From Sclerodactyla briareus (lineage: Eukaryota; Echinodermata; Holothuroidea; Dendrochirotida; Sclerodactylidae): a stretch of DNA of 64,000 nucleotides. The stretch covers positions 217,511-281,510 of the forward strand of contig JAODTK010005109.1 in NCBI GenBank assembly GCA_026419785.1, given 5' to 3'. A model generated the notes under the pieces. That model was not told the origin of the DNA, ran no database searches, and saw only the letters and a list, made by a program, of their open reading frames with translations. Shown here one piece after another: positions 1-64,000 of the stretch; position 1 is the stretch's first letter, and the number at the start of each line of letters is the position of its first letter. Position numbers and translations under genes: made by a program.

Positions 1-75
1 TGTGGTTACAAGCCAGGCAATACAGACACACATGTACATCTCACCACATGAATTCCTTTCCTCAGGATAACAAAA
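1..75 (+). repeat. Right end of a decayed R1 copy
   Basis: The window opens inside a repeat. The order GTTACAAGCC-AGGC, a CA-rich stretch, then ATGAATTCCTTTCC matches the right end of the better preserved R1 copy near 57690-57774 (GTTTACAAGC-TGGGCGTCAC, a CA run, then ATAGATTCCTCTGA). The terminal hairpin is too mutated to fold well. The rest of the element lies outside the window. Confidence 0.4.
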
Positions 76-639
76 CAATCAAACAAAAGGCTTAGTATTC
101 CTTGATTCTTTTTGACAACCTATAGCCAGACACAAGGAAAAATAGGAGATTGTACCTGCTCATTATTTATTTATTTATTAGTTTTTTTGATCTTTTTTAG
201 TTAAACTTTCAAATGGGTTACTCGGTTAGCATGTAGCTTATCTTCCCCGAGGCCCTAATAAACAATATACGTACAAACGAGTAAACGATGAAAAAACCTG
301 CTTAGCGGAGATCAGTAAAATGACATATGGTACAAAAATGTTTGAAACAATGAATGAAATGAAACGGGACAAATGACCTTGGAACTGTTTAAGAAGAGAA
401 TTAAATTGTAAACTAAACGTTTAGATTGGGAACAACATGGCCTAATATCTGATAAATATCCCATGTCCCAACCAACCAATAGGGTTCCTGTACTCTGAGA
501 AAGATACGTACTAATAAATAAAAAAATATCAATCTTTCTTAGCTGTCTTACACAGGGTACATTTGCTCCTGGTAAGGAAAGCATACCCCTAATTCCAACC
601 ATATCAGACCAAGCAAACCTTAAGGTTCACAAGGATTTT
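76..639. other. No gene seen
   Basis: AT-rich sequence with no recognisable domain, RNA or repeat unit. A 96-codon open frame on the minus strand (312-602) has no recognised family and is within chance length. Confidence 0.5.
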
Positions 640-1407
640 ATGCCTTGGCGGTGGTGACCCAAAAACCCTGATAGGGTTCAGGGTCATTATGGGGATCAGT
701 TATACCAAGTATAAACTGCCATCATCCAGGTGGGGTTGAATTAATCATGTCACAAGCCAAAGTGGCCAATATTGACTTTACACAATTCTCTCCACGACCT
801 AAAACTAAAACAACAGGGGTTCCTGTTATCCCCCTAAGAAGTCATACACCAAATTTCCACTTGATCCCACAAAACGTCCGGGATAAGCATGTTACAACGG
901 TTCAGGACTTCGACTTCTGATAAACTCTGACTTGACCCCGAAGCAACAGGTTAATGTACTCAACATGGGGAACTTGCATACTAAGTAGGCCGAGGGATTC
1001 ATCCATCAGGTTGGGGTCGAGTTATTGTGTTTACATGGCCCAAAATTGGCCAAAATATTGACTTTTCAAAAAAAAATTATTGTTTGTCATCAAAATTCAC
1101 CCCCTGACCTAAACCAAAAACAATAAGGTTCTGTACTCCCCATAAATGATAAGATATACACCAAATTTCAAATGATCTGACCATCCGTCGTTGACCTATG
1201 GAGACCTCAGATGACTCTGACCTGACCCTTAAAACAACATGGATAATGCACTCAACATGAGAAACCCATATATACCATACTATGAGCGTATCCATCCGGA
1301 TGTGGACGAGTTACATGTTCACGAGCCGGGAGTCACATACAACATAGTAACACACACACACAAACTGTCAGGACTGCATCTAGATGCCAATGACTTTGTC
1401 AAGGAAC
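640..1407 (+). repeat. R1 dispersed repeat copy, diverged
   Basis: This carries the R1 phrases in the same order as 55600-57774: AATAGGGTTC-like, CATTATGGGGA or CATGGGGAAC, ATACCAAGTAT, TCATCCATCAGG, GTCGAGTTATTGTG, TTGGCCAAAATATTGACTTT, CACCCCCTGACCTA, ACACCAAATTTC, and GACCTCAGATGACTCTGACC. The block repeats internally about twice, as in the later copies. It ends at 1372-1407 with GACTGCAT followed by ATGACTTTGTCAAGGAAC, the decayed terminal inverted repeat of the family. A short open frame at 1239-1484 is repeat sequence and not a gene. No left terminal inverted repeat is seen, so the copy is truncated. Confidence 0.75.
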
Positions 1408-2655
1408 TGCGAGTGTTGCCGTTTTTCGAGATTCAGTGGTTTGTTTCAACCAACCTGAAAGAGAGCAAATTGGTTAACAGATAATAACAGCAAAAATAAT
1501 ATTGAGGTTGGATTTAGTTTGCCAGCCCCATAGTATGCTACCAGTGATCATTATAGATGTTACAAAATTTGGGAGATGAAGGTAAACTCACACCCACAAA
1601 AGTTGCATGAAAACAGAGCAAACTTACGCTCCCAGGGACCCTGAATCTATGTAATTTTGGAAACTAAAGGTAAACATACCACCGGTTTCATTGAAAATCT
1701 AAGAAACTTTTGGATTTTGCTGAATTGTATAATTAGACTATTCAATGACGTCAGTGAACCAAAATCTTTGGTACAAGGCTAAGCGTAATCCCTAACCCAC
1801 CCCGAATCCCAAACTTAATAACACACATCATGGTACACAGGATGGGTATTACAATCTGGCAATCCTGCTGGACGATGGGCAACAAGAGATAAAAGTGTAT
1901 CAAGAGATAAACCCGGTAAAAAATATATTGAACAGTCTTTCTTGACATCGTTCAAACTGTTCAGGTTCATAGACCTTTTCGACAAATAGCATGGGATGAG
2001 GGGCAATGGGCGGATAGTTTTGATGACATTCTGGGAGACGTCACTTTCAGGCGGCAGTTTGTATTAGCATGTATTGAAAAACTTCAAACTAAATTTCAAC
2101 TATCTTTTCATTCGCTCTGCATTAATAATCTCAAAAAAAAAATTCTAAAATTTAGTATGTTGACCGACTCATTTTTACACAATTCTTTATCGTGGAAAAA
2201 ATTCGGTAAAATGTCTAGTCCGCCAAGAAAAATAGAGTTTATCGGGGAATACCATTTGGCTTCCTAGATTGCATACTTTGCCCCCTGAGCTAGGACCACG
2301 ATGCATTGCGGCGAGGAGTATTTGCGGAGACAAGGCTAATGTACCATTCCTTCCAGTCGGCACGAAGAGAGCAAGTAGATAAGAAGATTTTCACAATATT
2401 TTCGTACCTTGCTGAAAAAATTGCCACACACATGGAAAAACAGGAGTAATTTGACAGCAAAAGCTCAGGAAGAGCCCTCCAGTGTAAAGAAGAACATTAA
2501 TGTTAGTCACTGTCGTACACGCGCTGAATGACTTGTGGTAGGGATGAACATGATTTTTTTTTTAAAGAAAGCAAGTGTTGGTCATGTTTGGTAGAATATG
2601 AAGAGAGAGAGGCCATAGGCTAATTATTATGCGAATATAACAAAATGAGTGTGCT
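1408..2655. other. No gene seen
   Basis: Unassigned AT-rich sequence between an R1 copy and the hAT-like element. Open frames of 60 to 65 codons near 1751-2006 show no domain. I see no RNA gene or clear repeat. Confidence 0.45.
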
Positions 2656-4259
2656 CAGTGCTCGAAATTTACGTAGGCCCGACAGCTCGGGCTACCGACG
2701 TTTCATGCGGGCTACTAGAAACTTTGCTCCAGCTGCCCGTCGGGCTAGTGGAAAATTGCTTAAGGTCTATGGGCCTAGGCCACTAAAAAAAAAAAAAAAA
2801 CTATGACTGATCCTAAAACTCTTCAATGCCTTTTCATGAGCGGCCAATTCCCAACTCCCCCCGCCCTAAAAAGATTACCGTTTGTTGTAAGTTGTCTGTT
2901 AGTTGTGGCCTTGAGCCCGTTATTCTGTAGTGTGTAGTGTTTTGCGTAGGTCTAACTTACGTATGAACTGCCGTGCGGGCAAGGGAAATTCCGTGTATGC
3001 ACGTTATCGTGTGACAGCACAAGATGTACTGCTCTATAAGCATTGTTGGGTAATATCCGTGGGTACACGGGTTCACGAGGGGAGTGGAATGCAGCATATT
3101 CTCGCAAAAGTGTTAATATAGTTGTGTAGTACGATTCTGTTAATGTCGGTTTGAACTTTCAATAAAGACACTCATCGTTTGTTTTACTGTACTGTCTGAT
3201 GAAAATATTCAACCCGCAATTGATTAATACTTTTCTTGTATCTTGTACAATAGCAGTTGACAAATAAATGCTTTTGCATTACGCCTCGTTAATCATTTAG
3301 TGAAATGTTGTCACCGCGCAACAGCCGGATAGTCCTAAGGATTTTGCAATTGAAGGGTCGGGTAAAACATGTGACTGTGTCTAGTGGTACGTCCTATGTG
3401 AAAACAAATGTTCCCATGGTAATACCGAAGCACAGCGAATGTAGCTTGGAATAATTATTTGCAGTATCCGAGTATCGTCTGCCAGAGTTACGTTGGAAAT
3501 TGGAATTTATTATCAGAGTATAAAAATACTGCTATAATTATTCGTTCGTGGAATATTGAACACTAGCTATCAGGGATTTGTTGTCTATGATTTCATGATA
3601 TTACCCGGCTGACCGCTCGATCTCCGTGTGCGCTCGTCGCTGGCTCGCGACTGTGTGTATTCCGATCCGGTACCCTACACACACAAGTGATATGTTTAGG
3701 GAAACGGAACATACTCAGTCGCGAGTTAGCGACTAGTGTGCGCCAGCAAAACGCTATCATGATCACAACACAACTTCACTGTCTAGCAACTAGTAAAATA
3801 CCGATCACGCGGGCTCTTCGGCTTATGAAACATTTTGCTTGATGCAACTGCATTTCCTAGTAGCAATTTTCGTAAACAGCTTTCTAAAAGCAAACATTGT
3901 AACTATTCGCAAAAAGTTCCAAAAAATTCCAATAAATAACAGGGACTACATATGTGTGATTCTTATATCGTAATTTATTTTAAGCTTCTAAACAAACATG
4001 AGTCGTGGGAGGAGAAATAAAAAGTACCAAAATAGGCTACATTGTTTACATACTTGTTCGGGGATGGAATCGGCATCACCATGCGCAAAAATGGAAATAG
4101 AATTGGGTCTTTTATGCTAGCGGCCAGACGTAGTGCGCGAACGGTGGGTTCGGCCTAATAAATTTTATCAGGCTAGTCAAATTTCTGTTCGGGCTAGTGG
4201 AAATTACGAGTTAGAAGCCCGCCGGACAACTGCTGATCAGGTAGATAGTTCGAGCACTG
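2656..4259. mobile_element. Non-autonomous hAT-like DNA transposon
   Basis: The outer ends are inverted: CAGTGCTCGAA at 2656-2666 and TTCGAGCACTG at 4249-4259. Inside both ends lie several copies of CGGGCTAGTGGAAA or GGGCTACTAG, in opposite orientation at the two sides (2690-2755 and, reversed, 4170-4225). Short CAG-starting terminal repeats with subterminal motif clusters are typical of hAT elements. The element is about 1.6 kb, and its longest internal frame (2930-3121, 63 codons) has no transposase similarity, so it is non-autonomous or internally decayed. The expected 8-bp target duplication is not convincing: the left flank reads AGTGTGCT and the right flank ATGCAGTG. It would need a transposase supplied from elsewhere. 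Confidence 0.72.
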
Positions 4260-6805
4260 ATGCAGTGCTGCATTGAAAAATAATCATTTAATTATATACA
4301 TTATTTTTGGCCAAACAACAACATTTACTTTCCAAAGTGATAGATAATACATGTCAGGATACATGATTCAACTATCAAACTGGAAAATTGTGTTAATATG
4401 CTTTATCAGGTGGAAATAGCATTGATTAATTTGCCTAGTGACATATGCAAATTGCTAATTCTCATATATGTATCATTTTTTGTTTACAACATCATAAGGC
4501 AAAATGAAAAATAATTCATGTTTAGCGTCCCCATCCACCTCCTTTTTGGAGGATTCTGAAAATTCTTTTTTTTTTCTCCATTCAGGCCATAACTTTTTTT
4601 GAAAGAATATTTTGAGAGTCTAACCCATGTAATCAGTTTGCTCTTGACAAAGGAACATTTGAAGCAATGTTTTAGGTTAGTAGACCCTGTAGAACCATAA
4701 AATAAAAAGGAATAAAAGAGGCCCCTCCTCTGAGAGAGGTCAAGTGGCAAAACCCTGCTTCCAACCGCTCTTTTTCTCTTTTCAAATCTGTCTAAGTCTG
4801 GTATTTCTCATGTTGTATTTTATTTAGAAATGGTAATTATGCAATTTAAGAATGGTAGTAGTATTAGTTCGAGCTACATGTGGGACACCCATTGTATATA
4901 AACATCTTGATAAGCAATGGTGGGGTCGCCCAAAAAAAAGGAAAAAAAAAAGGGGGGCCTCCTCCTCATTTTCGGAAAAGCGGGACGGGACGCTAAAACA
5001 TGTTTTTATTTTCACTTGGCCTAATCAACCCCTATTGTCCCAAAATTTGCATTTTTATCTTCTAGACTAGTTATTCAGTTCCCCTCTAGATTAAAAGTTC
5101 ATGAAGAAGTTTTTCATTGACCCATATTTTGGTGTATATGTTTTGTTAGAATGGGAAAAACTTTTCGCCTAGGCCCTCATTGACTTTGTACAGGGACCAG
5201 TTCCACGAAACTCATTATTATTGCAAATCGCTGCTAAGCACAGCATATATATCATTGATTTTTCCACGTTGATCTGAAAGTAGACACTTTAAACAGTTAT
5301 TAGAAAACCTTGTCTCACCCATGTCTCAAGAGTCAAGGGGTTTGTGACAGGTAAAATTGACGTTTTAGAAGAAACTCGGTACGATTATCGAAAATCTCAC
5401 AATTTTTTTCCAAATCTAAAGCTCACTGCTTGATTATCCCTGATCTGTAAAGAAAATCAGCAGAAACTTCTGTTTTCTAAGTTTATTGCAAGATCTCCCA
5501 CAGTGTTTCTGCTATGTCACTATGACACGAGTTTGACGCAGTGAGATTTTAATTTGATGCATGGTCTTCGTGAGAGCAGGGTTAAAAGAGACTTCACATT
5601 CAAATGACATGAAAAAACATAGCCGCCTGTGCATAACTTGACTCACTCAAATTTTTAGAAGTTCGCAGAAAATGGCAGTTTTGACGCGCTGCCAAAAAAT
5701 TTAGAGGAAACACTGATCTCCCATCATGTCCCATGTCCTAGTACTGAGTCAAATTTTCTAACCATGCTAAAAAAATTACTGTCCACAAAATTGCTCCAAA
5801 ATTCTTGATATAGCTATTTCTACATTGAAACTGGACAAGAGAGTGGTATAATCTTCGGAAGTAAGTGGAAAAATAGTAAGAAATCATAAATAATTTTAAT
5901 TTGGTCAACTGGATATGACTTCTCCTCCCATATTTCTCGAATTTTGTGTGGAGTCCTATGCTAGTCAATAGCATGTTAAGTCTGTGATTTGTATTGCAGC
6001 GCTCTTGTGGTGTAGGCCTAGGCCATTTTTTGAGGGTATCTCAAAATCTGTGAATAGTCAACTTAGATTTTAGAGAGAAGGGCCATCGACCTGATTCATA
6101 GGTCCAAATCGTATAAGTTATTTGTCTCACGTTACTACTGCACAGTTGCAGGCAGGCACAAAGGTTAAACACAAAGTCATTTGTGAACGCGTAAACATAT
6201 GGCTAGGCTAAATTAGGTTAGGTTTTTCACTTACGCCATCATCATTTGCAGCCTCTTACAGGGAATGCGGCATCTTCGACCAAATTAACCTGTGAAGAGG
6301 ACAGTGCTGTTAAATATCTGGTAACTACAAAACTGATCATAATAATGCCATTTCGAAACTGAAAAAAAAAAACTGCTGTGTTCTCTGATTCGCAACTCGG
6401 TTTATCAACGACTCCATTTACGGGGTTGCCAGATGTCCAACTAATCGATCACAAAGTGCTAGGCCTGGCAGCTAGGGGCTGGACAGGGCCTGCCAGGGGG
6501 ACCTAGTAACTACTACTTAAAATTCTTCGTAAGGGTCGAGGACCACAGATTCTTCCATTGGACGCTTCCGGCGGAGTAGCCTATAAGTTTTGGAATTTGG
6601 TATAACGAAATACGAGATGATGAAAATGGTTCAGCGTTCTCGTCAGTAGCATACACAGATCTCTTCTTCTTTTTTAAACTGTTTTCACCTGATCCTACAC
6701 ATCAAACTAGGGAGATGTGGAGCAGAGCTCGAAGCCAGTAGGCCTATGGCTCATACATAGAGAAAGATAGAGAGTAGAGGTGGTCAATACATATCCTTCT
6801 CTAGG
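4260..6805. other. No gene seen
   Basis: About 2.5 kb of AT-rich sequence with short homopolymer runs. Frames at 4484-4750 and 4852-5070 are low-complexity, with lysine, serine and phenylalanine runs. No domain, tRNA or clear repeat boundary is seen. Two TAGGCCTA palindromes occur at 6013 and 6739. Confidence 0.45.
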
Positions 6806-8540
6806 GGCTCAGAAAAGGCGGCGATTTGTGTGGCGGTTGGGGGGGGGGGGGGAAGGACAAGATGAATACCATCTAAGCGGAGCGCCACCACTGGGGGGCG
6901 CGTAGCGTAAAGAAAATTTTCAGTTGGCAGACCCCCTAGATTGCAGGAAACGGCACTTACAAGGGCCTCAGGGGACAGTCAGCAGCATTCCTAACATTGA
7001 TAACAATTTTTATTTTATTTTTAGGGAAGTTCTCAAAAAATTATCGCATATGATCAATTTCAAGGTTTTGCGTTGGGTGTGTGACATTCGAATACGATGC
7101 AAGTTGAGGTTCAGTATGAATGGATCAATCGAAATGGACAATGCCACCACCACTACGTTCGCGCGAGCGCGAGATTTGCACGGAATCCAATTTGACCAAT
7201 ATCGACATTTCACTGACCACTCTCTGACCTAGCCTACGATAGGGCAGGCATGAGTTTTTACTTGTGAAAGATTACGGCCCCCGTTTTTAATTCTTTGCGG
7301 GAACCACAGGCGCATTGAAGGGACCATTTCTACTTGGAGCAAACGCTGTTCCAAATGAGTAAACACAGAAATAAAACCGAAACTGCGCGCGAAGCGAGAT
7401 CGCGCGGCGCGACGAAGATTTTACACTTTTGGACATTCCATCTCAAGAGACAGGCACTCTTTGGATATAAACTTGTCTTCACCGAAAATGTTAATCATGT
7501 CTTCGCACAAATTTTTGGCGTTCCGGGCCGATATTCGTTGACTATTTTATGGGGTTTTCCACCGACCACCCGTTTGCCTGACCCCTAGTAAGCGTAAGCA
7601 CCGGTTGCGCAACCAACTTTCAAAAAAGGGCGCACCCATAAATTCATTGCCGAATACTCTATTTTAACTTTGAAGATAGGAACATAGTTTGCAAAAACAA
7701 TTCCATAGGTCCCGCCAGGTGGTAGAACTTAGGCCTCATCGCCCCAAACATTCTTCCCTTCAAAGACACAGAGTTTACACTTTTGGGCATCAGTCCATCA
7801 ATATTCAGGCAATATTTGGACTTCACTTTTGGCCAGCCTTTCTTTCACTTGAATTTGAATCTGTCTTTCTGACAACGTAATTTGGGGCGTTCCCTGGTTG
7901 CATTTTCGATGCGCACCGTGTGCCCTCATGTGATGTATGTGCACAGCTAGCTAGTGCACTAAACTTTCAAACAGTGGTCGCACCCCTAAATAAATAAATA
8001 AAAAATTCACAGATTCCCGCCAGGTGGTAGACCTACCCCCGTTGTCTCAACCCCCTTACTCAAGATAGCGATTTGGATTGCAACGTCATGAAGGAGAGGG
8101 ACAAACCTTAAGCGGGTGAAGCTCAGTCTTATGGCAACGAAGGGATTGGAGGAGAACGATTCTTCTCATTGATAATTGAGTACAACCCAGAGTAATTCAG
8201 GCATTTTGTGTTAAGGAGCATCATATGTCTGCAGAAGGCCACATCATAGGTCTGAACACATACCGAACCCATGAAATAGCGCGCGCAGGCGCGCCAACAA
8301 ATTTCGAAAATGGAGCACAGAATTCCATCAACTAGATAATGTAGGTCATCATGCATTTGTTTAACAAACATGGCTGTGTGGAATGTCGGATACAGTGTCA
8401 GGCGAAATAGCAGTCGGGCCCCAATATTGGGGGGGACAAAATGCATTGCGTCCCCCCAACCCCAATATTGGGGGAACGCGTACCCCCCCTCGTCCCCCCC
8501 ATGATCGGCCGCATTGGGCTCATATGATCTCCCGACAGTT
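6806..8540 (+). repeat. R2 dispersed repeat, copy 1
   Basis: This aligns by eye over its whole length with 9855-11300 in the same orientation. Shared landmarks, in order, are AGGGGC near the start, GGCGATTTG, GACAAGATGAATAC, TCTAAGCGG, GGCGCGTAGCGT, CCCCTAGATTGCAGGAA, TCAAGGTTTTGCG, ACGATGCAAG, CACAGGCGCA, CTTTCTGACAACG, AATGAAGGAG-like, GCATCATATGTCT, and finally a C-rich end CGCGTACCCCCC with CATGATCGGCCGC. Part of the family also occurs at 21660-21890 (reversed), near 27275-27340, and at 47880-47970. The G run at 6841-6852 and the CCCCAATATTGGGG palindromes near 8420-8480 belong to it. No coding frame runs through it. Confidence 0.75.
7600..8055 (+). repeat. Internal duplication within R2 copy 1
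   Basis: Two blocks inside R2 resemble each other. Block one (about 7610-7745) reads AACTTTCAAAAAAGGGCGCACCC, then GTCCCGCCAGGTGGTAGA-like sequence. Block two (about 7965-8050) reads AACTTTCAAACAGTGGTCGC, then TCCCGCCAGGTGGTAGACCT. They are spaced about 350 bp apart. R2 copy 2 has the same pair, so the duplication predates dispersal. Confidence 0.65.
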
Positions 8541-9319
8541 TCTCAAATATTGTTCGATAGGGCCTTGAACTGATGGACGGATTTTCACTACCTGATCCAG
8601 GAAGACTTAAATCATGCCACGTCGTATATCTACAACTCTGTGCCTGATGTTAAGCCTGCTGTCGCCTATTTTTTTTTATAAATCTTGAAGGAATGACCCC
8701 GGGCTACATTCACTCAAGTAACGGAAGAAGGAAAGAAAAAAAACTTGGATAAACTTTTTCACAGCTATATCATGTCACCCTGAACTCGAGTTGGTACGTG
8801 AGATGGTATGAGGGGAGTGACACAAATCTGGAACTATCTTTGTAAACATAACATTCTTTGTACATATCTTTAGGTATTAAATACGGTGACCACGGTGCCC
8901 GGACCTTGAATGCAGTTTATAGATTGTGGAACAGAACAAGAAGAGAGAGATATGGAGAACCCCAGAATAATTTTGTCCCTTCTTTTTGTAAAAGTATTGT
9001 CCGTTTTATCATTCAAACACGCAATGAGTGTGTGGCCCGGTTTTTTTAGCACATGCTGGCAATAGCTATTTTGTTGTTAATTAGAATGCCTAAATCCTAA
9101 TTATCTTCCCTCGTCGTAGTGCAAATTTCATATTCTTCCATGAAGTATGATCATTGTGTTAAAAATTCGAAAGACCTGCGAGGAGGCACGCACACTTTTC
9201 CGGATTGAATAACTATCGCCATTCGGAATGCCCAGTTAGACAACTTGTGTAGATCTTGCCTGTAACTGAAATCGTTGCTTTTACAGTTAAATACAGTTGA
9301 TGCCTATCATCCTCCCTTA
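8541..9319. other. No gene seen
   Basis: Sequence between R2 copy 1 and a LINE relic. Overlapping 60 to 63 codon frames near 8858-9052 have no domain. Nothing else is recognisable. Confidence 0.4.
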
Positions 9320-9790
9320 CCTCCGTTTGTCGATCCAAACTTCAAAACAATACTATCAATGAAATCATCCAAGTCATTAATAATACACCAAAAAATGAGC
9401 TGGTCCTAGCACGGAGGCCTTGAGGCACACCGCTAGATCAAAAGAGTTGCCAAATCGGATCCAGCAACGTTTAACACGTAACGGTTATCAAGCAATTCTG
9501 AATCCAAAAAGAGACTATACCGTTATACCATGACTTTCCAACTTCTAAATAAGGCGAGAGAATGAGGCACGTTATCGAAAGCTTAATTACTGATGCCAGC
9601 TTCCAAGGGAAGAAGTGGGTAAAATAATAATCAGACTGTTGTAAAAAATTAAATTGCCCAGCTAGCCGTGGTATTTGTACCTAACATATTTTTTATAGTG
9701 TACTTTCTTGAACAATGGCATCACATTTGCACTTTTCCAATCATTAGGAACTGCATTCCGGCATGCAAAATAGGATCACAAAAAATAATT
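9320..9790 (-). mobile_element. LINE reverse transcriptase relic, CR1/L2-like
   Basis: On the minus strand, shifting frames give peptide pieces of a non-LTR retrotransposon reverse transcriptase: DWKSANVMPLFKK at about 9705-9745, then a GVPQG-SVLGPAHFLVYY stretch followed by NDLDDF across 9365-9435, then IDSIVLKF leading into a lost FADDT box near 9335-9360. These correspond to the GVPQGSVLGPLLFLxYINDL and LKFADDTK boxes of CR1/L2-type LINEs. Several frameshifts and stops break the gene, so it is long dead. It sits between the two R2 copies. Confidence 0.7.
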
Positions 9791-9854
9791 TTCAATGGTA
9801 ATGTCAACACATCTGCCAATTTCTCGAGTAGATGACCGAGTTCGTCAGCACCAG

Positions 9855-11300
9855 GGGCTTATCCAAGGGCGATTTGGGTTGGCGATTGGGGGACGGAACA
9901 AGATGAATACTTTGATGTCTAAGCGGGAGACGCGCCACAGTTGGCGCGTAGCGTTAACGGAAATTTTACGTTTCACAGAACCCCTAGATTGCAGGAACGG
10001 CACTTCCAGTGACTATGGAACGTAACAGCCATCCTATGCATATATTTAGTAACGGTCTCTCGAAAAACCTATCGCCTCAGAGATCAATCTCAAGGTTTTG
10101 CGGTTGGGTGCTTGGTGACGGTCTAATATACGATGCAAGGTGAGGTTACGGTTATGAAAGGGCCAATGGAAATGGGCAAGGACAATATTTCACTACGTTT
10201 GCGCAAAAGCGAGACGAGGATTTGGCAGGATCAATTTGACCAACGACTTGCACTGACTCCATCGTTGACCTATCACTTACATAGGCCTGATTTTCTACTC
10301 AATGACTACGGCCCACATTTTTATCTTTTGCGTACCACAGGCGCAGGGGTGGGACACTTCCAATTGGGGCCAATCTGCCAATGAGTATAACTCAGAGTAA
10401 AACCGCCATTGCGCCGAGCGCTCATGAAATTTTTGCACTTTTTGACTTTCATCGTCTAAGTCCAGGAAACCTTGGAAATAACCTTTCTTCACCTGAATTT
10501 TGAATCATGGCGTTGCCGAAATTTTGATGTCTGTCATTTCCTGGCCGAATCTCGATAGCTATTTTTTAGGGTTGCATTGCACCATATCCTTTCCCCTTAG
10601 TATGTGCACCGTGCACGCACCCCACTTTCAACAAGGGGTCGCACCATAAATTTGATTGCATGTAAGTACTCTATTTCAAATTGGCAAAATAGACCATATA
10701 TGCCGAAAAAGGGTCCCGCCAGGTGTTGACTTACCCCCTTCGCCTCGACCCTATCCTTCCCATAAAAAACAAGTTTTACACAGGATTCCTCGAAAATTCA
10801 ATATTTTGGGCTCGGCCTTTTTTACTAATTTTAAATTAAGACTTTCTGACAACGCAGGTGTGCGGTCCCTGTCCCATTTCCGAGCGCACCGTATGACCTC
10901 ATAGCGATATAGTGTGTACACCGTGCATCCAACTTTTAACAAGTGACGTGGTCCACTCTCATATTTGCCGAATAAAATCACAGCTCCCTCCAGCGGTAGA
11001 CCTACCCCGTCGCCTCGACCCTTCCACCTCCAATAGCGATGTGTATGTTGTTTATTTCTGCATGCTATCTCCAGTAGGAATCGACAACGTAATGAAGGAG
11101 TAATACCCCAAGCTGGTAATGCCAGCCTTATGCAAACGATAGTACAATCCATAGTCAATTTAAGGCTTTTTCCGTTAAGGCATCATATGTCTCACAAGGC
11201 ACATCATATTCTAAATCTCTACCGGTACATAAAATACCCGCGTCCCCCGTCCCTCCATTATCGCCGCTCTTGGCTTTATCTGCCTTCGAATTCCTCTCCA
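9855..11300 (+). repeat. R2 dispersed repeat, copy 2
   Basis: Second R2 copy, beginning CAGGGGCTTATCCAAGGGCG and ending in CGCGTCCCCCGTCCC with ATTATCGCCGC. It follows copy 1 landmark by landmark but differs by many substitutions and small gaps, so the two are not a recent duplication. Longer frames here (10751-11158 minus, 135 codons; 10133-10384 plus) do not correspond to an open frame in copy 1, which argues against coding. Confidence 0.75.
10615..11030 (+). repeat. Internal duplication within R2 copy 2
   Basis: Block one (10620-10750) reads CACTTTCAACAAGGGGTCGC, then GTCCCGCCAGGTGTTGA and CGCCTCGACCC. Block two (10925-11030) reads AACTTTTAACAAGTGACGTG, then TCCCTCCAGCGGTAGACC and CGCCTCGACCC. 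Same arrangement as in R2 copy 1. Confidence 0.65.
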
Positions 11301-12159
11301 TTTTTTAAGGTTACTGTCCTCTGTGAATAATATGTTCGATATTCCTCTTTAGTGGCGGGATCCGTAAATTCCTCTGGCTGGTTTGGTATGCTTCCCAAAT
11401 TCTCCTGAGTTAATACTCAGATACATACTTGTACAAAATGTTCAGAAAATTCGCAGCCATGACTTTCATCGCCAAACAGTTCACCATTGTCTTTCTCCCA
11501 CCTTAAGGTCCTATACCCACCCTTTTGCTTTTACAACTTTGAACTGTAACAACTGTAAAACACTTCGTCATCCACTTTTATATTCTAGCTAGTTTCTTTT
11601 ATTCCTTTAGCATCATGTTAGTTTTGTTTTGTGTATGCATTTGTTAATCTTTGCCTGGTATGCCAAATAGGCATGTCATAATTGTTATTCTGCGTGGGGA
11701 TATATACGGGCCAACCGCCACGTCTCAGTGGAACCAAGCGGCCACGATTTGGCTGTGCATGCGAAGTGGGAAAATCAGTCGAACGTGGCTGGACGCGCCG
11801 AGTGATCAGGAATAAAACTATAGCACTGATGTCTCCAAGCATGGGCCTATTAGGTCATGAGTGTCACCACATTCTCAAAAGTGGGGTGAGGGGGGTATGG
11901 GCTACATTATCAAAATTCAATATGTTCATGGAATGATAATAACATAGATACATCAGCCGGAAGGTCACTCCACTCCCCGCAGCCTTGGCATTACTAGGTC
12001 ACTTCATTGTCCTGGAAGCCCGCGACAAAAGTACACGGGCTATCTGCAATCATGCATATGAACGAGTTCGCCGAACAGGGTGTCGAAGACCAAGGGTAGA
12101 AATAGCACTGGCCTGCCCATTGATGCCTTCAGCAACAGACCATTGCATTATGTTTCTTA
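11301..12159. other. No gene seen
   Basis: Unassigned stretch. Opposed frames at 11618-11842 and 11682-11936 overlap and cannot both be real; neither shows a domain. Confidence 0.4.
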
Positions 12160-12168
12160 CGATCGACC
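12160..12168 (+). repeat. Target-site duplication, left copy
   Basis: CGATCGACC immediately precedes the left terminal inverted repeat at 12169. The same nine bases follow the right terminal repeat at 12910-12918. Confidence 0.85.
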
Positions 12169-12909
12169 TAGTCTTGTGTTGAGACGTCGATATATCCCCT
12201 ATTATTCCGCGCCGTTTATCCGGCATTTACATTGTCTGTACTGTGCCACAATTGGCCTTCTGTATCAACGTACTTGGTTCAAATTATTGATATTTTTTTT
12301 GGAGAATTATTTTCAGCTGTTTAAAAATTGCCCAAACCTGCTAAATCGGTGGATCTCGATGGTGTCGCTTATTGTAACGAGATGTTATAGTCAACTCTAA
12401 CATTCATCCGAAAAAATCTAAATATTCAAGCAGGGGTTCTCTATCAGTTGTAGAGCTGAGACGTCGAATATCTTCCATTCCCGATTTTTCCTGCTAACCT
12501 TCTATCCGGCATTACATTTCTTACTGCACACCATTGGCCTTCTGTATCAACGTCTTGTTTCAAATTGTTAGAGAGTATTTTTCTTCAAGATATGATTTTC
12601 AGCCTGTTAAAATCGTCCAAACTGCTAACAAAACGTTGGATCCTCCACGTCGCTTAGTGTAACTCGCTGTTATTGTCTATCCATTCATCGAAAAAATCTA
12701 AATAATTCCAAGCAGGGTTTCTCTATCAGTGGTTGTGTTTGGCCGCTTTCCAATATTGGAAGCGAAATAACATTTGGGACAGATACTTTCAGTGATAGAC
12801 AGAGTAGACGGTTACAGAAATGGTGGTGCCTGCTAATTTAATGATGGCTGTGCGCGCGGATAAAAGCCAGCGGAAAATCAGAATATAACAACGTCTCAAC
12901 ACAAGACTA
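12169..12909. mobile_element. 741-bp MITE with tandem interior and 9-bp TSD
   Basis: The left end begins with TAGTCTTGTGTTGAGACGT at 12169-12187, and the right end carries its exact reverse complement at 12891-12909. The match continues inward to about 26 bp with two mismatches. Identical 9-bp direct repeats flank it exactly. The interior is two diverged tandem units of about 280 bp (12181-12455 and 12456-12740), followed by about 140 bp of unique sequence. No transposase is encoded; the 106-codon frame at 12080-12400 spans the element edge. A 9-bp duplication suggests a Mutator-like transposase, but the terminal sequence is not one I recognise, so the superfamily is open. Confidence 0.85.
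12181..12740 (+). repeat. Two tandem 280-bp units inside the MITE
   Basis: Unit one starts GAGACGTCGATATATC at 12181, and unit two starts GAGACGTCGAATATC near 12458. Shared landmarks are TATCCGGCATT-ACATT, ATTGGCCTTCTGTATCAACG, TTTCAAATT, GATTTTCAGC or ATTTTCAGC, CCAAACTGCTAA, GTCGCTTA, TTCATC-GAAAAAATCTAAAT, and GTTTCTCTATCAGT at each end. The start of unit two resembles the terminal repeat, as if the unit boundary were an internalised copy of the element end. Confidence 0.8.
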
Positions 12910-12918
12910 CGATCGACC
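12910..12918 (+). repeat. Target-site duplication, right copy
   Basis: CGATCGACC directly after the right terminal inverted repeat, identical to 12160-12168. Confidence 0.85.
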
Positions 12919-15900
12919 AGGGACTTTGGTCAATTCTGCAAAGGGTTTTCGTGAACCATGCTCTAGGTAATTCAGAAGCAACGAATCTAGCTGTCCCTTC
13001 TTACGATCCTTTGAAAATGTGACGTGTTCCCGCCGCAGATCGGGATCAGGTCGGGGCCTGTACATTATTGTAGCTAACACTCCGTTTTTTGGTCGAAAGT
13101 GCATACATGCCAAAATAGGGTTTTGTTGATTTGGATCCTCTGTTGCGCGAGTAAAACATTCTTTAGCTCAGTCATGCAGACTTCCACCCAGGGCATATTC
13201 ACATGTTTATATGACTGTACTAGGGTCATAGAAAATTTTATCTATGTCATTGCAAGGCCGGGGAAGTGTCCTGCTGTCATTTTTACCACGATTCCGGAGG
13301 TACTACCATTTCGTACTACTCACCAACTACCGTATTGTCGCGCTTCGCTTAATTGCGGGGTATGCGCGCTTGATAATTGAAGTTTGGAGAAATGTTCATA
13401 ACTTCGTCCACCCGGGCTCCTGGTTGCTGGCTTTAACGTTGGCCCCTGTTTGTCAGACAAGAGCATAAGGCTCTCCCTCCCCTCTCGCTCTCTGGTTTAC
13501 ATCTAGTTTCCTGCACTTTGCAAGATATGTCCAACTGTTATCAAGTACTGCTACCCTGAGCAGCTGTCAAGGTATCACGAATCCTCCTGGTTTCAGCATG
13601 TTGTGTCTCAAAATAGCCTGCCAACGTCTAGTATACGCTAGATCAACGGGTCACTTGCCGTACTTGTCCCACGTCACAAGTTGTCCAAAATAGAGTTTCC
13701 GTGGGGAATACGTATTTCGGTCTTTCGGGACAATCCCTTCTCGGTGAAGTCGGGATCAGTGACCAATCCCATGAGGTCTGTGTCCCGACGTCCGAATATG
13801 ATCAGTTGACTCACGCCCAAAGTTCCAGGAAAACATTCCCGGGCAACAACATCGCTGTTACATTCATGTTTTGACAATGTCTGCAGTTCGCAGAATTTGT
13901 CAGAGCTTGCCGTCACATCGGGGAGCTTGGCTCATTCGATGTAGTTTCAGTATTGCCCGATAACAGTGACGTGAACAGTGTATGGTGTTTCCACGCCTAA
14001 AAAAACAAGTCTAATTTGTTTGTTATCGCAATGACTAAATATGAACATCCTTGGCAACCTCCCAAAGAAAATACGGATCCTATAATCTGCTATTGCTAAT
14101 AGAGCATAGAGTAATACAAGTAAGCTAGTGTCTCACACGATACGTTTATATGAAGAGTTAAAAAGGTGAAATTACATATGTGGCAATCGCACCGAGCCGA
14201 GTTGCCACATATCTCATCACCAATTTTGTGCTATTTGTGGTCTGTTCACCCTAAAATTCCTTTTCCAATATGTTTGAGGTTTCCATCAAATTTCATGGAA
14301 AACACGTGTTGCGTGACTCTTGAATTCCTTACGCAACTACTTACTTGCTCAATAAATAATCGTAATAATTAAATTTTGAAACCGTAAGTCACCCAAATAA
14401 TCCAAGCCGGCTAAATCTCGTGTTTTATGACGTTTCATTTTGTTACAAAATTGAGACCGTTTTTGTCACTCAAATATCCGATATCTCAAATTGTGAAGGA
14501 TCGTTACGGTAGAGAATATATTATTGAGGTTTTCTCTTGTCAAATGCGTTCAGCAAATAAAACTGAAGATAAATACGAAAAACCAGCGCACACACATGCA
14601 CAAACACTCAGGCACACACACTTTTTCAGTAGACGAGCATTATCAATAACACAGTGACGAGTAACATATATAAATGTTATATTGATGAATGAAAATTATC
14701 ATCTGTATAGCCTACTGTTTCGATGCGAAATGAAATGCGATGCGATGATGAAACTTCTTAAAGGTTATCAAGAGTTCCCAAAGCAGCGCTGTCTAGATAA
14801 TATATATCCAGGTTTTCCAAGATGGTTTGTGCTAACCTGGCTAATATACCACATAGCCTTGCGGGTAGGCGATTTGCTTACTGTACAAAGTCTGTGTGAT
14901 CATGGTGGGTTTGCGTTTCCACATTACTCTGACTACGGCTTGACCGGTACCCACAAAAGCGTTTCGAAAAACAGGGTGCCAAATTGAAAAATATACATAT
15001 CCAAAGTCAATGTTAGGCTCGAAGTCAATGGAACAGCTCGAGACAATATCGGTAAAAATGATTCTCTGGTAGCCGTCAAATAAAGTTTCACTTTAGATAT
15101 TGATCTATGACAGCCTTTAATGACGGTTAATGATTTAATGATGGTTATCCACAATTCATCCTTCACTGGAAACAAACTGTAAACCATGCACCAACATTAG
15201 GAACTTCGTGAAAGTGGAAGTACGATATTTGATTGTACCCGGAAAAGGGGGATTTATTTCTCTATTGACAGAGACGATTAGTTTGGCCATGACAAAGATA
15301 ACATCCTTCAGTTCAATTGTGTGACAGACGTGCACAAGGGAGTCCGCGGAAAATGAAAACATGATTTCAGAGAAGAGGCATTCACTCTCAAATGACCAAT
15401 CAGGCAGTCAGGCTGTCAGACTTACCATAAAAGAGCTCACAAGTGCATAATTGTCCTATGTCGGTCATTAACTCGAATGACTTGCAACTCACTGTCTGTG
15501 GGATTCCCATCTGATCATGAGCAGCGATAAATAACTATACATCAGAGGTGGATAATCGAGGAACTGGGATAGTCAACCCGAAATACCATCATAATTGTTA
15601 TTTGCCAAGGAGCTAAATCTCCGCCGAAACACAATTTTGTATGATTAAACGCGATTTTAGAATGCCCCCAAACCTTTCAATGCACTCTTGTAAAACCGCA
15701 GTTTGAGTGCATATCACGGAAAACTCTCTATGCACTCAAAGGGCGATTCGTGAGTATTAATGCGTAGATATAGGGACTTGATCGGCTCCATGGAGACTTC
15801 TGATCTGGAAACATCCGATGCTTGTCGCACGATCGAGAGTCAACAGATCTATAGTGTGCAGAACGTTTGTTCTGAATTTGATTCATATCTTAGTATCGTC

Positions 15901-16590
15901 AATGAAATGAAAAATCAGTCACGAATTCGACAAAAATCTGTTAGGTCAAATCAGAACTGCAAATGATTCTCAAAAGAACAGTTGCCGCGAAAGTAGAAAA
16001 ACCAGCGATCGTGCAGTAGTCCGATTCGTCCCTATAGGCCTAAGAGCTCCATTAACGGTAACCCGTCCCACTGCCACGACCTCGGTTGTTGTTCTACTAT
16101 CTGATGTTCGATTTCGGCTGATGATACTAGGCCCTTTATCATCACGGCGGAAATACTCCTCCCTCCAGAATGTTAATGACCTGAATCGCTTTTTGCCAGT
16201 CCATGTGTAATAGCACCCCTCACGTTCCTGATAAACCTATATTTTCCTTTAATTTTAGAGCACAAAAGATAATGGTACGATTTAATTTCTCTCGTTTTTC
16301 GATATTGCTCTTTAGGAACATAGTTCGTTTCAAACAATTTCGATTTGAGAAGGAATTGCGATGGATGATGGTAGTTATGACTTTATTACCCAAACGCCTG
16401 AATTTGAAAGGACAATCGTCCACTACATACAGCGTGCCCTTCAGTTGAGCTGCCTATGACTACGGGGGACCTTACAGACGGTCAGCAAACAGGATCTCCT
16501 TTTTACAGGGATTATACACTCCTGCGATTCAATATGCCGCCAAATAACATTAGCGTACTATAGGGGACTATACAGAGGACCCGCCCGATA
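12919..16590. other. No confident gene
   Basis: About 3.7 kb not explained by repeats I can see. Minus-strand frames at 13674-13922 (about 83 codons, one stop-bounded frame) and 14933-15187 and 15156-15362 are protein-like in composition but show no domain. A short plus-strand frame from an ATG near 16363 (about 32 codons, acidic start MDDGSYDF) has a stop just upstream and ends at TGA near 16460. None is secure. A host gene with small exons could be hidden here. Confidence 0.35.
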
Positions 16591-17094
16591 TTACTGCTCG
16601 GCGGACGTGCGTTTCAGTTTCACGTCAACATCAGACAATGAAGATGGGCAATCCCCCAAAGTTTCCTGCGGCGTCACGACATCGCGGCGGCCACACCACC
16701 CAAAATCTATCAGCCTTGCCCCGGACACCACTTCGCGCAGGAGATAAGTGTTCTCCCCTCGTTTCGTTTTGTAACCTCCCATTTTATTCGAACTGACGAT
16801 GTTTTCAGTTTTCCGTATACCCTCATATGAATTGGACCTTTCCGACCCCGTATGACCTAAAATTGTACTATAATTGACACCATTCCTCCATACAAACCAA
16901 TCATACCTAGTTATAAAACTTACGAATGTTTGCTTCACCGTCAGATTTTTGCGATTCAAGCGTTTTTGCAATAGGATTTTGGTTGGATTTGTCGGCTGAG
17001 GAGGCATGATTAACCCCTCTCGTGAAAATGCGACTTTGTCAGAGCAGAACTGCATATTTTCGCAAGAAAAACTGCGGATGGAACAATACCCCAC
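16591..17094 (-). CDS. Hypothetical ORF, 167 codons
   Basis: This is the longest stop-free frame in the window. Starting at 17094 on the minus strand it encodes a hydrophilic, basic protein with a mid-segment containing LIDFGWCGRRDVV near residues 130-142 and a polar tail. No signal peptide, membrane segment or known domain is seen. It does not overlap a repeat I recognise, and its base composition is more GC-rich than its flanks. About one frame of this length is expected by chance in 64 kb of two-strand sequence, so coding status is doubtful. It could also be part of a larger exon or a decayed transposon gene. Confidence 0.2.
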   Translation of the reverse strand: MGYCSIRSFSCENMQFCSDKVAFSREGLIMPPQPTNPTKILLQKRLNRKNLTVKQTFVSFITRYDWFVWRNGVNYSTILGHTGSERSNSYEGIRKTENIVSSNKMGGYKTKRGENTYLLREVVSGARLIDFGWCGRRDVVTPQETLGDCPSSLSDVDVKLKRTSAEQ

Positions 17095-19597
17095 GCATCG
17101 AATTCACGCCCCTGTGGTCATCACGTCATTGAAAGCTGACTAAGGAAGGGGGACTTGTTTATTCATCATGTTGACACCATGTACAGTTCATGTCGAGTCA
17201 TAAATAAAATACAATACACCGCTAGATCGTATACCCCCCCCCCCCCCTCCCAACTGTCACGCCAGTTTTCGTTGTTCTCGTTGGCCCTAGCTCAGTTTTG
17301 GTATCTCGGTATACTTCTATTGCATTGGGTACTTGGAGCTTGTCGGTTGCATATTATAGTTTAGCATCAGAATTATGCACCCGTTTTGTTTACTTGCGTC
17401 ATTACATAGCACTATACCCTGCATGAGGCAATAGTTTCTCCGAAAGCAAGCCCTTCCCGATAAATCGAAAGTACCAGATTGCGTGTTATGTTTGGCCTAT
17501 GTACTGCATATGCAGTTACCCGTGACCGGTGTTAATTGAACCTTTGTACAAAGTGAAGATTTACTAGTAACGTCAACTTCATTGACCCCTGTTTTAAAGA
17601 TGTCGCTTGAAAAATACGGGGATTACAACTACTGACTAATGAGATATAATGAAATAAATAAATATGAATACTACGAAGGTAAGAGTTGCACAGTGAATTC
17701 AACTTGGGTAAAACGAAATCTCCAGTGAACCTATATGGCCAGTTAAACCTCACTTGGATTTTTGGTTTTTCCACTATTTCTTTCTCGTTTTTTCCACTTT
17801 CCCCTCCTTCATTTCCCGTTTTGAGCCTTCGATTTCCCGATTTTCCCTCTCGATCTTTTGTCGGAGGGGGGGGGGGGGGTTCCCCCTGCCCCACCACTGG
17901 CTTGGACACTGCTGAAAATAGAGCCTACTACAAATAGATCACAGGCAAATATGTATGCAATTGACTCTAGAAAGCCCCATGTGTGTCGCTCTATCGGCGC
18001 GAAACTATTATATGAGTTGCGTTAATAATTGACGTACTTTATGATAGCAAGTGATGGCGCCATGTGCCCTAAAAATTGATGCACTCATGCCTTCAAAGGT
18101 CAATGGTCATTTAACAGATTCGCTCTAAACTTGCGCAGGTGAAAGAGGACATATCAAAACCCCCACACCTCAAATTGAAAATCTGGAATGTTGCCTCGTT
18201 GAAATATTTCAATTTGCTTTTGGGAAATTCGATGAATCACGGGGGAAGTGATGCGAAGACCGCCCATGGACCCTGCATATTTAAAGTACAACTGCAGGAT
18301 AATAAAGATGTAACATATTAGCTGGAGAGAAAGCAATTAGAAATATTGATGCATTCATCCAAACCGAAGTTTCATTCGGACTTTCGCTACGGAGAGTTTA
18401 CAGCCCTTTGAAGTTTCTGCATGTGTATTGCACAAGACCGAAAAAAACATCCATCACCAATGATTCATACTTGCACAACCCTGCCAAAAAAGCTTGTTTT
18501 CTATTGTAATGAAAATTCACACATTCTTTCAAATTCGGAAAAACATTTAGTCTATGGGAGAGGAGTTATTGTTGGAGTGGGTTGGTAGGTGTTGATGGTT
18601 ACTTTGGTGAGAGAAAAACAGCAAAACTTCCGCTTATTGTTGACTTACTAAAAAATTAAACAATCAAATTACTGAACTATCTTCCCGGATTGTCCAAGTG
18701 TGATATCATGCGTTATTGCGGAATCTGATAATGGACCAAACTTGAAGCCCAAACTCCACATAGGAACATCGTATCAAAATGGGGTTTAGACCTATACAGT
18801 TTTCCATTCTCCACCTCTGTTGTATCCAAGCCTGCAGCTGTCCCATAATAATGCTGCACTTTTTTCGCTATGGTAACGACAGAAGAACGAAGAGAGATAT
18901 TCACTTAAAATGAATGAGATTAAGCAGCTCTAACTCGTCACACCTCTGACTTGAGATCAGAAGATCCGGTCACTTGCCATTTAATGTTTTGAAAAAGGTC
19001 TGTCTACCTCTCTACTTATTGACCTTTGCACCACGGTAGAAATGTCAAAGGTAAAATTTTCCAAAAAAGTGCCAGCATTTTAAGAGGAAATTGGACGTGA
19101 AAATTACTATCCACCAAACTTTGATATCTGATGAGCACTAATGAGTTTGTGATTCGAACCAATCCCAGCACTTTGTCACCTCCCACATCTCGAGTTGAAC
19201 GGAACATATTAGTTTGTTCGTCTATGCGAGATACATCTGGTAACCTCAGTTGACCTCTGTGGATAAGATTTTAGGATAAGATGGAATAGTATATAGGAGG
19301 TGGAATTATAGTGAATTACCTGAATTAATCCGGAAAAGGCAAGAATCACTACGCAGTGATGTGTTCTTGGTATCAATGGGCTCCTTCGTGTTCCCCACGC
19401 AATGTCACAAACAATGTTGCCAAGCTGATTGTACCTTATCAGTACAATCGAAATCTGTCTGAAATTTTGTTCTTAGTTTCGGCTGTCAATCTGATAAATA
19501 GGAAGTACCAAAGTCCAGTCATATTCACACGACCATTGCCCTTTAAATAATAACAGAAAATACCACATCATAATTTTACCCTTGTTAAAGCTTCTCG
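17095..19597. other. No gene; G and C tracts
   Basis: A C run lies at about 17233-17247, and a G run at about 17866-17878 next to CCCCCTGCCCCACCACTGGC, the mark of the G-tract repeats seen elsewhere. The rest is AT-rich with no domain. Frames near 17532-17909 are proline and lysine low complexity created by the tract. Confidence 0.45.
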
Positions 19598-19617
19598 TGT
19601 ATAATAACTCCATACAG

Positions 19618-19750
19618 CCCATGAACCCGAAGGTCCACGAGACCGAAGGTTCGTGAGACCGAAAATGGAAAAGGGTCCACGGGACCGAAGGTTCGATAGA
19701 CCGAAATTGGAAAAGAGTCCACGAGAGACCGAAGGTTCCCGAAACCGAAT
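19618..19750 (+). repeat. Left GACCGAAGGT tandem array
   Basis: About three imperfect units of roughly 45 to 60 bp, each built from GTCCACGAGACCGAAGGTTCG and AGACCGAAA-TGGAAAAG. Units vary in length by small gaps. Confidence 0.75.
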
Positions 19751-20425
19751 ATAAAAGAAAATACTTAGGACCGAGCGTTGTTTTATGAATGAAATTCAAT
19801 AGCGGAGACCAATTAATGAGGAAATATCGTCTCGCAATACCCGGCGATAATGGTCGGTGCCGCTTGCCTTTCGAAGTTCAAACTTACACTCGAGAGCAGC
19901 ATATATAATTGGGGTAATTGATTGGATTCCAGTACATAAAAATCTAATTACACTTACAAACGAAAATGTAACTCAGCCTACCCACTTGTCATTAAAGCAA
20001 CTTCAAACAAAATCGAACACGCTGTTGTTGAAAATAGATCTAAGCCCTAGTATACACTACACTCATGATTAATACTGAAAACAGTAGGACTCCTATACAC
20101 ACTACGGGTAAACCACCACGTGCCCAATTAGTGGGAGACCAATAGAACCACGCGGTTATACTAATCGCGTTCACAAGAAAGCTTCACTAAGTACACACAT
20201 TCGCAGACACACAGAAGCATGCGTGACTACATACATAGATTACCTCGAGAGATGAAAAATACGTGTAAAATTAATCATCCATGATTCTGGCAGGTGAAAC
20301 GACAGTGAAGTTTTTTTTTTTTTTCTAGTGGACGTCGCTCCGTGTTTTGGAATTTCGATTGAGTGGTTATTCTCTCTGGTCAGTTATCATGTTCGTAACT
20401 GCCCGAGGAATCGTACAGGTGTAGG

Positions 20426-20530
20426 CAGTGGCGGCGGAACCGGGGGGGCTTGGGGGGGGGGCTCAGCCCCCCCCCTTGAAAAAAATGAGGGGGCAAACGC
20501 TTGTTTAGCCCCCCCAATATTCCAACATTC
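20426..20530 (+). repeat. G-tract repeat, CAGTGGCGG type
   Basis: Begins CAGTGGCGGCGGAACC, then a G7-CTT-G10 block, CTCAGCCCCCCCCCTTGA and AGCCCCCCCAATATTCC. G and C tracts can pair into a hairpin. The CAG-starting head resembles hAT termini, but no partner end is seen. Confidence 0.6.
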
Positions 20531-21654
20531 AATGTATGTATCTAATTGCTATCGCCTGATTGTTTAAATTAATATTCAAAATTTCTAGGAATACTCCGTG
20601 AATCGTGACAATCAATCATATTAAGCACTCTGGAGGCTATATATAGCATATGAGTCATCTTCCAGTTGCATCTTTGCGGTTTCGTAATGGCCGTACTGTG
20701 ATACTCGTGAGCAGAAGCCTGTACTGCGCGTCGCATCGGTTTGACATATTCACTGTTTTCTGCATTCCTCACCCAATGCACCAGCACTGTACAGCCTATG
20801 TACACACTATATAGGCTAATTGCCACATTATGTACCATAGCCCGTTGGTAATCTTGCTCCAGGCGACCCATCAAATCAAATCAATCGAGGTTGCGATGCT
20901 GTCGGGACGTAGAGCCTATTACTTTACTACAAAATATGACCTAAGTCAGATGGCCATTAAAATGAATTTAACAATTGTACGCTTCGGTGTATATATAGGC
21001 TACGCATTATAAACACTAGTGGTGCAGTACTATTTCCTTGTATTTATTTCGCTGGTATTATGCCTTGTCACGTGATTAACGAAGGCTGAAACTATTTCGA
21101 ATTAATTCGAGACAAAAACATGTTCTACTCAGCATGTGCTTCATGCTTCATTCTTCAGATGACTTAAGAATATGTAAAAATTGAGTAACTATTATGAAAA
21201 GTATCCATTTTGAAAAATGGTATGTAGTTGATGTACGTGAATTTGGTAGGCTATATTTCAGCAAAAGAGCATACCAAATTTCAAGAATAAAAATTTCGGT
21301 GGGATCACCCTCACCCACGACAGTGTAAGGATTACTTTGGTCGGTCAATCTTCAAATTTTGCAATTTCAAATGTGTTGTTTAACATAGCTTAAATATATA
21401 CACATTGGCATAGCTATACATTCACGGAAACGACTGCGCATCTCGACCTGTCAACACGTACCATACTTAGAAAGGGTGTTTCAAATGTAAAAGACTGGAT
21501 CAAATGAATTTCTTGTACGGAGTGACATTTTATTCAACTTGTATTAAAACTTATATTCAAATTGCATTTTTTCTCTGATTTGTTCTTGATATTCATGCAA
21601 TTTCACACATGAGACCTGTAGTTTATGCCTAGATATTTGTACACAGGCCACTCG

Positions 21655-21890
21655 GCAAATGCCGTTTCCGGCCATCTAGAGGCCTGGAAACTCCAAAACT
21701 TTCTTGTACGCTTCGCGCCAACCAATGGTGGCGCTACGCTTAGATAAGTACATCCACTTCGCCCCCCAATACAAAATACATTCCGCCGCGCCTGGGTGTA
21801 GGCGTGGCGTTGACGTAAAGCTCAAAGCAACAGGGAAAACCGGTTGCCCGTGTGCATGCGGGGCGGTCATATCATTAATGGGGGGCGTGC
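21655..21890 (-). repeat. R2 fragment, reversed
   Basis: Read on the minus strand it contains TATCTAAGCGTAGCGCCACC, GGTTGGCGCGAAGCGTAC and CCTCTAGATGGCCGGAAACG. These are the R2 landmarks TCTAAGCGGAGCGCCACC, GGCGCGTAGCGT and CCCTAGATTGCAGGAAACG. Only the first quarter of R2 is present. Confidence 0.65.
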
Positions 21891-22189
21891 AAACCTAATC
21901 TGTAGGTTTAAGGGAGATTCATGACTGGAATTATCCCTAAATGATCCTCCACCTAAACTTTCTGAACCCCAGATGGTCGCCCTCCTTCAGGTAGATCATA
22001 TATCCCATCTCCACAACGAGCACCAGTGCATGCATTTGTATGAGCTACAAAATCAATCATACTGTTGCATGGTTACATGGTCAGATGGTCACCGTAAGTA
22101 GCCTTACCGCCATTCTAAGAGTTAATTAACTGGAGCGTATCAGAACGGCGGAATGATACAACTATAACGGGAAGTTATCACTTTCGCTC

Positions 22190-22375
22190 TCGCGGACCTT
22201 CGGTCTCGCGACTCTTTATACGAATTTCGGTCTCGTTGAACTCAGCCTTACATTTTCGGTATCGCGGACTCTTTCTCACTTTGATCTCGCGGACCCTTTC
22301 TCACTTTCGGTCTTCGGTCTTGTGGGCCGTCGTCTCGTGGGCCGCGGTCTCGTGGACCTTCGTCTCGTGGGGCTG
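22190..22375 (-). repeat. Right GACCGAAGGT tandem array, inverted
   Basis: Repeated TCGCGGACCTTCGGTCTC, CTCGCGGACCCTTTCTCAC, and TCGTGGGCCG phrases, the reverse complement of the left array at 19618-19750. More units than on the left, and more diverged. Confidence 0.75.
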
Positions 22376-22489
22376 CCCCGAACGGGTGGGTATTATCATG
22401 TGCTTGCACTAATATTTTATCAATCGTATGCAGTATTCACTTGCTAGGCAGCGCGTAACTGAAGATGCTGTATTCATACTTGTTCATTG

Positions 22490-24448
22490 TATGACAATTG
22501 CCCATATGTCCCGATATTGGACGACCCTATTTCCCCTGTGGAGGTGGAAAATGCAATAAAGACATTGAAGACTGATACAAGTGGTGGACCCTCCTGGAGT
22601 TCCCCCGGGTATTCTGAAATGGTTGCCGATTCAGTGGGTCTTGTCGTTTACGATCTTGTTTAATATTGTCTTTACGACCCATCAAATGCCAGGGACTTGG
22701 GCTTTTCCTCGGCTTATTGTCATGTTCAAAAAAGGGGAGAGAGGGTTTGTGGTAATTACCAGGGAATAAGTATTATGGATAGTGTAGCAAAACTTTATGA
22801 TACCATCTTATACTTTGGCGTTTGGAGCATTGGTTTAACTAAAGAACAAGCAGGGGGGTCAGCGTGGGCGAGGGTGTGTAGAGCAAATTCTTATTATGCG
22901 TTTGCTTTTGATTTTGCAAAGTGTAAACGGAAGAAGTTATATGTTACGTTTATTGATGTTTCCAAAGCATACGACAAGAGTGCCCCACGTAATGGGTTGA
23001 TAACCGTTTTTATAACAGTTATTGGGTTGCGGTGCCGGTATGTTAGTCGCTATTGCGGCGTGTTATTCCGATACGCGTTTTATTTTGGGTACTGCCCTGA
23101 TTTGTGCGTGTATTGGTCTACGTCAATGTAGTCCTACGAGCTGCTTCTTATTCACCTTCATGTGAACCAAATTGAAGGATCGGTGTGGATTAGATGGGAA
23201 TTTAGAGTGGCTACACTCGCTGCTCTTAATGATGATACTGTTTTGTTGGCAATTAGTCGGGATAAATGTGTTGAAAAATTTAGTATTTTGATGGATTATT
23301 GTGAGCGTTCGGGGATGGTTGCTAATCGATCAAAAACTGAATTCATGGTCATAAATGGGACAGAATTGGATAAACAGTCTTTTATTGTGGGTGGGTAAGA
23401 AATTAAGAAGTGTGATTCGTATGTTTATCTGGGTGCTGCCTCCACTCAGGATGGCAAGGTGATAGTTCAATTCAAAAGCACTGTAAAGATAAACAATGCC
23501 ATGCTTGGAAGTTTGGGGCTTTTGTTGAGAAAAATGTTGACTTTCCTATTTGGGCTAAACGTAAAATTTTCGAATCCGCGTTCCTGCCAGCTTTGCTGTA
23601 TATAGTTGTGAGTCTGGCTGTGCAGTGAATGTGGGAGTTTAGAAAGCACGTATGATGCCTGTAAAAGTAATGTTGGGTGTTCGGAAGTCAACCCTAACTT
23701 GATTTGTTTTGGTCAGAAGGCAAGGTTCCCCCGTCTTTCATTTAGGGTTCAAACTGCTCAGTAGAGACAATAACTAGTTATTGTCTCCGAGAATATGCTG
23801 GTTGACGATCCCTTTTGGCTTGTGTGGAAGTTATGTGACCACAACGAAGGTATAAGTTTTACCGTCAGTCCATGAATCGTTAGTGTAATCCTAGCGAAGA
23901 AATCAGACCATGTTTATGAGGAAGAATGGGTCGAAAATTGTCCCTATAGAGAATGTATTAACCCATACTGACAGTACATCGTATTTATACCGACCCCACG
24001 TTTGAGGTACCTGATCATGAGAGGGTGCATTTTACACGGATTAGAACGTCATCTCACAGTTTATTATTGAAATGGGAAGGTGGTCTAGAATCGCCAGGGA
24101 AGACCGTTTGTGCAGGTGCGGCCCTGTGGTGCAAACAGAAGCACGTGTCTTACTTGATTGCCCGTTAACAATTTTTTTGCGGGAGGAAAATGCCGAGTTG
24201 TCCTTCGTCGGTTTAGAAAAATGATTTAATTCGGAAATTACAAACATGATAAGTTATTAAAGTAAGTGTAATAGGGTATTTCAGTCGTGAGACCTTACAG
24301 AGTATCCTTTCTTTTTTCTTGTGTGTTGTATTTTTGTATTCCATTGATTATTTGCACTCTGTACTGTTGTATTTCCACATTTGTATTATTTAGTGTCATC
24401 GTTGCCCGATTTCTGTGATATGCGTGACGAGTTGGTACAGTGAATAAT
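22490..24448 (+). mobile_element. LINE relic with reverse transcriptase, 5'-truncated
   Basis: In shifting plus-strand frames this reads as a non-LTR retrotransposon: ILDDPISPVEVENAIKTLKT (about 22516-22575), MPGTWAFPRLIVMFKKGER (22685-22745), NYQGISIMDSVAKLYDTIL (about 22755-22810), KEQAGG, KKLYVTFIDVSKAYDK (about 22933-22980, the first catalytic box), then NDDTVLLA (about 23228-23252) where a Y/F-ADD catalytic box is expected, GMVANRSKTEFMVIN (23313-23357), and YLGAAS (about 23427). The C-terminal part has LCRCG at 24108-24122 followed by DCPLT, a decayed Cys-rich motif. At least four frameshifts and several stops show it is dead. Clade is uncertain. The order of boxes and the 3' tail at 24449 make a LINE secure. 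Confidence 0.88.
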
Positions 24449-24537
24449 ATCTATCATCTATCTATCTATCTACTATCTATCTATCTACTATCTATCTATC
24501 TATCTATCTACTATCTATCTATCTACTATCTATCTAT
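24449..24537 (+). repeat. (TATC)n microsatellite, likely LINE 3' tail
   Basis: About 89 bp of CTAT/TATC repeats with regular slips (CTACTATC). It directly follows the LINE relic. Some LINEs end in short tandem tails in place of poly(A), so this is probably the element terminus. Confidence 0.85.
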
Positions 24538-25754
24538 GATAGTACACATAGCTATAGCCTTCATCGTGCAGACCCAGTCGTGGTCTACATGCATGCCTCG
24601 TTGATAAATACATGTTATTGTATGTTATTTCTTCTCATCCAATTTTGTCTTGAAACATCCGGGATCAATAGTTGCGAAACTTGCAAGAATGCTAGTGGGA
24701 TATATCCGTTTTAATATTGGCAACCAGTCTAACATAAACAATGAACTAGTGACTGTTTCCGGATTAGCTTTTTTCTAAGGCTTCATGGAGTAAAGGGTTT
24801 GAAATTAAAATAGCGCTAGATCATTACCGTATATCTGCTATTAACCTTGTTGAATGAAAGGGCTGCGGAATTGCCGGGGAAGGAGACGAGGTGGGGTAAG
24901 GGAGAACGTACACCCTTCTCTTCGATAGGGGCCATTCTCCCACTCCGCCGATGAGGAAAGCGTCAGGAAATGTGGGCAGGAAAACGTCGAATTAAAGATT
25001 TTGTTTGTTGATTGTACTCGTGGGTTTCGCCGTTGATTTAGAAACTACCCGACTGCACAGAACAACAATAGAGGGGCAATAAGACTGCCGGTCTGGTGGG
25101 TAGGATGCGATATTGACTATATGAGGATTGCAATTCCGCGTGAGGGCAAGGGATGCGGTTTTACTGAAACACAGAGACATGCAACATGAGAGCTAGTACA
25201 GTTTACAGTGTCTTTAAAATCGCCCTACTACGCGTAGTACACCCTCTAGTTTGATTTATGTACATATCAGGGGTGTAACCCTCAGCACAATCGATGTCGA
25301 GGTTATTCCCATGGATCTGTATAGGTGCAGTAGTTGTAGCTATACACGTTCGATATCACATAAACATAAATGGTTGCTGGTTGCAATATGAGTTCATCGA
25401 GTCTTGAACAAGACTATTTACGTATCACAGTCTGAATCTGTGCGGCACTGAACAGACATAGGGCCTCTATGGTCAAATAGCAGTGACGTAAATATATGTT
25501 CAACGAGTAGTCGGTCCATTGATCCCCCTGTAGTCTGGGAGGTAATAAATGCAGTAGCTATTCTTCTTTTAAATCGAGAGGTATAGTACAGCGTAAATGA
25601 GGATAAATAGAGAAAACAAAAAGTCAGTCTCTGAGCTACACCGATCAATTGCCAAACGCCAGGCAACCCTTCCTACACTGTGTCGTTTTTGCTAGAGCTT
25701 CGCACTTGAGTGCACTTCACATACACGCAGGTACACACACACACGTGCACACAG
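24538..25754. other. No gene seen
   Basis: Unassigned. Frames at 24992-25180 and 25418-25666 on the minus strand show no domain. A short CA-rich run precedes 25755. Confidence 0.45.
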
Positions 25755-25830
25755 CAGTGGTGGCGCCAGGATTTCCCCGACGGGGGGTCCGATTTCCCCG
25801 ACGGGGGTTTCAGGTTCCCCGACGAGCCTT
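25755..25830 (+). repeat. G-tract repeat with three TTCCCCGACGGGG units
   Basis: Starts CAGTGGTGGCGCCAGGATT, followed by three close copies of TTCCCCGACGGGGG. The palindromic unit can fold. A similar CCCCGACGAG and CCCGACAGGGGAGC region is at 28395-28450. Confidence 0.55.
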
Positions 25831-25984
25831 ACCCTACCCCTATGTCAAGCTCATTTTTTTATATTTTCCTTTTTTGAATACTTTTTCCCAACTTTTTAAA
25901 TTTTTTTGTATGCTGTATGAAGATATGAGGTGGTCATGCATGAACTCGGTCGAGAATACTTGAGCATATTCACAGCAAATTGAG

Positions 25985-26045
25985 CAGGGACGTAGCTAGG
26001 GTCATAATGATTGGAGAGGGGGGGGGGTGAAGAAGTGAAAAATTC
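25985..26045 (+). repeat. hAT-like end with G tract
   Basis: CAGGGACGTAGCTAGGGTC followed by a G10 run. A near-exact inverted counterpart, GACCCTAGCCACGTCCCTG, lies at 30190-30208. The 8 bases outside the two ends (AAATTGAG and CACGCACA) differ, so they may be ends of different copies. Confidence 0.5.
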
Positions 26046-26574
26046 CAACTGTCATATATTTCATTTTTTTTCCCAACTCACCCTACCCCCCTATACCGAA
26101 GGAGCATTTTTTTTGCGGTCGTTCCCTTTTTTTGTCCTCTGGGGGGCTCCCGGCCATTTTTATTTTAAAGGGTTTTGTCCAACTTTTGGTGAAAATGTAT
26201 CAATCGGACCGAGAGTTCACAGATATAGAGTTCAGTGAAGTGAGTAAGTTGAGGCCAATCTCATCTGAGAACTGTTTTCGGGGAATTGACTGTGGACTCC
26301 ACCTAATGCACTGGAGATGGGACTCGACTCCAACTCGAGTAAGATACACAAGTGACGCAACGCATATAACTGTAGGCCTACTCTCTATAGATACCATTGT
26401 ATTTATAGTGGCAATTCAGACTGGCCTTAGTGGCACTCTCGGTATTTGGAAGTTGGAAGGGTAGTGGACGGCTGGTTGCCACAAGCTCCGACTGACAACC
26501 GACTGACAGCATGCGATGTTTAATTACAATCAGTGCCCCGGTACGAACATCACAATTTTGAGCGGGAATGCGAA

Positions 26575-26815
26575 GTTTGATAATGGCCTGGGGGAATGGG
26601 TCTAAGGGGAGGGGGGTCCCCCTCCCCTCTGGAAGATTTTTGCATTTCCCGTGACCGTAGATGCAATTTGGTCCAATACAGCACTCCAAAAAGCTCACTT
26701 CATTCCAGAAAAATTTTGGCGAGGGAGGACCGCCGAGGCCTCCCCCCCCCCCCCCCCCCCCCCCCTCCTCCCACTCTAGAGATTTTTGCATTTCAGTTGC
26801 CTTAGATCATTTGGA
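26575..26815 (+). repeat. Two tandem units with G and C tracts
   Basis: TGGAAGATTTTTGCATTTCC at about 26630 and CTAGAGATTTTTGCATTTC at about 26776 begin two units of about 145 bp, each preceded by a G- or C-rich block. The C run at 26744-26765 is about 22 bases. Frames over it are glycine or proline runs and are not genes. Confidence 0.6.
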
Positions 26816-27274
26816 TGCATTATGACACTCCTACACATTCACAGGGGAGAACATCGCTTCCAGAAATAATTGTGCAGTCTCACGTCCTTAGATGCGACTT
26901 GCCTACTCAGGGATCTTGGGTGTGATTTTTTCTGGCAAATTGTACTGAGCTCCACGACCAGTAAGTAGCCTCTTCTTTTGGTGTGGGTGTAATTCTCACC
27001 TGACAGCGGAGACCGCCAACATAGAGCATACGGGGACCATTCCAATTTAGAAGGGCGAACAAATTTGGGCCCGACTTTTTGGATGTGGGCCAAACCGGAA
27101 GTATAGTAACCGCTCCCCCGTGCGCCCCCTTTTTTTTCGCGTTTTTTTTCAAGTGGCATTCTATCATCAATTTTGGCCAGTCCGAATGAGTCACCAGTTG
27201 CGTCTCCATACTTTTTATAATAATACTGGGGGGCACAGGGAGTAGAGAACCTTTCTCATAGTAGGACCAATAAT

Positions 27275-27440
27275 ACTCTCTAAGCGTAGCGCCACTATTT
27301 GGTTTGGCGCGGAGCGCCCAGAGATTTTGGTTGCGCAAGCCCCCCATGATGCCGGAATGAACTCTCCCAGGCTTTTTGTGCTGCCAAACTTATTCACTTT
27401 GTGATCAAAATTTTTGTAATCGATGGGCAATTGGAACATT
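27275..27440 (+). repeat. R2-like fragment
   Basis: Contains CTCTAAGCGTAGCGCCACTA and TTTGGCGCGGAGCGCCCAGA, the R2 head motif. The GGCGCGGAGCGCC piece is a near-perfect palindrome. The rest does not align to R2. Confidence 0.5.
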
Positions 27441-28079
27441 TTTGTCAACCTATCGTCTATCTCTGCCCCTACTTAACTTAATTTTCAACAGTTCCTGATC
27501 CTACTAATTTAACAGTGCAGCACTCGAAGCGCGCAATTTTTTTTTTTTTTTTGTTGGGGTGGGGGTCCCCCCGGCACATCTGGAGAAACAGGATCCTCGT
27601 ATTTCCCGCCATTCAGCTGACTATCCATGAACGCAATATTTTATATTTCAGTCCCATGCAGATTTACAAAATTGCGCTAGCCTAATGTAAAATAACGCTT
27701 GTGGGTCAATTTCGCAGATTTTTAAAAGCTTTTTTTTTTTTTTCCGTATTGGTTGTTGGCGAATCTAATCCCTACCCAAATCTCTAATCGTGACTAGACA
27801 CAATTGATTGTCATAACACTACCGACGCCACTCACGGCGGTCCGTTGTAAATATGCGTTTAATTGAAGGAAAAAGTAATTTAATGCGGCGCGAAGCGCGC
27901 AAAATTTTTGAACATTATCTGGGTATTGATAAAAAAAAAAATACAATTCTATTTGTTTGTAATTGTATTTCACTGTTTGGTACATGAATACGACATATTC
28001 CTTTTGGTCGAGTCGGAAAATTTACAAAAATTGATTGGCCTCGTCGTAAAATATACAATCGGACGATCTGTCAGAAATT

Positions 28080-28460
28080 TCCCCCCCTGGATATTCGAAA
28101 ATTCCATGCAAGGTCGCGTCTGAACCATTTTTTGGGGGTGAGACCCCCCCACCCCCCCCCACACACACCCACCCGGCTCGCTGACGTTTCCTGACTATAG
28201 GCGCGCGAAGCGCTCCGAAAATTTTGGACTGAATAATGGAATTTTCGTTATAAAGAAAGTTAAAAATCCTTATCACTACTTGGTTCGGGGGGCAATAGGC
28301 CCTCCTCGGGGTGTGTAAAAATGTTACACAAAACAGACCCACAATCAACAACACCAACAAAACAACCGCGTACCCGGGTACCCACTCGGGCTCCCGACGA
28401 GATTGACAGAGTCCCCGATGGGGAGGGGAAGGCCTTCCCGACAGGGGAGCATGGCAATCT
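28080..28460. repeat. G/C-tract repeat cluster
   Basis: Includes GGTGAGACCCCCCCACCCC, GCGCGCGAAGCGCTCCGAAA, then from 28285 GGGGGGCAATAGGCCCTCC and CCCCGATGGGGAGGGGAAGG. These are fragments of the G-tract families jammed together. The open frames here are shadows of the tracts. Confidence 0.5.
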
Positions 28461-29228
28461 TGTGACCAGTCTTAATTTTATGAAAGGTAGCTTAGTGATA
28501 AATTCCCACGGAGAGCAAAGATTTTCACAAACTAAGACAAATTATTTTTATTTTTGTGAATTTTTGTCAATTTGGCATCAAGAAGGTAATTTTTTGGCAA
28601 ATAATTTTTTGCTCCCCGCAAGGCTCTGGCCCCTGTATTGAAATCCATAATCAGTTGAAATGGTAGTTTTGGCAAATTAAAGTCATATGTTTTTATATTC
28701 AAGACTTCAATTGAAGACAAGGTTAATTTCCCCTCGGGGAATTCCAACTTGGCGTACCCACAACTCTAAACCAAGAAAAGAGTCTAATATGTATAATCGG
28801 GGGTATGTTTGGGCTTTTTTTTTTCGGCTCCGCGTCAGCGTTGTTAGCAACTTGGGCTGGTCTGCATGTACAGAAGAACGCGTAGTTTGGAAATTTCAGT
28901 TTAACGCTGTAAACTCCTCCAAATCACTATTGGCACTTTACAATCACAATGAAGGCCAGTTAGGAAATATACACATGAGCAACCACTGGGGCACCAATAG
29001 GGACAACACTCTTAAACCGAATCGGTCTCTCTGGCCTCAAGTACCAAAAAATGGTCTTCATCCAGTTTTAGGAAGCTACCCAGATTGAAAAGAACTATCA
29101 GTCTCACCACTTTCCGAATCAAGGTTCCAAATGGAGTTTTATACACTTAGGGGGATAATTAGCCTCCGTCGTTACTGATTTTTCTCCCTCCCTTGTACCT
29201 AAGCTATCAACGCCTGGTTTTCACAGGT

Positions 29229-29968
29229 GTTTTTTTTTTTTTTCAAGAACTGCGCGCGCTACTCGGAATGGCTCTCCCGGCCATGACGTTTATATCTTGG
29301 TTGGGACAGTAGATTATACGAGGCTGACTAAATGTGCCCAAAATTTTTGCTGAGATCTGATTTTTTCAGATGTGCCGGAAACCATTGCGCCGCATCCCCG
29401 CGCAATTGTTTGTAACACATCTGGCCAAAAATGGCTGAAGTCGAGGAAGCGATAGGACGAGGTCCGACAAAATGTCAAATTATCCATGTTCGATACCCAT
29501 GTTTTACAGCTTGGTACATGCAGCCTAAAACGCCGGGTAGTTAATTTCAGCCATCTGGGCGGGCTTGTACAACCAAACATTTTTTTTTTTCAGAGAACTG
29601 CGCGCGCGCTACTCGGAATGGCTCTCCTCCCGCGGCCATGGGACGTTTTATAATCTTGGTGGGACAGTAGAAGCTAATAGTTTTTTTTTTTTTTGGAAAC
29701 AAACCCCTCCATGTCCAACATTTTCGCTGAAAATCCGATTTTTTTGTTTCAGATGTGCCGGGAAAACAAATTTTGCGCGCGTCTCCGCAGGCAATTTTTA
29801 ACATTCTGGCCAAAAGCTGAGTCGAGGAAGCGATAGGACCGAAGGCCGCCAAATGTCCCAATTCGCCATGTTCGTAACCCATGTTTAAAGCTTGGTACAT
29901 GCAGCCTCCAACGGCGCCCGTGTAAGTTAATTTCCACAGCCGTCTGGGCGGCTTGTACATCCCAAACC
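29229..29968 (+). repeat. Two tandem units of about 350-390 bp
   Basis: Unit one (29229-29578) and unit two (29579-29968) share a poly(T) run, then AACTGCGCGCGCTACTCGG, AATGGCTCTCC, CATG-GACGTTTATA, GGTGGGACAGTAGA, TTTCAGATGTGCCGG, CAATTTTTAACA-TCTGGCC, GTCGAGGAAGCGATAGGA, CCATGTTCG-TACCCATGTTT, AGCTTGGTACATGCAGCCT, GTTAATTTC and TCTGGGCGG-CTTGTAC. Unit two has an extra poly(T) insert near 29680-29695. No protein domain is seen; the 152-codon minus frame (29547-30005) lies within the repeat. Confidence 0.85.
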
Positions 29969-30149
29969 TTTTCCCTTGTAACCACTCGCGCCAGCCTATG
30001 ATCACGTGTGCGCTTTGATATTATTTATCAACATTCACCCACCCCCCTTTCAAATGTCTGCGCCCCTCCCGGATGCTCCTTAGTTTCAGTGTGATTTTTT
30101 GTTTTCTAGTTGGACTTTCGTAGATTTTACCCTACCAAATTAAACTTTA

Positions 30150-30208
30150 AATTTAACCTTACCCCCCCCCCCCCCTCCCCCCATCGTCAGACCCTAGCCA
30201 CGTCCCTG
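30150..30208 (-). repeat. hAT-like end with G tract, reversed
   Basis: On the minus strand it begins CAGGGACGTGGCTAGGGTC and runs into CTGACGATGGGGGGAGG and a long G run. It is the inverted partner in sequence of the end at 25985. Confidence 0.5.
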
Positions 30209-30846
30209 CACGCACATACACACACACATCATGACACATATAGATTTCTCAACTTCACAGACAGGAATCGAAAAATCGTTTCCACTGCAGTCCTATATCG
30301 ACCAGTGGTACGCGTCACAATACATATATTCAATCAATTAGTATCGACGTACAGCGAGAATAATTTGTAGTGACGTCATGTGAACGCCTAGTCCCTTATT
30401 CGCCGGGTGTTGTGGAGACGTTTTTTATATGCCTCTTCAATTCCCTAAACAGAAAAAAGAAATTCTTGCGCTAACAAAGTTATTAATGTAAGTTTCTAAG
30501 CTTTTAACTTTCATCTCTGACTGAATGTAATTTCCTTTCAAGCCATTTCTATAGGCGAAAATATAGAAATAACACAAATGTTCTGATAATAAGTATCAGG
30601 CAATTATGTAGAACGAACCGGACAACCTGGAGGACGACATCTAAAATAGAAACCCACAGGATGGCGACTAAACCTCCTATAGCTGTAAGAATTGCGGGGT
30701 ACTTTCAAAGAACGATTATTACACCAGGCTACATTGAACACACTTGAGATTTGATTAGACCGTTACTAAAACGCGATGGAAGTACCAAAAATATACGCCC
30801 CATGACCATCTACGAATCTAAAACCTAAAAATGATACATCATTAAA

Positions 30847-31143
30847 ATGAAGCCACTGCGTAACGTGATGAATATGACACTAACGAGGATTTCTTTTTAT
30901 TCGAAAGGAATATGTACAGCAATCTGTATCGTGTGCTATGTTTTCATACCGTGTATACACGAACTGAGGAAGGACGGATTGCTACCATTCATATACCAGT
31001 ACGTTGTCACACCATGTGCTACGTGCCCTGATTCACACGGTGCATATCATATGCTCATATTGGTCATACACCCGCCAGGTATCAAAAAATTTACCCCCAC
31101 CGTATGCAGATGTGTAACACAGGGCGACAGGTTCAACAGTTAG
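30847..31143 (+). CDS. Possible type II membrane protein fragment (GT31-like?)
   Basis: A 98-codon frame starting with ATG in an A-rich context. Residues about 22-40 form a hydrophobic segment (ICTAICIVCYVFI) after a short basic head, as in Golgi type II enzymes. Further on, CATCPDSHGAYHMLILVIH (about 58-76) followed by PPGIKKF recalls the cysteine plus LLILVxSxPG strand at the start of beta-1,3-galactosyltransferase (GT31) domains. The expected next box, IRxTWG, is not seen. The frame stops at TAG inside the head of a G-tract repeat (AGTGGCGTACCCACGAGG at 31141), so an insertion may have cut the gene. The family link is an inference from a short stretch, and chance is possible. Confidence 0.25.
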   Translation: MKPLRNVMNMTLTRISFYSKGICTAICIVCYVFIPCIHELRKDGLLPFIYQYVVTPCATCPDSHGAYHMLILVIHPPGIKKFTPTVCRCVTQGDRFNS

Positions 31144-31175
31144 TGGCGTACCCACGAGGGGGGGGGGGGGTGTCA
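31141..31175 (+). repeat. G-tract repeat head
   Basis: AGTGGCGTACCCACGAGG followed by a G12 run. Same head class as AGTGGCGTACCCCCGGGG (reversed) near 63585-63608. Confidence 0.55.
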
Positions 31176-32999
31176 GAAGAACCTCCCCATTACCCAAGTG
31201 ACTAATAAAATTTTTTCAACCCCAAGACTAATTTTTCACTAGTGTTTCGTTGTTCGCATTTCCATTTTCCTCACCCACTTAAACCTTAAAGTAAATGGCC
31301 AGATATGGTAACTTGTCCTATAGCCTATCTGCTGAATTGGTTTATGTATATCCACCACGCTCTTTTTTTTCAGCCCCTTTCCAGATGTGGTCAGTGTATG
31401 TTTGTTTCCCTATAAACGCCTTTTCCTTTTCGAACGGTTGGCCATGGGCACGACGCCACTGGGCAGGCTACGCGGTTCGATACCTCACGAGCATTGGATC
31501 TTTTCAATTACTATGGAACCCTGTGTGTTAGTGCTACGATATACGATACGCAATCGACCAGTTGACGTTAGGAAGACAATCACTGATACTTTTATTATCA
31601 AACTCTTGGCAACAAATTTTAAACATTCCGACATATTTAGCATCTTTTCTGTATAATGTTTAAAACTCAAATACAGTACAAACCTATCATGATTTGTCAT
31701 CGTGTTGAACATTGACCAGCTATTCAGTGAGTTTCCGTGACGAAATAGTGTTTAGTTTTTCTGAAACACAATTTATCATGGAGTGGAAATTATACTCAAA
31801 AGACCTGATCATGTTTAAAATGACTGAAACTTGTGGTATTTCTATCTTATACATTATGACAGTTGAGCTTCCAGACCGAATTGACAGTCTATTACGAGTG
31901 TAACGTTAAGCACAATTAGCTATTGCCAAATTTGCCATGTGACATTACAGGGGAAAGCAACAGGTTCCCTTCATAACACGGAGTCATTAGTTGATGAAAA
32001 AATGCACTTTCGAAAATCTCATACAAAACAAACTTGGATGAAATCCGAACGAGAACCTACAAATTCGTTCACGAAATTTTAGAGAATAATCTCTTCATTT
32101 CGAAAAAAAAAAACCTTTCCAGACGTAAAACTGCAGCAGTGCTCTGTGTGGGTTATGGGCAGGCCTTTACATTCAGGCATTGTCCCTCCGTGATGTATAG
32201 ATTCCTGGACTTTCCCCCAGAGTTTACATCTGAAAATATCTCAACAAGCTGACAGTGGCAAACATGCTAGAACATCCAAAATTTGGGGATGGGTCCGTGT
32301 GGGGTTTTTATATGTCCTCTTTTTTTACCCGTCTAGTTTAATGCAAAAATAGTTGACATAACCATGGCCTTCAACACTAGGTTGTGTTATTGTACTTTAC
32401 GTAATCGAGCAATCAATTGATTAATCAATCGATCCCAGCCTTGGGGTCAACTGGACCGTTCTCTTTTTCCGAAAAACTCTAAATGAAAAGCTGCGGAACA
32501 GACTCGGCAACTGAAAAACATTATCGGCAAGCCATTTGACAAACTGAGAATGTTCACTGGTTGATTTAAACACGATTACGCGGACTTACTTTACCGAGCA
32601 TGAAACTGAATGAATCGAAATGAAACGTGTGTGACGTGCACTCTGAGAGATCAAGGTCAAGGGCCCGCGCGCGCCCGTACAGAAGGTCGAGCGAGGTTGG
32701 GCATGTTGTTACTATCCCGTATCTCTCTGTTTATCACACCGATATATCCGAAACTCGGGAAACTCCAAATGGATTCAGTAACTGAAAAAGCTTCGGCAAA
32801 GGAAGGAAGGGCATTCTTGGCGACAGTTTATTCGATAACCAATCACGAGCTTATCAATAAGTCGAAACGATAATCATCGCACTTGTGAAATGATTGAATG
32901 ATCACTCTACAGCACGAGTACGTTATAAGCCTGCTAGTGGTTACAGTTTAATGAGATGATAATGATATTGTGTCAAAGGTCAATTGGCAGTGCTACGGG
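31176..32999. other. No gene seen
   Basis: AT-rich, unassigned. A palindrome-rich spot, CAATCAATTGATTAATCAATC, sits near 32409-32429. Frames at 31295-31656 and 32610-32873 have no domain. Confidence 0.4.
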
Positions 33000-33070
33000 A
33001 GGGAGGGGGGGGGGGGGGGGCGTGGAGCCACCCCATGAAAGTCCGTCCCCCCGGCGCCCCCACTGAGAAA
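33000..33070 (+). repeat. G-tract element
   Basis: G20-rich run at about 33000-33020, then GTCCGTCCCCCCGGCGCCCC. A C-rich return arm could pair with the G run. Confidence 0.55.
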
Positions 33071-33274
33071 GAAATTGGGGGTGTCATGTATGTGTTTGTC
33101 ATATGTGAAAAAAAAAAATAAAAACCTCTTACAATACGAGTCATGTGCGCATGTGAACACGAAAAGGGCCAATTTTGAATCTGTTTCTGAGAAAAAGCGT
33201 TGCGCTACGCGCGAAATAGGCTATGTTCTGTCCAAGGTGCTCTCATGAGTCATAACTGCGCGAAAGATGAAACT

Positions 33275-33370
33275 GCAGGCGCCGGTCCTAAGTGGGGGGG
33301 GGGTCTTTGGGGCTCAAGCCCCCCCCCGATGTGCTTCAACCCCCTCCCCCCCAAAAAAAAAACGCCGAGT
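33275..33370 (+). repeat. G-tract element
   Basis: GCAGGCGCCGGTCCTAAGTG, G10, TCTTTGGGGCTCAAGCCCCC and CCCCCTCCCCCCC followed by A9. The same order as at 20426-20530 (G run, CTCAGCC or CTCAAGCC, C run, A run). Confidence 0.6.
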
Positions 33371-33659
33371 GTGTTTTATGCTTAAAATTGAAATAGGTTA
33401 TTGGCACATTGAACTAACATACGCGTCCTGCCTCCTTCCACAACCTTAGGCCTACCAATTTCCAACAGGTCACATTTTCTCGCGATAACCAGGTTACGCC
33501 TACTCCGCAATGTCATGGCCGTAAAGGCTATCTCATATTCTCTATGGCGAGTAAATAGGTGCTTGTACAGTAGTAGTGACAACTGTAAAGTCGACAACCA
33601 CGCTTCGCCTAATTTCCGTACTGTGACGTCACCGGGCACAGTGTATGGTCACAATGCAG

Positions 33660-33770
33660 CAAGGGCGTACGAACCGGGGGGCTGGGGGAACCAGCTCCCC
33701 TCCACTCAAAATCGTGGAGGGCGAAAGTATCATTCCGCCCCCCACTTCCCAAGGCAGAAAACCCCTTTTT
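33660..33770 (+). repeat. G-tract element
   Basis: AAGGGCGTACGAACCGGGGG, then GCTGGGGGAACCAGCTCCCC, a short GGAGGGCGAAAGTATCATTC, and CGCCCCCCACTTCCC. Another member of the GGCGTAC or GGCGGA head class. Confidence 0.55.
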
Positions 33771-34677
33771 TTATTCCACAAATTATTAGAAATTATCATA
33801 GGCTATAATTCGCATTAATTTATGTTATCCTCCACACTTCACTTCCACGGGCACGATCGCTAAGAACCTCGAATTATATTCGCATTACTCAAAGCTCTGC
33901 GTGTATGTACGGATGCCACAAAGCCCAGTACACTGATTATTGTGTATGTAGCAGCTGCACACGGAATGACAGCACATGCACTGGTCGCTGCGAATGAGTA
34001 TTCTTCCACATACGATAATCTGGATGTGTATTCCTTAGCCCATTTACCGAGAGTTGAATCTGCCTATGGACGTGGGCTTATTCCCTGCACTTTATGGTTT
34101 TATTAGTAGCTGCATACTAGTGATTTCATTGTCCGTAAGCTACAGGTACATTGTTGTTTGTTAAGAGAGGGAGCTGTCTGTGTAAAAGGTAGCAGTTTCA
34201 AAAGAATGTTAAAGTAATGTGTCATCTTGCAATTGGCCCCATAGACAGCTTGACATCTTGAAAATCATTCCGAATTCCAAATACTGTACAGATGATTTAT
34301 GGGAATTAGGTGTCTATAGGTTATGAATGAACATAGTTATTTTTTGTGGGGGTGAGGGGTGTTCACTTTACACTGTTAATTTTATTATAATAAGTGTCCG
34401 AATAATGTTTTTTTCATGGACTGGACGACTGCAAAGCCCCACAGGGATTCTACGCTCTCCATATTTTCATTTTTTTTACTGATTTTTTGTTATTATACAT
34501 TTTCTGTCTGCAAGTCGCAGAGGAGATTAAAAGAAAATTGTCAGTCTTACATTAAAAACTGGGATCAGTACAATTAGCAGTAAATAAATATTATTTCATG
34601 ATTTACATAAACAAAAGTTTTCTCTTAGAACTAATTACCAAATATGTCAGAGATGTTTCTTCAATCCTTAATTGGAT
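33771..34677. other. No gene seen
   Basis: Unassigned AT-rich stretch upstream of a SINE. Confidence 0.4.
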
Positions 34678-34905
34678 CGGAGACGGATTAGCTCAGTCAG
34701 TAGAGCTCCATTACTGCCAATTGCGGGAACATAAGTTTGAATCCCACAAACCGAACAGCTTTTCCGTCGTGCCCTTGGGCAAGGTGCTTCACCTTCATTG
34801 TTCCTCTATTCCCAGGTGTTAAAATTGGCCCCTGCGGGAGTTGAGTACAATTCCGGGCATGTATTAGGCTGCTGCCAGTTACCTCTTTCTGTGATTAATC
34901 GATCT
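34678..34905 (+). mobile_element. tRNA-derived SINE
   Basis: The head holds a polymerase III promoter of tRNA type: GATTAGCTCAGTCAGTAGAGC (A box, 34686-34706) and AGTTTGAATCC (B box, 34735-34745). The tRNA-like part is followed by GTGCCCTTGGGCAAGGTGC and TTCACCTTCATTG, then TTCCCAGGTGTTAAAATTGG. The CCTTGGGCAAGG body motif is common in tRNA-derived SINEs of marine animals. The tRNA cloverleaf is no longer intact, so this is a SINE and not a tRNA gene. The 3' end is not sharp; no tail is obvious. Confidence 0.8.
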
Positions 34906-36505
34906 TCCTCCATTTCACAAACATGAAACTTAATCCAGAGTTCGGAACCAGAATTTAAGCCTTCATTGCGGTGTGGTCATGGCGAGTTATATGGGTGATT
35001 CAATATATGACAGATAGTGTACGTTATGTAGGAAGGAACCTATCGCTGTGGACTCCCTTTCAAGCAGAACCTACCATCTGCGGGGTTGGAGAAAAGCTGT
35101 GCGAATTGACATTGTTGGCAACATGTCATTACTTCGCCTTGTGTGATTATCATCTTGTTATATAAGTTTTGAAAGACATTGGTGACGAGGATTCCATCCC
35201 ATGCTAGCTAACGCCAGGGATTATGGCATGTTTTGTAGAGTGACTAGTATTATAATAGTTAAACGTTGAAAGCAGTCTAGGCTTAAAATTTTACTTCTGC
35301 ATCCATAATTTAATCCCGCACCGTGAAAGGTCGGCCCTGCCCCAACACTTCAAGTGTTGGTTAAAGGCCTGCCTCTTTACACGATGCCTTTTTGTCTGGA
35401 GGGCAATTCAGTTTGCTTAATATACAGAGAATATATCGCTGTAAACTTGCCGATGGGAGAATCTGCTGAGATGTCTGGTGGTGAGAGCATTCCCTTACCT
35501 AACGGGAATGCATCCTCTCACCTATAGATAGGTTTCTATTTCCATTTCATAATACCCTATTTGTGATGTTAAGAAGGAACTAATCATCATATCATTACAT
35601 ATTTTTCTAGGTGTTTAAAAGCACCAATGACAATTTGGGGATTTTTTCACGTGGACAGTAAATGTTACGCTGACGTGACTTTGTCAGCCGAAAACACCTC
35701 ATTAGAGTTATAAAAACAGCACTAAATCAGCTTTGTGTGATTTTCTTCTTTACATGTACTGTGAAGTTAAGTGAAGACAAGCACAATATTTTTATTACTG
35801 GTCGACCACAATGGAAAGTTTGTTCAGCCCTTTAGTTACTTCACAACCAAGATCGCGGTGGCATAGACTGTATGTAGGCTTTCAACTTCGTCACTCATTT
35901 GACTGACTTGCCACACCCTACATCCTTTTTTCCAATTCCCAATGGCCAGTGATGGCGGAACATTATGGCCATACAACCTTAGGCAGTACAAAGCCTATCC
36001 TATTCATTGTACTCCACCTTCATATTCACACCCTTACAATAAGATAGTCCTAAGTAAGGCTTCGCGAATTGAGATTGCCTGGATAGTGTTTTAGGCTCTT
36101 TCAGTCTTGCGGACTGTGTAAACCGTAATTTGTCGATTTGTAATGTGAATTTTTTTTATGTCGCTCGGCTAGGCGGCAAGCATGAGGGCCTAACGGTTAG
36201 GCTACCCTAAGCCTAAGGTCGGAGCCTTCACTTCATCAGCCTACTAAGAGTAGTCAGGTAACCACCGTAATCTAAAACGGCCTCCAAATACTATTACCGC
36301 TTCGTAAGTCCAGAACTTCGTTCTATTGACGCTTGCGGTATTGTAATTGTCGGTGATTCAATCATTTCAATTCAATTGAAGCCTTCGCTCCCGCACTGTA
36401 CATACCACGCGCGTCCTCATGCCATAGCAGGCGCCGCGCCCACGTAACGATGTGCGGTGCAAGCCTAACGACGCGTCCAAGTCGGGGCAATTTGTGCTGT
36501 CCGAC
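34906..36505. other. No gene; two short hairpins
   Basis: Unassigned. It includes the palindrome CCAACACTTCAAGTGTTGG (35342-35360) and a hairpin with arms at 35480-35494 and 35504-35522 (listed separately). No domain in any frame. Confidence 0.4.
35480..35522 (+). other. Inverted repeat (hairpin)
   Basis: GGTGAGAGCATTCCC, a 9-base loop, then GGGAATGC, a four-base bulge (ATCC or similar), and CTCTCACC. Fifteen pairs form in two blocks. No poly(T) or promoter marks it as an RNA gene. Confidence 0.5.
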
Positions 36506-36600
36506 TTGTTGTTTGTTGTTATTATTGTTGTTGTCATTGTTATTGTTCTGTTGTTATTGTTTTGTTGTTGTTGTCGTGGTTTTTTGTTGTTGTTGTTTCG
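36506..36600 (+). repeat. (TTG/TTA)n low-complexity tract
   Basis: Imperfect GTT and ATT triplets over about 95 bp. Frames across it read as leucine, valine and cysteine runs and are artefacts. Confidence 0.85.
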
Positions 36601-36627
36601 TCAATATGACCTCGACCTCGGGTCAGA

Positions 36628-36775
36628 GGTTATAAGACGTCAGAACGATTACGTAATCGCCCTAAAATCCGGGTCATATAGGTTATAATGAGGCGTCAGA
36701 ACGTTATGTAACCACCCGTAATCCGGGTTATAGGTTATAATGACGTCGAACGGTTACGTAATCGCCCGCAAATCC
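36628..36775 (+). repeat. Three tandem 52-bp units with palindromes
   Basis: Units start GGTTATAA at 36628, 36681 and 36733. Each has GACGTC or GGCGTC, then AACG-TTACGTAATCGCCC or its variants, and AATCCGGG. The first carries the palindrome GATTACGTAATC; the third carries TGACGTCG and GGTTACGTAATCG. TTACGTAA and TGACGTCA are binding-site shapes for bZIP factors, but repetition is enough to explain them. Confidence 0.8.
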
Positions 36776-38821
36776 TCAATTTCCGGCCAAAATAAGCGCC
36801 TCCTGCCGAAATTTTTTCAATGATTTCTTATCCCTTAAAAACTAACCAAGGTATTCCATGCGTTCAACGCCATCCAGGGCGCTTTAACAAAGATAAATTC
36901 GCGTTTCAACCATAACCGTCGTCAGGCTACTAAACACTTATACGTGTTCATCAAGCTTTTTCGTGTGTGTTGCCACCTTACTGTGGATTCCCGGGAACTT
37001 TGCGTCAAGGCTTTATATCAAGGCGATTGTGAGTAATCACCAGCAACACCTACATAATAGTGAGTCCCAGAGATTTTATGGGTGGGTGACTGTGACAACG
37101 TCCCTAAATCATAGCATCCGCACTATGTCAACATGGACATCTGTTAAACAGATGTAGGCATATTTAGTCCAGAATTGTGATTGAATCAACCCTCCAGTCC
37201 CTTGTTTTCTTCAACATTTTGGTAAAGAAAAAAATGTGGATCACCAAGAAAGTCGTAATCGTGAAATTTGACTTTTCCCCCAAATGGAATGGGTGTTATA
37301 AGTGTGCATATTGCACCAGGTGTTGCATCTAGCTATCTGAAATGCAAAATTTCCAAAGACCCCCCCCCCACCCCATTGTCGCGTCTACAACTACATCTCA
37401 GCCCTCACCTCAAATTTTCGTTCCTACACGTCCACTGCAATGCCGCTTCTTTACGTCCTGCGTGCTAAATTTTTAGTACTAGGACAGATGGAGAATATCA
37501 AGACTGGAATTTGTCCAGGTTCGTAATACTGGTAAGGAATCTGGGGCCTAGATGTATTTGAGAGTTTTTTCAATCCCCGATAAAATTTGGTGATATTGGT
37601 CGGCCGTTAGGTGTGGAATCACATCACACCTTGATCACATTGGGCATGGTTCCCTATACAGGTCGGGGGCACAGATGCGTCTTTAATGGACCTTCACGGT
37701 AGCCATGTATGTTTGTACTGTAAGTTTCAAACCCCTATACTGCCCCCAAGTACAAGGACCTAAGAGGTCCCGGAAGCCCTGGAAGGTGAAAATGCTACCG
37801 CCTCCAAGAATACGTTTTGATAAACTATAGTGCAAATTTGGGACGCGAGAAGTGGGTCCCCCCAGCATGGTCTCCCCTCTGCGCGTCCTGGTTTCAGTGT
37901 TCTATTGCACCATAAGATCTGCAGGTGAAACGCAAATAATTCCCGACCGGGCCTGGCATGTTTAGGTGTTTTCATATTTACACCCTACATCACGCCCCTG
38001 CAACTGCCAGAAAATTAGAGACTGCTAGGTGAGAATACAAAATAATTTTTTGGAACGGAATAATTTTTTTCGGTGTGCTATATCGCACCAAATGGCATTC
38101 AACAGCCGCTGAAATGAAAATTGTTTCCACAAGATCCCCCGCCATGAGATATATGACAGTAGTTGCTTCTTGGACCCCCCAAAAAAAGCCAAGTGAAAGA
38201 GTACTTCAAATATTCTATACTGAGTGCACTTCTTTTCTTGATTGACCCCAAAATGTGGCAGAACTTACGCGCTCCGCGCGCAATAGTATATGTCCCGTCC
38301 TTCGTGGCCTACTGAACGTGAATTTGCAAGGAAATTTACTTTGGCTACTTTGTGGAGATGTGGGGCGATTTCCTGCCAACCATCTCAAAAGACGAAAACG
38401 TGGGCGAGTCCAGGCATCACTGATTGGATGGCTACAGATCAGAAGCCAATGTGACTCTCGTGGAACCCTACGAATTTTTGATCGTGGATTAGCACCGGCG
38501 ACAATTCGCCTTCTCTTCTCGACTAGTGCTCAGCTGATATCGAGCGAGTGACACCAATCCCTGCTCCCGGTACCGCAATTTACGTCCCCATCCGCCGTAC
38601 GATCAGTGAACTCCAGACCTGACCACCTTCCTCAGAACCTGGAGGAGCGAAGATGTGTCGACGCGGACTGCCTCCCAGCCGACCTACGAACCTATTGCAA
38701 GTGCCCCCGAAACAACCTCCCGAAATTACCAAGCCCACGCTCAACAGCAGGAACCCGACTTACGACCAGAACACGCCAGTCGCACGCAAATACCGCCACT
38801 TCCTGGAAAACGCCGGTGCGG
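36776..38821. other. No gene; scattered repeat ends
   Basis: A C run at about 37361-37375 and a reversed hAT-like end at 37981-38000 (minus strand CAGGGGCGTGATGTAGGGTG). Sequence CTTACGCGCTCCGCGCGCAA at about 38265 is an R2-type GC palindrome. The GC-rich frame at 38255-38551 has no domain. Confidence 0.4.
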
Positions 38822-38896
38822 ATCGGCTGGAATTCGACCCCGGGACCTCTTGCATGCAAATCGACACTGATACCGCTCTACTATTCGCCCGCCCCT
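38822..38896 (-). mobile_element. tRNA-Ala-like SINE head or tRNA pseudogene
   Basis: Minus strand: GTAGAGCGGTATCAGTGTCG, then TTTGCATGCAAGAGGTCCCG (TGC in the anticodon position), then GGGGTCGAATTCCAG at 38825-38839 as a B box. The order and spacing follow tRNA-Ala(TGC). The acceptor stem does not pair, and the A box is degenerate. It may head a SINE that runs to lower coordinates. Confidence 0.4.
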
Positions 38897-38925
38897 AAAC
38901 TCGTCTAAAATAAGCTCCTTGAATA

Positions 38926-40215
38926 GTGCAGGAACGGCCATTTCCTGCCATCTGGGAGGTCCAATTTGCTGAAATTTCCCTTACGCTTCTGCTCCAACCG
39001 TTGGTACCGCTCCCGGAGATGGTAACATGCCGCCCCCTAGAAATTGCGTCGCGCCCTCTCCTTACTGAAAAAAACCGGCTCGCCACTGCAAGGTCAAGAG
39101 CAAAGAGAAGTTCGATTTGTTGAACGTACAGTGTGCGAACGATCTTTCGAAACTCCCCTGCCGAAAGTTACAAATCCTGCCACACAAAACGTGGACAGAT
39201 TCCCTATGACTTATCCAAATAACATCGACAAACAGGGGTAAATTGGTAGATTTAAGGTTTTCAAACTAGTGGTGACAATTTAAAAATAAGCCGTTAGTAA
39301 CGATTCCTTATGGGGGATTTCGTCTATTCCCCCGAACTGTTCGTGGCACCTACACCCACGAACTGGCTTACTGAACAGTTGGAGTTGATCCTTGGCTAGG
39401 GTATGAAAAGTGAGAGGCCGGAATCACCTTTGAGATCTATTCCGGCCAGTTCGAACAACTAAACTATAGCGTCTCACTGAGATTACACCCCCCCCCACCC
39501 CCAGCCCCATCACCAACCTATCGCAATCCAACCAAAATAAGACCACTAAACAGGATTTGAGCAGGTTGTAACTTCGAATAGTTGCTTAAATAGAAATGGT
39601 TTAAGGAAGGGAATTTCTTATGCGATCACCCTAATTGGTATCCTGTCAGACGGGAAAACGGGTCCGACGGGATTAACGGAACTTGAGAGGAAATGGCCGA
39701 ACTAGACTAATTCTCAGCCAAAACATTCAGTCAATTCTCGGCTCACTTCCAGTTTTGCAACAGCCTGTCTTATTGTCTTTTGTAAGAATTAATTCGAATT
39801 TTTGTAATTTTCGTTCCTTTTGCTCTACTCAATATTGATTCTTTTTTCCGTGATAAAGATAAATCGTTTCCCTGTTGGAGAGGCCTACATTCATTATTCT
39901 TGGCAGTGGCGGGACCACGACTTCGGTCGACTGATATCTATACATCTTCCAAGTCGGGGAGATCGGCCTGTATGAATCGATTTAAAGCGGTTAGTTCGTG
40001 GAAGCATAATCCGTTGTTGAAATCAGAAGAGAATATCTTCTGTGACCTATTTTTTCTTTCGTGTTCCTTCGGTTTCAGTTTTTAATGTACACGAATAAGA
40101 ACACAAGGATATGTAGTGATTCTCTGATGTATGATTATCAAGCTTCTGTAATAGGCCTACTTGACTGTTTAACCTTGAACAGCCTTGATGGCTGAAATAT
40201 ATTCAATCGACATGA
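38926..40215. other. No gene; hAT-like end without a tract
   Basis: A C run lies at 39488-39500. CAGTGGCGGGACCACGACTT at 39904 has the CAGTGGCGG head but no following G run. Nothing coding is recognised. Confidence 0.4.
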
Positions 40216-40520
40216 AAAATCCCCTCCAAGATGTACACCCTGTCTGAAAAAATGAAATTACACCAAGAAATGTCACTGGATTTGCCGCTGAAAAACGTTA
40301 TTATTTGGCGATTCATGCCCATAAGTGACTTGAATGACCCATGATGACCATGATCTTTTTATTATAAATAGCCTTCCCCTGTATGATGTACACCCTGTCC
40401 CAAAAGGTCAACAATGCCAAGCACTGTCACTTTAAGTTGTTGGCCTGTTACCAAGAATATTAGTTTGTGTTTTGTCCATAAGTAACCTTGAATGACCTTT
40501 GATGACATGGCATAGGCCTA
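40216..40520 (+). repeat. Two tandem units of about 160 bp
   Basis: Unit one (about 40218-40372) and unit two (about 40376-40520) share CCCCT-GATGTACACCCTGTC, AATG-CA-GAAATGTCACT or CACTGTCACT, TTGTCCATAAGT or GCCCATAAGTGAC, and CTTGAATGACC-TGATGACATGG or CCATG. Divergence is high. Confidence 0.7.
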
Positions 40521-43500
40521 GTCAGCGTATGATTGGCCTCCATTTATGAATATTTGGTTCTGTGGAACCAATATCTATCTTTGCGAACTATCTAGGCTAT
40601 ATTCAAACTCTAGCCCGCGCGATCAGTTCACGTAAATTAGAGATTTTTATCATACGCAATCTTGGAATCCTATAGCCTATGGAGAGCCAGGAAGGATGGA
40701 GATACGATGGAGTCTGGTCTGGAGAAATCAATATTTACGCAAAAGGACCATTTGTTCAGAGAAAAACACACTATAGGTTCATGCGGAGAGATCAGAAAAA
40801 TGCAGCAGCCATGCATATTGTTGGTATGATGAATGCTTTTGAGGAAGTACATTCCATATAAATGCATTAGCGGTGCTCATTACGCATCCATTTCGCATTG
40901 GTACATGCACTTATTTACTTATTTCTTGTCGGTTTTGCTTCATTTAGTTTTTTGTCTCGGTTAGGAGTGGAAGCCAATTATATTATATCCATTTTTAGAA
41001 ATCTTATTAGGACATTTCAGACATGGCCCCATTCTCAGCTCCACGTGATCGCCGAATTTCCACATGAGTACCAGGCCCCCATATGTAACAATGGAGTCCT
41101 GACATCCAAGAAGAGGAACGGATGCTGGACCCCACCCCCCCCCACCTCCGATGAACAAATACTGACTGAGAAAAATCGTACAAGCCTTAGGTTTATACCA
41201 GTGATAAATGCGCCACCTTCAGAACATTCCCCCTCTCTAGATTGAAATTTCTGGCTACGCCATTGCAGATGATTCCCTAAAAACAGAGATAGGGCAAGTC
41301 GCACTCGTGACTTCGGGTTGAAAATGCTGGTGAGTTGCCCATGAGTGGTACTTTGATTCAGTTTGCCTAAGAACTTGACTTGTTCTCATATTTTCAGACC
41401 ATGTGACTTGAATTGAACAATTGGTACTTTTCCCCACCTCTGCCTAAAAATTGATTTGCTCCACCTAATTCATGTAGTGTGTCGAGGCCCATCTAATTAA
41501 TGTGTTCAGCGCCGATCTCTGAGCTTTTCCTTGGATTTGGAGCATGAAACACGTTTTTCACATTTGTTATTCCTCGACATCATTGCGAATATATCAGTCC
41601 TGTCAATGTGTGTGCGCGCGCAAGTTGTACGTGACGCACAGCAGAAATTGGAGAGTTTGTTGGTTTGGCCAGTATAGTCTTGTAATCACAATAGATCGAC
41701 CCCACGTGTCTATCGTGCTCTTTCTTGGTGGTGGGTTCCCGATGCGAACATTGACCATTATTTTGCGGAAGTACTGGTCAACTGAGGTCAACAGAGGGTC
41801 AAGTTACGAAGTGCCTTTGAACACGATTAGTCCAGAATCTTTGGCCCGATCAAGGTAAAGTTTGGTATGCTGCTCTCATTGTAGTATGAGAACCGTTTTT
41901 GAAATACTTTTTTTACCTGTTGGTGCCATTTTTTAATTGCAAAATTGAAAAAGTGAAAATTCATACTTTGCCCAATTTTGGCTTTTGCTGTTTTACCTAC
42001 TCACTATATCCAATCATTGCCTCTCATATTTCTCGGTCACCTATGAAAATATCATTTGCATCACAAATGGCGAAAGGTATTGATTGGTAAACAGGCGTTC
42101 GTGCATTTTTCGCGCGGATACCTGTGTGCGCCACAGGGGAGGAAATTCAAAACCACACATCGCATCCACTTCCCTCTAGTCAACACTCTAAAATGTTCTT
42201 GTCACTTCAAGAAACCAGTTCCTTTTCATTGACCATGAATACGCTTCCTCCGGGATCGAAGTATTTTGTCTAGGTATCAGGGGTATAGCATGTTTGAGTT
42301 CTACAGAAAGCGGCGTCTATAGGTGGCCCTTCGCCACCAGATGTCGTTTTCTGATCCCACCTCACCGAAATGGCACTTTTTGTGTCGACACCAGAACGCA
42401 CTCTGCGTAGTGAGTTCTTGCCTTTTTCCTGACATTTTCCCTTACTCAGCTATATCAAACCTGACACGATGGTGTGTTGCAATCAAACCCCCAACTTTGA
42501 CACCAAACGATCACCTGCAATATGTACTCAGCGCATGAGCTTGAGATACTTGTTGCTCTTGACCAAGGTCAAAAGTCTCTGAGGCAATTGAAATGAAATA
42601 CTGATATAAACCTGGTAAGTAAGTATATTTTGAGAGTGAAGGAAAGTCACGAGTCCTAACACGAGGTCCAATGTTTTTCTAAATTAAGTGTGGGAAGTCC
42701 CAGCGACCGTAACACTACGTCAGCAGACTGCAGCAATGCTAAATGAGAGGATCACTTTAGTCAACTTCATTACTCATGTGACTGGTTGTGGTCAAATCAG
42801 ATAGATTGAATGATGGCATTTCTTTGAATCGGACGACCACATCATCAACATGTGGAAAAATATCTTTTTTTTAGTGGTATATGGGTTTGGAAGAGAAGTG
42901 CAGACGGCCCCCCCTATATATTCTCAATTGCATCCCTCCACTACCCTGGACAGGTTAAGTCATTGTAGGTACAGTCATGTCCAATAGCTAGTGTCGCATG
43001 TTGGTCATTGTCCATATTCTTTATCAATAATATGACTGAGGGGTAAGTCCATTGCCAGTCAATCGTTCAATTTGTACAGCAAGTGTCTTGGTCGTTCACA
43101 AAGTGACTTTGGGTGTATCAATTTTCCATTATCTTCAGGCACGGACGGAGGGTTCATCATTTGGTTGACGTGGCAATGACTCACCTTGTCTGGGACAAGG
43201 GGTGGTCGCAATTGACAGTGCATAACTGTTCAGAATACTGTATCATAGCCATTTACCAGTCCCTCAATTTCTTATTGCTATTTTGGGTCAACGTTTCACA
43301 AGGCTTTCAAATCACATATTCTCTCCTCACTTGTGGGGTTGAGGAATGTCTCTACTATATGCCCCAGCCCATGCACACCTCCCATAACCATATATCGGCG
43401 CACGATAATACTACAAATAGTAATAGAACAGACAAGATCTTTGTATTTTCTAGTATATTACCCATGTTGCGACATTGCTGAATTATTGGGCTCAGTAATG

Positions 43501-44468
43501 TGATCCATGTGACTTCCTGCCAATTGTTTAACATGTTATTATCCTGGCCATCACTTTTCCCAAATAGTCCACATCCGTGACGTCACACCAGATAGAGAGC
43601 ACTGGGGAAGAAGAGAATACTTTATAGACTTAAAAAAAACCCCTGCCCATTTCCCTGGGGTACAGGGTAATGCCATCCTTTTTGCTCATGGACAGGGTAA
43701 TCCCTCCTCTTTGCTCAAAGCAAAAAATGCCACAAAATGTTGTGCCCTTCCTTACTTTCAGATTTTCCGTGACCCTTGCTTTTCTTCTTCCTCCCACTCC
43801 CCTTCTCCACACACCACAGTTAACCCCTCATTAGGGCTTTCTATGAATCACAGTAATATACCAATGGTCGTCCTGCCTGTCAAGTCATTCACACCTGAAG
43901 TGTGCTTTTCGCATTCCGTAGGGAAGTGTAAACATCAGATAATCAGTATACCTGTAGTGCACACGAGAATAATTGATACCCCTCTCAGTCCTCTGAGCCT
44001 TGCCAGTGCCAGGTACCATTTCCACACTGACGTCTACAAGGCAGTCCTAAAGTTTATTATGCGTTTGTTTACTTCTCACTTCGTTGCAGTCTCACACACA
44101 CAGCTTGAGAAATAATCCTTTTGAGGATTGGGGATGTTGACCAGACAAACTAAGGGCTTATTATCGTATACACACCCAATGCATAAGTGGTTTAAGAGAT
44201 AAATTGCTGGCTACTGGGTGTCTAAAGGAATTCAGCAGGACATTTCCTGTGTGCATTTCTGCTGTATAACTAGTTAAATTTCAATTTTTGAAGATCATAT
44301 CAACCGTTTTCAATTATGTAAAGCAACAAACTTGGCATTCTCCCCTCGAGTAAATATCATATACGCCTATGGAAGAATTGCCAGTTTGTCTCCCCCGCCC
44401 ATCGATATCCATATATCGTATAGAAGTATACGCAAGAAGAAACGTATCTGCCTTGCAATTAGGATTTG
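40521..44468. other. No confident gene
   Basis: About 3.9 kb. C tract at 41134-41150 and a reversed GGCGTAGCCAGAAATTTC head at 41247-41265 mark a G-tract element. Frames at 43113-43481 (122 codons) and 43711-44115 (134 codons) show no domain and no good start context, and I treat them as chance. Confidence 0.4.
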
Positions 44469-45202
44469 TCAATGAATGGCAGTGATGGCAGGCTTCAAAT
44501 TGGCTACCTTTTTCAATTTTCATAGCTTCGCCTATGAAACCTGGGGGATGTGGTGGGGGGGGTGGTGCATTAGAAAGAGGCGTACTGCCTTGCAATTCCC
44601 ACGCACCCATACAACACGTGACCACTACTGATCAGGAGGTACATACATACATACATAGGCTGGTCACTGGTGCTAGTCCAATACTCGGACATATCAGGAA
44701 TAATATAAAATGGACAATGAAGAATTTGTACTGTCTTCACTGGGTGAAATACTTGTATTGGGGAGAGGAGAGGGGAGGGGGGAATGGAACCGCACCCCGA
44801 TATTTTATGAAGAGTTGCACACAACACTTTGGTGGTCGAAAAGTTCACACTTAATGAGAGGAGGTATACTCAAAGAGGCGTTTTTGCTCAAGTATGAATT
44901 TTCAATAAATGCAGTGATGCAGGCTTCAAACGGCTACTTTTTAAATTATTTCATAGCTGCCTTGAAACCTGGGAAGGGGGGGGGGGGTGCGTTCAGACCA
45001 CATTGCCACCCCACCCGTAGCAACACCACGACTGGTCAGAGGTACAATAGGCTGGTCACTGGGGCTAATAATAAAATACAATTCAAGAATTTTTAATGTC
45101 TTGTCTAGGCGAAATATTTGGTGCTAGTCCAATACTCAAACATATCAGGAATAACAATAAAATGACATTCCAGATTTGTACTGTCTTCACTGGGGAATAT
45201 TG
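44469..45202 (+). repeat. Two tandem units offset by about 445 bp
   Basis: Unit one (44469-44762) and unit two (44903-45202) share CAGTGATG-CAGGCTTCAAA, GGCTAC, TTTCATAGC, GAAACCTGG, a G run (at about 44551 and 44979), CACGAC or CACTACTGATCAG, GAGGTACA, TAGGCTGGTCACTGG, TGCTAGTCCAATACTC, ACATATCAGGAATAA and TTGTACTGTCTTCACTGGG. Unit one contains a short (CATA)n run at 44640-44657. Confidence 0.8.
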
Positions 45203-45261
45203 TTGGTTGGCTATATGCTGTTTTCGCCCGCTGTACCATGATCTTGGCAGAATATAAGATG

Positions 45262-46342
45262 GTCCTATGTTGACCTTGTATGACCTTGACCTGATTCCAA
45301 ACCAATAGGGTTATGCCTCATCATGTGGACCAATCCCCACATTTAATTTGAACTTGATGATTATTCATTCATTAGATATCATGCTAGTAGCATAATGTCA
45401 AATTTATCAAAATTTCAGTGTTTTAGACTTTCTTGACCTTCCACATTTCATTGAGATAGCTTGTGATAAAAGTATCGCAGTATGTAGTGTCATTGACTTT
45501 GTCGTTGTCTTAACAAGACTCGTCGGCCAACACATAAAACGCATGCAAAATCACAGTCAAGGCAAATGAGGTGCAAAAGGTCAATAGGTCAAATGAAGTC
45601 CAAGTTGGTTACCAGATGTATTCACCCAGAAGAACAAACTTCCATTATGAAGTCAGCCAAAAGTTCGTGCCGAGATTATAGATTTAGCTGTCTTGACCTT
45701 CCACATTCATTGGATAGCTTGGATAAAGTAATCGTAGTATGGTAATGTCATTGACTTTTTGGTTTGTCTTAACAATACGCTTCCCGCCATACAAAAAAAG
45801 CAGGCAACATCACTAGGTCAGAGGTGAAATGAGGTCAAAGTCAAAAGGTCAAGGTCACAGTTGGTCACCAGATGTAATTCTCCCAGACGAACAAAACTTT
45901 CACTAGAAACTTTCCATTTTACGAGCATCACTCTAAATGTTTTCGTTGCCAAGATATATAGATTCCATATGATGACCCTAAATGAACTTGACCTCACACC
46001 AAAAACATAGGGGTCATCTCACGTCCATGGTACAAATACACCTACCTACCAAATATGAATTTCATACCTGCTAGCGATCATTATGATATGCTGCGGAACA
46101 CTTTTCAAGTTTGACCTCTCATGACCTTGAACGACCATCGATTGGTACCAAAAACATAGGGGTCATCCTTCCCTGGTGACCCTAACCTACCCCTGAAATG
46201 AACTAAGACAGCTTGCGTTTGTAGAATATCGCGTGGAAACGAAGTGTCCACACACCACCCATACCCACCACATACACACACACACATACACACACACCAC
46301 AGACGCTGACTGCATAGATCCCTTTGGCTTCGCCAAGGAATC
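45262..46342 (+). repeat. R1-related element (R1b)
   Basis: Shares with R1 the phrase CAAACCAATAGGGTTATG, AAAACATAGGGGTCAT, many TGACCT half-sites, a CA-rich stretch, and the terminal hairpin: GACTGCATAGATCCCTTTGG followed by CTTCGCCAAGGAATC at 46308-46342. The interior differs from R1. It is built from two tandem units of 260 bp (listed next). The left end is not found, so it is truncated or too diverged. Confidence 0.7.
45431..45950 (+). repeat. Two tandem 260-bp units in R1b
   Basis: TCTTGACCTTCCACATT starts both units (45431 and 45691). Shared landmarks are GATAGCTTG, GTAATGTCATTGACTTT, TTGTCTTAACAA, AGGTG-AAAGGTCAA, AGTTGGTCACCAGATGTA and CAGA-GAACAAA-CTT. Confidence 0.8.
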
Positions 46343-48699
46343 AGAATGATCCGAACAACCCTGCCCCTCATCGAATTAAGTGTCTTTAAGGGGCTAACTA
46401 ATCAGAATTCGAGTCCACATTTTGGTAAAGAGTCTCTCAATTTTGTGGGTGTTTCAGAAACTTGTCGCACGCTCTTTGTGTTCTCGTTAATATTTTTCCA
46501 GTGTTGATGTCTGTTAGCATAGTAATGTCAGGGTGTCAGAGAAAATGTGTTTCAGACCGAAATATCACAAATTCAAAATTTCCACTGGTATTCAGGATTT
46601 TTCGTCCTATCATCGCTTTGCCGCCCCACCCTTTGGTCACCAGTTCACGGCGGCTCAAGCCGACTCTCAGGACTGCAGGGAGGACCGAAACGCAACATCG
46701 TGAAGAATACAATTTATAAGCTGCCGAACAAATGTTTGCATAGGACCTACGAGGCGGCATACATTACACCCCAATTCAGCCTGCCATACTATGATTCCAT
46801 AGATGCTGATTTGGTGTGCTTTTAATATTACAATCATAATTTTGCGCGAAGAGGTTGATATTTCAGAAGGAATAAACATGTATTTAATGCGGGAAAGTGC
46901 CTAAATATCTGTAACTCATTAATAATAACGTTGAATTGATTTATTGGATGATATTCCATATCATAACCATAATATAAGCCGGTTGAAGTGAAGGATGTTT
47001 GTATTTGCGTGAATCCGATATTCGGGGTGTCAAGCCGCATCTACATCCTCTCTATGGGGTCCCAGACATTAAATGACAACTGCAAGCTTGGAAACAATAG
47101 AGGTTATTCGCGAAGAAGGAAAACCAATCTATAGGTTCCAACCCCATTTTAATACGATTTTCCTATGTGGAGTTATTGCCTCCAAAGTCTGGTCCATTGT
47201 GTCAGGAGAGAGAATTTGGAGAGGATCCAATTGACAATAACCATGAGGTCACACTTGAACATCCCGGGAAGTTATGTCTGTATTTCATTGTTTCATGCTT
47301 TTGTTGAATAAGTCAACCTTTAGCAGAATTTATGCGTCTTCTCTCACCATAACCACACACCTACCAACCCCTACAACCCTCCTCTCCCATGGACTTAATG
47401 CTCTTCGAAGTGAAGATTCTGTGGGAATCTCAATCCAAAACAAGAGTGTTGGCAGGCTTGTGCAAGTATGACCGCATTTATTATTGCATGATGGAATTCC
47501 TTTTGCGACCTTGCGCAAACCACCTGCGCACAAGCACTGTACTCGTAACGGAAAGTATGAACTTCGGTCGAACGGGTTCGGACTGACGCATCATTTGTTT
47601 CCCGCTAATAGGATTAGCCTCTTTAAAATTTATTTCATTTGTCCTTTAACCACTCATACAAGACCCTGCGAGGCAACATGCACTCCAAGCCAGCCACTCA
47701 CACGCAATCCAATCAAGCCAACTTACAAATTCCAAGGCTAACCATTTCCCTCGAACGGCATAGCAAACACTAACCTTGTTCAGGTTCTGCCACTACAACA
47801 CACCCCCCCATGCCATACGTGCATGCGCCGGGGCGTCGGACCGTATTGAAAAGTGCGGGGACACATCGGAATGCAAATTACTGCATCTAAGCGGAGTTCC
47901 ACAGGTTGGCGCGAAGCGTACGACGAAAATGTTTTCAAGATTTTCATACCCCCAGATCGACGGAAACGGCACTCGCCAGGCGCATAGCACCCATCTACAT
48001 GTGTGATTTGAGTGAAGGACAAACAAAAAAGTTGTCCTGTGCAGACTAAAGATGAATTACCGAATATCACACATGGTATTTTTTTATTACCTATCGCTAA
48101 CTCGAGCTTTGTTGCCGTGGGATCCAGGGGGTCTACTGACGGTCTCTGGGGGGATCGAAGTGAAAAGCCATAGGCCTACGGGACCACTCCCAATTTTGGA
48201 GGCCAAATTTGTACCCGAATTTTTACAAGGTCAGTCATTGGAACTACCGCGCGCACTAGGGGCGCGAGAAAAAAAAACTCAGGCGCCCAGGGCCGAGACC
48301 GCATTTTCCGCCCGAACTTTGTTCATCTCAGAAAAATTGTGGAGGGGGGAGGGGCAGTCCGCCCCCAAGGTTTCTGAAATTCATCAGGCGAACAGAATGA
48401 TTCGAAGCATATCGCATATTTGCCTACAACCCTGGAAGAAAAACGCATGCGCGGGAACACTTGAAAACTATGCACTTTCGGCCTTCGTTTAAATTCGAGA
48501 TCTCGGTTGAAACCTGTGTAATCCTTCGACTCCGGCCCTAGTCGGGTACAGAACTTCACCTGGGGTCCGCCTGGAATTAGTGGTACTTATAAATTTCCAA
48601 CGCGATTATTGTTGGTTAGACAAAAATTGAATCCTTTTTAGAGTGATACACCAAGCGGGCATGTCCCTGTGCCTATTATTTTTTATTGCGGTCCGAAAA
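46343..48699. other. No gene; one R2 fragment
   Basis: R2-like piece at about 47880-47970: CATCTAAGCGGAGTTCCACA, GGTTGGCGCGAAGCGTACGA, CCCAGATCGACGGAAACGGC. Overlapping frames at 46462-46825, 47274-47741 and 48052-48492 are on several frames of the same sequence and show no domain. Confidence 0.4.
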
Positions 48700-48795
48700 G
48701 TGGGGGGGGGCAACGATATGAATTACCCCCCACTTTTGAAAGGGGGGGGGAAGTCCCCCGTCGCCCCCCCTTTTGACGCCCATGGCTGCGCGCAA
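48700..48795 (-). repeat. G-tract repeat, CATGGGCGTC type
   Basis: Minus strand: GCCATGGGCGTCAAAAGGGG, CGACGGGGGACTTCCCCCC, CTTTCAAAAGTGGGGGGTAA, then a second C8 block. Same head as at 58664 and 60385 (GCCATGGGCGTTGATCCTGG and GCATGGGCGTCAATCGCGG). Confidence 0.65.
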
Positions 48796-48895
48796 AGTTT
48801 TTTTTAATAGGTACATACACATACAATAGCGCGGAGCCTACAAATTTTGTGGGTGTTTTCACGAATTTGTGTTCAACGGTTGAATACATGCAGGG

Positions 48896-48944
48896 GGGTG
48901 TTGTGGGGGGGGGGGGTGGGGGGGGGGGGGGGGGGGGGGGGGGG
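48896..48944 (+). repeat. Longest G run in the window
   Basis: A G-only run of about 12 bases, one T, and then about 27 to 30 G with one early interruption. It could form G-quadruplexes. Length in the genome may differ, because such runs are hard to sequence. Confidence 0.85.
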
Positions 48945-49548
48945 CGTTTAATGTTAGTCGTTAATTTTTGTTTCGGTATAATATTCTTACTTGACTACTT
49001 GGAAAAATGCAAAGGTGACTCAGGTTCAAGCCGTGGTCTATCTGTAAGTACAACGAGTCATAAATAAACTATTACCATGTGGTAGGAAGTGAAACGAGGA
49101 ACCCACAGAGGACTTAACAAATAGGCCTACTTCCTGGTGATTGAGTAAAAGAGTAAATTAAAGTAAACTGAAATAACCTGAATAGTCACAAAGAACACCA
49201 CGACCATTGTATCACAACACCACCCTCCATCTGTCCTACATAGAAACCACACCCTACCTAGAAACACACCCGAGCCTGACTAAAGCGCACATACTGTAGA
49301 AAACGTTCGAAGTACTTGCAATAAAAATCTGAAACTGCGATACAATAGTAGATACAATGTTTAATACAAAGGCAAGTTTTTCCAAACTTGTATGGACTAT
49401 AGTTTTAAGTTTGCGTTGTGACTTCCGGATGGTACTGCATGCACGGTTGTCGGGTTTCTGTTCAGAGAGACCTGACTTCCAGTAAAACAAGACCGCAACC
49501 ATTCGTAGTGATTCCTTTCTTTTTTGAGTGCCGCTTCTAGGACAGCTC

Positions 49549-49572
49549 TTATTATAATTATTATTATTCTTC

Positions 49573-49605
<33 letters not shown>

Positions 49606-49620
49606 CTTTTTTTTTTTTTT
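49549..49620 (-). repeat. (TAA)n plus poly(A) tail of LINE relic B
   Basis: On the minus strand the LINE relic runs into about 14 A, then AATAATAAT repeats. This is what the 3' end of a reverse-transcribed insertion looks like. Confidence 0.75.
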
Positions 49621-50900
49621 CTTTCACAATCTGCTTGATTGGCCTCTACCTTTCTGTACTCGGCCTCGAGTCCTACCGAGCACCGTCTCGGGTGTGGGGC
49701 ACTTTCCAAGTATCGCTGTCTTTATCAGAAGGGATGGTTCGGTGTTTCCTGGGATGTCGTCTAGGCATTTTTCGAGGTTTTTGGATGTTGCTCCGATGCT
49801 CCAATTACCACTATACAACCTTTGCTTGACATCCATCAATTCTATGTACTTCGGCCGAATCCTGGTATTTGTCGGTCTTTTCCCGCTCCTTCTCGACTAT
49901 GTTCGTGTCATGGGGATGGCTACATAATTGTCGTTTCAGATGTCCCTTGTTAACGGCCCACAATGTCAGGTCGTCTTCCTCTGATAACGTCGATCAGTCC
50001 GTATCTCGAAGTCCCAGGATCTTGGTGTTATACGCTTCTCCACTGATTTTGTTGTGGGAGCCTGGTGTTGGAATGTTCTGTTGGTATGTCGTATTGTTTT
50101 GCATAGCCCGTGGTGGATGAGCGCTGCACGTTGTTATGCCGCACTTTGTACAGTTGCCGGCGATCTTGGGGTATGCAGTCACGATGTGTGCCATCTCTCT
50201 CTTTGTTTACACATCCGACTTAGGGTCTCACTGGTGTTGGACTTTTGTCGGTTGCCCCTTTCGTTGCCAGTGCCTGGTCTTGGGCGCCGTATTTAGTGCC
50301 TCAGTTTCAATCTTCAACCAAGTTTCTGCCTCAGCCACCTGTACGCATTCTCATGGGTTGTTACCTCCTGATTTGTCGTGGTTACTGGCCAATGGACATT
50401 TTCTCTTTCCATCTGTGGGTATATTCGTTCTTCCACTGTGCAATCTCTTCATCCTCTTTGTTGGTAGCCGTCATGATCTGACTCTGCCACACAACCGCCA
50501 TCAGCGGGTCCGTTTCTTTCGTACGGTTTACGTACTCTGGAGTCCGGCGCACTGGGCTAGCACTGTTGTCTGATCCTTTGAGTCCCCTTCTCCATCCTTC
50601 CGTGGGATATACATTCGTGTTCATCCGCCCGTGTATGTAATCCGCCATCTTGTGATCACCTTCTGGTCTTTCTGTCCTCTCGGTCACCTCGGCTTGTGTC
50701 CAGCTTATTATACCCGTTGTATATGCGATCACGGGAGGCATATGTTATTGCTTGTATTTTTGTTCCGGATTGGATCTGACTTCAGACCTGTCCTCACTCG
50801 TTCGTGTAGTGGATGACGATCTGCTTGCCTCTTCCTCTTGGTTTTGCATGTTCTGCGAGATGCCGAGGTATTTGTATCCCCCACGGGGGGGGGGGGGGTC
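49621..50900 (-). mobile_element. LINE relic B, C-terminal half
   Basis: Minus strand, several frames. In order: a region resembling RYTNEVRTRLKSEI from 50840-50760, then PPVIAYTTGIISWTQAE (about 50741-50690), a decayed RK-TMADYIHGRM segment, GWRRGLKGSD (about 50600), and later CKQRE-HIVTACPKIAG spread over frames (50215-50155), where a CxxC...H...C motif is expected. The downstream pieces YDIPTEH and LGLRDTD and a final EYRKVEANQAD (about 49650) fit the C-terminal tail of such LINEs. At least five frame breaks are seen. The 145-codon plus-strand frame (50136-50573) is the antisense shadow. The reverse transcriptase catalytic part is missing, so it is 5'-truncated. Clade not assigned. Confidence 0.7.
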
Positions 50901-50952
50901 GCATCTCTAATTTTCCTATTTCCAGAACATTTCCAGAAGTATTGTTTCCAGA

Positions 50953-50954
<2 letters not shown>

Positions 50955-51000
<46 letters not shown>

Positions 51001-51080
51001 GTTATTATTATTAGGAGTTAGTTTATTATGATTACTACTACTACAACTATTATTAGTATTATTACTATTATATTATTATA
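50955..51080 (-). repeat. (TAA)n tract, likely tail of LINE relic C
   Basis: About 45 bp of pure ATT triplets, then degraded ATT/ACT triplets up to 51080. It lies immediately 3' (minus strand) of LINE relic C. Confidence 0.75.
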
Positions 51081-51089
51081 TCCACTTTG

Positions 51090-52260
51090 GTAACGACAGG
51101 AGAATTTTTTTTTTTTAAACCATAATGATGTTCGGTATGCTCGCGTTCTTAAGAGACGCCGTTATTTCTAGACGGAGTTTGTCATACCAGACCCTATAAC
51201 AGCACAGCATGTAGATGAGGTAAATTAAACCAAGTACCATTTTTTCATAGAATATCCCTATGAAAACATGTTATTTCAGTTTATCCAATATGCCCACATC
51301 TTATATATTTGCCATGAGGGAGGAAACATGATCAAAACCAAGGCAACCGAGAATCAATAAACCACCAAGAAACTTCATAGTATCACCTCTGCATATTGTT
51401 TCGCCGTCCAATCCTGTATGAAATCATGCTTCCGGTGTTGAAAGACATGACTTCAGTTTTACTAACTCGGAGATTTGTTTGGCAGTAAAACTGGTAACCT
51501 GAGCATTAATTTACTTCAATATCTCCCGACCCCGCTTGTCCAAATCGTTGTCGTACATCGAAGGAATATTGGTATCGTCCGTTGAGGGATTGAGACACCT
51601 TGTCCAGATATCTTGGAAATGCCGTTAACATTTATTAAATAAAAAGGCTCAAGTATAGAACCTGGTGGACCCTCCTTCACTCCAAGAAACTGAAATTTGT
51701 CTTCAAAGTTGGTAAACTGTTTCCTGTTTGATAATAACTTGTAAACCAACCTTCGCCCCCCCCCACACCATAAGATGGAACTCTTCGCGACAACAGGATG
51801 TTGTGATCTATAGTGTCAAATGCTTGGACAGACTCAAGAAAGCCAATTGATTTTTTGTTTTCTATGGTTAATATTATTTTTAAGCTTTTCCAGAGTTATA
51901 CCAGAGCTAACTCTGTTGAGTTGCCCATGCGAAAGCATATTGCACTATGTAAAGCCTCTAGTCAAGACATTCGTAATGGAGATCAAACATGATTCTTTCT
52001 AATATTTGGAGAAACAAACAACTCAGATAGAGGTACGGGGCGATATTTCTTTTTAACTTCTTCAGTGTCACCATTCTAGAGATGGTATCATTTTAACTAT
52101 TTTTTTTCAATTGATCAGGAAAGACACCAGTCTTTATAGACAAATTAAAATGATAAATTGAAACAGCTCCGCGAATAAAAGGGTTTGCTGCCTGCACGTA
52201 TATGGTTTGAATTGATCAAAACCCTGCCGCTATATTTGACTTTTTCGTAAGATTTGCGTG
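51090..52260 (-). mobile_element. LINE relic C, reverse transcriptase, CR1/L2/Jockey-like
   Basis: Minus strand. From the 5' side: LSIKTGVFPDQLKK (about 52150-52105), KRNIAPYLYLSCL and LERIMFDLHYECLD (52060-51960), a region equivalent to FLDLSKAFDTIDHNILL spread over frames (about 51860-51795), LVYKLLSNRKQFTNFEDKF (about 51750-51690), KEGPPGSILEPFYLINVNG (51675-51615, normally GVPQGSILGPxLFLIYxNDI), then a lost ADD box, an INxW-like segment (51510), VSKTEVM-like (about 51455), TMKFLGGLLILG (about 51375) and GILDKLK (about 51280). Many stops and frameshifts. Gene order and spacing match a non-LTR reverse transcriptase over about 1.2 kb. Confidence 0.88.
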
Positions 52261-55200
52261 ACTTTTCAGCTACCACGTCTTCACGTCTTCACAACTGATT
52301 AACAGGGAACGAAACATGCCGGTAGTATAAGGCTATCCATGTAAGTATTTGCTGACGCATATTGAATTGATGTCTTTTGTCAGAGAAGCTCCGATGTTCG
52401 AGAAATTACCATTAAATGTAATCAATATCAGTTGTTGTCAGTGATAGCATTATCATTAATGTCTCCATGCAGATGCCGCTAGGACATTAGTTTGCCTATT
52501 TTCCCATTAATCTTCATTAGGTTTCCACGTTCCATTAAATATTATTCTCGAATCCTTGAACTGTGGGAAAATATCTTCCTTCAGAGATACACAATAAGTC
52601 GATTAATTTATTTCGGAATTCGGAACATTTAAATTTATAAAGCTCAGGAGGATTTTTATTTTCATTTTTGTTTTGTTGTGTAGTCTACAATCAGGGTGAC
52701 GTTCTCTCGGTCCTTTTATTCCCTCTTCCACATTGGAAAATATTCCATATTATGCCATCGGCAATTCTCGCAGACATGTTGTTACCCACGTTTATACAAT
52801 CCATTCACCGGCAGCCTTTTTTAGTCAGTTTGATCCCGCTCAGAGTATCAGTATAAAATCACACCCATGGTTCTTTCTTTCGAAAAGTCTTTTTTTTTTT
52901 TTTTTTAACCGACATCTCCTTAAATGTGGAGTTTGTAGTTGTTTAATTGCATTTGATAGAAATCAGAAAATTATCACTCAATCCTGTTTTAAGAATCCCT
53001 ATCTACAGATGGTGAGCAAGAATTTTTATCAGTCAGAAAATCATCAAGTACGTTGCAGAGTTGTCGAAATTCGTATAGGTTTTGTGATCTCTTTCTGCAA
53101 CCTCCCTGAAATTATATAGTCATAAATGTAAACGATGTTCACAGAATGTGCCCATTGAACCTGTAAGAATAAGCAGTCCCTTCCTTCTCCATTGCCACAG
53201 TGCAACATTGTAACATTCATATAATCACTGAATCAGACAGCATTCTACTATAAGCTTCGGTTCGTCCTTGATTCCTGAGCACTATGAATGGCTTTCAACA
53301 GAATCACAAAATTTTGACCAGTCAGACGTCTGCTCTAATGAGGTCATTTCGGAAAAAAGAGGCCACCCTAGCTCCCCTTTTAGTGGATTTACATGATCGT
53401 TTGACCACGTTCAGTAAGCCACAATGACAAGTCATGCTTCAGCATGCGGGGAGAGGTATTCTGATATTTTAACTGAAATTTTATTTAAACTACGACACCT
53501 TATTCAAAATATTTTGAAGTTGCAAATAGTGGAAACGTTATCAAATATGTCTGCAAACAGAGTTCTCCCTCTCCAAATATTCATATCCGTATGTGGAAAT
53601 TTCAGGATTTTCTTTAAGCCTAAATGCTGGGAATCCCTTGGTTTTGATACTTTGTACCTCGCTCTGAAATTTTGAAAACCCCTCTATAAATATAATTACT
53701 ACAGATACAATTGGAACAGCAATCATGGAGGCCCAAAAGTTGGCATGGTGCTGATTGTGGGTCATTTTTTACCTACTTCCACGTCTAACCCATTCATTAT
53801 GCTACTATATCCAATTTAGTCCGTCATTCCTTCAGACGACCAACTGAGCTAATCGTCAGACAAGCACATCTGTCGCATGATTTTTCTTTCATCTGACAGA
53901 TTTCCTTGAGTTGATTTCTAATTATTTTAACAGCATTTGCGACTAAACTAAACCGTTCATAGATCGCCTTCTTTCGACATGGTTTCCGGTTGGTTCGTCT
54001 AGAACCAATGATGTGCACAGATAGGCGTGGGTCCCTCATTACTCTCATAGTCCGTATTCCCGTCACCCATCTTTATTGAACATGGGTTGGATATTCGGAA
54101 AATTCGTAATTCAAAAAAACAACAAGAGGTTCGCTATGCATATGGGAGAGTAGTCTTGAGATGGTGCTGGGCGCAATTGTACCTTTTACCTCGTTTATCA
54201 ATACGCATCGTACTTTCGTTTTCCGCTCTATTAAAATAACGACCGTTGACCTATCTTAGGCGTAGGGAGCAGCTCCGGGCAAATATTTCTGTGCAAATTC
54301 GGACATTTTGCTGCTAATGTTCGGGCACCCAGAGAGAAATAGATGCAGTGGTGTCCAATTTGAAGCAAGCGATAGGTTAGGAAATCGCTTGGTATAAAAG
54401 AAAACAACACAATGAGAAAAAATTAAGCTTGGCCTGGCTGTGTTAAATTCTCCCCGCGACACTGGAAGTGTCCGAACTTGGTACAGCACACTGTCCGCTT
54501 TAAAGCGAAATATCGATGAGTTCGAAGTGGGGCATCACTGCATTTCCTGCTGCCCTCTATTTTGGCAGGGTTTGACACGAAAATACAGTTTTTATCCAAT
54601 TCTCACGAAACTTGGGGTTGGGGACAAAAGTGGTCCGAAAAACTGACGTTGATTTCAGGTCACCATAGGTCAATTTGTGTTTTCCCCAATTTTTTCTAAC
54701 TTTCCTCGGATTTGAACAGAACTCGGTGAATGGATGTGGACTGTTGTTGTCCTAAACAAACATAGAAGGGTCATTTCAACAAGGTCCACAGGAGGTAAAG
54801 TTTTTGTCTAAATCAGTTTGTTTGTTAAAAAAAACTTGGGAATGTGGTCTACATACAGTTTGACACAACGGTTAAGGCATGTTCAAAGTCACTGTGGGGT
54901 CAAACTGGATATCATAATGTTCCTCCTCTAAACGAGGTCCCTAAGGCTGTTTCTGCGAGGATATACACGGTCGGCGGTTTACCCGCCTCACTGCTAGTTT
55001 TTTGTTGTAGCTCTTCATCACATATATCGCGTAGGCCTATTGGTGCTCCACTCAGACAGAGGCTCTCGGCTCAGATATCCGTGCCTCGACCCACGTAAAT
55101 AGTTCAATTTCCGATAGCTTGTCCCCTCGTACCAGGCTGTGCCCCTCTGCAGCACTTCGGTCCTTTGCCATAGTGTTTTATTAGACCATTTTTATGACCC

Positions 55201-55599
55201 CAGAAAGTACGATATTAGTGATCTGGGAGGCCAAGCAGGAATTTGCTTGGCGCTCCGCGCCATGTTGTATAGTGAATTCGCTATAGATAGGGCTCCTCCC
55301 TCGCGGGAGAAATAAAAATGGACACACTACGCACGCCGACCAATTTTCAAAGGTGTCCCTAGGACTCAAACCGTGAGCGACCATGCATATATATATTATA
55401 TATGAAGATCACACTGAAACGCGTGCGAATATATCCTGTTTCATTTTCTTCGGGCAAGCCCGTTGAACTCCTCCGTTGAAATATGGTCCTACTACGGTAC
55501 TACGCCCATGTGTCATTGTGAATATGGAACCTTTTACTAATTATGACCAATAAAAGCCAAAATGCTTCGAGATTCTCGAGTGATCCTGACTTGATCAAG
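52261..55599. other. No confident gene
   Basis: About 3.3 kb. The frame at 52733-53119 (128 codons) has no domain. A minus-strand frame at 53824-54066 contains GATTAGCTCAGTTGG near 53839-53853, a tRNA A-box look-alike with no B box. From 54640 to 55060 phrases such as TTGACACAACGG-AAGG and CGGTTTACCCGCC-CACTGCTAG suggest an unnamed dispersed repeat. GGCGCTCCGCGCC at 55249 is a GC palindrome. Confidence 0.4.
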
Positions 55600-56400
55600 C
55601 GAAAAACCATTGTCATGTTCACAGTTACAAGATTACAATAGGGATAATCTAGTACTCATTATGGGGAACTCAAGTATTAACTTCCTCCATCCAGTCCATT
55701 GAGTCCTTGGAGGCATATCAAAATTTCGACCTGATCGGACAGGCACTTCTGGCCTCATCATGTTCACAAGATGTCAGACTTTGATCGCTCTTGACCTCAG
55801 ATGACCAAAATCCACCCCAAAAATTTCAAAACCAAAAAACCCCAAAGTTTTTTTTATCCCCGAACGGGACCCCCGTTCCATAAAAAAAAAAAAGGTCCCT
55901 GCATGTACTCCCATAATAAAGCGCATACCAGATATCAACCTGATTGGACCAGACATTCCTAGGACTTTGGCCTCTCTTGACCTCAGATGACCTTTGACTT
56001 AACCTCCAAACAATAGGATCAGTACTGATTCATGGGAACCCATACCAAGCATGCAGCTTTATCCATGCAGGTGGGTCGAGTTATCGTAACTTAACGAGCT
56101 AAAATTAGCCAAATTATCACTTTTTCACAATTTTTCATTCCCCCCCCCCCCTCCAAACTGACTCGGTCTACACGAAAAACGATACGGTTCCTGTACTTCC
56201 ATAAGGAAGCTGCAACATCGCGAATTTCAAACTGATCGGACGAGGCATTCCGGACTTATTGTGTCAACAAGATTTTCAGACTTTGACCTCTGGTGACCTC
56301 AGATGACCTCTGACCTGACCCCAAAACAATAGGGATCATTATGGGAGACCCATATACCAAGATTGAGCTTCATCCATCATGTCATGACTGCATAGATCCT
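55600..56400 (+). repeat. R1 copy, right end degraded
   Basis: Contains two to three R1 blocks: AATAGGG-TCAT, CATTATGGGGAAC, ATACCAAG, TTGACCTCAGATGACC, TTCCCCC-CCAAACTGAC, AACCATACGGTTCCTG, and ends CATGACTGCATAGATCC at 56384-56400, the start of the R1 terminal repeat without its hairpin. A C10 run lies at 56142-56151. Confidence 0.75.
56284..56316 (-). promoter_or_regulatory. Cluster of four AGGTCA half-sites
   Basis: Plus strand reads TGACCT, four bases, TGACCT, four bases, TGACCT, one base, TGACCT. On the minus strand this is AGGTCA in a DR1 followed by two DR4 spacings. DR1 and DR4 are nuclear-receptor geometries (RXR or HNF4-type, and thyroid or LXR-type). It is part of the R1 consensus, so it may be coincidental to the repeat. 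No evidence of function in the sequence. Confidence 0.35.
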
Positions 56401-56790
56401 AAAATTCCGTGAATAATTGCATCCCGCTTAGTTAATGTGCACGAGGTCAACTATTAGTTCACAGCTGTTCACTTTCGATTTTCACTTATAAACTTTCAGT
56501 TCCGTAAATGATCAGACGGGCCTATATGCCATTTTGAACAGTACAGTAAATTCAAATGATGAAAGCCGGGGACAGTGTATTTGAGCAATGTAGGCAGACT
56601 TTAGTGAGTAATCAGCTTCATATTAAACCAAAGAGTAATTTGTCAGTTTAGCTTGAAGCAGCTCGAATCACGACTAGAAAGTCCCATCTTGCTAGGATGT
56701 GGTTACTGTTTGAGAATTCTAAACTTTTCTGAATACTAGTTTTTGATTCCTTGACGAAGTCAGAGGAAATCTATGCAGTCATGAAAGGGT

Positions 56791-56845
56791 GTATAGTATG
56801 TATGATGTATGTATGTATGTATGTAATGTATGTATGTATGTTATG

Positions 56846-56876
<31 letters not shown>

Positions 56877-56892
56877 TGTATGTATGTATGTG
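56791..56892 (+). repeat. (TATG)n microsatellite inside left TIR
   Basis: About 100 bp of GTAT with slips. The right inverted repeat has a CA run of about 25 bp at the matching place (57712-57735), so the microsatellite expanded on one side. Confidence 0.85.
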
Positions 56893-56949
56893 ACGCTGGC
56901 TTGTGAACACGATAACTCGACCCCACCTGTTTACAAGGTTTTCATTCTT

Positions 56950-57600
56950 TGACCTCTGGTGACCTCAGATGACCTCTGACCTGACCCCAAAACAATAGGG
57001 TTCATGTACTCATCATGGGGAACACACATACCAAGTATGAGCTTCATCCGTCCAGGGGTCCGAGTTAATCGTGTTTACAAGCCAAATTACCCAAAATATC
57101 GACTTTTCACAAATTTTTTATTTTTGACCAAAATTCACCCCCAACCTACACCAAAAACAATAGGGTTCATGTACTCATCATGGGGAACACACATACCAAG
57201 TATGAGCCGGACCTACTCTGACCTGATCAAGTTATCGTGTTTACAAGGTTTTCAGACTTTGACCTCTGGTGACCTCAGACGTTCTCTGACCTGACCCCAA
57301 AACAATAGGGTTCATGTACTCATCATGGGGAACACACATACCAAGTATGATCTCCATCTCCAGGCGGGTCGCCGTTACCGTGTTTTACAATCCAAAATTG
57401 GCCAATATCGACTTTTCAAATTTTCAATTTTTGATCAAAATCCCCCCAACCTTATACCAAAACCAATAGGGTTTCCTGTGCTCCCCATAAGAAGCTGCAC
57501 ACCAAATTTCACCTGATCAGACCAACCATTCTGGACTTATCGTGTTTACAAGGTTTTCAGACTTTGACCTCTGGTGACCTACAATGACCTCTTCTGACCT
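56950..57600 (-). promoter_or_regulatory. Three AGGTCA half-site clusters
   Basis: At 56950-56982 four TGACCT with spacers 4, 4 and 1. At 57260-57292 three remain (the third is lost to a substitution block). At 57565-57600 four with spacers 4, 4 and 4. Spacing is more constant than the surrounding sequence, but all derive from the same repeat block. Confidence 0.35.
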
Positions 57601-57774
57601 GATCCCGAAACAATTGGGTTCATGTACTCATCATGGGGAACACACATACCAAGTATGAGCCGGACCTACTCTGACCTGATCAAGTTATCGTGTTTACAAG
57701 CTGGGCGTCACAAATACACACACACACACACACACGACGTGACTGCATAGATTCCTCTGACTTCGTCAAGGAAT

Positions 57775-58264
57775 AAAAAAAACACAAAGTACTGAATCCC
57801 AGAGTATCCCACGTAAGAACACCTACGAACGTATCCATAGAGTTTATCTGCATTTACTCACTCACTCACACAACACAACACAACCGTTCTAAATTAGTAT
57901 TATTCTCATAGGCCTACTAGACCTATTCCTTGTTAGATTGTAACCAGGATACGTACTATGGATAACAAAACTAACAATGGTGTGTGTGGGTGTATAGTCC
58001 CGCCAGTAATAAGCTCTCATTCTTTTTTCTTTTTTTTTGGCGTGGTACCAAGAACTACCGTGATTAATAATAGGCTGGAGCTTATGAATACCTCTGTCGG
58101 TTTCTGAATATTTGGCGTTAGCAATGTAGCAGGTACAGCAGGAATTAGGTTTGATTTGCCTCAGTTCTAATCTTCCTGGTCTGCTAGTACAGTTACTAGT
58201 TTACACAATATAACACGGTTTCCTTCACCCTTACCTAGTTCACGGAAACTACTGTTCATGGTTT
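57775..58264. other. No gene seen
   Basis: Unassigned. It holds one TAGGCCTA at 57908, a CTCACTCACTCACA run and ACACAACACAACACAACC near 57875. Confidence 0.45.
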
Positions 58265-58779
58265 GCTGAGTGAGTGGCAGACTACAGATCTATTCAGGTC
58301 TGGTATAGGTGATAGACGTCGCATCGCACGACTGAATTTCACAATTATAGTCGAGTCTATTTGATCGGAAGAGTTAGCATAAAGTTAGTGCAAAGCGCGC
58401 GAAACTTTCCGCACCTAACTCGGGCATTCGTTGAAAAATTGGGCGTTTTAGGATCTTGGCCTATCATTATCTTGCTATTGCCTAAATGCTTCAATTTTAA
58501 ATGGACATTTCACAAAACCCGGAGGCATGCGACCTCATGTCCCTTATATGTCAAAAGTGTGTGTGTGTGGAGGGGGGGGGGGGGGGCAATTGCTATTATT
58601 TTCCCTGTCTTAAAAAATTGGAGGAGGTGTTCACCGCCCCCTCCCCCAGGATCAACGCCCATGGCTGAGTCGCAGACTACAGATCTACTCAGGTCTGGTA
58701 TAGATGACACACGTCACATCCCACGACTGAATTTCACATTTATAGTCTATCTGGTCGAAAGAGTTAGCGTAAAGTTAGT
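58265..58779 (+). repeat. Direct repeats flanking a G-tract element
   Basis: Copy one (58265-58389) and copy two (58664-58779) both begin GCTGAGT and GCAGACTACAGATCTA, continue TCAGGTCTGGTATAG, GACGTC or CACGTC, GACTGAATTTCACA, TTATAGTC, and end AGAGTTAGC-TAAAGTTAGT. Between them lies a 274-bp G-tract element, of the CATGGGCGT head class, reversed, with head at 58648-58666 and GCAAAGCGCGCGAAAC at its other end. Confidence 0.85.
58390..58663 (-). repeat. G-tract element, CATGGGCGT type
   Basis: Minus strand starts CATGGGCGTTGATCCTGGGG and GAGGGGGCGGTGAACACC, followed by AATTTTTTAAGACAGGG and the C14 tract (plus-strand G run 58572-58586). It ends GTTTCGCGCGCTTTGC. The element interrupts a tandem pair. 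Confidence 0.65.
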
Positions 58780-58822
58780 CGCATGGGCATTGGGTGGATA
58801 AGAACTCGGTGATGTAAGGTGG

Positions 58823-59225
58823 TATTATTATTGATTACAGGTCGCCAACAGGTTGCAATTATTGTCGGTTTGGAGAGGGCCATGATGTGACCAAGTGTTG
58901 CTGTGAGTTGGTCTGGTACCGACCTGTCTTCTTTCATGACTTGCCGAGCACAGAGGATCGAACCTATACAAGGCCCAGCAAGGGTACAGAGTGCAGACCT
59001 GCGAATCCCCCACCAGGTACACGGAATAAGGCGATGCCTCTTTGGCGTGTACTTTATCGTGGGGGTAATCATACGCAAACGGCAACTTGCAAATTGCTAC
59101 CCCTCGTTTGTGCTGGGCGACAGCGAGAAGGCAGCAGAAACTATTTGGTATGACCCGAACGGGATTCGAAACCCGGTCTCCCGGGTGGTAGGCCAACGCT
59201 CTATTGTGTCAACCACTCGGTAATG
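58823..59225 (-). mobile_element. tRNA-derived SINE
   Basis: Minus strand: ACCGAGTGGTTGACACAATA then GAGCGTTGGCCTACCACC (A-box region, plus 59189-59222) and GGTTTCGAATCCC (B box, plus 59161-59174), followed by GTTCGGGTCATACC and an approximately 300-bp body. It ends in AATCAATAATAATACC (58823-58836), a short A/T-rich tail. The head is close to a tRNA, but the anticodon arm is broken. The overlapping 122-codon minus frame and the plus frames at 58887-59223 are shadows. Confidence 0.8.
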
Positions 59226-60235
59226 AATCATCTATTCGCGTCGTCGGTGTAGAATCGAGGACAGTGCATGTGTCGAAGACGCGTCCGGCGTCTTTGGTAG
59301 GTCTACGGGAGATGTCAGCTCACTCCAGCAGCATGTGGTATCCTGCCCAATAAATGTATCATCACAGCCTAGGCATGGTAGCGTGATGCATGGGCGGGAT
59401 GAGGCCTTGCACGCACGCAAGTCTGGCTGCCTGGACCAAAATTAATCCCCGCTCTCCTCCAGGTATCGACAGAGGCTGTTTCGTTGCATGGAGTGATGAT
59501 ATCCAGGCTTCCACCGCTGCACTACGTGAAAGGAAGGAAGCATCTACGGTGTTAACTAGTTAGATGAGAATTTACACTTCGATCTTATGGCTTGAAGCGC
59601 AATATCCTCTGGTGTTTTGTCAACTTCACGCCTTTTGGTATTGATGACGATATATCGGTGATATTGAATGGTATACTTCAACAAATTAACTCGCGTGACG
59701 TCATACAACGATACCTTCGATATTTCGCTAGGTGCAGTGCGACGATATTGCCTGTTTCCCTATCGCTCTTAACCTCGTGACCCTTTCAAGAAGCATTGTC
59801 GTCTGGTAGGGATATGGGCAAATGAGTTGTCTTTTTGCATAAAAACACACGTCAGACGAAAAACCGCCTCAACTCGATTGGATAACGATACGGTCAATCG
59901 TCATTGTGATATGTCAGTGCAAAAGTTCCGATATACCGTGGAATCGTGGATGATATTTTTTTTGCTATATATCTTCGTACAATCGGAACAGTCCATTATT
60001 CGCATGGATGTCACGACATTGATATTGCCTGTTCAATATGAATAACACAAAAACGAGATGAGTTTGAAACTCTGAATCTTAGATTAAGGGTTTTCTGAAT
60101 TACTCTCTTTTCATCTGTGTAAGATTCGAAGCAATCTGCTAGAACTCATGAGAACGGCATCGTTCATAATTCGCCTGGGGTTGTGAGACGATAATGCGTC
60201 TTCATGTTGTGAGCTGTCGATTTGTCGATCTTCAG
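59226..60235. other. No gene seen
   Basis: Unassigned. Frames of 62 to 72 codons at 59592-59780 and 59827-60045 lack domains. Confidence 0.4.
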
Positions 60236-60385
60236 AAGTGGGGGGGGGGGGACATGACCAAGTGTGTAGGGGGGGGGTGATGAACCAAAAAAATCACCGA
60301 GTGAAAAATGGAAATCAATGGGAGCGTCCTCAAAATGTGGGAGGGCCACGTCCCCCGTCCCCCTCCCCCGCGATTGACGCCCATG
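60236..60385 (-). repeat. G-tract element, CATGGGCGTC type
   Basis: Minus strand begins GCATGGGCGTCAATCGCGGG and GGAGGGGGACGGGGGACG, then CTCCCACATTTTGAGGACG, TCGGTGATTTTTTTGGTTC, and two C runs (plus-strand G runs at 60240-60250 and 60270-60278). Third clear copy of the subfamily. Confidence 0.65.
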
Positions 60386-61129
60386 CCTATTTGACTGTTT
60401 ACTCCTCTTGGCAATGTAGATCTAGGCAGAATTCAAATGGAAAGAACTGCCCTTTTAGACCTAATACTCTGTTTTGTAGCCTAATCATCTTAGCCCAATA
60501 CTTTGAAGTTCCATATTTCTGTATCATTTCATGTCATACAAATAGATCTACTGCGGTATACGATAACAAACCATAATGAACAACGCATGCGTGCACAACA
60601 ATAAGAGGCAACCCAGCAAACCGCTGAGGATCCGGGTCACAGCCCTAATTCTATTTCTAAAAAAAAAAGAGAGGAAGAGAGGCACCTGACCGAAGTATTT
60701 TCTAAAGTCAAAGTAAACGACCCTTCCAAGGGTATCAGCCTTCAGTATATATATATAAGCTTTGAGTGACCCAAACTCTAGGCCCCCTCATGGTGGCGAA
60801 CCAGAAAATAGTTCCCAATTTTAACAAATTCCCAGGGGATTTAACGTCAGGAAGGAGGGCCCGTGATGTGGGAGTACGAATGGTGCAAACTGATGAAAAC
60901 TTTGCACATTGGGGCAGGGAAACAGGCTAATCTAGTGTGTATTTTGGAAATAGCTGTGCACGAACCAGTGGAAATGGAAAATTCCAACACTTGATGGTAT
61001 AACCATATGCTAATTGAAAGAGTGAATGATCACAGCGAAATGACCTTCACATTAACCGGGAGCATATTCATCCTCGGTCTCTTATAGCTATATGCATGTT
61101 TCGTTTTAACCGCATACTAAGGACTGTGC
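60386..61129. other. No gene seen
   Basis: Unassigned. The last 150 bp may be an unrecognisable upstream part of the L1-like relic. Confidence 0.4.
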
Positions 61130-61681
61130 TTGGAACTCTGTTCAAGAAGTGGAAATTCAGTTTTTTCATTTACAAGTTATACATCGAATTATGGTACCAA
61201 CCGTTGGTGTTTGAGTGGGGCTCCAGGATAGCCCAAATTGTACTTTTTGCAACCACGTTGAAGAATCCGTAGAACATTTATTTGGGACTGCCCGGTAACC
61301 TCAGGGTTTTTACTGGAACTAGAATATACGTTCTTCACTGGACAATTTGTTTTTTCCAGAGAGGACGTTTTTTGGGGTATAAGGATCATGAGGCACCCGA
61401 TAATTCTAAATTCCCATGAAATACTTATATCAGTTACTCAAAACTGAGAGAGCACAATCCTCACATAACTAACTTTTGCCGTTATTTTAAATCTGTTTGG
61501 ACGTGGAAAGAAACATCCCATACAAGAAAAACAGATTTGTACCTATAATGAATTGAAGGAGTCTTTTAAAGAGGCACATCATTTAACCATATAATTATTG
61601 CAACTTGTTTTGCTATGATCTTATCATATTGTATGCTCCATGTGATGAAATGGTAAATAAATGAGATGGAGAAAAAAAAAA
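61130..61681 (+). mobile_element. L1-like LINE 3' end
   Basis: Frames on the plus strand give FFIYKLYIEL-like sequence, then VGLQDSPNCTFCNHVEESVE and HLFWDCPVTSGFLLELEYTF with one break (about 61210-61325), then FSREDVFFGYKDHE, and TKTERAQSSLTNFCRYF split over frames (about 61437-61485). A CxxC...H...C motif followed by FWDC is typical of the C-terminal region of L1/Tx1-type LINEs. AATAAA at 61652-61657 and A9 at 61673-61681 mark the polyadenylated end. It is 5'-truncated, and at least three frame breaks make it dead. The 66-codon minus frame is a shadow. Confidence 0.85.
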
Positions 61682-63300
61682 GTTACTCTATAGAGCCCAC
61701 CCGGATCCTCTACTTCTCTGCGCATAAACTGAACAATATCCGAGACTTTTCCTGATGTGTTATCTCAGTTTACCTCGGGTGACCTTCGAGCTGACCTAGC
61801 TAAAACTACTCTACTCCACATGACATGAATACCGGTATTCGTCCAACGAAAAGATGTAGAGGGAATAGTCACCCCTAAATCTTATTCTTCAATTGTAATT
61901 TCCCCGTGCTCGGATTGGATTGCTTGCTCACATAATCACATTGATCTGTTGATTTAATGATTCACCTATTTGAAGTTAGCACCACGTTTGCAGCTACTCC
62001 ATTTTGAACGTTTTTTTATCAAATATATTTTATACTTGATCTAGTTAGAAATGATGAAAGGACCATGAGAGTAGGAAAAACAATGGTGTTAGGTCCAGAT
62101 CGTTTGCCCCCCCTTCTCTCTCCTCCCCACCCATCACCCCGTTAGCCAACGGTCTCATACTGAAAGATACTCTGGGAACCTGGATGCAACTGCCTGTAGA
62201 TTTTTTTATAGAAGCAAGAATTGCCATCGACCTGTAATAGGCAACATTACACATCGCAAACATAACCCACCCCTGGCCACCCTTCCCACTATTTGGGTCC
62301 GTATTTAGCTGTGCACTACCGATGATTAGCCGTAATTTGGAATATCTGTGGATCGTATTTCTTACTTGGACATTGCAAAATTGACGTGACACAAGCTCAG
62401 TCGAAAAATTTGCTAAAGTCCGATATCGGAAATTTCAACTGAATTTCGCGTTAGAGGCTCTTAACTTACTTCCTATACTATAGATTACACACCATCTGAC
62501 TATACTGCATATGACCGCCACGCCAATACGTTCATTTAATTACACGATGAAGGGTAGAGTTCTGTCGAATAGTTGCGTAGTCATACAATTTCTCCTTCCC
62601 TAACAAACGGCAACCCCCCCCCCCCCACCAACCCCCCCACCCCCCACATGTCGATGTATTTTACAGTTAGCTATAAAGGGAAGTTTTTATAATTTGAAAA
62701 TCATGGAGAACTATCAACTTCTTTACTTGAAATTTTCAATACTGCAGGTTTCAAGGACACGGTATGAAGGCGTTACCAGACTTGATGAATGAAGTCGATT
62801 CGCCCGTTGAAGGAAAATACATACATATACCCCACCAGAATCAACAAACCGCCCGTGGCCAATATGTGTGTTACCCTAACACGACCAACCGTGAAAAATC
62901 TGCCTCGATACTAACGATGCCCTGATAATTGACTTTGGCAGACGTGAGTGCGCAATGCACTCACTCCCTTTACCTGTGAACTACATAATTGCCGTGTACC
63001 GTATATCCTCGGTGCGTGGTAATTTGGCATTACGTGGGCAGGTTCGGTGCTATATAATACAACAATGGGTATTCTATATACTTGTTCTGTGCTTCGATCC
63101 GGTCAATAAGAGTACGTTATGATTGTCGAATCATGCATGTGGGTTGTGCATTGACGGAATTTAGAAAGAGTACACCTTCCCTATTCATGCTATGCGGCTG
63201 CAGTAAAACGCCTACTGCAATATCAGCTAGGGCCTGGAATGCCGTAGGAACGTTGGCATTATCCGGCCACCCCGCCTTACAAACGTCATACAATAATATA
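61682..63300. other. No gene seen
   Basis: Unassigned. C tracts at 62613-62643. The 115-codon minus frame (62045-62392) spans a C-rich patch near 62107-62130 and has no domain. Confidence 0.4.
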
Positions 63301-63319
63301 TCTCGGCCTCTCAACGAGC

Positions 63320-63400
63320 CAGGCGCGTACCGGAGATTGGTTAGGGGGGGGGGGGGGGGGGTCAAGGTCGGACCCCCAAAAGGAAGTGCGCCCTCATACA
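63320..63400 (+). repeat. G-tract element
   Basis: GGCGCGTACCGGAGATTGG, then about 18 G at 63344-63361, TCAAGGTCGGACCCCCAAAA. The overlapping frames (63082-63456 plus, 63117-63401 minus) mirror each other and are not supported. Confidence 0.55.
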
Positions 63401-63549
63401 TGCCTCACCCCTCCGAAAGTCAAAGTACAATTATGAGGCCAATAGGCACATGCTGATGCAGTTATTTGTTGAATAACAACCTGCCAAAACGTTCTACTGA
63501 GCTTGTAAAAAAAACGTTTTGTTTAAAAAATTATTGATCCTTGGGTCAG

Positions 63550-63610
63550 GGCTGGGGGGGGGAGGGGGTTCTTACCCGCCTCCCCCTCCCCCCGGGGGTA
63601 CGCCACTTGC
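63550..63610 (-). repeat. G-tract element
   Basis: Minus strand AGTGGCGTACCCCCGGGGGG, AGGGGGAGGCGGGTAAGAAC and CCCCTCCCCCCCC. Same head as the insertion at 31141. Confidence 0.55.
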
Positions 63611-63641
63611 ATCCAAGCTCCCGTTATTATTACATGCGTAA

Positions 63642-63908
63642 ATGTCAGTAGATGCGGCGAAAATAAAGAGAACTTATACTACGACAGTGCAGGTGGCTTT
63701 CTTGTCTCTGTCTTGTCTGGTACTATGCAACCCCCACCTAGTGGTTATCACTGCATCAGGGGGAGGACAGCTACACAACAGGCACAGCTATCGAAGAGTT
63801 GAAGATGATGAAGCATTTACACCATCACCAGGAAAAAACACCACAGGATATTTATTCCTGCATAGTGAGACTAGATGCATTCCAATTGGAATGGTCTGGG
63901 ACAAATGA
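63642..63908 (+). CDS. Hypothetical ORF with hydrophobic segment
   Basis: 88 codons from ATG. A short basic head (about 12 residues) is followed by a hydrophobic stretch VQVAFLSLSCLVL (about 17-29) and a polar tail with VEDDEAFTPSPGKNTTGYLF (about 54-73), including one N-glycosylation site (NTT). This is the profile of a signal anchor and short luminal stem. The codon pattern is not obviously that of a repeat, and no repeat landmark is seen. No domain is recognised and the frame stops at 63908, so it could be a first exon, a chance frame, or repeat sequence I do not know. Confidence 0.22.
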   Translation: MSVDAAKIKRTYTTTVQVAFLSLSCLVLCNPHLVVITASGGGQLHNRHSYRRVEDDEAFTPSPGKNTTGYLFLHSETRCIPIGMVWDK

Positions 63909-64000
63909 CACTTGAAGACGTCGGGATAACGATAACATGTCTACAGTTAAGTCCATTCACTGTGATGATCGTGGAGGATCGCTAGTGCTGTAACTCACAA

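What the first reader, a model, noticed from the sequence alone, without database searches (positions are those of the whole stretch)
12169..12909. Complete small transposon with exact 9-bp target duplication and a tandem interior
The sequence shows a 26-bp terminal inverted repeat (19 bases exact at the outside: TAGTCTTGTGTTGAGACGT), identical CGATCGACC on both sides, and two tandem 280-bp units inside. The start of the second unit resembles the element end. A 9-bp duplication points to a Mutator-like integrase, but the terminal bases are not ones I recognise, so this may be a new MITE family. The intact duplication suggests it is one of the younger insertions in the window.
Basis: partly seen in the sequence, partly recalled or inferred. 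Interest (0 to 1): 0.72.

Follow-up and report, generated by a model that had tools for sequence, protein, structure and literature searches.

The report
MITE copy with duplicated left half
This is a real small transposon copy that inserted with a 9-base target duplication; it belongs to a numerous family of transposase-less hairpin elements in the same eukaryotic genome and is unusual mainly in carrying its left half twice.

Summary
Window 12169-12909 is a 741-bp element with 19 exact (25 of 27) terminal inverted bases, CGATCGACC on both sides, and two direct units 77% alike. It belongs to a large family in the same 319-Mb eukaryotic genome: 48 match rows for the element, 160 copies of its end at up to 3 mismatches, 0 for the reversed control. 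The usual member is about 445 bp, has one unit, and its consensus folds as a long hairpin (113 arm pairs). In 42 copies with both ends, only 9-bp flanks match above background (66% identity, 26% shuffled; 8 of 42 exact), so 9 bp is a family property. The window copy is the only one of 78 matching stretches with the left 270 bp repeated inside one element; the two units look like close kin, so probably an old internal duplication. Long TIRs and 9-bp TSDs suggest a non-autonomous Mutator-like element, but no MULE domain was detected in the genome and no autonomous relative was found; the superfamily is inferred. An ordinary MITE family with one odd copy.

The parts
12160..12168 (.). left target site duplication CGATCGACC
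   Evidence: Read directly; 9 bp is the family's duplication length
12169..12195 (+). left terminal inverted repeat, outer 27 nt (19 exact)
   Evidence: end pattern found 160 times in the genome at up to 3 mismatches
12169..12451 (+). unit 1: consensus positions 1-272 (left arm plus middle)
   Evidence: 82.7% to the 445-bp consensus
12452..12458 (+). junction between the two units; a short TAG is shared by the interior (consensus ~274) and the element terminus
   Evidence: read by eye in the alignment; the microhomology is inference
12459..12909 (+). unit 2 plus right arm: consensus positions 14-445
   Evidence: 83.7% to consensus
12883..12909 (-). right terminal inverted repeat, outer 27 nt
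12910..12918 (.). right target site duplication CGATCGACC

Best explanation
The 741-bp sequence is a non-autonomous (MITE / foldback-like) cut-and-paste DNA transposon copy. A transposase supplied in trans recognised the ends (TAGTCTTGTGTTRAGACGTYGATATAT), cut the element out and inserted it with a 9-bp staggered target cut; gap filling made the CGATCGACC duplication. The ordinary family member is about 445 bp, mostly two ~120-140-bp imperfect inverted arms. In the lineage of the window copy the left ~273 bp was duplicated in tandem, probably by template switching or slippage during repair, joined where the interior and the element terminus share TAG(T); the second unit's own outer end has since decayed. 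The dimer more likely than not arose before its last insertion, because the units are far more diverged than the outer ends and target duplication. Shown: ends, 9-bp duplications in the family, family size. Fairly supported: unit kinship. Inferred: transposase type (Mutator-like), the duplication mechanism, and the order of events.
For: Ends and TSD. 48 match rows in the genome, 35 of which run from query 285-391 to 685-741, that is one unit plus right arm. 160 ends, control 0. 9-bp flanks 66% identical against 26% shuffled, other lengths from 4 to 13 at 22-32% (42 copies). Consensus of 445 bp from 25 copies. Hairpin: -211 kcal/mol against -104 +/- 6 for 100 dinucleotide shuffles (RNA parameters), 113 arm pairs. 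Units U1 and U2 sister in a 41-row tree, support 95/78, in 92% of 200 bootstrap trees; 9 shared derived bases against 1.9 expected, rank 2 of 1127 pairs. Literature: 8-11-bp TSDs and long TIRs for MULEs, 9 bp for Rehavkus and some other groups (passages of PMC6446971); 9-bp TSDs and MITE forms in Tm1 (passages of PMC3169594).
Against: No MULE domain (PF10551) match in the genome (4 candidates scored, intron-blind search; the control rang in 3 of 14 named genomes). No Pfam match in the 10 ORFs tried behind two unpaired family ends. The U1-U2 support is under the 95/80 mark and the bootstrap had not settled. U2 shares almost as much with L077 (8 derived bases against 1.5 expected, rank 4). U1 is more diverged than U2 (47 against 30 differences of 252; 45 against 41 of 260 in another alignment). 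The outer blocks of the element are not clearly better conserved than the rest (0.90 at both ends, mean 0.875), so selection on the ends is not visible. In 19 of 42 copies the flanks match in fewer than 7 of 9 bases.
Confidence: 0.8

Rival explanations
1. Nested insertion: a second family member jumped into the first at consensus ~273, and homologous recombination between the two right halves then removed the rest, leaving left half + whole element inside the first one's target duplication. (Contests only the duplication part of the best explanation.)
For: Unit 2 seems to begin at the element terminus (TAG at the junction, read by eye); unit divergence (25%) lies within that of two ordinary copies (mean 20%, 5-95% range 13-28%). 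U2 shares nearly as many derived bases with L077 as with U1.
Against: The two units share 9 derived bases against 1.9 expected, rank 2 of 1127 pairs, and group together at 95/78.
Confidence: 0.2
2. The tandem duplication happened in place, after insertion at this site. (Contests only the order of events.)
For: No second dimer among 78 stretches with a family match, some of them partial.
Against: Units differ at 25% of sites, while the 9-bp duplication is exact and the outer 27 nt differ from the consensus at only 1 (left) and 2 (right) sites, where about 4 to 5 each would be expected at 16-17% divergence (read). A rough argument on few bases: 8 of 42 copies have exact duplications anyway.
Confidence: 0.25
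3. The family is moved by a Merlin-type (IS1016/IS1595) transposase rather than a Mutator type.
For: Merlin also makes 8-9-bp duplications (recalled); one PF12762 match with a stop inside exists in the genome at C2120:481981-482274.
Against: In the 4.3 kb around that match the consensus finds only a 12-bp chance match (E 0.23) and the end pattern only one site with 6 of 19 mismatches; the one listed family end on that contig is about 157 kb away (capped list). Merlin ends usually start with GG (recalled).
Confidence: 0.08

Closest known systems
Mutator-like elements (MULEs), invertebrate clades such as Phantom and Rehavkus
   Same: 9-bp target duplication; long, imperfect terminal inverted repeats; forms that share only the ends (passages of PMC6446971)
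   Different: No transposase with these ends found; no PF10551 match in the genome; terminal bases TAG...CTA not compared with any repeat library (none available here)
Tm1 Mutator/Foldback family of root-knot nematodes (PMC3169594, passages seen)
   Same: 9-bp TSDs, MITE-like members, composite inverted repeats
   Different: Tm1 arms consist largely of 13-15-bp tandem repeats with other terminal motifs, and Tm1 has a Phantom-type transposase member
Tetris of Drosophila virilis (PMC4079207, passages seen)
   Same: Non-autonomous foldback-like element, 8-10-bp TSDs, tandemly repeated internal units, suggested by its authors to be Mutator
   Different: Tetris repeats (~220 bp) lie in its terminal inverted repeats and seed satellites; here 1 of 78 matching stretches repeats the left half inside one element, once

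Membership tests
MITE (non-autonomous DNA transposon) | terminal inverted repeats bounded by target site duplications | tested here: met
MITE (non-autonomous DNA transposon) | short, multi-copy, no coding capacity | tested here: met
   445-bp consensus, many copies; no ORF of 150 aa or more in the element; one 112-aa stop-to-stop stretch overlaps it and its flank
MITE (non-autonomous DNA transposon) | empty site reading through the target once | not tested
   no flank search was run; it needs a paralogous or population empty site
Mutator superfamily | 8-11-bp (mostly 9) target duplication | tested here: met
   of lengths 4-13 only 9 is above background
Mutator superfamily | long terminal inverted repeats | tested here: met
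   113 pairs between the arms of the consensus, 62-104 in the 25 copies
Mutator superfamily | MULE (DDE) transposase in an autonomous relative with the same ends | tested here: not met
   PF10551: 0 matches, six-frame without regard to introns; no Pfam match in 10 ORFs behind two unpaired ends. A missed or extinct partner is not excluded
Merlin superfamily | IS1595-type transposase next to these ends | tested here: not met
   one match with a stop inside, no convincing family end within the 4.3 kb around it
hAT / P superfamilies | 8-bp (P: 7-8-bp) target duplication (recalled) | tested here: not met
   7- and 8-bp flanks 28% and 32% identical against 25-26% shuffled; 9-bp flanks 66%

The most novel reading that the evidence does not exclude
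The family is moved by a transposase that standard profiles do not recognise, in a genome without a detected MULE domain, and its members show steps from hairpin MITE to satellite: one-unit elements, a left-half dimer (window), and kilobase stretches with tandem interiors between the same ends (L060, L066). The window copy would then be an early step of satellite birth inside a mobile element. Against a direct series: those kilobase interiors show no match to the 445-bp consensus beyond the ends.
Probability: 0.1. Interest if true: 0.5.

Novelty: new member of a known kind. Interest (0 to 1): 0.25.

Why it matters
It shows that reading a single copy can find true transposon borders and target duplications, and it gives a set of non-autonomous elements with the same ends but different interiors. 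If the dimer proves mobile, it would document how tandem repeats start inside a MITE. Otherwise it is a routine repeat annotation for this genome.

Tried and rejected
Autonomous partner: PF10551 in the whole genome, none; PF12762, one match with a stop inside and no convincing family end near it. Behind two unpaired ends with unique interiors (L067+L087, L073+L088) three weak right-end candidates (4-6 of 19 mismatches) had, by eye, flanks matching in at most 4 of 9 bases, and 10 ORFs gave no Pfam match (3 of 3 from the first, 7 of 12 from the second, of at least 100 aa). Facing pairs of ends 2-10 kb apart: none seen by eye in the roughly 100 places listed of 160. hAT and P-type: rejected by the duplication length. 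Window genes: 10 of the 41 stop-to-stop frames of 110 aa or more gave no Pfam match; no tRNA and no Rfam match at gathering score. The 24-base end pattern has no exact match in viral or prokaryote contigs. A text search for the first 12 bases listed one paper, by its title unrelated. A text search for five terms on internally duplicated Mutator MITEs listed none; a looser one on tandem dimers listed 18 papers, of which only Tetris was opened. Dimer junction in the genome: asked 31 times, never answered. PF00872: asked once, not answered. Joined-flank empty site: not asked.

Full report
WHAT IS THERE. The element at 12169-12909 is as described: 19 exact terminal inverted bases (25 of 27), CGATCGACC on both sides, and two direct units 77% alike. 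Of 93 exact inverted pairs of 12 bp or more (60-4000 bp apart) in the window, no other carries a flanking duplication over 3 bp, and 20 Markov shuffles reached at most 4 bp.

FAMILY. The window lies in a 319-Mb eukaryotic assembly of unnamed species. A search with the 741 bp gave 48 match rows, several from the same copy (a lower bound: 40 of 178 candidates scored); 35 of the 48 run from query 285-391 to 685-741, i.e. one unit plus the right arm. I fetched 38 stretches. From 25 of them a 445-bp consensus was made; 13 were left out (decayed, doubtful or not then placed ends, the tandem locus L021, and L045 with an insert). The 25 are 80.6-93.5% identical to it. The end pattern occurs 160 times in the genome at up to 3 mismatches, 0 for the reversed pattern; about 100 places were listed. 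The consensus folds as one long hairpin with RNA parameters, -211 kcal/mol against -104 +/- 6 in 100 shuffles, with 113 pairs between the arms; the 25 copies keep 62-104 such pairs. Of 20 further ends read 0.9 kb inward, some share only 38-139 bp with the consensus (L067, L072, L073, L076, L078) and then run into other sequence. L061 holds a 366-bp element that shares only its ends and has flanks matching in 8 of 9 bases.

TARGET DUPLICATION. 55 stretches were examined (the window copy and 54 fetched ones; L047, L048, L049, L058 and the later fetches were not given). 42 had both ends; 12 had decayed ends and 1 was partial. Among the 42, flanks of length 9 are 66% identical (26% shuffled), while lengths 4-8 and 10-13 give 22-32%. 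8 of 42 are exact (window included), 17 of 42 match in 8 or more, 23 of 42 in 7 or more. 19 of 42 do not reach 7, including L016 and L050 whose outer 16 bases are unchanged at both ends. So 9 bp is the family's duplication length, though many single copies no longer show it or never had it.

THE TANDEM INTERIOR. Unit 1 corresponds to consensus 1-272, unit 2 with the right arm to 14-445. Of 81 stretches given, 78 match the consensus, some only in part; only the window copy repeats the left 270 bp within one element. L021 holds two near-full copies 1.08 kb apart in a local duplication, and L060 and L066 repeat ~100-bp ends at 1.7-2.1 kb. Each unit is 16-17% from the consensus and they differ at 25% of 260 sites; ordinary copies differ by 20% on average, 5-95% range 13-28%. 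The units still look like close kin: sister at 95/78 in a tree of 41 rows (bootstrap not settled), 9 shared derived bases against 1.9 expected, rank 2 of 1127 pairs. U2 shares nearly as much with L077 (8 against 1.5, rank 4), so the case is fair, not firm. It favours an old duplication within one lineage over a chance nested pair. Because ends and target duplication are nearly unchanged while the units have diverged, I infer that the duplication came before the last jump; this rests on few bases. The genome search for a second copy of the junction did not complete.

MECHANISM AND CLASS. A 9-bp duplication with long imperfect inverted repeats and variable interiors is the pattern of non-autonomous Mutator-like elements (MULE TSD 8-11 bp, passages of PMC6446971; Tm1 mostly 9 bp with MITE members, passages of PMC3169594; Tetris 8-10 bp with internal tandem repeats, passages of PMC4079207). 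Against it, no MULE domain was detected in the genome (six frames, intron-blind), and no carrier of a transposase with these ends was found. The partner may be extinct, split by introns beyond detection, or of an unrecognised type. So: it works like a Mutator-type MITE; membership is not proven.

AGE. 'Young' is weak: exact duplications occur in 8 of 42 copies, and the body of this copy is among the more diverged ones.

VERDICT. A confirmed, ordinary MITE insertion with one unusual internal duplication. Whether the family has a name in Repbase or Dfam could not be checked here.

Noticed in passing
L060:1958-7108 (G000:C911): About 5.1 kb bounded by ~100-bp family ends, with an interior of about 2.2 tandem units of ~2.23 kb (82% alike); longest open stretch 139 aa; by eye no clear 9-bp duplication at the flanks.
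   Followed up: partly
L066:3389-9240 (G000:C2944): Family left ends at 3389 and 5465, each with ~600-bp tandem repeats behind it, and one right end at 9240; a ~2.08-kb higher-order repeat includes the left end. L064 shares the 600-bp array.
   Followed up: partly
L045, L082, L050, L074: Copies with inserts in the middle; those in L045 and L082 start at consensus 274-276, close to the window's unit junction. The L045 insert reads by eye like the tail of a non-LTR retrotransposon protein (not tested).
   Followed up: partly
L021 (G000:C3091:62500-66000): A direct duplication (about 1.2 kb aligned at 94%, period 1.1 kb) that carries a family copy in each unit, plus a fragment of a third.
   Followed up: partly
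L084, L085, L086: A subfamily with ends continuing GATACTT and a partly different interior.
   Followed up: no
window 56746-57774: 23-bp exact inverted repeat about 1 kb apart, with two more inverted pairs nearby (56382-56784, 56073-56923), without flanking duplication.
   Followed up: no
window 17233-33018, 48893-48944, 62611-62647: Several long C or G runs; similar runs stand in other stretches of this genome such as L009 and L050.
   Followed up: no
G000:C2120:481981-482274: A single Merlin-type (PF12762) transposase match in the genome, with a stop inside.
   Followed up: partly
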